From Pseudomonadota bacterium (GTDB taxonomy: Bacteria; Desulfobacterota; Desulfobulbia; Desulfobulbales; SURF-16), in assembly GCA_018816555.1 (NCBI GenBank), contig JAHIVT010000155.1, forward strand, positions 1 through 36,672: a stretch of DNA of 36,672 bases, read 5' to 3'. Position 1 is the first letter of the stretch. The number at the start of each line of letters is the position of its first letter. The position numbers were made by a program, and so were the translations under genes. The notes below the pieces were generated by a model that saw only the letters and a program-made list of their open reading frames with translations, was not told the DNA's origin and ran no database searches. Of this stretch, positions 1 through 36,672 are shown piece by piece.

Positions 1-1
1 G

Positions 2-223
2 CTGAGACGCCATGATGATGCCCGGAGCCTGCTGCGAGCCGCCTATGCAACCGAGGCGGACCTCATTCCGGATGAGAATGCCGGGACGCTGACGGTTCGC
101 CTGCATCATCTGGCCAATCGAATGAGCAGTGAGGTCCTGCGGCATTTATGTGAGGAATTAAATGCCACCATGACCCCGTTTCCTGGCACCTCCATGCGCT
201 TGGTCTACGAACTGGTGTCATGA
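2..223 (+). pseudogene. 3' end of a transposase-like gene (cut by window start)
   Basis: An open frame enters from the left edge and stops at TGA 221-223, giving about 73 residues. It contains an ADLIPD motif, then a TLTVRLHHLAN stretch, a LCEELNAT segment and a final RLVYELVS. I recognise this as the conserved C-terminal tail of a large bacterial insertion-sequence transposase family, but cannot name the IS family from this tail alone. The next recognisable sequence is a truncated GDP-fucose synthase, so the element probably abuts or disrupted it. Whether the gene is intact upstream cannot be seen; it is classed here as a remnant because it is partial and lies among decayed genes. Confidence 0.5.
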
Positions 224-252
224 CAAATTCTCCCGAGGTCAGGATGTCTGAC

Positions 253-1036
253 CCTAGGGATTTCATTTATCAAACCCTGACGATCCAGAACAATACCATC
301 CACAACAGCTTTGTGCATGGAGTACAAAACTTCTTTTTCTCGGCGTTCCTCCATGTATCCGAAACTTTGCCCACAGCCGATGAAGGAGGATTACCTGCTC
401 ATCGGCCCTCTTGAACCGACCAACTCAGCTTATGCCGTGGCAAAAATTGCCGGGATTGAGATGTGCCGGTCGTACAATCGCCAGCATGGAACAACATTTA
501 TTCCGGTCATGCCCACCAACCTGTATGGGACGAATGACAATTTTGACCTGGAGAATTCCCATGTACTGCCAGCAATGATCCGCAAATTCCATCTGGCCCG
601 ACTGGCAGTGACAGGAGATTTTGCCGCCATAGACAGGGATGAGAAATTATTCGGCACAATTCCCGCGGATATCAAAACTGCGATTGCCCAGCCGCCTCCT
701 CAAGTTATCCTGTGGGGAAGCGGTACTCCGAAACGGGAATTTCTCCATGTTGATGATATGGCGGATGCATGCATCTACCTGATGCAACACAATGATAATA
801 CTGATTTGATCAATATCGGCACCGGCCGCGATACAACCATCAGAAATCTGGCCGAACTAGTGGCAAAGATTGTCGGTTTCACAGGTGAAATTATTTTTGA
901 TTCCTCAAAACCGGATGGAACGCCCCAGAAGCTGCTGGATGTTTCACGCCTGAACCAGGCGGACTGGTCGCCGTCGATCAGTCTCGAGCAGGGCATCCGT
1001 GAGGTTTACCAGTGGTATACCAGCCAGCATTTATGA
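253..1036 (+). pseudogene. fcl: GDP-L-fucose synthase, 5'-truncated and frameshifted
   Basis: Homology to GDP-L-fucose synthase (NADPH-dependent epimerase/reductase making GDP-L-fucose from GDP-4-keto-6-deoxymannose) begins near 253 with a DFIYQTLTIQNN-like segment. It continues to HGVQ in one frame, then shifts frame around 335-350, where the family's LLFLGSSCIYPK motif is garbled. From there it runs in the 311-1036 frame: PKLCPQPMKEDYLL, the catalytic-type YAVAK (Tyr-x3-Lys), MPTNLYG, NSHVLPAMIRKFH, WGSGTPKREFLHVDD. The N-terminal Rossmann segment with the GxxGxxG nucleotide site is missing, and transposase sequence ends at 223. No neighbouring sugar-nucleotide genes are visible. An unlikely alternative is a functional truncated protein starting at 311. 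Confidence 0.85.
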
Positions 1037-1091
1037 CAGGGATTCCGCAGTTCAGACAACCTGACATTGTTCGAGTCGGAACTTCCAATCT

Positions 1092-1391
1092 CTAGGCGAC
1101 ACGGATTGCCTCCTGCAGAATCCTACTTCGCAGTTGCTTTTTCAAAGCTCCCTCCGTGACCAAGTCAACGGGCCGACCGACGATCTCTTCCAGATATTGT
1201 TTTAGGTCTAAAAATGCAAAAATACCCGGCGCTTCACGATAACGAACAAGAATATCCACATCGCTGTCCGGTGTCAGCGATCCTCTTGCAGCAGACCCGA
1301 ATACCGACAGAGAATCAACACCAAATCTATCATGAACAGCTTGCAGGTTGTCGGCAAGTTTTTGAAGTATCTGTTCCCTATAATTTTCCAT
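1092..1391 (-). CDS. MNT-type minimal nucleotidyltransferase (orphan, MntA-like)
   Basis: This 99-residue protein carries the polymerase-beta-type nucleotidyltransferase signature GSAARG followed by DSDVDILV (G-S-x9-D-x-D), with a PVDLV strand downstream that usually supplies the third carboxylate. The family includes antitoxins of HEPN/MNT toxin-antitoxin pairs, where MntA AMPylates and silences the HEPN RNase. No HEPN partner reads out of either flank here: downstream is the fcl pseudogene, upstream a non-coding gap and a broken Fic gene. The ribosome-binding site is weak, so the exact start is uncertain. In this decayed region it may be the survivor of a lost pair. Confidence 0.75.
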   Translation of the reverse strand: MENYREQILQKLADNLQAVHDRFGVDSLSVFGSAARGSLTPDSDVDILVRYREAPGIFAFLDLKQYLEEIVGRPVDLVTEGALKKQLRSRILQEAIRVA

Positions 1392-1549
1392 AATTCAGAG
1401 TTTTTGAACTTAATAGTTAATTTCCATGACAAAATGCTCATTAGCAGATAGATGAAAGCAATTTTCATCATACTGAAAATGGCTGATAAGAGTAAAGGGG
1501 AAAGGAGGAAGCTTGCCACGCTCTTCATGAAAAGAGCCTGCCCTGCACC

Positions 1550-2444
1550 TCAGTATTCAGGTCCCGAAAAAAATAATCGCGGGAAATAATGCTCCACGGC
1601 ATCCATGGAGAAACAAATTCTTACCGGGCCTTTTTCCGTGTCGGAGGTGAGCAAGTTATGATCCAGTAATTCCTTCAGAATTCGTCTGGCGGATCGTTCT
1701 GGTTTTCCTGTTATTCGAGGGATTTCTCCGCGTTTTACCTCTCCCCGCAAAAAAACTTCTCTTACAACAAGGCCTCCTTCCCTTTTTATTTTTCCAAGAC
1801 CTGCCAGATACTCGGCATGGGCCAGAATCCGCTGCTGCATATTATTCAGGTTGAGCAATTCAGACATAAAAGCAATCTGGTCGGAAGCTGTTTGAAGGAA
1901 AAATTGACAAAAGTCATGCAGCCCGGCATCGGACAGGTTGCCTCTGCCGTCAAGATCGCCTTTCCTCGGGGCATCAGCCAAGGCAAGATTTTGTTTGTAT
2001 TGCTCTTTGTGGCGGGCCAATCCCCTGCTTATCATCCAGATTCCGTAACCGTCCACGTGGGCCTGAATCAGAAACGCATCTGTAAATAATCTTGCCACCC
2101 TGCCGTTTCCATCAAGAAACGGATGAATCCATAACAGCCGATGATGCGCTGCCGCTGCAGCCACGATCTGCCAAAGCGGGTCCCCTGGAGCTTCATATAC
2201 TGTGGCGAACCTTTTCATGAAATTCTCAAGGGAGGATGCTGCCGGACAGACATGCCTGCCGATTATTACTGAGGTAGTAGCAGTTCATGGTGCGCACCAC
2301 GCCTACCAAGGCCTGCCGGGTAATCGGATGCAGCATGCCGCTCAATCGGGCAGATTCGCGCAGTACGTCAAGAGCCAGACTATGTAATACTTTTTTGGGA
2401 TCCTGCGGCAAAAGCGGTTCAAACTGAGAGATGGAAGAATACAT
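1550..2444 (-). pseudogene. Fic-family AMPylase with internal deletion/frameshift
   Basis: The N-terminal part (2444 down to about 2270) has the family's LRESARLSGMLHPITRQALV and VRTMNCYY segments. The C-terminal part (about 2270 to 1550) has the catalytic HPFLDGNGR core (His-Pro-Phe-x-Asp-Gly-Asn-Gly-Arg), an IVAAAAAHHRLLW helix and a winged-helix-like tail. Between them the reading frame changes. Reading through the junction gives a GRHVCPAASSLENFMKRF-like piece, which belongs well after the SxxxEG region in intact relatives. By comparison with the family I estimate 80-90 codons are lost, including the inhibitory (S/T)xxxE(G/N) helix region. A shorter protein could start at ATG 2218 and keep the active site, but the intact gene is broken. 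Confidence 0.8.
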
Positions 2445-2581
2445 TTTTAGGCCGGTATTTTTTCATTAAATTAATAAAATTAAATTCATATCTATTTGTT
2501 TTATTGCAAAAAAAAACAACAGAAAATTTATCATCCAAGGAAATGCTCCATAATTTTGGCCGATTATTTGGCCGATAATGC

Positions 2582-2766
2582 TCTGTGCATGGAGTACAAA
2601 ACTTCTTTTTATCGGCAGCTCCTGCATGTATCCGAAACTTTGCCCACAGCCGATGAAGGGGGAGTACCTGCTCATCGGCCTCCCTGAACAGACCAACTCA
2701 GTTTATGTTGCGGCAAAGGCTGCCAGTTTAAAAATTTTTTATACCTATCTATTGAGCTTCTTGTAA
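2582..2766 (+). pseudogene. Second GDP-fucose-synthase-like fragment
   Basis: About 150 bp here match the segment at 312-460: both begin with the same TGTGCATGGAGTACAAAAC stretch and encode KLLFIGSSCMYPKLCPQPMK, then YLLIG and a TNS-Y-V/A-AK segment. This copy keeps the GSSCMYPK motif that is frameshifted in the first copy but diverges after the VAAK lysine and soon stops. It is a fragment, not a gene. The two copies differ by substitutions (for example PLEPTN versus LPEQTN), so it is not a recent exact duplication. Confidence 0.75.
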
Positions 2767-3374
2767 GATTAGCAATTCAGTGGAAACCATGGTGGGGTTG
2801 TCGCCATATCGCAACAAAAGCTTCCATTCCATGTTCGCGGTTGCTCTGCAAAACTGGACAACCCGGTAAAAAGATAAAATTTCTTTCTCATACAACCCCT
2901 CTTGGATAAACGTTTGGGGTTGCATTGATAATTACCAAGATTAATCCAAGGGCCATGTCGCAAAATAAAGACTCGTCCTCTTATGACGATTGCCGAGCCA
3001 CCCTGCCCCTCTTCCTCCCTTCACGCGCCGGCATAAACAGAACAAAGCTCATCAAAACAGCATGTTAAACGAAATTCTGCGAGTTACATCTGATGGACTT
3101 GTAACATCTGAAAATTTACCACAGAGAGCACAAAGCCCACAGAGCTAACTAGCTGTAATAAAAAATATTTCTCTGTGATCTCTGTGTGCTCCGTGGTGAA
3201 AAAAAGACTTTTTACGAGTTTATCACATATGCCGCTTATTTAAAAATTTCACATCCCTATGCGCAATAAGCTAAGCCGGCATAGATCTGGTCTTTTCCGG
3301 GGACTGGAAATTGCATGATATCATATTATTTAACTGCACATTAAATTTTGCATGTGGATTCAAGGAGGCAACAA
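2767..3374. other. Non-coding gap with a palindromic repeat
   Basis: This roughly 600-base gap contains no open frame that looks like a protein. It holds a small inverted repeat (CAACCCC ... GGGGTTG, about 2900-2930) without a T-tract, and the long palindromic repeat annotated separately at 3118-3217. I see nothing else I can name. Confidence 0.5.
3118..3217. repeat. Palindromic dispersed repeat, copy 1
   Basis: The left arm (3118-3144, ACCACAGAGAGCACA...) and right arm (3171-3198, CTCTGTGATCTCTGTG...GTGGTG) form an imperfect long hairpin around an AT-rich centre. It is followed by an A7-GACTTTTT tract. The reverse complement of the right side, including the GTAAAAAGTCTTTTTTTCACCAC flank and TTATTACAGC, recurs at 9505-9570, so this is a dispersed element and not a local hairpin. 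It resembles REP/MITE-like intergenic elements; no transposase is associated with it here. Confidence 0.65.
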
Positions 3375-3623
3375 ATGAAAGCGTTATTTCTAACTCTCTG
3401 CATGTTGATTTTCTTTGCGGTTCCTGCCATGGCGGGCATCAACATTAACACCGCTGATCTGAATACGCTGCAGTCAATCCCTGGAATCGGCATTGCCAAA
3501 GCCAAGGCAATTATTGATTATCGAAGTGTCAATGGAAATTTCCAATCCATCGAGGATCTGACAAAGATCAGCGGAATTAGCGCCAAACTCCTGGAACAAA
3601 TTAGAGAAATGCTTGAAATCTAG
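3375..3623 (+). CDS. ComEA-like periplasmic helix-hairpin-helix protein
   Basis: The chosen ATG follows a good AAGGAGG ribosome-binding site (3362-3368). The 82-residue product has a Sec signal peptide ending near AMA/G, then a tandem HhH DNA-binding fold: ININTADLNTL, the SIPGIGIAKAKAII hairpin, and a second ISGISAKLLEQI hairpin. Proteins of this size and layout are small ComEA-type proteins, which bind double-stranded DNA in the periplasm; in competent bacteria ComEA supports DNA uptake. No other competence gene lies in the window, so the physiological role is open. It stands alone, with a weak hairpin after the stop. Confidence 0.85.
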   Translation: MKALFLTLCMLIFFAVPAMAGININTADLNTLQSIPGIGIAKAKAIIDYRSVNGNFQSIEDLTKISGISAKLLEQIREMLEI

Positions 3624-3636
3624 ATATAATCCTAAA

Positions 3637-3670
3637 AGAAGGGTTGCCTGAAACCGAAGGGAGCCCTTCT
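3637..3670 (+). terminator. Possible terminator after the HhH gene
   Basis: AGAAGGG (3637-3643) pairs with CCCTTCT (3664-3670) across a 20-base loop. There is only a short T-containing tail, so it is weak. Confidence 0.35.
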
Positions 3671-3873
3671 TCCGCATGACTTTTCTGCACCATTATTCAT
3701 TCCCGCCAGAAATAGACCGGATATTTTCTCCCCTGCCCGCAACCGATCATCTGCCTTGCGCGGCCCAAAAGCGATTTGAGCTTGATGAAAGATAATGAGC
3801 CGATTTTCAAAAAATACTCACAAAAATATTTAAAAACTCTGTAAGATAGAGATTATTTCTCTTGGAGATTTTT

Positions 3874-4956
3874 ATGAAAGTGACTGTATTGAAAGAAAGT
3901 CTTGCCCTGCTGTTTTTTATACTGGCTGCTCTGCCATGCAATATCACCGGAATCGGCACGGCGTCAGCCACGGAAGAGAGCGAAAACCAGCTGCAGCTCC
4001 TTAACTGGTCAGAGTATTTTGATCCCGAGGTGCTTGCCGAGTTTAAGGAAAAATTCGGCATCACCGTGACGGAGACCTATTATGAAACCGATGAAATACG
4101 CAACGAAATCCTGTTCAGCACTAATGGCACAGGTTATGATCTCATCCTTTCCAACGGCTCATCCATTGCCTCCTATGCCAGGCATGGCTGGCTTGCGCCC
4201 ATCGTCGAGAAAGATATTCCCAACCTGCGGCATGTGAGCCGTAAGTGGCGCACCTCCTTTCCGGAGTCGGAAAAGTATGGCGTGCCCTTCTTATGGGGCA
4301 CCCTGGGTATCGCCTACCGAACGGACCGAACAACAAAGCCGGTGACAAGCTGGCTGGATCTGTTCAAACCCGAAGAGGCTGTACAGGGCAAAATCATCAT
4401 GATAAAAGATTCCCGCGACCTGGTGGGTATGGCCCTCAAGGCCCTTGGCTATTCCGTCAACTCAACGGACAACAGGGAACTTGAAGAGGCCAAGCAACTG
4501 CTCCTGGCCCAGAAGCCCGCTGTCAAAACCTATTCCTATGTGACCCTTGGCGAAAATTCATCCATGGTGAGCGGAGACGCCTTCATGTCCATGATATACA
4601 ATGGTGACGCCCTGGTGCTGCAACAGCACGACAAGAAGATTGATTTCGTCCTGCCCAGGGAAGGCTGCATGCTCTGGTGTGATTTTTTTGTAATCCCCGC
4701 CTCTTCTAAGAAAAAAGAGCTGGCCTGTAAATTCCTCAATTTTATTCATGAACCGGCAATCATGGCGAGACTTGCCCAGTTCGCCTCGTACGCCACAACC
4801 AATACGGCAGCGGAAAAACTCCTGCCCCGGGAATTCAGGGATGATCATAATATCTACCCGACCAAGGAAATTCTTGAAAAATCCGAAACCTACACGGATC
4901 TCCCGCCCAGAGTAGCAAAAAAATATAATGACATTTTTAATCTCGTCATCCAATAG
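3874..4956 (+). CDS. PotD/NspS-like periplasmic polyamine-binding protein
   Basis: This 360-residue protein has an N-terminal signal peptide and matches the spermidine/putrescine-binding (PotD) family: LLNWSEYFDPEVLAEF near the mature N-terminus, YYETDEI, a GYDLILSNG segment, and GVPFLWGTLGIAYRTD. The ATG at 3874 is chosen because GGAG at 3863-3866 is well spaced; the in-frame TTG at 3862 lies on top of that site. No ABC permease or ATPase genes follow. Instead it ends 9 bp before a membrane GGDEF-EAL gene. That is the arrangement of Vibrio NspS-MbaA, where a PotD-like protein senses norspermidine/spermidine and controls a c-di-GMP enzyme. A sensory role is therefore more likely than transport; ligand specificity cannot be read. 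Confidence 0.85.
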   Translation: MKVTVLKESLALLFFILAALPCNITGIGTASATEESENQLQLLNWSEYFDPEVLAEFKEKFGITVTETYYETDEIRNEILFSTNGTGYDLILSNGSSIASYARHGWLAPIVEKDIPNLRHVSRKWRTSFPESEKYGVPFLWGTLGIAYRTDRTTKPVTSWLDLFKPEEAVQGKIIMIKDSRDLVGMALKALGYSVNSTDNRELEEAKQLLLAQKPAVKTYSYVTLGENSSMVSGDAFMSMIYNGDALVLQQHDKKIDFVLPREGCMLWCDFFVIPASSKKKELACKFLNFIHEPAIMARLAQFASYATTNTAAEKLLPREFRDDHNIYPTKEILEKSETYTDLPPRVAKKYNDIFNLVIQ

Positions 4957-4965
4957 GGCTTCACG

Positions 4966-7443
4966 TTGAGACTTCAATCAAAAATCATCTTTATCACCAC
5001 GCCGGTGGTTGTCATTTTCATCCTGGCCATCGGGGCAATCTCTTTTTCCATGCTGCAGGAGGCCACGGTTGAAAAGGCAACGGGAAACACCCGCTCCTTT
5101 CTCAACACTACCACCGGCAACGTACAAGTCCTCTATGATACGGCGACAAAGGATATCGAGCTGTTTTCCAATTCCAATCTGCTGGAAAACTATCTGCTCA
5201 CCACTGATGAGGAAGTGCGCTACACCCTGCTGCAACCAACCATTATCAGGCTCTTCAGCAGTTATCAGAAAGCCAATCCAAACTATTATGAGATCCGCAT
5301 CCTGCTTCCGGACGGCTATGAAGACACCCGGGTGGTGCTCACCGACCTGCCCAATATCACGGAGGAAGAGGGAGAGACGGAGATTTTTCAAGCCATGCGC
5401 CGAACGGATAATGATCTTTTTACCCGCATCTACCGAAATCCGGACAATGGCAAAATTTCACTGCTGATCAGCAAAAAAATGCTGCTGCGCGACCCCAACC
5501 TCAACCCGATCAGTTCGCCCAAAACTTTACGCGGGTATCTGGTGGTCACCATCGACCTAAATTTCATAGATAAAAAAATCACAGAAGCTGTTGATGAATA
5601 CGGGACAACCTTTCTCCTGCTGGACAGAGCCGGCAACATTTTTTTCCAATCGGGCACGGAACCGGTTCTTTCGCCCCTGCCGGGTAAATTCCTGCAGGAG
5701 GCAATGGATCACATGAAGGGTGAGTCCACTTTTACGGTTGCCGACAAAACGCATTCCTTCCTGGTGCTCAGCAGCAACGTCAATGATTCTCTCCTGATGC
5801 TGGCCAAAATCCCAAAAAATCATCTCTACGCGGCAAGTTACCGACTGGGGCTTGCCGTCACCTTTACCACCATCTGTGCCATTGTCATCTTTTCCGCCCT
5901 GCTCTTTTATCTTGGCAAGAAATTCATTGTCAAACCGGTTATTCTGCTCCGGAATGCCGCCACCGAACTGGGCCATGGCAATCTCAATATCAGTATCGAT
6001 CAGAGCGCCGACGATGAGATCGGCGAACTGGCCCGCTCTTTTATGGAAATGCGCAATAATCTGCAGCAATCCCACGAACAGATCAAGCGCCTGGCCTATC
6101 ATGATTTTCTTACCGGACTGCCGAACCGGGTCATGTTTCTCGATTTCTTCACACGGGTTGTTGAAAATGCCAGACGCCACACCAGATCATGCGCCCTGAT
6201 GTTCATCGATCTCGATAATTTCAAACGTATCAATGACACCCTGGGCCACAATCTTGGTGATGACCTTTTAAGACAGCTGGCCAGACGATTACAGGAAACC
6301 ATCCGCAAATCCGATTTCATCTCCATTTCATCCATTGACAAAGACCCGGACATGATAGCCAGACTGGGCGGGGATGAATTCACCGTCCTGTTGACCAGTA
6401 TCCGCGACCAGAATGACGCGGCCATTGTCGCGCGGCGGCTGCTGCTGGCCCTGGCCGAGCCGTTCATGCTTGACAGCCATGAGGTCTTCATTACCATCAG
6501 CATCGGCATCACCGTTTTCCCCCATGACGCAACCAATGAGGAAGATCTGATCAAAAATGCCGATATCGCCATGTATCATGCCAAAGAAAAGGGGAAGAAC
6601 AATTTTCAGTATTACTCCAACACCATGAATGCCGAAGCGCTGGAACGGCTTACTTTGGAAGGAGAACTGCGCTGGGCGGTGGAACGCAACGAATTCATCG
6701 TGCATTACCAGCCCCAGGTGGATGCGAAGACCAAGGAGATTGTCGGGCTTGAGGCCCTGGTCCGCTGGATCCATCCTGTAAAAGGAATGATCCCTCCCAA
6801 CAACTTTATTCCGGTTGCCGAGGAATCAGGGCTTATCGTGCCGATCGGTTCCTGGGTGATGAAAACAGCGGTCAGACAGATCAGGGATTGGCAGCAGCAG
6901 GGGGTTCCCGTGGTGCCGATTTCCATCAACCTTTCAAGTCCGCAGTTTCAGAGCAAGGAGATTTACAACATCATCACATCAATTCTCAACAGTACCGGTG
7001 TTCCCAGAAAGTATCTCAAGGTCGAACTGACGGAAAGTATCCTGCTCAACGCGGAAGAAGAGGCAATCAACATGCTGCACGACATCAAAAAGACGGGGGT
7101 AGAGATCTGTCTCGATGATTTCGGCACAGGCTATTCGTCGCTGAACTATCTCAAGCGCTTTCCCATTGATGTCTTAAAAATTGATCGCAGCTTTGTAATG
7201 AATATCACCTCCGACCCCAAGGACGCGGAAATCTGTTCGGCGATCATTGCCCTGGCCAAATGCCTCAATCTTTACGTAGTGGCGGAAGGCGTCGAGGGGC
7301 GCGATCAATATGAATTCTTAAGAGATAAAGACTGTGACTGCATCCAGGGATTTTATTTCTATCGGCCGATGCCTGCCGAAGATATCGAAAAGCTGCTCAT
7401 CGCCCTCAAAAAGCCTCAAAAAGAGGCAATGGAAGTGCATTGA
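4966..7443 (+). CDS. Membrane GGDEF-EAL c-di-GMP enzyme (MbaA-like)
   Basis: The 825-residue product has a TM helix (about 7-29), a large periplasmic sensor region, a second TM (about 294-316), HAMP, a GGDEF domain and an EAL domain. The diguanylate cyclase motif GGDEF (residues 468-472) and the phosphodiesterase motif EAL (596-598) are both intact, as is DDFGTGYSSL. I see no RxxD inhibitory site at the usual place before GGDEF, so product inhibition may be absent. The start is TTG at 4966, 9 bp after the PotD-like gene's stop, so the two are almost certainly co-transcribed and the binding protein probably docks on the periplasmic domain. Net synthesis or breakdown of c-di-GMP cannot be decided from sequence. 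Confidence 0.9.
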   Translation: MRLQSKIIFITTPVVVIFILAIGAISFSMLQEATVEKATGNTRSFLNTTTGNVQVLYDTATKDIELFSNSNLLENYLLTTDEEVRYTLLQPTIIRLFSSYQKANPNYYEIRILLPDGYEDTRVVLTDLPNITEEEGETEIFQAMRRTDNDLFTRIYRNPDNGKISLLISKKMLLRDPNLNPISSPKTLRGYLVVTIDLNFIDKKITEAVDEYGTTFLLLDRAGNIFFQSGTEPVLSPLPGKFLQEAMDHMKGESTFTVADKTHSFLVLSSNVNDSLLMLAKIPKNHLYAASYRLGLAVTFTTICAIVIFSALLFYLGKKFIVKPVILLRNAATELGHGNLNISIDQSADDEIGELARSFMEMRNNLQQSHEQIKRLAYHDFLTGLPNRVMFLDFFTRVVENARRHTRSCALMFIDLDNFKRINDTLGHNLGDDLLRQLARRLQETIRKSDFISISSIDKDPDMIARLGGDEFTVLLTSIRDQNDAAIVARRLLLALAEPFMLDSHEVFITISIGITVFPHDATNEEDLIKNADIAMYHAKEKGKNNFQYYSNTMNAEALERLTLEGELRWAVERNEFIVHYQPQVDAKTKEIVGLEALVRWIHPVKGMIPPNNFIPVAEESGLIVPIGSWVMKTAVRQIRDWQQQGVPVVPISINLSSPQFQSKEIYNIITSILNSTGVPRKYLKVELTESILLNAEEEAINMLHDIKKTGVEICLDDFGTGYSSLNYLKRFPIDVLKIDRSFVMNITSDPKDAEICSAIIALAKCLNLYVVAEGVEGRDQYEFLRDKDCDCIQGFYFYRPMPAEDIEKLLIALKKPQKEAMEVH

Positions 7444-7523
7444 AATAAAAGGCAATTCCTTTTATACTACGAATTGAAAGGGAATACGTCCAATCCTCCA
7501 AGATGGTACTAATTTTCTTTCAT

Positions 7524-7558
7524 AAGGTAGAGCCGTGAAAGGCTCTACCTTTCTTTGC
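7524..7558 (+). terminator. Rho-independent terminator
   Basis: A perfect 11-bp stem AAGGTAGAGCC / GGCTCTACCTT with a 6-base loop is followed by TTCTTT. It closes the PotD-like / GGDEF-EAL operon. Confidence 0.85.
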
Positions 7559-7626
7559 TTTAACTGCCGAGCACCCCTCTTTTGTCTGCCGCAATCCTGC
7601 CTGAAAACGTTTTTACCCGCGCTCAT

Positions 7627-8397
7627 TTAAAAACCTGGCTGATTTTCCATCGCCGGGTGGCAGCGTTTGCAGTCATTCAAGGGAAAAGCGATTTTCAGAT
7701 GGCAGACTCCGCAGAATTTTTTCTCAAGGATGTAATCCATTTCAAAATGCGGGGTGGTCTTTTTTTTGATATTAAAAATGTCTGGATGGCAGTTGCCGCA
7801 GTCCAGCAGCCGGATATGCACATCATGGGGGAAGTAAGCCGGGGGGACAAAATTCCATTCCGCCTGTAGCTCCAGCCGGTTGCGAAAATTCATATCGGAT
7901 TTTTCGCTCTCCTGAAATAAAACATAGCGGGGCTTTATCATGCCGAGGGATGCCGCCAGCACCCAGTCCACCTGATTGCCAAAAGATGTACGCGGCATAT
8001 TCTTCGTCAGTTCTGCAAATTTTTCCTGGCCTGCGGAAATTTTGCCGGAGTGACACTTGTCACAGTTGTCCCTGGTGTGGGCAAAGGCCTCCTTGCCATT
8101 GTGGCAGGCGCCGCAGTACATGCCGTTGATATTGTCCTCTTCGGTAATCGGGGTGGAATTGGCGGCAAATTCAAATTCAAGTTCAAGATGACAGACCCGG
8201 CAAGCATATTTCACGCGATGACTCCAGTGGGAGAAGAACACCGGCTTGACCTGGTTGACCTCAGAGGTACGATTGATCAGGAGGTTGCCGTATTCGTAAG
8301 GAGGAGGCAGGGGAGGAAATTTCCATTTTGCCTGCAGTATGGATGGTTGCAATAACAGGCTCAACAATAAACATATGGATAGGAGAAAACTTTTCAC
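7627..8397 (-). CDS. Hexahaem c7-type periplasmic cytochrome
   Basis: The start is GTG at 8397, preceded by AGGAGGT; upstream in-frame sequence is not needed. The 256-residue protein has a signal peptide (to about LQA/K) and six CXXCH motifs starting at residues 66, 95, 112, 200, 229 and 243, in two groups of three. The second group (FPHDVH..CGNCHPDIF..CGVCH..FPL..CKRCHP) is the triad pattern of cytochrome c7 / triheme-repeat proteins, with nearby His residues for bis-His ligation. It is probably a soluble periplasmic electron carrier between inner-membrane donors and the outer-membrane conduit encoded further right. It is divergent from the PhnD-like gene at 8561. Confidence 0.88.
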   Translation of the reverse strand: MKSFLLSICLLLSLLLQPSILQAKWKFPPLPPPYEYGNLLINRTSEVNQVKPVFFSHWSHRVKYACRVCHLELEFEFAANSTPITEEDNINGMYCGACHNGKEAFAHTRDNCDKCHSGKISAGQEKFAELTKNMPRTSFGNQVDWVLAASLGMIKPRYVLFQESEKSDMNFRNRLELQAEWNFVPPAYFPHDVHIRLLDCGNCHPDIFNIKKKTTPHFEMDYILEKKFCGVCHLKIAFPLNDCKRCHPAMENQPGF

Positions 8398-8560
8398 CGG
8401 TGACCTCCTGCATTTCAGCAAAATGTTGGTCAATTGATCCTTTAAGTTATTGTGGGAAGTGTAACTCTTCGTTATGGTAAAAAAGAAACACTCAATAAAA
8501 GATAGGTCTTGTCCAAATATCCGCATCGCGCATGCAACCATCAGCAAGCGAGGAAAGATC

Positions 8561-9499
8561 ATGCCCGGAAAATCATATCAAAATTCTATCATACTTTTTG
8601 CCCTGTGTCTTTTTTTCCTCTTTGTCACCGGCTGCGGGGAGCAGCAGGACAGTAAAACAAGCAATGTCTCAGGCAAAACTCACCCCGAGCAATTAAAAAT
8701 AGGCCTGATCACCGAACATGATATCTTCTCGCAAAAAAAGAGATACGAACCGCTTGCCGCCTATCTTTCCCGCAAAATAGAGGCAAACATTGAGCTGTCA
8801 ATTCTCTCCCGTTACGGTAACGTTATTGATAATTTTGTTTCCAACGGCCTGGATGCGGCTTTTTTCGGCAGTTTTACCGGGGCCCTGGCCATCAGGAAAC
8901 TTGCGGTGCAGCCCCTGGCACGGCCGGAATACCTTGACGGCACCTCCACCTATTACGGCATGATTTTTGTCCGCAAAGACAGCGGCATCCACAATGCCGC
9001 CGATATGCGCGGCAAAAGATTTGCCTTTGTGGATAAGGCCACCACCGCGGGCTGGCTCCTGCCCATGCATTATTTCAAGGAAAACGGCATCGAGGATTAC
9101 CAGACTTACTTCAGTGAGAACTATTTTACCGGCACCCATGAGGATGCCATTTACGATGTCCTGAACGGCAAGGCGGATATCGGTGCTGCCAAGAATACGG
9201 TTTTTTCCCGCGTGGCCCAAACCGACAGCAAGGTGGAGGAGCAACTGCAAATACTTGCAACTTCACCTGAGGTGCCGGCCAACGCCCTGGCAGTAAGAAA
9301 GGATCTTGGCGAGTCTCTCAAACTAAAGTTGAAAAATGCCCTGCTGCAGATGGATCAGGATGTTGAAGGCCGGCAGGTCCTGCATGAATTCGGCGCCAAA
9401 AGATTTATCCCTACCACGGAAAACGATTATGCACCTGTATTTGATTACGCCAATAAAATCGGCCTCGATCTGGCAACTTATGATTACAATAATGAATGA
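8561..9499 (+). CDS. PhnD-like substrate-binding lipoprotein
   Basis: The ATG at 8561 follows a GAGGAAAG ribosome-binding site. The signal ends in a lipobox (LFVTGC), so the protein is membrane-anchored in the periplasm. The 312-residue product has the phosphate/phosphonate-binding (PhnD, type 2 periplasmic-binding) pattern: KIGLITEHDIFSQKKRYEPLAAYL, a GLDAAFFGSFTGALA ligand-site segment, MRGKRFAFVDKATTAGWLLP, and a KADIGAAKN motif. No permease or ATPase genes follow. The next gene is a two-component histidine kinase, so it may act as a ligand-sensing partner of that kinase. Ligand unknown. Confidence 0.82.
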   Translation: MPGKSYQNSIILFALCLFFLFVTGCGEQQDSKTSNVSGKTHPEQLKIGLITEHDIFSQKKRYEPLAAYLSRKIEANIELSILSRYGNVIDNFVSNGLDAAFFGSFTGALAIRKLAVQPLARPEYLDGTSTYYGMIFVRKDSGIHNAADMRGKRFAFVDKATTAGWLLPMHYFKENGIEDYQTYFSENYFTGTHEDAIYDVLNGKADIGAAKNTVFSRVAQTDSKVEEQLQILATSPEVPANALAVRKDLGESLKLKLKNALLQMDQDVEGRQVLHEFGAKRFIPTTENDYAPVFDYANKIGLDLATYDYNNE

Positions 9500-9504
9500 T
9501 AAAC

Positions 9505-9570
9505 ACGTAAAAAAAGTCTTTTTTCACCACAGAGATCACAGAGATCACAGAGCATTATTGTTTATTACAG
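9505..9570. repeat. Dispersed repeat, copy 2 (inverted relative to copy 1)
   Basis: GTAAAAAAAGTCTTTTTTCACCAC followed by tandem AGAGATCAC units and TTATTACAGC matches the reverse complement of 3150-3217. This copy has the CACAGAGAT unit reiterated and lacks a clear second arm, so it looks like a half-element. Confidence 0.6.
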
Positions 9571-9689
9571 CCGTAGTCTGGAAGAATATCGGAGACAATT
9601 ATCCAGCCTAAAGGGGGAAGAATCTATAAAAATAATGCAAACAGTCCTTTACCCATGCCCACTGATGCTGCCGGTTCATTGACGCCTTT

Positions 9690-11156
9690 ATGAAGAAGAA
9701 AGTTTTCATAGCCTTGCTGATTCTTGTTTTCTGCTTCTCCGGCGGCGGAATGTATATTGCCAGATCAATCGAAGAGGTTATCACCAATCTGGAAAATGTC
9801 ATCACCCTCCATCAGGTTGAATTTTTGAGAAAAGATCTGCAGAACAAAATCAAGGTGGTACAGACCGATCTGCTGCTCAAGGATTCTCCCCATGCCCTGC
9901 ATATAGATCCCTTTATTGCCCATGTGGAAGAGATGGAAACAGCGTCCCACGTCTGCAGTAACTGCCATCATAATGAAGAAGTGAGTCAGCGCCTAAACCA
10001 CTTTCAGCAGCAAATCGACAGTTACGTTAAAAAGTTGAGCCGGGTTTATACCATAAGGGCCAACAAAGAAAGACTGACTGAGGAAAAAAATGCCGCTTTT
10101 TCCATGGGGGAAGAGACCCTGGCCGAGGTGGAGAAAATCGTCATAACCTCATCGGAAAAAATTTCAAAAAGAATTACCCTGGCCCGCAACAGCATTGCCG
10201 AGACCGAACATCTGCTGTTCTTTCTCATCACCGCAGGCCCCTTATTGCTGATCCTGATCGCCTATTTCTTTCTCAGACATTTTACCAATTCGGTTGATGC
10301 CCTGCTCGATGCCACCAGGAAAATTCAACAGGGTGATCTGCGCTATCGGGTCCAGGAAGAATTACCTGATGAGTTTCAGGTACTTTCCAAGGCTTTTAAT
10401 GATATGGCAAGCTCGCTTAAAGATCAGTGCCAACGCATGCAACAGACCGAGAGGCTGGCCGTGGTCGGCGAACTTGCCGCCGGTCTGGCCCATGAAGTAA
10501 AAAATCCTCTGGCAGGCATCAAGGTTTCCATTGAGGTGCTGGCCAGTGAACTGACCCTGGAACAGGAAGACAGGGAAGTTTTTCTGCGGATCATTAACGA
10601 AATTTACCGCATCGAGACGCTGCTCAAAAGCCTGCTCAGCTATGCCCGTCCCCCTGAACCGGAGACTGCACCCCTTGACCTGCATGAGTTACTTGACTTA
10701 ACAATCAAATCCTCCAGCTATTCCCTGATCAACCCGGCCAATACCGCAAAAATGACCAAGGAGATCGAGATTGTCAAGGACTTCAGCCCCGAATTACCGC
10801 CAATTACCGCTGACCGTGGCCTGATACAGCAGGTATTTCTCAATCTCATGCTGAACGCCATAGATGCCATACCTGCCAAGGGTACCATCACCATTACCAC
10901 CCAAAAAGAATCCAACCACACCGTACAGATCAGCATAACCGATACCGGCAAGGGCATGAACCCCGAGAATCTCAGCAAAATCTTCAATCCATTTTTCACC
11001 ACCAAACCCAAGGGCACCGGCCTGGGGTTAGCGATCTGCAAACGGCTTATTGAACTGCATAACGGCTCCATACATGTCTCCAGTACGCCTGGAGAAGGGA
11101 CAACTTTCTACATAACCTTACCGGAAAAACAACAGATCCAGGGTATTACACAATGA
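9690..11156 (+). CDS. Sensor histidine kinase with periplasmic c-type haem motif
   Basis: The 488-residue protein has TM1 (about 5-24), a periplasmic domain, TM2 (about 174-195), HAMP, HisKA with HEVKNP (His268) and HATPase_c with the NLMLNAIDA N-box, DTGKGM and GTGLGLAICKRL. The periplasmic domain contains CSNCHH (Cys89, Cys92, His93), a covalent haem c attachment motif. A kinase with one exported haem suggests redox, O2 or NO sensing. The stop overlaps the response regulator start by 4 bp, so the two are translationally coupled. The PhnD-like lipoprotein upstream may supply a second input. Confidence 0.92.
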   Translation: MKKKVFIALLILVFCFSGGGMYIARSIEEVITNLENVITLHQVEFLRKDLQNKIKVVQTDLLLKDSPHALHIDPFIAHVEEMETASHVCSNCHHNEEVSQRLNHFQQQIDSYVKKLSRVYTIRANKERLTEEKNAAFSMGEETLAEVEKIVITSSEKISKRITLARNSIAETEHLLFFLITAGPLLLILIAYFFLRHFTNSVDALLDATRKIQQGDLRYRVQEELPDEFQVLSKAFNDMASSLKDQCQRMQQTERLAVVGELAAGLAHEVKNPLAGIKVSIEVLASELTLEQEDREVFLRIINEIYRIETLLKSLLSYARPPEPETAPLDLHELLDLTIKSSSYSLINPANTAKMTKEIEIVKDFSPELPPITADRGLIQQVFLNLMLNAIDAIPAKGTITITTQKESNHTVQISITDTGKGMNPENLSKIFNPFFTTKPKGTGLGLAICKRLIELHNGSIHVSSTPGEGTTFYITLPEKQQIQGITQ

Positions 11157-12547
11157 AAAATCGCGGCAGAATTTTCCTGATCGATGACGAGGAACTCATC
11201 ATCTCCATGCTGGCCAGGTCATTAAAAAAAGAAGGGTATGAGACCAAGATCCAGACCAACGCCGACGATGTCATCGATAAAATTGCGTCATGGCATCCGG
11301 ATCTGATCCTGCTTGATATCCATCTCGAAGAAGACAGGACCGGCCTTGATATCCTTGCCGACATCAAGAAGGAGAAACTTGATACCGAAGTGGTGATGCT
11401 GACCGCCGATGATACCGCCGAATCGGCAATCAAGGCAATGAAGCTGGGCGCTGCCGACTATCTCACCAAACCTTTCAACATCGATGAGGTGAAGATCGTC
11501 ATCGCCTCCATTCTGGAAAAGACAAAACTGCGGGAGGAACTCAATTATCTGCGCAAAACCGGGACAGCTTCACAGGTACACAGCATGGTGGGCAAATCAC
11601 CGCTCATGCAGGCAATTATAGGGAAATCGCAAAAAATCGCCGAGGCAAAGGCCCAGACCGTACTTATTACCGGTGAGTCAGGTACCGGCAAAGAGGTGCT
11701 GGCCCGTTATATCCATAACTGGCGGTATCTCCGCCAGGGAGATGAAACCGAATTCGCGCCGTATATTTCGGTAAACTGTACCGCCCTGCCGGAAAACCTT
11801 ATTGAAAGCGAGTTGTTCGGTTATGCCAAAGGTGCTTTTACCGACGCCAAGACAGACCAGAAAGGCATGTTTGAGTTGGCCGACGGCGGCACCATTCTGC
11901 TGGATGAAATCGGCGACATGCGGCACGATCTGCAGAGTAAATTTCTCCGGGTCCTGGAGGAACGGCAGGTTCGCCGGCTGGGCGGCAGGATTGATCTCCC
12001 CATTGATGTGACGGTAATTGCCACCACCAACAAGGACCTCAAGTCCGCCGTACTCAACAAGGAGTTCCGCGAGGACCTTTTCTTCCGCCTCAACACCTTT
12101 GCCCTGCACCTGCCCCCTCTGCGCGAAAGACGTGAGGACATCCCTCTGCTGGCAGAACATTTCCTGTCGCACTTCTCCCATAAATACAACAGAAACGTCA
12201 AAGGCTTTTCAGCCGAAGCACTGAACGCGCTCAGCAGTTATGACTGGCGGGGCAACATCCGCGAGCTGAAAAATGTCATCGAACGATGTGTTGTTCTGGA
12301 AACTCTGGAAATAATCAAACCCGAGAATCTGCCTGCGGAATTGACCGGAGGTATTTCTCATGCGGCAAGCCAGGAGTCAACCCATATCAACCTGCCGGAG
12401 GAAGGCATCTCCCTCGAAGATGTGGAAAAAGATCTGATCAGGCAGGCCCTGGAACGGGCTGGCGGCAACCAGACCAAGGCGGCAAAACTGCTCAATATTT
12501 CCTATGACACCCTGCGCTACCAGGTGAAAAAATACGACCTGAAATAA
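11153..12547 (+). CDS. Sigma-54-dependent response regulator (NtrC family)
   Basis: The 464-residue regulator has a receiver domain (DD at 11-12, phospho-acceptor Asp55 in LLDIHL), an AAA+ domain with Walker A GESGTGKE and the sigma-54 contact loop as GAFTDA (variant of GAFTGA), LLDEIGD as Walker B, and a Fis-type HTH (NQTKAAKLLNISYDTLRYQ). It is coupled to the haem-binding kinase by a 4-bp overlap. Its obvious candidate targets are sigma-54 promoters; a good one lies 1.1 kb downstream at 13657-13671 in front of the propeller gene of the cytochrome locus. Confidence 0.95.
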   Translation: MKNRGRIFLIDDEELIISMLARSLKKEGYETKIQTNADDVIDKIASWHPDLILLDIHLEEDRTGLDILADIKKEKLDTEVVMLTADDTAESAIKAMKLGAADYLTKPFNIDEVKIVIASILEKTKLREELNYLRKTGTASQVHSMVGKSPLMQAIIGKSQKIAEAKAQTVLITGESGTGKEVLARYIHNWRYLRQGDETEFAPYISVNCTALPENLIESELFGYAKGAFTDAKTDQKGMFELADGGTILLDEIGDMRHDLQSKFLRVLEERQVRRLGGRIDLPIDVTVIATTNKDLKSAVLNKEFREDLFFRLNTFALHLPPLRERREDIPLLAEHFLSHFSHKYNRNVKGFSAEALNALSSYDWRGNIRELKNVIERCVVLETLEIIKPENLPAELTGGISHAASQESTHINLPEEGISLEDVEKDLIRQALERAGGNQTKAAKLLNISYDTLRYQVKKYDLK

Positions 12548-12561
12548 CCCGGGAGAGGAGC

Positions 12562-13254
12562 TCAGGCAAATTTAACCCCGGCGCGATATGTCTGCTCGTC
12601 AACCACCTCGCTCCATATCACTACGCCTGATCTGTTGTTCAGCTCTGCCTCAAAGCCGATGATCTGCGAGATTTTCAGGGGAAAGTCCGTCAACAAGCCG
12701 ATTCCTTCCTCGCTGAGATCAAGCCCTTTCGCCTGAAAGGACATGCGTCTGGTCTCACCCTCAACGATCAGGGTCATGGAAAATGTAATGGGGTCAGTGA
12801 ATCCTCTTCTTTGGATTTCCCGTCCGCCCTTCCCAAAAACGCTGCCGGTCGAGCGGAATTCGGCATGGAAATCCTTATCCTGGTCCAGCAGCGTCCTCAC
12901 CACTTCTGTTATCTCGCAGAGACTGAAAGGTTTGGCAACAAACCGGCAGGCGCCGTTACTGGTTGCCTGCTGAAGATCTTCCGAGATAGTGGCGGAGTTG
13001 AAATAGCTGGCACTCATGATAACGACCTTGGTGTCAGGACACATGTCCTTGATGAATTTCATCAGATCCAGCCCGTTAAAATCCGGCAGATGAATATCCA
13101 GCAGGCACAGGTCATAGCGGCAGGAACTGAGCTTTTCCAGCGCCGCGGTGCCCGTATCAGCGGTTGTCACATTGAAGGATTCATGACTCAGGGCCTTTGC
13201 CAACCCAAAAAGAATAAGCTCGTTATCATCAACTATTAGTATGTTCTTGTGCAC
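12562..13254 (-). CDS. REC-PilZ response regulator (c-di-GMP effector)
   Basis: The start is GTG at 13254 with GAGGT just upstream. In the 230-residue protein, residues 1-125 form a receiver domain (DDN at 9-11, Asp53 in LLDIHLPDFNG, Lys108 in KPF). Residues about 140-230 form a PilZ domain with both c-di-GMP signatures: R145xxxR149 (REIQR) and D179xSxxG184 (DLSEEG). It is convergent with the sigma-54 regulator. The combination means phosphorylation and c-di-GMP can be integrated in one protein; there is no output enzyme or DNA-binding domain, so it probably acts by protein contact. The cognate kinase is not identified. Confidence 0.85.
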   Translation of the reverse strand: MHKNILIVDDNELILFGLAKALSHESFNVTTADTGTAALEKLSSCRYDLCLLDIHLPDFNGLDLMKFIKDMCPDTKVVIMSASYFNSATISEDLQQATSNGACRFVAKPFSLCEITEVVRTLLDQDKDFHAEFRSTGSVFGKGGREIQRRGFTDPITFSMTLIVEGETRRMSFQAKGLDLSEEGIGLLTDFPLKISQIIGFEAELNNRSGVVIWSEVVDEQTYRAGVKFA

Positions 13255-13686
13255 AATGACCTCTGCCGGGGGATATTTTTACCTGTTGCCCTCGTCGCTC
13301 AGGCAAATTATGTACCACGGGAAAGACATTTACATATAAGCATCTAAAAATTCTATCATTTAAGCTAGTTATCCTTGATCATTCCCCCTGTTGATTCCCG
13401 TTTTCACCTCGACAGAAGTGGGTAAATTGCCGCTGTTCAGCCATTTCACCGCTTTCCGTTGGGTATTATGCCATACATACTCAATTTTCTTCTCCTCTCA
13501 TTTTTTCTGCCACCCGCTTACGGACAGCGATATTAGTTAAATTCCCAAACCTCATTTCGCCAAATCCCCATCTTCACCTCTTCCTGGCAGCCCCCTCTCC
13601 GGCCCATAGCTTGTAACATATTGTTATTACATGATTTGACGAAATACTCCAAACACGGCACACCCGTTGCAATACCACAATGTGCC
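13255..13686. other. Intergenic region with sigma-54 promoter at its right end
   Basis: I see no convincing gene in these 430 bases. A roughly 42-codon minus-strand frame near 13395-13520 has no start signal and is not recognised. The right end carries the sigma-54 promoter annotated separately; the remainder may hold activator sites, but I could not identify a clear inverted repeat. Confidence 0.45.
13656..13671 (+). promoter_or_regulatory. Sigma-54 (-24/-12) promoter
   Basis: GGCAC-ACCCG-TTGCA has the invariant GG and GC exactly 12 bp apart, as in the consensus TGGCAC-N5-TTGCA. The first T is replaced by C. Expected transcription start is about 13682, only a few bases before the ATG at 13687. 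Confidence 0.7.
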
Positions 13687-14631
13687 ATGAAAACTAACCG
13701 TAAAAAATACATAGCCGGCATACTGATGGCCATCTGCCTGCTGCTGATGACCGGTAAACAGTCAATGGCACAGTTTACGGAAAGCTATCTTTACAACCTC
13801 TCCAGTTTTACCGGAGTGGTTCCCTACAGCTGGGCCACCCTCTCCTGCGACGAGTGGCAGAATGAAGTCTACGTGGTGTACCAGAATCTGGTCACGGTTT
13901 TTAATGAAAACGGCATGGAGGTCCATAGTTTCGGCGACAGCCTTGATATCGGTCATATCCTTGACGTCGCGGTTGAAGAGAACGGCGATATCCTCCTGCT
14001 GGCATATAACGACCTGAAATCTTCCGTGACCAGGAGCAATTACCGGGGAGAGCCCAAAGAAGAAATCAAACTGAAAGATCTGCCCGAGGAATTTGCAAAA
14101 ATGCACGCCAACCGCATCGCTTACCGGGATGGCAAAATCTATCTCGCCTCGGAAGCACAGATGCAAATAGTCGTCGTCGACGCAACTGGCCGTTTTGTCA
14201 AGGGATTCGATCTGATCACCATTTTCGGTCTTGAGGAAAAGGACCGGACGGATGCCGGCTTCAGCGGCTTCAACCTGGATAAGAACGGTAACATGCTGTT
14301 CACCGTGCCCGTGCTGTTCACGGCCAACATCCTGTCGCCCGACGGCGAGATCGTTTCCTTCGGCAAGCCGGGCGGCGCCCCTGGGAAATTCAACATCGTG
14401 GTCGGCATAGTGGCCGACAGCCAGGGAAATTACCTGGTGGCCGACAAATTGAAATCCGCCATCATCGTCTTTGATAAGGATCTCAATTTTATCAAGGAGT
14501 TCGGCTACAGAGGCGAGAAACCGGGCAACCTGATTGCCCCGGAGAGCCTGACCATTGACAGCGAAGACCGGCTATACGTATCCCAGGGCAGAAAAAAGGG
14601 AGTCAGTGTTTTCAAGCTCATACACGAATAG
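13687..14631 (+). CDS. Secreted NHL-repeat six-bladed propeller protein
   Basis: The ATG at 13687 gives 314 residues with a signal peptide (MKTNRKKYIAGIL..., cleavage near SMA/Q). The body consists of repeated NHL-type blades, for example ILDVAVEENGDILLLAYND, GFNLDKNGNMLFTV, VGIVADSQGNYLVADK and LTIDSEDRLYVSQGRKKGVSVF. No haem motif is present. Such propellers are binding scaffolds and recur in outer-membrane cytochrome clusters; this one opens the locus. There is no Shine-Dalgarno sequence and the predicted sigma-54 start leaves about 5 untranslated bases, so translation would be nearly leaderless unless transcription starts elsewhere. Confidence 0.85.
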   Translation: MKTNRKKYIAGILMAICLLLMTGKQSMAQFTESYLYNLSSFTGVVPYSWATLSCDEWQNEVYVVYQNLVTVFNENGMEVHSFGDSLDIGHILDVAVEENGDILLLAYNDLKSSVTRSNYRGEPKEEIKLKDLPEEFAKMHANRIAYRDGKIYLASEAQMQIVVVDATGRFVKGFDLITIFGLEEKDRTDAGFSGFNLDKNGNMLFTVPVLFTANILSPDGEIVSFGKPGGAPGKFNIVVGIVADSQGNYLVADKLKSAIIVFDKDLNFIKEFGYRGEKPGNLIAPESLTIDSEDRLYVSQGRKKGVSVFKLIHE

Positions 14632-14787
14632 GCAACCCATTTTGCCGGCAGAACGAATGCCGGTAAAGCAAATGACAAAGAGGCTTTAGTCTCACAAAGA
14701 AAAAGGAGGACCTAACAAATCAAAAGTTACTAGGGGAAAAAAGATAAAAGCTGAGCAGTATCTGTCGGTCTTCCGACAGCAAGTATC

Positions 14788-14865
14788 CTCCGAAAAAGGT
14801 AAACCCATCGTGAGGTGGGGACACAAAGTCAACAGGTCCTGGAAAGGACGGCTGGACCGCCGGAG
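14788..14865 (+). promoter_or_regulatory. GEMM-I cyclic-dinucleotide riboswitch
   Basis: The core GGTAAACCC ... GTGAGG (GNRA-like loop) ... GGGGACACAAAGTCA ... GG followed by a second stem-loop matches the GEMM-I (c-di-GMP-I) consensus GGNAAACC...GGGACGCAAAGCC. The P1 helix is CTCCG (14788-14792) with CGGAG (14861-14865). Aligning to the Vibrio Vc2 aptamer, the position equivalent to G20 is G, which favours c-di-GMP over 3',3'-cGAMP; this alignment is by eye. It lies 25 bp upstream of the Shine-Dalgarno of the OmcS-type gene. A small hairpin (CTGTCGG/CCGACAG, 14762-14779) precedes it. Confidence 0.85.
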
Positions 14866-14880
14866 CTCAAAAACCATCTT

Positions 14881-14887
14881 GGAGGAT
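14881..14887 (+). promoter_or_regulatory. Shine-Dalgarno complementary to the riboswitch P1 5' strand
   Basis: GGAGGAT contains the ribosome-binding site of the cytochrome gene and is perfectly complementary to ATCCTCC at 14785-14791, which includes four of the five bases of the P1 5' strand. P1 formation and SD sequestration are therefore mutually exclusive, which predicts translation ON with ligand. Confidence 0.7.
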
Positions 14888-14890
14888 GAA

Positions 14891-16147
14891 ATGAGAAATA
14901 CAAAGAAACTTTATATCACCGCAGCCTGTGCCGGTCTTCTTACCCTCGGATTTACCGGTTCCGCCTTTGCTTTCCATAGCGGCGGTGTCGCCGAGTGCGG
15001 CGGCTGTCACAGCATGCATTCACCCGCAGCAGGCGGAACCTTCCTGCTGGTAGGCACCGACCAGAGCTCAACCTGTCTGAGCTGTCATGAACATGCCGGT
15101 GATACGGGACCGTCAAGCTATCATATCAGTACCGCTGACGCGGATATGCCCTCTGGTGTGGCTCCTCTGCAGAGAACCCCGGGCGGCGACTTCGGCTGGC
15201 TCAAAAAAGACTATTCATTTACCGTGCGCGGCACACTCAATACAGAAGCCGGCGAGACCCATGGCCATAACATCATTGCCGTGGATAAAGGATATTCTGT
15301 TGATACGGAAAACGCCACTGCTCCGGGCGGTACCTTCCCCTCCAACCAGCTGGCCTGTAACAGCTGCCATGATCCCCATGGCAAGTACAGAAGGCTTGCC
15401 GACGGCACAATCTCAAGAACCGGCGCCCCGATCATCGGCTCCGGCTCCTACAATACCAGCGCGGCTCCCGCTGCAGGTGCGGCTGTAGGTGTTTACCGTC
15501 TGCTGGCCGGCGCAGGTTATACCAAGGACGGCGTGACCTATAACGGCGTTCCCGCCGCCAAGGTTCCATCCTCTTACAACCAGACCGAGTTAACCAACCA
15601 GGTACGCACCGCCTACGGTGTGGCAAGCGCCGGTGGTCATTCTACCTGGAGTAACTGGTGCTCCACCTGTCATCCCAACATGCACAGCTCAGGCAACATG
15701 GTGCATCCGGTTGACCAGGGCCTTGGCTCAAGCGTGGCCACCCTGTATGGTCAGTATGTGAAATCAGGCGACATGACCGGTACGGCAGCCTCGTCGTTCC
15801 TGTCACTGGCCCCGTTTGCCACAAACAGCTCAGACTATACCGCCCTGGCAGCCCTGGCCAAAAACGACAACACAGCGCTCGCCGGACCAGGCAGCTCTGA
15901 CCAGGTCATGTGTCTCTCCTGCCACCGCGCCCATGCCTCAGGTTTTGAATACATGCTGCGCTGGAACAACGAAGGCGAGTTCATTACCCAGAACGGCGTC
16001 TGGCCAGGAATCGACAATGGTGCTTCCGTCCAGTTCGCCAGAGGCCGTACCGAGGCTGAGATGCGGGCTGCCTACTATGACAGACCGGCTACCACATTTG
16101 CCACCTTCCAGAGGGTGCTCTGCAACAAGTGTCACGCTCAAGACTAA
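14891..16147 (+). CDS. omcS: OmcS-family hexahaem nanowire cytochrome
   Basis: The ATG at 14891 follows TTGGAGGAT. The 418-residue protein has a signal peptide cleaved at AFA/FHSGG, giving the same mature start as Geobacter OmcS. Six CXXCH motifs start at residues 36, 62, 156, 257, 341 and 411. Long segments match OmcS as I know it: HAGDTGPSSYHIST, TPGGDFGWLKK, SCHDPHGKYRR, LSCHRAHASGF and the C-terminal LCNKCHAQD. OmcS monomers polymerise into extracellular filaments with a continuous stacked-haem chain for electron transfer to minerals, electrodes or partner cells. The gene is a single-gene unit between a GEMM-I riboswitch and a strong terminator. OmcE/OmcT-like paralogues are the alternative names; the segment matches favour OmcS. 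Confidence 0.93.
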   Translation: MRNTKKLYITAACAGLLTLGFTGSAFAFHSGGVAECGGCHSMHSPAAGGTFLLVGTDQSSTCLSCHEHAGDTGPSSYHISTADADMPSGVAPLQRTPGGDFGWLKKDYSFTVRGTLNTEAGETHGHNIIAVDKGYSVDTENATAPGGTFPSNQLACNSCHDPHGKYRRLADGTISRTGAPIIGSGSYNTSAAPAAGAAVGVYRLLAGAGYTKDGVTYNGVPAAKVPSSYNQTELTNQVRTAYGVASAGGHSTWSNWCSTCHPNMHSSGNMVHPVDQGLGSSVATLYGQYVKSGDMTGTAASSFLSLAPFATNSSDYTALAALAKNDNTALAGPGSSDQVMCLSCHRAHASGFEYMLRWNNEGEFITQNGVWPGIDNGASVQFARGRTEAEMRAAYYDRPATTFATFQRVLCNKCHAQD

Positions 16148-16182
16148 TTTTCTGACCATGTCGAGTTGCATTTTTTCGGCAT

Positions 16183-16219
16183 AAAAAAGGGGGCCGGTGT
16201 TTCGCCGGCCCTTTTTTTC
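16183..16219 (+). terminator. Rho-independent terminator after omcS
   Basis: GGGCCGG (16191-16197) pairs with CCGGCCC (16205-16211), flanked by an A-tract and followed by seven T. It separates the nanowire gene from the downstream operon. Confidence 0.9.
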
Positions 16220-16249
16220 TTGAGGTGTTTTAGCGGTTATGCGTATGAT
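16220..16249 (+). promoter_or_regulatory. Sigma-70-type promoter for the conduit operon
   Basis: TTGAGG (16220-16225), an 18-bp spacer and TATGAT (16244-16249) lie directly after the omcS terminator and about 90 bp before the lipoprotein start. Confidence 0.55.
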
Positions 16250-16340
16250 AAAGATTGTTAGAAATTAAAAAAAAATGATATAAAAAGATTCAAAGCTATT
16301 GCTCCTCATGTCCGCAGGAGAAAATGAAAAAGGTCCTAAC

Positions 16341-17786
16341 ATGTCAGGTATCACGATGAGATCTGCGCTGCAACTATCTCCTTTGCCTTGCCTGATTTCC
16401 ATTGTTTTCACTCTGCTCTTTTTTACCGGATGCCAGCCGGCCGGCCATTTTCCCTACAAGGAAGCCCTTGAGGATCAAGGTGAACTCAGCGTTTATACGC
16501 AGCCATTTCCCCAGGGAACCGAACGGCTCCACTTCAGCCTGCAGTCCCTCTCCGCTGTCAAAGACGACGGCACCATGGTGCCCATTGCCCTTGCCTTCAG
16601 CGACTTCAACGCCGTTGACATGCAGAGACAGAGGCTGTTGGGCTCCGGTATCCTTCCTCCTGGAAATTACCGGGGACTCGCTTTTGGGGTCAAGGAAGCC
16701 TTTTTGCGGGGAGAAGAGGAAGACTCCGCCCTGCTGGTTTCCGAAACAGCGGATATGGTTGATTTTCCGTTTCATATTGCCAAGAGAAAGGCCACACTTC
16801 TCCGGCTCGTCTTTAATTACTCGCAATCAGTGCGGGGAGGGTTCATTTTTGCCCCCGGTTTTGCCATCTTTGTCCCGGAGAAGCCGGTAACCGGTCTGAT
16901 CGGCTATGTGAGCAATTCCGCGTCAAACAATATCACGGTCCTTGATAAAAATGCCCTGGAGGTTGTCGGCCTGATCGCCACCGGCAAGGATCCTCAAGGA
17001 ATCGTGCTGGACCGCAGCCGCAACAGGGCCTACGCCGCCCTCTCCAAAGACGATGCCATCGCCGTCATCGATGTGAGCGGTGGAGAGGTTATTAACGAGA
17101 TCCGCCTCAGCAGCGGAGACAATCCCCGGGAACTGGCCATTACCCCGGCGGGAGATCTTCTGCTCGCCGTAAACACCGGATCCAGCACCATCAGCCTGGT
17201 GGACCCGCTGACCATGTTTGAGATCGACCGGATTGCCGTTGACAATGAACCCCGCTCCATTCTCATGGACCCAACCGGCAAAAGGGCCTTTGTCTTTAAC
17301 TCCATGTCCGGCACCATCTCGATCATTGACACTGCCCGCCGCGCCCTGGCCACCACCCTCTCGGTGGGGGAGACGCCCGAGAAAGGGGCATTCAACCGGA
17401 ATGGGAACCGGCTGTATATCATTAACGCGGTTTCGCCCTATCTCACCGTCCTCGACGTCGACAATCTCATTGTTCTGCAGCGGGTTTTTGTCGGCAGCGG
17501 CATGCGTGACATCATGGTTGACCCCCGCACGGACCTGATCTATGTGTCCAGGAAACGGGACACCGCCGTGCAGATTTACGACCCCTTTGCCCTTTTACCC
17601 GTTTCTACCATCCAGACGGGTGCCGAAACAGCATACATGACCATCGACAGTGAGGAGAACAGACTGTTTCTGGTGCATCCACAGACAAAACGAATAGGGG
17701 TATTCGGTCTGATAAGCAGAAAGAAACTGACCGAAATCGACGTGGGGGATGACCCCTATTGTCTCACCCTGATGGGCGAGAGGTAG
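16341..17786 (+). CDS. YVTN-type beta-propeller lipoprotein
   Basis: The signal peptide ends in a lipobox (FFTGC), so the mature protein is lipid-anchored. Residues up to about 190 form an unrecognised N-terminal domain. The rest is a seven-blade-like YVTN propeller with blades such as IGYVSNSASNNITVLDK, AYAALSKDDAIAVIDV, LLAVNTGSSTISLVD, AFVFNSMSGTISIIDT and LFLVHPQTKRIGVFGL. No haems. It begins the operon with the beta-barrel, which starts 6 bp after its stop. Start codon choice is uncertain: TTG 16299, ATG 16308, ATG 16341 (AAGG well spaced) and ATG 16356 are all in frame; 16341 is preferred. It is probably a surface or periplasmic scaffold of the electron conduit. Confidence 0.85.
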   Translation: MSGITMRSALQLSPLPCLISIVFTLLFFTGCQPAGHFPYKEALEDQGELSVYTQPFPQGTERLHFSLQSLSAVKDDGTMVPIALAFSDFNAVDMQRQRLLGSGILPPGNYRGLAFGVKEAFLRGEEEDSALLVSETADMVDFPFHIAKRKATLLRLVFNYSQSVRGGFIFAPGFAIFVPEKPVTGLIGYVSNSASNNITVLDKNALEVVGLIATGKDPQGIVLDRSRNRAYAALSKDDAIAVIDVSGGEVINEIRLSSGDNPRELAITPAGDLLLAVNTGSSTISLVDPLTMFEIDRIAVDNEPRSILMDPTGKRAFVFNSMSGTISIIDTARRALATTLSVGETPEKGAFNRNGNRLYIINAVSPYLTVLDVDNLIVLQRVFVGSGMRDIMVDPRTDLIYVSRKRDTAVQIYDPFALLPVSTIQTGAETAYMTIDSEENRLFLVHPQTKRIGVFGLISRKKLTEIDVGDDPYCLTLMGER

Positions 17787-17792
17787 TGGTTT

Positions 17793-20003
17793 GTGAGTGA
17801 ACGATGCAGAGCAGAGACTTTACGATATCGACGCTCCCTGGGGCTCCTGTTGTATCTTTGCTGCTGCTTTCTCGTCCCGGTACCACAATCGGCCAGGGCT
17901 GACAGCATCCGGGCTCTGCTGGAGTTTGATTACAACACCTTTGATCTGGAAAGCATGGATAAAGCCACCGGAGAAAAATCGGAAACCCAGAGTGAAACCT
18001 GGGGACAGAACTACAATCTGAATATGGACAAGACCATCTACCCCAATCTGCGCCTTAATTTCGGAGGAATTTTCCAGAAAGACGTGACCGATTCCACCAT
18101 CAACGATGTGGACCGCGAAACAACCTTGACCAATACCAGACCCTTCGCCGACCTGACCCTGAGAACTCCCCTGTACACCGCAGGGGTCGGCTACAGCAAG
18201 AGAGATGCCCAGTCTCAAACTGATGATCAGCCTTGGCAGACAAACATCAACGAGCAGTACAACACCATCCTGGGGTGGCGGCCCGAAGGGTTGCCCAGTT
18301 TCGACATGAGACTGGAAAAGGCGGATTTCTATGACAAGGACCGCCTGGAGCAGGATTCAACCCAGACCACCGCTTCTCTCATCTGCCGTTACGCCAACGA
18401 CAAGTTTGATCTCCAGTACCGGCCCTTCATGGTGGAGACGGAGGACCGGATCAACAATATTGACACCAAGACCACGCTCCACAACGGCAGACTTAATTAT
18501 TCGGATTCCTTTTTTAACAAACGCAGCTCGTTTTCCACCACCTACAATGTCTCCCGCATGGAAATAGAAACCATTGCCTCCGGCACCGGAGAGGTCAGCG
18601 CTCCTCTTTTCCCCTTATCCGGCCTGTCCGAGCTTGACGATACCCCGACCCTCGGCGCACTCACCGTCAATCCCGGCCTGATCGACGGCGACCTAGCGGC
18701 CGGCAGCGGGGTCAATATCGGCCTGCCCTCCGGGGGTGACAACCGGGCAAGAAACATTGGTCTTGCTTTTGCCACGGACACGGAAGTCAACTCCCTGCGC
18801 ATCTGGGTGAACCAGGAACTGCGGGGCAACAACAATGACATTGCCGATTCCTTCTCCTGGGATGTTTATACCAGTTCGGACAACGACAACTGGACGTTAT
18901 TGACAACGGTTCATCCTGCGCCGTTTGATGCTTTCCAGAACTATTTTGAAGTCAACTTTCCCAGCGTGACCACGCGCTATATCAAGGTAGTTGTCAAACC
19001 CCTGTCTCCAATCGTACCGAATCCGGAAAATATTGCGGACATATTTGTCACCGAGATACAGCCTTATGTTACGAAACCGGTGCAGGATGTGGAAGGCACC
19101 AACACCACAACCACCCAGCTTCTCAACATGGATCTGCGGACCAGACTGGTGCAGGACCATGAGCTGTACCATGAATTTGCCTATTTTATGGTCACGTCCG
19201 ATCCCGGTTCCGGGGAACGGTACACCCTGTCCAACGCCTTTTCCGGGTCACAACAATTTTCTCCGATCTTTTCCGGCAATTTCCGGGTTAGCAGAGAGGA
19301 CATCAAGGAAACCACGGGCGATGGCGAGGCTTACGGTTACAGCGCCTCAATGCGTGCGGACCCTCTGCCCACCCTTGAGCATACGCTCCTCTACAGCGGC
19401 CGGAGGGAGAGCATCGGCGATGAAGAGCTTGACACGGATACGGTTTTTCTGCAGAACAGAGCGGAACTATACAAGGGCATTGACACCTTTCTCCATGGAG
19501 GCTTCAGCAGAAAAACCCAGGGTACCGGCGAGCAGGATGACAGCACCATCATCAATTTCGGCGCCACCGTCATCCCCCACCAGACCCTCACCATGACCCT
19601 GAGCTATTCCGGGACCACCACGGATCAGACAGGAGGAGACCGGGCCGAGGGGACGCTGAAGGATAAAAGAATGGATCTGGGCGCTGCCTTCAGGCCGTTC
19701 CAGACGGTGTACATCTTTGCCTCCATCGGTAGAGTGGAGCAGGATGACAAAACAGATACCCTGACGAATTATGCGCTGAACTGGTCGCCCTTTCCCTACG
19801 GCACGCTGCAGATGCAGTTTTCCTACAGCGAAGACCTGCGTTCCGAAGACCAGTCAAAAATAAAAACCATCCGTCCGAGCCTGCGCTGGGAGATCGCCCC
19901 GCGCATCTCGCTGGATCTTTCCTACATGGTAACCAAGAGCGATTCGGTCCGCGAGACCACGGACCTGAAATCAATTAATGCGATCGTGAAAATGATTTAT
20001 TAA
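17793..20003 (+). CDS. Outer-membrane beta-barrel of a cytochrome conduit, with discoidin-like insert
   Basis: The 736-residue protein has a signal peptide (to ARA/D) and is made of alternating amphipathic strands such as YNLNMDKTIYPNLRLNFGG, TMTLSYSGTT and TLQMQFSYSED. It ends in ...IVKMIY, a C-terminal aromatic typical of BAM substrates. No Cys pairs or haem motifs. Residues about 290-430 interrupt the barrel with a segment resembling an F5/8-type (discoidin) domain: NIGLAFATDTEVNSLRIWV, SWDVYTSSDNDNWTLL, TRYIKVVVKP. By position next to multihaem cytochromes it is the likely porin of a porin-cytochrome complex. The start is GTG at 17793. Confidence 0.85.
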   Translation: MSERCRAETLRYRRSLGLLLYLCCCFLVPVPQSARADSIRALLEFDYNTFDLESMDKATGEKSETQSETWGQNYNLNMDKTIYPNLRLNFGGIFQKDVTDSTINDVDRETTLTNTRPFADLTLRTPLYTAGVGYSKRDAQSQTDDQPWQTNINEQYNTILGWRPEGLPSFDMRLEKADFYDKDRLEQDSTQTTASLICRYANDKFDLQYRPFMVETEDRINNIDTKTTLHNGRLNYSDSFFNKRSSFSTTYNVSRMEIETIASGTGEVSAPLFPLSGLSELDDTPTLGALTVNPGLIDGDLAAGSGVNIGLPSGGDNRARNIGLAFATDTEVNSLRIWVNQELRGNNNDIADSFSWDVYTSSDNDNWTLLTTVHPAPFDAFQNYFEVNFPSVTTRYIKVVVKPLSPIVPNPENIADIFVTEIQPYVTKPVQDVEGTNTTTTQLLNMDLRTRLVQDHELYHEFAYFMVTSDPGSGERYTLSNAFSGSQQFSPIFSGNFRVSREDIKETTGDGEAYGYSASMRADPLPTLEHTLLYSGRRESIGDEELDTDTVFLQNRAELYKGIDTFLHGGFSRKTQGTGEQDDSTIINFGATVIPHQTLTMTLSYSGTTTDQTGGDRAEGTLKDKRMDLGAAFRPFQTVYIFASIGRVEQDDKTDTLTNYALNWSPFPYGTLQMQFSYSEDLRSEDQSKIKTIRPSLRWEIAPRISLDLSYMVTKSDSVRETTDLKSINAIVKMIY

Positions 20004-20082
20004 TTATTCCCCAATGCCTGTGCTACAATGAGAGCATCAACAGCAAACATTGCTTTATTGAATCTTCATTGGAGACTGAAAC

Positions 20083-20652
20083 GTGTGGCTTAAAAAAATT
20101 ATACTGTCCGTCATACTCGCTTTACTCACGGCATGCGCCGCTTCGCCTTTATCGACATATCATGACACGGAAATGGATTTCGGTTCCATCCAGACCGTGG
20201 CGGTGCTGCCCTTTGCCAATCTCACCGGCCACACACGGGTCGAAGAACGGGTACGGGATGTCTTTATGAATATGCTGCTTGCCACGGCAAGTCTTTATGT
20301 CATTCCTCCCGGGGAGGTGGCCCGAGGCATCTCCAGGGTTCAGCTTGTTGACAGTGCGGCCCCCTCGGCCGAGGAAGTCCAGAAGCTTGGGGTCGCGCTC
20401 TCCGCTGATGCCGTCATCTCAGGGGTGGTCAGGGAGTATGGCGAGGTCCGGTCCGGGACCGCCGCTTCCAATGTGATCTCCATCGGCCTGCAGCTTATGG
20501 AGGTGCAGACCGGCAGGGTAATATGGTCAGGTTCCACCACCAAGGGTGGAATCAACATGCAAGACCGACTCCTGGGGGGAGGCGGCCAACCGATGAATGA
20601 TATAACTGAAGAGGCGGTGCTTGATCTTATCCATCAACTTTTTAATAGCTAG
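20083..20652 (+). CDS. CsgG/LpoB-like outer-membrane lipoprotein
   Basis: The start is GTG at 20083 with GGAG 8 bp upstream. The 189-residue protein has a lipobox (LLTAC) and one TolB-N/CsgG-like fold: IQTVAVLPFANLTGHTRVEERV, LGVALSADAVISGVV, then QLMEVQTGRVIWSG. This family includes GNA1162/DUF799 and LpoB-type lipoproteins that assist envelope assembly. It overlaps the next gene by 32 bp, and that gene encodes a larger protein of the same type. It probably helps assemble or secrete conduit or filament components; that role is inferred from context. Confidence 0.75.
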   Translation: MWLKKIILSVILALLTACAASPLSTYHDTEMDFGSIQTVAVLPFANLTGHTRVEERVRDVFMNMLLATASLYVIPPGEVARGISRVQLVDSAAPSAEEVQKLGVALSADAVISGVVREYGEVRSGTAASNVISIGLQLMEVQTGRVIWSGSTTKGGINMQDRLLGGGGQPMNDITEEAVLDLIHQLFNS

Positions 20653-21742
20653 GAGCGCCACCCTTCTCGCCGTCCTTGTCCTCCTGTGCGGCTGTGGAGC
20701 TGCCATGGAAAACCAGCCGGACAAGACTGACGCGGATAAAGCCGATCATCCCCTGCTTGCCGTTTTTCCCGTCCAGAACCTGAGCGGCATTCCCGCACCG
20801 CTGCAGGAGGTCCGCGAGACCCTGATCAACCTTCTGCAGCAACAGGGATTTGCCGTACTGGATGACAAGACCCTGGAGACATTCATGACCGCCCACCGGG
20901 TGCGCAATGTGGGCGGCATTGACGGTGGTACGGCCCAGGCCCTGAAGCAGGAAACCGGGGCGGAGGCGACGCTCATCACCTCACTGGAGCTGTATGGGGA
21001 GAAGTACCCGCCCAAAATCTCCCTGACCTGCCGACTGGTCACAGCATCGGACCCGCCGCTGATCCGGTGGATCGACAACGTGGGCATGACCGGAGATGAA
21101 TCGCCGGGCCTGCTCGGCCTGGGGTTGATCGGGCAGGTCGATGCGTTGCGGGACAAAGCGCTGCAAACGCTGATGGCGTCGCTGCAGGAAAGCATGGCAG
21201 GAGAGCAGGAGATTCCGGGAACAAAAAACAAATTCCGCCCGAAACTTGCCTTTCGTTCCGATACCCTGGCGCAGGAGAAGCGAAAATATGGGATTGTTGT
21301 TCTGCCTTTTTTCAATCTCAGCGACCGCAAAAATGCCGGCGAAATCATAGTGCTCCATTTTGTCAAGGAACTGCAGAATCTGCCGAATTTCCAGGTGGTG
21401 GAACCAGGGGTTGTCTTCAAGGAATTGCTCCGTTTCAGGGTCATCATGGATGACGGTATATCCCTGCCCAACGCTGCGGCCATCTTCAGCGACCTGAACG
21501 CGGATCTTATCCTTTCCGGCAAGATTCTCGATTATCAGGATGCCCTGGGCCCATGGGGCTCTCCTTACGTCGATTTCTCCACGGTCATGTTTTTCAATAA
21601 CAGCCGCGAGATGGTCTGGGCTTCAAAAAGTTACAATAAGGGCTCGGACGGTGTCTTCTTTTTTGATGTGGGCAGGGTATCCACGGCAAACGACGTGGCC
21701 TCGCAGATGGCACGGTCCGTAGCTGAAATGATTGTTAACTAA
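20621..21742 (+). CDS. Double CsgG/TolB-N-like lipoprotein
   Basis: The start is TTG at 20621, with GAGGCGG just upstream and inside the preceding gene. A lipobox (VLLCGC) follows the signal. The 373-residue protein has two similar modules, HPLLAVFPVQNLSG... (about 42-190) and YGIVVLPFFNLSDRKN... (about 223-370). Each has the hydrophobic strand plus PFxNLS pattern of CsgG/LpoB-type proteins, so it looks like an internal duplication of the fold in the previous gene. No transmembrane segment beyond the signal. Function unknown; envelope assembly is a guess from fold and neighbours. Confidence 0.7.
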   Translation: MILSINFLIARSATLLAVLVLLCGCGAAMENQPDKTDADKADHPLLAVFPVQNLSGIPAPLQEVRETLINLLQQQGFAVLDDKTLETFMTAHRVRNVGGIDGGTAQALKQETGAEATLITSLELYGEKYPPKISLTCRLVTASDPPLIRWIDNVGMTGDESPGLLGLGLIGQVDALRDKALQTLMASLQESMAGEQEIPGTKNKFRPKLAFRSDTLAQEKRKYGIVVLPFFNLSDRKNAGEIIVLHFVKELQNLPNFQVVEPGVVFKELLRFRVIMDDGISLPNAAAIFSDLNADLILSGKILDYQDALGPWGSPYVDFSTVMFFNNSREMVWASKSYNKGSDGVFFFDVGRVSTANDVASQMARSVAEMIVN

Positions 21743-21795
21743 TTGGTAAGAGCTTGCCCGTAAATAAACTTTCAAAAAACCGCAAAAGGAATCAC

Positions 21796-23472
21796 ATGAA
21801 GCGAATTGCATTATCTATCGGCGCAGTAATCACGCTTTTCCTTGGGAACGCCTTGTGGGCGCAAGCTGCAGGGACCCTCCTGCCCATGATGGACGGCAAG
21901 GAAATCGTCGCTAAAGTCAACGATGAACCCATCACCCTGGAAGAATTCAATGAGGCCCTGAACGCTCTTCATGGCCACGGGGCCATGGACGACGTCAAGA
22001 AAACCACAAAAATCGACTACGAAGCGCCCTTGACGCGCCTCATCAATACCAGGCTCATTCTGTTGGAGGCAAAGAACATCGGCCTTGACGAAATGCCCAT
22101 TTACCAACAGCGGATTGAAGAGTTCTCCAGACAGGGCCTGGGCGCCCTGCTGCTTGAAAATCAGACCAAGGACCTCAAACCGGACCAGAAAGAGGTGGAG
22201 CGGATCTACAAAGAGGAAGTCAAAGAGTATTTCGTCCAATCCATGAAGCTGGAAAAAGAAGAGCAGGCGACAAAGCTGGCAAAGGAAATTGAGTCAGGCC
22301 AGGATTTTGATGCGGTGATCACCAAGGCGATTGCCGATGGCACAGCTACAGGAACCGTCGAGGCCCAATATTTCAAACAGACGAACATGCTGCCGCAGAT
22401 TGCCCAGGCTCTGGCGAAAATGAAGACCAACGACGTAAGCCCGGTTATACCCATCCAGGGCGGCTTCGTGGTCATGAAACTTAAAGGTATCCGCTATCCG
22501 GACGATGCCCAGGCCAAGCAACGGGTTGAGGATTCTGTGCTGCAAGGGGAGAAGGAAGCAGTCAAAAAAAATTACATCGAGGCCCTGCAGAAAAAATATG
22601 GGAAAATCGATGAGGATTTGCTGAAAAGTGTCGATTATGAGGCCAAAGAGCCAGGCCTGGAGAACATGCTGCAGGACAAACGTCCTCTGTGCACCATTGA
22701 GGGGGAAGCGCCGATTACTGTCGGTGATATTGCCGAACAGCTCAAAAAGAAATTTTTCCATGGCGTGGAGCAGGCCCTCGGCAAGGGCAAGGTGAATCAG
22801 CAGAAAGAGGATTTGCTCTACAAGATTCTGACCACCAGGGTTTTACTGAAAGAGGCCCTGCTGCAGGGCATTGACAAGACCGACGTCTTCAAAAACACCG
22901 TGGAAGAATATAAAACATCCCTGCTGTTCGGCGCCTTTGTCGAAAAGGTTGTCCTGCCGGACATCCATATTGATGAAAAGGACATCAAGCAATATTACCA
23001 GGAGAATATCGCCTCCTATTCAACCCCGCCCATGATCCGCATCCAGAGTCTGGTTTTCGACGACAAAACCAATGCTGAAAAGGTTCAGCAGAAATTGAAA
23101 ACCGGTACCGACTTTAAATGGCTTGCCGCCAATGCCGAAGGCCAACTGGACCAGAAAACCGAAGGCCTGCTGAAATTTGAGGGCAAACTGCTGCTCATGA
23201 CCACCCTGCCGGAAGATCTGCAGAAGGTGCTGGCCGGCAGCAAGGACGGAGATTTCGAAATCTACACGGATGCCAAGGGGCACTCTTATGTGCTGTCAAT
23301 CGGGGATATCATCGCTCCTGTTCCCCAGGAGCTGGCTGATGTCAGTGATGACATCAAGGAAAAGGTGTTCAAGCAGAAGTTGCAGCAATCGCTGGACGAA
23401 TGGGTCGATAAGCTCAAAAAATTCTATACCGTGGAAATTTATATCGAGAATCTCGCCGATCTCGCAAAATAA
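21796..23472 (+). CDS. SurA/PpiC-like periplasmic foldase, duplicated
   Basis: The ATG at 21796 follows AAAGGA and starts a good signal peptide (cleavage about WAQAA/G); an upstream TTG would add 14 residues without an RBS. The 558-residue protein has two halves of like order, each a SurA-N-type helical segment (EIVAKVNDEPITLEEFNEAL; PITVGDIAEQLKKKF) followed by a parvulin-like segment (QDFDAVITKAI...GGFVVMKLKGI; TDFKWLAANAEG...SYVLSIGDI). It is a peptidyl-prolyl isomerase/chaperone, probably for the beta-barrel or the cytochromes. PPIase genes recur in multihaem cytochrome clusters. Whether either parvulin-like domain is catalytic is uncertain. Confidence 0.82.
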   Translation: MKRIALSIGAVITLFLGNALWAQAAGTLLPMMDGKEIVAKVNDEPITLEEFNEALNALHGHGAMDDVKKTTKIDYEAPLTRLINTRLILLEAKNIGLDEMPIYQQRIEEFSRQGLGALLLENQTKDLKPDQKEVERIYKEEVKEYFVQSMKLEKEEQATKLAKEIESGQDFDAVITKAIADGTATGTVEAQYFKQTNMLPQIAQALAKMKTNDVSPVIPIQGGFVVMKLKGIRYPDDAQAKQRVEDSVLQGEKEAVKKNYIEALQKKYGKIDEDLLKSVDYEAKEPGLENMLQDKRPLCTIEGEAPITVGDIAEQLKKKFFHGVEQALGKGKVNQQKEDLLYKILTTRVLLKEALLQGIDKTDVFKNTVEEYKTSLLFGAFVEKVVLPDIHIDEKDIKQYYQENIASYSTPPMIRIQSLVFDDKTNAEKVQQKLKTGTDFKWLAANAEGQLDQKTEGLLKFEGKLLLMTTLPEDLQKVLAGSKDGDFEIYTDAKGHSYVLSIGDIIAPVPQELADVSDDIKEKVFKQKLQQSLDEWVDKLKKFYTVEIYIENLADLAK

Positions 23473-23508
23473 CAAGCCGACTATCCAAACGTAGCCGTGG
23501 GGTCAAAA

Positions 23509-25488
23509 ATGCTAATGGTTTACTCAAAAGGGAAATGGATTCTTTTATCGCTGTTTCTATCTGTCCTGTGCGGGGTGTTCATTTTCGAATGTCAGCCGGC
23601 CGGCGCTGCAAAGCTTGGCTTCGCCAAAAAGGAATGCCTGGACTGCCACAAGGATTTCACTGACAAGTATCTTTCCATGAAGTATGTCCACACGGTGGTC
23701 AAGGAAAAAAAATGTGAGGATTGCCATCTCAAACACGGAATTGTGGCAAAGCTTATCTTAAAGAAACAGGGCAATCAGATATGCTTCGACTGCCATGCGG
23801 CGGACACCATCGGCATGGACAAGCCCCACGTCCACACCGTGCTGCAGCGCGGCCAGTGTTCCCAATGCCACAACCCCCATGCCTCCGATTCGAGTCATCT
23901 GCTGAACGCCGAAGGCAGGGAATTCTGTTACCAGTGTCATGCCAAGGAAAAATTTGAAAAGGGCCATGTTCATGAAGCCATTAAGGAGAAAGGTTGCCAG
24001 ACCTGCCACTCGGCCCACGCCTCGGATGCCGAGAATCTCCTGATCAAGGAGGAGGTTCCGCTCTGCCTGACCTGCCATGACGCGGGCAAGTCATCCTTCA
24101 AATCAGCCCACGGCGAGTATCCGGTGGAGACCAAACGCTGTACAATCTGCCATAATCCCCACTCATCCACCCAGGCAAAGCTCCTGAAATCCAGCGCCCA
24201 TGAACCGGTTGCCAATCATGAGTGCAATTCCTGCCACAATGACCCGACCTCTACCGATGCCTTCAAGACGGTGAAGAAGGACGGTGAACTCTGTTCCCAG
24301 TGCCACGAGACCGACAGCCTGACGGCAGGAGGCACCGTTCAACATGAACCGTTCCAGGAAGGCATGTGCCTTTCCTGTCACAACCCGCATTCCTCGGAAA
24401 GTCCGAAACTGATGGTGCAGCAGGGCAACAAGGTCTGCTTTACCTGCCATACCGACAAGGAGGAAACGGTTGCTGTCAGCCATAAACCAGTGGACAGCGA
24501 AAAGGGATGCCTTTCCTGTCACGCCCCCCATGCCGCCGCCAACAAGGGACTGCTGCTGAAGGAAGATAAGGAACTCTGCTTCCAGTGCCACGCCAAAACC
24601 CGAGCAGCGGAAAAGGCCAAAAATGTTCATATAGCTTTTACTGAGGAGACATGCACCACCTGTCATAATCCCCACGGGTCCAATTTTGACAAAATGTTCA
24701 ATGACCGCATGGATGTGGTCTGTTACACCTGCCATTCCGATAAGAAAACGGAGTTCATCAAGACCTATACCCATCAGCCGGTGAGCACCGGGACATGCAA
24801 TTCCTGCCATAATGCCCACGGCACGGACAAGGAAAAGCTGCTCAAGGAATCCGGCAAGAAATTGTGCGCTCAATGCCATGACAAACTCATCAAAGGGGCT
24901 GGAGAAGAGAACATCCATGCGCCGTTTGGCGATGGCGAGTGTATGACCTGCCATGATGCCCATGGCAGCAATTTCATCGGTATGACCACCGAAAAACAGG
25001 GTACGCTGTGCGGCTCATGCCATGATGAGCTGATGGCAACCCTGGAAGCAGGGAAAAGCAAACACGCTCCGGCGATTTCCGACCAATGCACCCAGTGCCA
25101 CAATCCACACCAGTCCAAACTGGCCAAGCTGATCCTGGCGGAGACTCCGGACCTCTGCCTGGCCTGCCATAAAGAGCTGAAGGAAAAAATGGGAAAAGAG
25201 CAGGTTCATCCCCCGGCGCAAAGCGACTGTCTGGGCTGTCATCAGCCCCATGCCGCGGCCGAGCCCTCACTGCTGCTCCAGCCGATCCAGCCTTTGTGCG
25301 GAGAGTGTCACGATCTGAAGGATGAGGGCTTTGCCGCCGCCCATATCTACATCGATCCGGCGGTGATCGACTGCAGGAGCTGCCATAATCCACATGCTTC
25401 CAAGGACCCCAAGTTTTTCAAGGATAACGTTCATCCTCCGTTTGCAGCCAAAGACTGTACGGAGTGTCATGAAGTAACGAAAAAATAA
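23509..25488 (+). CDS. 26-haem c-type cytochrome (paired CXXCH repeats)
   Basis: This secreted protein of about 659 residues has 26 CXXCH motifs, one per 25 residues. They alternate between a CxxCHNPHxS form (often with H-x-P-F/V before it) and an LCxxCH form, the doubled-CXXCH repeat, so roughly 13 units of about 45-50 residues. There is no large haem-free domain. The signal peptide is hydrophobic with AGAA/K at its end; the Cys in FIFEC is not a standard lipobox. Start options are GTG 23497, ATG 23509 and ATG 23515; GGGGT favours 23509. It could be the wire threading or feeding the beta-barrel, or an extracellular cytochrome. The gene is 11 bp upstream of a 16-haem relative. Confidence 0.93.
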   Translation: MLMVYSKGKWILLSLFLSVLCGVFIFECQPAGAAKLGFAKKECLDCHKDFTDKYLSMKYVHTVVKEKKCEDCHLKHGIVAKLILKKQGNQICFDCHAADTIGMDKPHVHTVLQRGQCSQCHNPHASDSSHLLNAEGREFCYQCHAKEKFEKGHVHEAIKEKGCQTCHSAHASDAENLLIKEEVPLCLTCHDAGKSSFKSAHGEYPVETKRCTICHNPHSSTQAKLLKSSAHEPVANHECNSCHNDPTSTDAFKTVKKDGELCSQCHETDSLTAGGTVQHEPFQEGMCLSCHNPHSSESPKLMVQQGNKVCFTCHTDKEETVAVSHKPVDSEKGCLSCHAPHAAANKGLLLKEDKELCFQCHAKTRAAEKAKNVHIAFTEETCTTCHNPHGSNFDKMFNDRMDVVCYTCHSDKKTEFIKTYTHQPVSTGTCNSCHNAHGTDKEKLLKESGKKLCAQCHDKLIKGAGEENIHAPFGDGECMTCHDAHGSNFIGMTTEKQGTLCGSCHDELMATLEAGKSKHAPAISDQCTQCHNPHQSKLAKLILAETPDLCLACHKELKEKMGKEQVHPPAQSDCLGCHQPHAAAEPSLLLQPIQPLCGECHDLKDEGFAAAHIYIDPAVIDCRSCHNPHASKDPKFFKDNVHPPFAAKDCTECHEVTKK

Positions 25489-25499
25489 AAGGACGAACC

Positions 25500-26774
25500 A
25501 TGCGTTGGCGACCCGATTTCATCATCCCATTCCTTGCTCTTATTCTCTGTCTAGGGGGGCAATCTCTGACCCATGCGGAGGGCAAGTTCAACCTCAAACC
25601 CGGGGCCAAGGGCAAAAACTGCCTGAACTGCCACGACGGTTTTGAGGAAATTCTCAAAAATCCCTTTGTGCATAGCCCGGTCAAGAGCTGGGATTGCGTT
25701 GGATGCCACAACCCCCATGCGGCATCACACGACAAATTTCTGGACGCAGATCCCAAGGATATCTGCGTCCGCTGCCATACCAAGGTCTTCCCTGACAATC
25801 CGGTCAGCACCCACAAGGTTGCCGCCGACGGCAACTGCGTGAACTGCCATGATCCCCATGCGGCAAAATTCAAATTCAATCTCCTCAAGGGCGGCAGCGA
25901 ACTCTGCAGTGAGTGCCACAAGGCCCTGGGTGAGCGCATTGCCGCAGTGCAGTTCAAGCATGCGCCGGTGGAAAAGGGGTGCGTCAACTGCCACGATCCC
26001 CACGCTTCGGCCGCCGCCGGAAAACTGCTGAAGGATAATGTGCCAGGCCTCTGTATCAAATGCCACGACACGGAAAAAATCAATTTCCAGAAAAAGCATA
26101 TGAACTATCCCATGGCGGGCACGCGCTGCACCGCCTGCCATAACCCGCACGGCTCAAACCAGCGGGGACTGCTGTACGACAAGGTGCACAATCCTTTTGC
26201 CAACAGGAAATGCAACCAGTGCCATGAGGGGCCGTCTTCCCCCACTCCTCTCAAATTGAAGGCCGGCGGCTTTGAACTGTGCCGCGGCTGCCACAGCAAT
26301 ATGATCAATGAGACCCTGGCCCAGAACCGTCTGCACTGGCCTCTGCTCGATCGCAACGGCTGTCTGAACTGCCACAATCCCCATGCCTCCGACCAGAAGG
26401 GGCTGTTGGCGGGGCCGATTATGGATGTGTGCGGCAAATGCCATGTCGACACGATTAACAAACTGAAAACAGTAAAAAGCAAGCATCCCCCGGTTGAGGA
26501 AGGAACATGCATGGCCTGCCATCTGGCCCATTCATCGAATCAGGGCCTGCTGCTGAACAAACCGTCTGTTATTGATATTTGCGGGGAGTGCCATGACTGG
26601 CAGAAGCATTCCACCCATGTCATCGGGGATGAGGCGAAAGACCCGAGGAATCCGAATCTCACGGTGACCTGCCAGAGCTGCCATCGGGCACACGGCACGG
26701 ACGCCGATAAAATGCTGCTTTCTCCGACCCAGACGGAAATGTGCACTAAATGCCACAAGGAATTCAAGAGGTAA
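25500..26774 (+). CDS. 16-haem c-type cytochrome (paired CXXCH repeats)
   Basis: The start ATG follows AAGGA. The 424-residue protein has a signal peptide (to THA/E) and 16 CXXCH motifs in the same alternating pattern as the 26-haem protein (VNCHDPHA..., ELCSECH...; LNCHNPHAS..., DVCGKCH...), that is eight units. The two are probably paralogues expanded to different lengths. It may be the periplasmic partner of the conduit, handing electrons from periplasmic carriers to the 26-haem protein, but the side of the membrane cannot be read. It ends 4 bp before the NHL gene. Confidence 0.93.
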   Translation: MRWRPDFIIPFLALILCLGGQSLTHAEGKFNLKPGAKGKNCLNCHDGFEEILKNPFVHSPVKSWDCVGCHNPHAASHDKFLDADPKDICVRCHTKVFPDNPVSTHKVAADGNCVNCHDPHAAKFKFNLLKGGSELCSECHKALGERIAAVQFKHAPVEKGCVNCHDPHASAAAGKLLKDNVPGLCIKCHDTEKINFQKKHMNYPMAGTRCTACHNPHGSNQRGLLYDKVHNPFANRKCNQCHEGPSSPTPLKLKAGGFELCRGCHSNMINETLAQNRLHWPLLDRNGCLNCHNPHASDQKGLLAGPIMDVCGKCHVDTINKLKTVKSKHPPVEEGTCMACHLAHSSNQGLLLNKPSVIDICGECHDWQKHSTHVIGDEAKDPRNPNLTVTCQSCHRAHGTDADKMLLSPTQTEMCTKCHKEFKR

Positions 26775-26778
26775 GCGA

Positions 26779-27681
26779 ATGCCGATAAAATTGCTCTACA
26801 CACTTCTTTTCATGTTGATGGCGCTTGCCCCGGCCGCATCATTTGCCGAACAGGCGATACTCTTTCAGCCGGTGGTCTCCATTTATGCGGACGCGGAGGG
26901 CCAGGGGCTGCTGAACCCGGAAGGAGTGGCCTGCTCGGACAATACCCTGATAATCGCTGACACGGGAAATAATCGTCTCCTGCAGTACATGGTCAAGGTT
27001 GACACTGTGGAATTTGCTTCTCAGATCAAGGTCTCCCAGTTGACCAATCCCATCAGGGTGCAGGTCAATTCCCAGGGAGAGATTTTTGCGCTGGACGGTA
27101 AGAATCGCCGCATAGTCCGCCTGAAAAAAGATGGACAGTTTGCGGGGAATCTCGACTTGAAAGGTGTGCCGCCTGACACCGGCGCCACCATTGTTCCCAG
27201 AAGTTTTAAAATTGACCAGGAGGACAATATCTTCGTTCTTGATATTTTTTCCGGCCGGGTGATCGTGCTCAACCCGCAGGGCGACTACCTGCGGCAGATT
27301 CCCTTTCCGAAAGAATTCGGGTTTTTCTCCGATCTCGCAGTGGATCGTGGCGGGAGCGTCTATCTGATCGACAGCGCCAACTCAATGGTCTATTCCGCGG
27401 CCAAGGAGGCAACCGACTTTCTTCCCCTGTCAAAAAGTCTGAAGGAGTACATGAACTTTCCCACCTGCATCACCACGGACAACCGGGGAGTTCTCTATGT
27501 CACCGACCAGAACGGCGGCAGCATCATTCTCCTCGGTCTGGACGGCTCTTTCCGCGGCAGAAAAGCGGGGTTCGGCTGGAATGAGGGCCTGCTGAACTAT
27601 CCCGCCGCGCTATGCATCAACAGCGCAGGACATGCATTTGTCGCCGACAGGGACAACAACCGGGTCCAGGTTTTCCGCTAG
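26779..27681 (+). CDS. Secreted NHL-repeat propeller protein
   Basis: The 300-residue protein has a signal peptide (to SFA/E) and NHL blades: LLNPEGVACSDNTLIIADTGNNRL, IRVQVNSQGEIFALDGKNRRI, FKIDQEDNIFVLDIFSGRV, LAVDRGGSVYLIDSANSMV, CITTDNRGVLYVTDQNGG and LCINSAGHAFVADRDNNRVQVF, six in all. It is the last gene of the operon and similar in type to the protein at 13687. NHL proteins in cytochrome clusters are thought to scaffold or dock cytochromes. No catalytic motif. Confidence 0.88.
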   Translation: MPIKLLYTLLFMLMALAPAASFAEQAILFQPVVSIYADAEGQGLLNPEGVACSDNTLIIADTGNNRLLQYMVKVDTVEFASQIKVSQLTNPIRVQVNSQGEIFALDGKNRRIVRLKKDGQFAGNLDLKGVPPDTGATIVPRSFKIDQEDNIFVLDIFSGRVIVLNPQGDYLRQIPFPKEFGFFSDLAVDRGGSVYLIDSANSMVYSAAKEATDFLPLSKSLKEYMNFPTCITTDNRGVLYVTDQNGGSIILLGLDGSFRGRKAGFGWNEGLLNYPAALCINSAGHAFVADRDNNRVQVFR

Positions 27682-27709
27682 AGGCTACCCTGCAAGCAGA
27701 AATGCATGA

Positions 27710-27741
27710 GGCGTTACGGTCACAGGACTGTAGCGCCTTTT
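27710..27741 (+). terminator. Probable terminator of the conduit operon
   Basis: GGCGTTAC (27710-27717) pairs with GTAGCGCC (27730-27737, one G-T wobble), followed by TTTT and a second short T run. Confidence 0.5.
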
Positions 27742-27820
27742 CGCATTTTAGCGGGGGAGAAAAACGGTACGACCCGCCATCACTACAACATTTTCACAGC
27801 AATGGGGCAAGTGCCCGGCT

Positions 27821-30800
27821 TCACCCCTGCTCCTCCACATTCCCAACAGCTCCGCACCTTTCTTCAATGAGTTCCCTGACACCCTGCATGGTGGGCTCCA
27901 GGGCAGGAAAACTTTGCCCCTTGCTCAGGTCCAGCTCGGCCTGCTCAAGATAAACGGCCCGAATGGCCCCCAGAACATCCCTGGCGAAACTGTACATGTT
28001 CTTGTCAAGATCAGTGCCGGAGAAATAGCGCTGTCCGAAAATGACTCTGGCGGCGTTGTCAACGAAGATAATCGCCGCTCTTTCTTCACTGACCCGAGAG
28101 ATGACAGCTGAAATTTCAACCACGACCTTTTCCCCCGAGCTGTTCAGCAGGGCGAGGGGGATCTTATCAAGCAGAGTCGGAATCTTCAAAATCTCGGCAT
28201 CGTACTCATGCCTGATAAAGCGTCCCGGTGAAAACCCGGGGTATTGGTGTTCAAGCTCGGCGAGGAGATTTTGAAATTCCGCGGTATTGTATTGCCCGCC
28301 CAGCATCAGGGCATGGGCGCGGTCGGCAATCTTTGCTGCCTGGCCGATTTCCTCCCATCTGCTGACCTGTTGCGTAAGGGCTGCTTCCCCTTCTGCCGGA
28401 AGGAGATAGGGCAGAAGGCTTTCCCGATGTTGATAGATGGCCTCCACATTTTTTCCCATGAGATTGACGCCCACGGAAATGGGGGTGGAGAATTCCAGGT
28501 ACAGGTTATCATCGGTATTGATGATGCCGTCAGCGCCAAATGCCTCCATGCCTTTTTTGCCCAGGACAAAATAGCTGAGAAAATCGGTGGCGGATCCCAT
28601 CATCACCGGGGTGAGATCATCATGAATCGCCGGAAACGAGATGCGCTTCTGCAGCTGCTGCTCATCAATGATAATCGGGCAGTTGCTGCCGATGATCTCC
28701 GCATCATACTGGGTGAGCCAGGCCATGGTATACTTGAAGCTCCGGGAAAAGGTTTTCACCACGGACTGCAGGTCGGCAACGCTCAGTTCATAGATAGGCA
28801 ACCACTGGCACATGACGCCGCCGTACTCGAGGTGCTCGGAGGCCAGCTTGAAATACTCGGCGGTGTAAAGATAACCGGAGCCCTGGGTCCAGGGGTGGAT
28901 GGGGTCGGCTGTGATGACGTCATACTTCTTTTTCGTGGTCATCAGAAAATTACGGCCGTCGTTAAAGACGATCTTCAGCTTCGGATTATCCAGCACATGG
29001 TTGTTGTACCTGGCAAAGGTTCTGGCCGCGCCCACCACATTGGGCTCTATCTCGGCCAGGGTCAGCTCTTCCACCGAGGGGTGTATGGAGGTTGCGCCCA
29101 GGGTCATGCCGGTGCCAAGTCCCACCACCAGCACCTTTTTCGGATCTTTGTGCAGGAGCATGGGCAGATGCCCCAGAGTCAGCTGACACTGGCGGTCTTT
29201 CAGTGAGGCCGAGGCGACCACCTTGCCGTTGACCAGCACCGCCTGGTTGCCGCCCTTGATTTTGATGGAGCTTATCGTTGAATTGACGCCCTCATGATAA
29301 AAGAGGACATCGGTATTATCCAGGGCGTCCTGCTTCCTTTCCGGCGAATCATAGGATTCGGCCTGATTATTCTGAAAAATGGCAAAGTACTTGGCATTCC
29401 ACATGCGGAAGACGTCAGGTTTTGCCACCAGAAAAAGCAGAGCAGCCAGGGTCGCGCCGACTATCGCCATGTTGACAAACTTTCTGTTATGGAGGCTGGC
29501 AATGACCAGCAGGCCGAAGCCGAAATTGATCACGGTCAACAGCTGAAGTGATCTTTCAATGCCGAATACATAAATCAGCACAAAGCCGCTGACAGCGGAG
29601 CCGAGAATGGCGCCGACCGTGTTATAGGTCATCACCCCGCCCACCGCATGACCTATTTTGCGCTGATAGGCAATATTGACTCTGCCGGCAATGGGAAAAG
29701 CCAGGCCCATGAAAAAGGCAGGGCCTACCATATAGAAAAAGGCCAGGGCCAGATTGGCCAGTTGCCGGGCGTGGAACACGTCAAGGCCGCGGCCCAGAAA
29801 ATAGTTGCTCAAATGGATGGAATTCGTCGGCAGATCAAGGATATAGAATGTCACAACAAGCGCTGCAATGCCGATAATGCATTGCACCATACCAAAACCA
29901 AAAATCAATTTTGCCACATCCGTATCTTGAGCGGGATGCAGTCTTCTCAGCCACCCGTAGGCCTCACTGCCCAACGCGATACCGGAGAGAAAGGCCACCA
30001 GCATGATGCTGAAGCCGTAAACACTGGTGCCGATGGTCAGGGTGAGAATCCGCGTCCATAACACCTCATACCCCAGGGCGCAGAAGCCGCTGATGCCGAT
30101 GCCCAGCAGAACCAGGCGGGCGGAAAAGAGATTATTAACCGTCCCGGCCGGGGCGGTGCCATTATCCTGTTGAAAATCCTTGCCTTGAGCCGTCTGGCCT
30201 TCCTCCCTTTCCAGGGAGGCGATGACCTGCGCCACCTTATCCTGCAGCAGGATGCTTGCCAGACCGATAACCGTGTTGATGACGATTGCCGTGTGCAGCG
30301 TCAGGCTGACAGAGAAAAAGCGCAGCAGAAAGAAACCGGCCGCGCCGGTGCCGATAACCGCACCCAGTGTATTCACGCCGTAAAGCCGTGAGAGTTTCGT
30401 GCCGATATTTCCGGAATGGCTGGTAACGAACCGGGTGAGCACGGGCAGAGTGCCGCCCATGAGGGTGGTGGGCACAATCAGCGCAAAAATGGCAAAGAGA
30501 ACCCGCACACAGGTGAGATAGATTTTCGAACTTTCCGCACCCTGCACCAGAAAGATATACACGGAAGGATAGATCTTCATCAGAACAATGAAGCACAGGG
30601 CGGACAGGGCAATGCCCAACTCAAGGAACCCATAGAAACGCAAAGGCTTTTTCAGGGCATCGACCCGTTTGCCAATGAGATAACTGCCAAGGGCGAGCCC
30701 GCCCATGAAAACGGAGAGGACGGTGGTCACGGCCAGATGGGTGCCGCCGAAGATCAGGCTGAGTGACCTGACCCACACAACCTCATAGATGAGTGCCGCC

Positions 30801-30853
30801 GCACCGGAAAGGAAAAACATCAGATAGACAAGGCTCAGAAGCAGTTGCCGCAT
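27821..30853 (-). CDS. Membrane MFS-like / spermidine-synthase-like fusion protein
   Basis: The ATG at 30853 follows AAGGAG. Of the 1010 residues, the first ~490 form two blocks of hydrophobic helices, each opening with a GAAALIYEVVWVRSL / GFCALGYEVLWTRIL motif. Residues ~500-790 form a spermidine-synthase-like methyltransferase fold with VLVVGLGTGMTLG, a TLAEIEPNVV acidic strand, NDGRNFL and ADPIHPWTQGSGYLYT. A C-terminal region of about 200 residues is not recognised. Such fusions are widespread in Desulfobacterota and their substrate is not established; aminopropyl transfer is a family expectation only. It is convergent with the conduit operon. The GGTGTG-type details of true SpeE are not all visible. 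Confidence 0.8.
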   Translation of the reverse strand: MRQLLLSLVYLMFFLSGAAALIYEVVWVRSLSLIFGGTHLAVTTVLSVFMGGLALGSYLIGKRVDALKKPLRFYGFLELGIALSALCFIVLMKIYPSVYIFLVQGAESSKIYLTCVRVLFAIFALIVPTTLMGGTLPVLTRFVTSHSGNIGTKLSRLYGVNTLGAVIGTGAAGFFLLRFFSVSLTLHTAIVINTVIGLASILLQDKVAQVIASLEREEGQTAQGKDFQQDNGTAPAGTVNNLFSARLVLLGIGISGFCALGYEVLWTRILTLTIGTSVYGFSIMLVAFLSGIALGSEAYGWLRRLHPAQDTDVAKLIFGFGMVQCIIGIAALVVTFYILDLPTNSIHLSNYFLGRGLDVFHARQLANLALAFFYMVGPAFFMGLAFPIAGRVNIAYQRKIGHAVGGVMTYNTVGAILGSAVSGFVLIYVFGIERSLQLLTVINFGFGLLVIASLHNRKFVNMAIVGATLAALLFLVAKPDVFRMWNAKYFAIFQNNQAESYDSPERKQDALDNTDVLFYHEGVNSTISSIKIKGGNQAVLVNGKVVASASLKDRQCQLTLGHLPMLLHKDPKKVLVVGLGTGMTLGATSIHPSVEELTLAEIEPNVVGAARTFARYNNHVLDNPKLKIVFNDGRNFLMTTKKKYDVITADPIHPWTQGSGYLYTAEYFKLASEHLEYGGVMCQWLPIYELSVADLQSVVKTFSRSFKYTMAWLTQYDAEIIGSNCPIIIDEQQLQKRISFPAIHDDLTPVMMGSATDFLSYFVLGKKGMEAFGADGIINTDDNLYLEFSTPISVGVNLMGKNVEAIYQHRESLLPYLLPAEGEAALTQQVSRWEEIGQAAKIADRAHALMLGGQYNTAEFQNLLAELEHQYPGFSPGRFIRHEYDAEILKIPTLLDKIPLALLNSSGEKVVVEISAVISRVSEERAAIIFVDNAARVIFGQRYFSGTDLDKNMYSFARDVLGAIRAVYLEQAELDLSKGQSFPALEPTMQGVRELIEERCGAVGNVEEQG

Positions 30854-31433
30854 AGGTACTCCTTGAGATGATATTTATTATCAGACAGGTGGTTTGCTGC
30901 GACTCAAGACAAGGCTTTCTGCTGACAATCGCTCCTTCCTTCCCTCTCATCGCCACCGCAAAGCTTTACCATCTACATGATAGGCAATAACCATGCCCGC
31001 AGGCAACATATATAAAAACATAATAGTAACAGATTATTACAGGTTTAAGACATCCTGCCGCTGCCCGTCTGCTGGGTAAAACCAGCCATATGCCTATATC
31101 AGGATAGGGGATATCGCCAGATTGGGAATTTGCAACAACAAGGGCAGATAGCTGGACTTCCTCTACCTGATTTCATTATGGCGATGGCAAGATATTTGGT
31201 TGGTGAAGCGTGATAACACAATAATACAAGAAAAAATCCGATGCCCTTCTGCTCGGAGATAATCGTAATTCTCTCGTAATACTTCTCTATCAGGCCGTCA
31301 AAGCACAGGACTTCAATGATAGTTGTGAACACTACAGGAGATCTTCTCTGTGCAGCAGTGACTGGTCTCCGTCACCTTCACACAACGGGACGGGATGACC
31401 CTGCATGTCTGCAAGACACTTGATCGGTGAAAG
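30854..31433. other. Intergenic region, nothing assignable
   Basis: These 580 bases separate the spermidine-synthase-like gene from the TOPRIM-like gene, both on the minus strand. A 77-codon minus frame at 31099-31332 shows no ribosome-binding site and no family I recognise. The stretch is AT-rich and may hold the promoter of the gene starting at 30853. Confidence 0.4.
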
Positions 31434-32138
31434 TTATTCGTTTATAATTCCAAGAGTATGTTTGGTATCACCTTCGAATCGAATGGCCTCTGGGCAGCGA
31501 GACGACACACCAGCCGTACAATGAACCCATCCCTTCACTATGGCAAGCAGGCTATTCTTATACTTAGCCGTTTCCTTTCTCAATCTGCCACCTTTGCGTC
31601 GCACGAGGCGGTGCGGCCGCCTCTGGACAAGCAGCATTCCTGGATTTTCCCTGCACTCGATGGGAAGGTTTTCATCAGCCACCTCAGGATGGAGAGCACA
31701 CAGAACCCAGGTTTCCAAGTCTTGCGAGGGGACGCATAGAACGACATTGGGGGGCAAAAATTCGCCGCCGAGCAATGAGGTCAAGTGATTGCGTATCCAA
31801 TCACAGGCGTTTTTTGCAGGTGGGCAAGGTCCCTTGAATAAGGGTGTTTTGAAGTCGGGATCAGTCGCAACATCGGCGTCAATGTGGACGATAAGGCAAT
31901 CCGCCTGCTTGAGTGCTTCATCGCGTCCGGCAGGACCACCCATTCTTTTTCCGACGCACCAATCGCGGACACCTTTCCAGCCATCGGAAAGATTGGTGTC
32001 CAATCCGTCGGCATAGGCAGAAGAAGGTGGTTGGATATACCTGGGGATGAAATCTTCCCCTCCCAGCCAATAATCGATCAGCCCTTCGATAACGATTTGA
32101 TCCGTGGGGCCTTCGGTGACAAAATAGATGCGCTTCAT
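31434..32138 (-). CDS. TOPRIM-like protein (putative defence nuclease)
   Basis: The ATG at 32138 overlaps the AAA gene's TGA by one base (TGATG), so the frame starts there and not upstream. In the 234-residue protein the N-terminus KRIYFVTEGPTDQIVIEGLI has the TOPRIM-type acidic residue (Glu9), and LIVHIDADVATDPDF has Asp87-x-Asp89. That order (E, then DxD) fits TOPRIM/DUF4276/RloB-like proteins. Partnered with an SMC-like ATPase it resembles PARIS, RloAB or OLD/Gabija-like anti-phage modules. Exact family not determined. The region after residue 180 is basic (RPHRLVRRKGGRLRKE) and may bind nucleic acid. Confidence 0.75.
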   Translation of the reverse strand: MKRIYFVTEGPTDQIVIEGLIDYWLGGEDFIPRYIQPPSSAYADGLDTNLSDGWKGVRDWCVGKRMGGPAGRDEALKQADCLIVHIDADVATDPDFKTPLFKGPCPPAKNACDWIRNHLTSLLGGEFLPPNVVLCVPSQDLETWVLCALHPEVADENLPIECRENPGMLLVQRRPHRLVRRKGGRLRKETAKYKNSLLAIVKGWVHCTAGVSSRCPEAIRFEGDTKHTLGIINE

Positions 32139-33325
32139 CAGATGTTCGTGGGCACACCGCCGAAGGTGCCCATGACCCATTGCTGGGACAGAGGAACGCC
32201 TTCGTCCGCTTTGTTAAGCAACTGCTCACTTACTTCAACTCGATGCACGACGGTTTTCCCCTGCCTGCTACGCTCCACGGTGAAAAGTCGAATGGCATCA
32301 TTGCGCAGTGGTAAACCGTCCAAGACCAGAGGGTTATGAGAGGTGAGAAGAAGTTGCCGATCCTGTCGCGCCATCACCCATTCGCAAAGATTGCGAGTCA
32401 GGGCCTTGGCCAAACGCGGATTGAGCGAGTGATCGAAGTTATCCACAGCAAAAACAGGTGGGGATTCGGAATGATGGACAAGCACCATCATGAACAGGAC
32501 ATATAGAGCCCCTTCGCTGGCGTCATACCCGGATAGCATGTTCCTGCCGTCCGCCATGAAACGATCCCGAAAGCGCAGAATTCTGGTCGGTTGCGGGATG
32601 TTCTTCGACACCGGTACCTCATCCGGTTTGGTCGCGCCCAGTCCATTTGCCCAATCAATCAAATTCAACACTGATTCACGGAACTCCGCCCGTTCAGAGA
32701 GGAGGGGGATCCGAATAAATACATCCCTGACCGCCTCGGCAAGGCGTCCGCCGCTCAGTCCAACCGGTTCACGGCTTTGCGGGTCGGTATCAAGCCCGCG
32801 CAGGGTCGCTGTGTCGGGGGAGTAGATCGCAAACTGACGCAGTTCCTTCAGCAATCTGCCTGCAAGGCTTTCTTCCGGGAGTTCCACAGCCTTGAGGGCA
32901 GCATATCCGGAGTAGGGATCAAGTCGGATTTTCTTTAACCGTTGGGAACGCCCGACAAGCTTCGTCGTTCCCTCAATCAATAATTCTGTTTTGAAACGCC
33001 AGGCAGGTTCCGGTTTATCCAGGGGATTGAAAAGCCCCACGGAGAATTCCGCGCCCTCGTTAGAGGCTGTGAAGCGAATCGCGGAAGGTTGCCGACTGCC
33101 TTTAAAGCTTGATTTATAGAGAGCAGGTAGTCCTGGCCTAACGCCACGCCGCAGCAAGGCTTCATCGTCAACCCGACCGTTGGCGGCGGCACCGAGCACG
33201 CCGAGGGCCTCCAACAGGTTGCTTTTCCCGCTGCCGTTGGCACCAATGAAGACGTTGACAAGGCCAAGGTCAACACTTACATCCTCAAGCGACTTGAATG
33301 ATTTGATTTTGATTGTGCTTAACAT
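32138..33325 (-). CDS. AAA/SMC-like ATPase (AAA_21 type), putative defence partner
   Basis: The 395-residue protein has an N-terminal RecF/SMC-like start (IKIKSFKSLEDVSVDLG), Walker A GANGSGKS (28-35), an ABC-type signature-like LSGYDASEG (264-272), a Walker B region VFAVDNFDHSLNP with Asp295-Asn296 where Asp-Glu is usual, and a TSHNP H-loop near 334. It is translationally coupled to the TOPRIM-like gene downstream. In AriA/AriB (PARIS) and RloA/RloB pairs the ATPase acts as sensor and cage for the TOPRIM effector. The Asn in place of the catalytic Glu may mean slow or no hydrolysis. Confidence 0.85.
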   Translation of the reverse strand: MLSTIKIKSFKSLEDVSVDLGLVNVFIGANGSGKSNLLEALGVLGAAANGRVDDEALLRRGVRPGLPALYKSSFKGSRQPSAIRFTASNEGAEFSVGLFNPLDKPEPAWRFKTELLIEGTTKLVGRSQRLKKIRLDPYSGYAALKAVELPEESLAGRLLKELRQFAIYSPDTATLRGLDTDPQSREPVGLSGGRLAEAVRDVFIRIPLLSERAEFRESVLNLIDWANGLGATKPDEVPVSKNIPQPTRILRFRDRFMADGRNMLSGYDASEGALYVLFMMVLVHHSESPPVFAVDNFDHSLNPRLAKALTRNLCEWVMARQDRQLLLTSHNPLVLDGLPLRNDAIRLFTVERSRQGKTVVHRVEVSEQLLNKADEGVPLSQQWVMGTFGGVPTNI

Positions 33326-33563
33326 AATCCCGCCAATCTTGACAATGATGGGAAAGATGCCACTTAAAAAAAGACAAAAAAGGCCTCTCCCCCTGCACTT
33401 TTATCGGGGTTGGGCAATACTTGTCAACCGAAAAAGGCTAGAAGTTCTCCTGAGAAGAAACTTTTTTGCCTCATCAATGGAAAACAGTCGCATCTTCTGG
33501 AACGACACACCGTCGGTTATTGAAGAAACATTGACCAAGGGAAAGGTGACCTAAAAACAAAAA

Positions 33564-33593
33564 AAGGAGTCAACCGTAAACGGCTGACTCCTT
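33564..33593 (-). terminator. Terminator of the minus-strand tRNA unit
   Basis: A 13-bp stem (AAGGAGTCA-CCG type, one A-C mismatch in this orientation) with loop TAAA; read on the minus strand it is followed by a T-rich run (TTTTTTGTTTTT). It lies just after tRNA-Glu. Confidence 0.8.
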
Positions 33594-33602
33594 GAATTTC
33601 CT

Positions 33603-33680
33603 TGGCGTCCCCAAGGGGATTTGAACCCCTGTTGCCGGCGTGAAAGGCCGGTGTCCTGGACCTGACTAGACGATAGGGAC
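33603..33680 (-). tRNA. tRNA-Glu (UUC)
   Basis: Read on the minus strand, GTCCCTA pairs with TGGGGAC (one G-U), the anticodon stem CCGGC/GCCGG holds loop CTTTCAC with anticodon TTC, and the T-arm AGGGG-TTCAAAT-CCCCT is perfect. CCA is encoded. It is second in the Lys-Glu unit. Confidence 0.95.
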
Positions 33681-33685
33681 TTAAT

Positions 33686-33761
33686 TGGTGGGTCGTGCGC
33701 GACTCGAACGCGCGACTCTCTGCTTAAAAGGCAGATACTCTACCGACTGAGTTAACGACCC
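33686..33761 (-). tRNA. tRNA-Lys (UUU)
   Basis: On the minus strand the acceptor GGGTCGT pairs with ACGACCC, the anticodon stem TCTGC/GCAGA holds loop CTTTTAA with anticodon TTT, and the T-arm CGCGC-GTTCGAGT is complete. CCA is encoded. It is five bases upstream of tRNA-Glu. Confidence 0.95.
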
Positions 33762-33778
33762 CTACACAAGAAGCGGTT

Positions 33779-33807
33779 TTTTTACATCAGTCGATTTCTT
33801 TTGTCAA
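33779..33807 (-). promoter_or_regulatory. Sigma-70 promoter of the tRNA-Lys/tRNA-Glu unit
   Basis: On the minus strand, a perfect -35 TTGACA (33802-33807), 17-bp spacer and -10 TAAAAA (33779-33784). Confidence 0.7.
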
Positions 33808-33994
33808 CCCTCTTTTAATCTATTTATTTTTTTTTGTCCATATCAAGTAGAATCCACCTGTTTTTTTTCCTCTGGAAAATCCCTTGAGATAGCCGAGCAG
33901 GTCTGCTATTCTTGCCCATCTGGATTGAGTATGAAAATCATCTCTAATGAAAATCTTCACTTCACATAACTTTTACCTTTAAGGTCTTACCCAT

Positions 33995-34600
33995 ATGGGT
34001 CTTTTATCCTCCTCGGCAACCTTTGTCCGCTATGCGGTTGAAGGTGAGCTACCGCCTAATTTCCTGGATTTCGCAGCCGAGCGAATTGCTGCCAACGCCT
34101 ACCGGGATATTGACGACAATTATGAAGAACGGTCTGTCGGCTGGGTTTCCGTGCTGAACATGTTTGACTCCTCTTTTGAGTACGCCTCCTTTGCAGCCGG
34201 TGACCATATTGTTCTCACCCTGCGGGTTGATGAACGCACGGTGTCGCCCAAGATTCTGAAAAAATTCACCATGAAAGAGGAGGCAAGGCTGCTGAAGGAA
34301 CGGCAGATCCCCAAGCTGAGCCGGACCCAGAAAATCGAGATCAAGGAAAGCGTCAAACTGATGCTGATGAAGAAGGCGGTGCCGTCGCCGACCACCTATG
34401 ATCTCTGCTGGAATCTTTCCGAAGGCACCCTGCTCTTTTTTTCCACCAGCCAGAAGGCCCAGACGGAGCTGGAAGATTTCTTCAAAAAGACCTTTGATCT
34501 TTCGCTGCGCCTCCAGATCCCCTATCTCACGGCGGAACATCTTCTCAAACCGGAATATCATGACGCCCTTTCCCGGCTAACCCCTGATATCCTCATCTGA
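33995..34600 (+). CDS. Short RdgC-family recombination-associated protein
   Basis: The 201-residue protein begins SSSATFVRYAVEGELP and includes RSVGWVSVLNMFDSSFEYASF, VLTLRVDERTVSPKIL, KKFTMKEEARLL and the basic RTQKIEIKESVKLMLMKKAVPSPTTYDLCWNL. These are the hallmarks of RdgC, a DNA-binding protein that encircles dsDNA and modulates RecA. It is about 100 residues shorter than the E. coli protein, which seems usual in Desulfobacterota. It is followed after 11 bp by a gene of matching phylogenetic spread, so the two probably form an operon. Confidence 0.85.
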   Translation: MGLLSSSATFVRYAVEGELPPNFLDFAAERIAANAYRDIDDNYEERSVGWVSVLNMFDSSFEYASFAAGDHIVLTLRVDERTVSPKILKKFTMKEEARLLKERQIPKLSRTQKIEIKESVKLMLMKKAVPSPTTYDLCWNLSEGTLLFFSTSQKAQTELEDFFKKTFDLSLRLQIPYLTAEHLLKPEYHDALSRLTPDILI

Positions 34601-34611
34601 AAGGGCCATTT

Positions 34612-35151
34612 ATGGACTTAGTTGATTTAATTGTCGAAAAAAGATTTCTTGGCCAGGAGTTTCTTACCTGGCTCTGGTATAAGAGCGATGAACGGGGCGG
34701 TACGGTATTTCTGCCCGGCACCGGCGACACCCAGCTTGTTTTTGAAAAACACATGCTGCTGGAGTATGGTGAAGGAGAGGCCTTTGAAAAAATCATCTGC
34801 CAGGGCCTGCAGGCGGAGCTGAACGAAGCCCGCACCGGGCTGCGCATGGGCAAGAAACTGGAACAGGCCCGCATCCATATTATCCAGGGCGAGTATGAAT
34901 GGCATATGACGCTGAAAGCAAGTCTGCTGGAATTCCGCAGCGTCAAACCGCCCAAGACCATGGCTGGCTCCGAGGAAGGCGCCACGGCGGAAGCCGTTGA
35001 GGGACGCCTGCTTGACCGGATCGGCATGCTGGAGACGGCAACCCGGACCATTGACGAGCTTTTCCGCGTCTTTCTTGAAATCAGGACCAGTCCGGCCGCC
35101 TGGCAGGAAGAACTGGACCGCATCCGGAAATGGATCCGCAAACCGGAGTAA
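34612..35151 (+). CDS. RdgC companion protein, function unknown
   Basis: The 179-residue protein starts at ATG 34612 with AAAGG upstream. It opens with VEKRFLGQEFLTWLWYKSDE, a segment I associate with proteins encoded next to short RdgC, and has a helical C-terminus (LLDRIGMLETATRTIDELFRVF...). No signal peptide, membrane helix or catalytic motif. It could be the split-off C-terminal half of an ancestral longer RdgC or an independent partner. Soluble and cytoplasmic by appearance. Confidence 0.7.
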   Translation: MDLVDLIVEKRFLGQEFLTWLWYKSDERGGTVFLPGTGDTQLVFEKHMLLEYGEGEAFEKIICQGLQAELNEARTGLRMGKKLEQARIHIIQGEYEWHMTLKASLLEFRSVKPPKTMAGSEEGATAEAVEGRLLDRIGMLETATRTIDELFRVFLEIRTSPAAWQEELDRIRKWIRKPE

Positions 35152-35251
35152 ACCACTGATTGATTATTAACGTGCATGGTCCGGCTACGGACCTTAACAA
35201 AGGACAAAGGCACGGCATTCCCCTTGTGAATGGCGGCCTTTAGCAACGACT

Positions 35252-36672
35252 ATGGAATTTGAAACTGTTATCGGGCTTGAAGTCCATGCCCAGCTGAAGA
35301 CCAAATCTAAAATTTTCTGCAACTGCACCACTGAATTCGGCAAACCGCCCAATACCAATACCTGCCCGGTTTGTCTCGGCATGCCGGGGGTTTTGCCGGT
35401 TCTCAACCGGCAGGTGGTTGAATTCGCCCTGAAAATGGCCATTGCCACCAACTGCGTCATAGCCGAGCTCAATCAGTTCGCCCGGAAAAACTATTTTTAC
35501 CCTGATCTGCCCAAAGGCTATCAGGTGTCCCAGTTTGACCTGCCCATCGCCCAGCACGGGTATGTGGATATCGAGGTGGACGGCAAGACGCGCCGCATCG
35601 GGCTTACCCGCATTCACATGGAAGAGGATGCCGGCAAACTCATCCATGACGACGTCAAGCCGCAGAGTTATGTGGATCTGAACCGGACCGGCGTGCCGCT
35701 TATTGAGATCGTCAGCGAACCGGATATCCGTTCAGCGGAGGAAGCGGCCGCCTATCTGAAAAAACTGCATGCCATTCTCCGTTATCTTGATATCTGCGAC
35801 GGCAACATGCAGGAAGGCAGTTTCCGCTGTGACGCCAATATCTCCCTGCGGCCGGTTGGACAAAAGGAGTTCGGCACCCGTACCGAGTTAAAGAACATGA
35901 ACTCCTTCCGCAATGTGCAGCGGGCCCTGGAGTTTGAGGTGCGGCGCCAGCGTGATGTTCTGCTTGACGGCGGCAAGGTGGTCCAGGAGACCCTGCTGTG
36001 GGATGCGGACCGCAACGTGACCAACTCCATGCGCGGCAAGGAAGAGGCCCACGACTACCGCTATTTCCCTGATCCTGATCTTGTGCCGGTGGTCATTGAT
36101 GAACCGTGGGTCGCCAGGATAAAACAATCCATGCCCGAGCTGCCCGATGCCAAGAAGCAGCGCTTTATCGAGACACTGCAATTTAACGAAGAGGACGCCA
36201 GTGTCCTCACCTCCTCCCGAGAACTGGCCGATTATTTTGAATCCGCCCTGGCTCTCTATCCGGATGCCAAAAAACTGGGTAACTGGATCAAAACGGAGAT
36301 GATGCGCGAACTCAAAGGCGAAGATGGCCTTGATATCCTCGCCTTCCCGGTAACTCCTGAAAATCTTGCCGCCCTGCTTGCCTTAATCGACAAGGGCACC
36401 ATCAGCGGCAAAATCGCCAAAACCGTTTTTGACGAGATGATGAAAAGCGGCAAGGACGCCCAGACCATTGTCAAGGAAAAGAACCTGGTGCAGATGAGTG
36501 ATGAGGGCGATCTTATTCAGATCGTACAGCAGATTGTGCAGGAAAACCCGCAGCAGGTGGCCGATTTCAAGGGCGGCAAGACCAAGCTCATGGGCTTTTT
36601 TGTCGGCCAGCTCATGCAGAAAACCAAGGGCAAGGCCAATCCAAAAATGGCCAATGAGCTCTTCATGCAGGA
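35252..36672 (+). CDS. gatB: Aspartyl/glutamyl-tRNA amidotransferase subunit B (3' end beyond window)
   Basis: The frame from ATG 35252 stays open to the window end (473 codons seen). It contains GatB signatures: [73 protein letters not shown] and the C-terminal YqeY-like helical region ([22 protein letters not shown]). It is the kinase/recognition subunit of the GatCAB complex that transamidates Glu-tRNA(Gln) and/or Asp-tRNA(Asn). No gatA or gatC is visible here. Core housekeeping gene. Confidence 0.97.

Follow-up and report, generated by a model that had tools for sequence, protein, structure and literature searches.

An OmcS-type hexahaem cytochrome gene with a GEMM-I riboswitch leader and an osc-like gene block in a Desulfobulbales-like bacterium

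The haems of OmcS from Geobacter sulfurreducens (GSU2504; 6ef8, 6nef) are described as having twelve axial histidine ligands, eleven from the subunit itself and one from its neighbour (PMC6584659). The role of OmcS filaments as physiological conduits is disputed (PMC11077965, PMC13194489). In Geobacter, the eight-gene block GSU2500-GSU2493, in which GSU2495 is a 26-haem protein, lies downstream of GSU2501 and has been linked to OmcS maturation and secretion (PMC12977616). The osc operon has been named and roles given for OscD to OscH (PMC13194489), and a YVTN propeller gene and the lipoprotein GSU2497 are reported at fitting places (PMC3495685). OmcS-like genes in Desulfobulbia have already been published (PMC10553843, PMC12545173), so a lineage other than Geobacter is unsurprising, and the present protein adds one more member to a known kind.

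The window, that is, the whole stretch of 36,672 nucleotides that was analysed, is one whole contig and carries an omcS-like gene. Like G. sulfurreducens OmcS, its product has six CXXCH motifs in the same order, the conserved histidines, the predicted fold and an FHSGG start, and the gene is accompanied by a preceding riboswitch (omcST in Geobacter, PMC6456294) and an osc-like block. Unlike OmcS, the window protein belongs to a sister clade, occurs without omcT or a second copy, and is encoded in a host on a different phylum-level branch; its riboswitch is separated from the ATG by 25 nt, contains an anti-Shine-Dalgarno strand in P1 and has G as the base at position 20. DA_402 of Desulfurivibrio alkaliphilus resembles the window gene as an extracellular OmcS-like cytochrome of the Desulfobulbales with six motifs aligned with OmcS; compared by description, it differs in having seven motifs and in its placement within a sister clade of OmcS (PMC12545173). 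The oet/OmcS-like cassettes of the sulfate-reducing partners of ANME are similar in gene content, an OmcS-like gene standing beside barrel and multihaem genes, but a riboswitch is not mentioned in the available text on them (PMC10553843), in contrast to the aptamer found here. With c-di-GMP-I (RF01051) and the Geobacter cGAMP-type GEMM-Ib, that aptamer shares fold, pocket and downstream EET genes. Unlike the described GEMM-I switches, it has a P1 whose 5' strand can base-pair with the ribosome-binding site, and the G. metallireducens pilM switch is described as a terminator-type ON switch (PMC9262584), unlike the window leader.

Our preferred reading, to which we assign a probability of roughly 0.58 as a whole, joins an OmcS-type subunit forming a filament, osc-like export, a GEMM-I gate acting on translation in the ON direction, and a replaced cassette. 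Within it we infer polymerisation, electron transport, the ligand, the ON direction and the direction of exchange.

The cytochrome, its host and the osc-like block

The gene on which the analysis is centred is the following.

14891-16147, plus strand: omcS-like gene encoding 418 aa with six CXXCH and a signal peptide that ends near residue 27

The coordinates, the CXXCH motifs at residues 36, 62, 156, 257, 341 and 411, and the AFA/FHSGG junction of the signal peptide, all claimed in an earlier note made from the sequence alone, were reproduced in translation. Comparison with PDB sequences by phmmer gave OmcS (6ef8, 6nef) at E 3.7e-126 over residues 28-418, the whole mature chain, which excludes chance as the source of the likeness; the next of the 6 matches reached only E 0.21. 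In a MAFFT alignment of 105 rows (the window protein, OmcS 6ef8 and 103 others), the window protein is identical to G. sulfurreducens OmcS at 218 of 380 aligned positions (57%). Six histidines outside the CXXCH motifs are nearly invariant in this alignment, namely, in OmcS numbering, H2 (101/101), H16 (93/101), H110 (105/105), H147 (105/105), H257 (105/105) and H335 (103/105), and the remaining five OmcS histidines are variable, being kept in 4 to 69 rows. The counterparts of the six in the window protein, H29, H43, H126, H163, H272 and H348, are all present. Together with the six CXXCH histidines they make up the twelve conserved histidines of the family, which agrees with the twelve axial histidines described for OmcS (PMC6584659); judging by this conservation, the six near-invariant residues would be the distal haem ligands. 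Of these, H43 would be the one expected to reach a haem of the adjacent subunit, which in OmcS is described as haem505 (PMC6584659).

The monomer predicted by AlphaFold2 from 56 sequences (pLDDT 86.8, pTM 0.86) had a single PDB match in Foldseek, 6ef8 (TM 0.86/0.88), and its comparison with OmcS in VIA gave Z 49.8 and rmsd 1.9 over 380 residues. In a careful tree of 34 rows hand-picked out of the 105, the window clade (12 rows, 100/98) and the OmcS clade (7 rows, 100/99) were joined at 100/97. The window clade was separate there from the Geomobilimonas luticola group (96/89) and from the OmcS genes of the same genus, which form a clade of their own (100/100); a quick tree of all 105 rows had the same outline with lower support. 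By sequence, histidine set, predicted fold and both trees, the open reading frame at 14891-16147 is a true OmcS-family hexahaem cytochrome gene. The type proposed in the earlier note is thereby borne out: the conserved histidines were not lost in the alignment, and the PDB held no better match to a non-polymerising hexahaem family. A tetrahaem OmcE type or an octahaem OmcZ type is ruled out by the six motifs and by OmcS being the sole PDB fold match.

The host is Desulfobulbales-like and not Geobacter, so the earlier attribution to another lineage was correct; its remark on base composition was also fair, GC being 0.456-0.559 in blocks of the window and 0.579 in the omcS-like gene. The draft genome (4.93 Mb, 183 contigs, 4% contamination) holds dsrA above the curated cut-off, and the omcS-like gene is its only strong OmcS homologue. 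OmcS homologues are uncommon in the class, occurring in 16 of 257 genomes at E 1e-40. A contaminant contig was considered and is ruled out by flanks that are 83-95% identical in DNA to genomes of the same genus.

The genes around the cytochrome are listed below, where 41 loci refers to the named OmcS loci with at least 8.5 kb of downstream DNA.

7627-8562, minus strand: candidate periplasmic electron carrier with six haems in two c7-type triheme domains (TIGR04257, 120 bits)
13621-14631, plus strand: NHL-type six-bladed beta-propeller protein (Pfam PF17170), homologue in 37 of 54 named OmcS loci
16184-16218, plus strand: terminator-like hairpin that follows the omcS-like gene and has a T-run on either side
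16299-17786, plus strand: YVTN beta-propeller lipoprotein-like (position of GSU2500/OscD), homologue in 33 of 41 loci
17793-20003, plus strand: large outer-membrane beta-barrel, 736 aa (position of OscE), homologue in 35 of 41 loci
20083-20652, plus strand: lipoprotein, GNA1162/LpoB/CsgG-like (position of OscF), homologue in 35 of 41 loci
20621-21742, plus strand: putative lipoprotein (position of OscG), no Pfam match, homologue in 34 of 41 loci
21754-23472, plus strand: PpiC/SurA-type peptidyl-prolyl isomerase (position of OscH; PF13145), 35 of 41 loci
23497-25488, plus strand: 26-haem cytochrome with 26 CXXCH (position of GSU2495), 29 of 41 loci
25500-26774, plus strand: 16-haem cytochrome with 16 CXXCH (position of GSU2494), 30 of 41 loci
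26779-27681, plus strand: NHL-repeat protein (position of GSU2493; PF01436)

It can be observed that the downstream block corresponds to osc in having eight genes in the same order with the 26-haem gene sixth, as matched through published descriptions of the GSU genes. The statement in the earlier note that the neighbours do not look like Geobacter was therefore wrong. Its description of the gene as a single-gene unit may hold for transcription: the hairpin at 16184-16218 is strong (-25.4 kcal/mol, z -4.5) and has a T-run, so the omcS-like gene may be monocistronic, although a generic terminator scan gave no excess (18 found against an expectation of 18.6) and reported this hairpin for the minus strand alone. 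For the locus the description fails, with the NHL gene before the cytochrome gene and eight genes of the same strand after it. The AlphaFold2 model of the barrel (pLDDT 88.6, pTM 0.62) matched many outer-membrane barrels; MtrB (6r2q_B) ranked first in Foldseek, but at TM of only 0.33/0.37, and did not rank first in VIA. The barrel also contains an inserted CBM32/discoidin-like segment at about residues 337-391 (CBM32 E 0.0027), which perhaps binds sugars. Further downstream, a fused MFS/spermidine-synthase-like protein of 1010 aa is encoded at 27821-30853 on the minus strand; copies 63-65% identical to it adjoin the OmcS genes of Nitrospirota loci L063 and L099, and further copies are found in L051, L054, L058 and L091.

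In the proposed mechanism, the gene would make a secreted OmcS-type hexahaem subunit, which by polymerising most likely forms a cytochrome filament outside the cell. The products of the eight osc-like genes would mature and export this subunit, and periplasmic multihaem cytochromes would feed electrons to the filament.

A GEMM-I leader before the omcS-like gene

The region directly before the gene contains a riboswitch that had been overlooked in the earlier note.

14784-14793, plus strand: UAUCCUCCGA, 5' strand of P1, which can pair instead with the Shine-Dalgarno region
14788-14865, plus strand: GEMM-I (c-di-GMP-I class) riboswitch aptamer (RF01051, 53.6 bits over 14788-14864, gathering 35)
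14879-14888, plus strand: UUGGAGGAUG, Shine-Dalgarno region, partner of 14784-14793

The aptamer ends 25 nt before the ATG, with no T-run in between. The host genome has 15 GEMM-I aptamers, 7 of the 15 on the minus strand of their loci, and a covariance model trained on 11 of the others, none of them before omcS (R1), detected the window aptamer at 53.4 bits. The c-di-GMP-I-GGC variant (RF03167) scored 58.2 bits, just below its cut-off of 59, with A rather than G at the A47 position. In the layout published for the cGAMP riboswitch, A14 stands directly before the base paired with G40, A41 follows, and C75 directly precedes P1' (PMC6274999). The pocket of the window aptamer, assigned from this layout, consists of G 14798, A 14825 and C 14860; this is the c-di-GMP set, so that c-di-GMP is predicted as the ligand, and the pocket bases make it the most likely one.

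Similar aptamers recur before other omcS genes. R1 gave 39 matches, the window's included, in a slightly different set of 100 loci, and a second model built from the R1 hits (R2), which thus finds its own hits again, gave 38 matches in 100 loci (1,068,535 bases). Of these 38, 34 sit just upstream of an omcS reading frame, from 90 nt inside to 400 nt upstream of the extrapolated start of the OmcS reading frame, in counts that include overlapping loci. Removal of duplicates left 104 distinct OmcS genes in which 250 or more residues were aligned; more than 200 nt of upstream DNA was present for 100 of them. An aptamer precedes 26 of the 100 (26 of 80 when second genes of tandems are left out) and none was detected before the other 74. 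Nitrospirota records account for four of the 26 (L050, L063, L086, L099), and these need care because metagenome bins may hold foreign contigs; the rest are in Desulfobacterota. The rows from Acidobacteriota, Rokubacteria, Schekmanbacteria and Myxococcota, some of which have little upstream DNA, yielded no omcS aptamer. Class-wide relatives added 13 loci from genomes outside the first set, five with strong aptamers; L179, L185 and L187 are identical to L065, L057 and L102, so fresh support comes from only 2 of 10 new loci (L178, L184). A sixth class-wide match, at 10 bits, was dismissed as noise. Further omcS copies with their own aptamers occur in L102 (RIFOXYD12_FULL_55_16), L018 and L021 (G021), G021 having two adjacent omcS genes with one aptamer each. 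No publication was found on a translational riboswitch before omcS outside Geobacter, which, with subscription papers outside the search, is weak evidence of absence; the recurrent aptamer before omcS in Desulfobacterota and Nitrospirota looks new.

Regarding the mode of action, the end of the aptamer lies 16-40 nt from the chosen start codon in 24 of the 26 omcS leaders and about 150 nt from it in two Geobacter leaders. In 20 of 26 leaders, folding with ViennaRNA gave P >= 0.95 for pairing of the ribosome site with the aptamer 5' strand. The mean freedom of this site was 0.07 over the 26 leaders and 0.49 with the aptamer enforced, when it exceeded 0.5 in only 14. Among the 24 close leaders, the 5' strand starts with CUCC in 17, or in 23 if one mismatch is allowed; none of the 14 other host aptamers starts in this way. 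When these 14 aptamers were joined to the same downstream parts, a pairing probability above 0.5 was reached in 36 of 336 chimeras, against 21 of 24 real close leaders. Covariation in the anti-Shine-Dalgarno helix was seen at one pair only, the outermost (A-U 21, C-G 3; 24/24 paired); it was reached by shuffles in 0.1%, and all three C-G rows come from one family. Taken together, a P1 5' strand that doubles as anti-Shine-Dalgarno strand suggests translational control in the models. Without ligand, UAUCCUCCGA would pair with the ribosome-binding site and translation would be OFF; with ligand, most likely c-di-GMP, it would be taken up in P1 and the ribosome-binding site would become more accessible, giving ON.

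The OFF helix is weak in several leaders, namely that of the nearest relative L050 (0.07) and those of L003 (0.35), L102 (0.16) and L033 (0.07). In the window leader, enforcing the aptamer raised Shine-Dalgarno freedom only from 0.00 to 0.07; the GGA then lies in a hairpin loop, with short helices holding the remaining bases of the site and UG of the start codon. For the window leader and its nearest relative the predicted folds are thus weak or ambiguous evidence for a switch, and with so weak a release the ON direction can be drawn only from the class.

This weak release would also fit a riboswitch acting on transcription through a terminator, or as an OFF switch, a reading we judge unlikely. 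Several other host aptamers precede terminator-like sequence and two Geobacter omcS aptamers are about 150 nt away from the start codon, but the gap of only 25 nt before the ATG here has no T-run and the same build is shared by 24 of 26 omcS leaders. As to the ligand, a switch sensing 3',3'-cGAMP, or both dinucleotides, rather than mainly c-di-GMP appears improbable too, if a little less so. In its favour, a response of the G. sulfurreducens omcST riboswitch to both has been reported (PMC6456294, citing Kellenberger 2015), and A, the position-20 base of cGAMP-type GEMM-Ib, occurs in 7 of the 26 omcS aptamers (G in 18, C in 1) and in two other host aptamers, L104 and L117. The window aptamer, in contrast, has G at this position (14798) with A and C at the other two, and no Hypr Ser/Thr was found in the GGDEF domains of 30 host loci, where L146 has Asn and L145 and L148 align poorly; position 20 is described as a selectivity factor and no hard filter (PMC9262584). 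Translational control by c-di-GMP remains the preferred account of the window leader.

Other elements of dinucleotide signalling were seen in the genome. The aptamer at L104 410-504 precedes a 400-aa secreted protein that is FNIII-like by eye. In L113, a GEMM-I aptamer (1501-1578) lies about 330 nt before a second six-haem cytochrome (1906-3036). Within the window, a GGDEF-EAL protein with a canonical cyclase motif is encoded at 4966-7443, a few genes upstream of the riboswitch-controlled gene.

Cassette and regulator flank

On the left, the cassette adjoins three regulatory genes.

9690-11156, plus strand: sensor histidine kinase with CXXCH in the sensor domain, on the genus-native side of the junction
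11153-12547, plus strand: NtrC-type response regulator with 94% identity to its counterparts in two genomes of the genus
12562-13254, minus strand: receiver-domain protein, last genus-native gene before the cassette

Identity to genomes of the same genus breaks at this junction. Between 3.8 and 13.25 kb, DNA identity of the window to genome G004 is 84-86%; to G001 it is 91% as far as 12.8 kb, where the G001 contig ends. Flank proteins of the window and G004 are 73-94% identical, and the ten cassette proteins, from the NHL gene at 13621 on, are only 29-54% identical to those of the G004 cassette. The latter has the same gene order and the same left neighbour, with tandem OmcS genes, and G005 is alike. 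The window cassette proteins are 50-67% identical to those of G033, from another family; OmcS alone is 79-80% identical to that of Nitrospirota L050, exceeding the regulators of L050 (NtrC 57%, kinase 41%). From 33556 on, DNA identity to same-genus genomes returns to 83-95%, on other contigs there. The step from 73-94% to 29-54% implies that the cassette is not the usual version of the genus, and by these comparisons it most likely arrived by replacement of one cassette by another. Such a probable exchange of whole nanowire cassettes at a fixed regulator looks new.

The CXXCH in the sensor domain is kept in 13 of 13 distinct homologues of the kinase (L050, L052, L055, L061, L066, L080, L085, L086, L088, L102, L155, L157, L160), and the kinase beside the cassette may be a haem-bearing redox sensor. 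At 31434-33325 on the minus strand, two genes match the candidate phage-defence pair PDC-M31A/B; they lie between the cassette and two tRNA genes (33606-33761), where genus-native sequence resumes.

Both the function of the cytochrome and the history of the cassette admit other explanations. The omcS-like gene occupies the slot directly before the eight-gene block that in Geobacter is held by GSU2501/OscC, and the genome has no other strong OmcS homologue; it could accordingly be a non-polymerising secreted hexahaem cytochrome, either a counterpart of GSU2501/OscC aiding assembly or a soluble or surface carrier. GSU2501 is described as not clustering with OmcS, and the genes of Geomobilimonas luticola are reported to be exclusively of the GSU2501 clade (PMC12977616). 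The window protein, however, is 57% identical to OmcS against 44% to the G. luticola gene (L095), its clade is united with OmcS at 100/97 to the exclusion of the L095 group, and the histidine matching OmcS H16 is kept; we judge such a role unlikely. With respect to history, the identity break could reflect old paralogous cassettes of which relatives have retained different ones, or a metagenome mis-join. The host genome is a draft of 183 contigs with 4% contamination, the left and right native flanks are on different contigs in G001, G002, G004 and G005, and G016 of the same family has two OmcS genes at separate places. On the other hand, a regulator block followed by a cassette of the same order in the window, G004 and G005 points to alternative cassettes at one place on the left, and the window flanks are native on both sides (83-95% in DNA); we regard this explanation as rather unlikely. 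A filament-forming subunit in a replaced cassette is the reading retained.

A wider proposal is more tentative, and we place it somewhat below even odds: that OmcS nanowires are an exchangeable cassette whose subunit is gated by a GEMM-I aptamer 16-40 nt before the start codon, with P1 as anti-Shine-Dalgarno and c-di-GMP or cGAMP setting translation in Desulfobacterota and Nitrospirota, and that one genus swaps the cassette beside a fixed haem-bearing kinase regulator while the gate is kept. If the switch works as proposed, nanowire production in two phyla would be linked to a single signal molecule that can be measured. The cassette exchange would provide a natural experiment, with near-identical regulators beside two quite different OmcS/osc cassettes in one genus. 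Moreover, in metagenomes, where hexahaem paralogues are poorly separated by sequence, the leader may help to pick out regulated nanowire genes.
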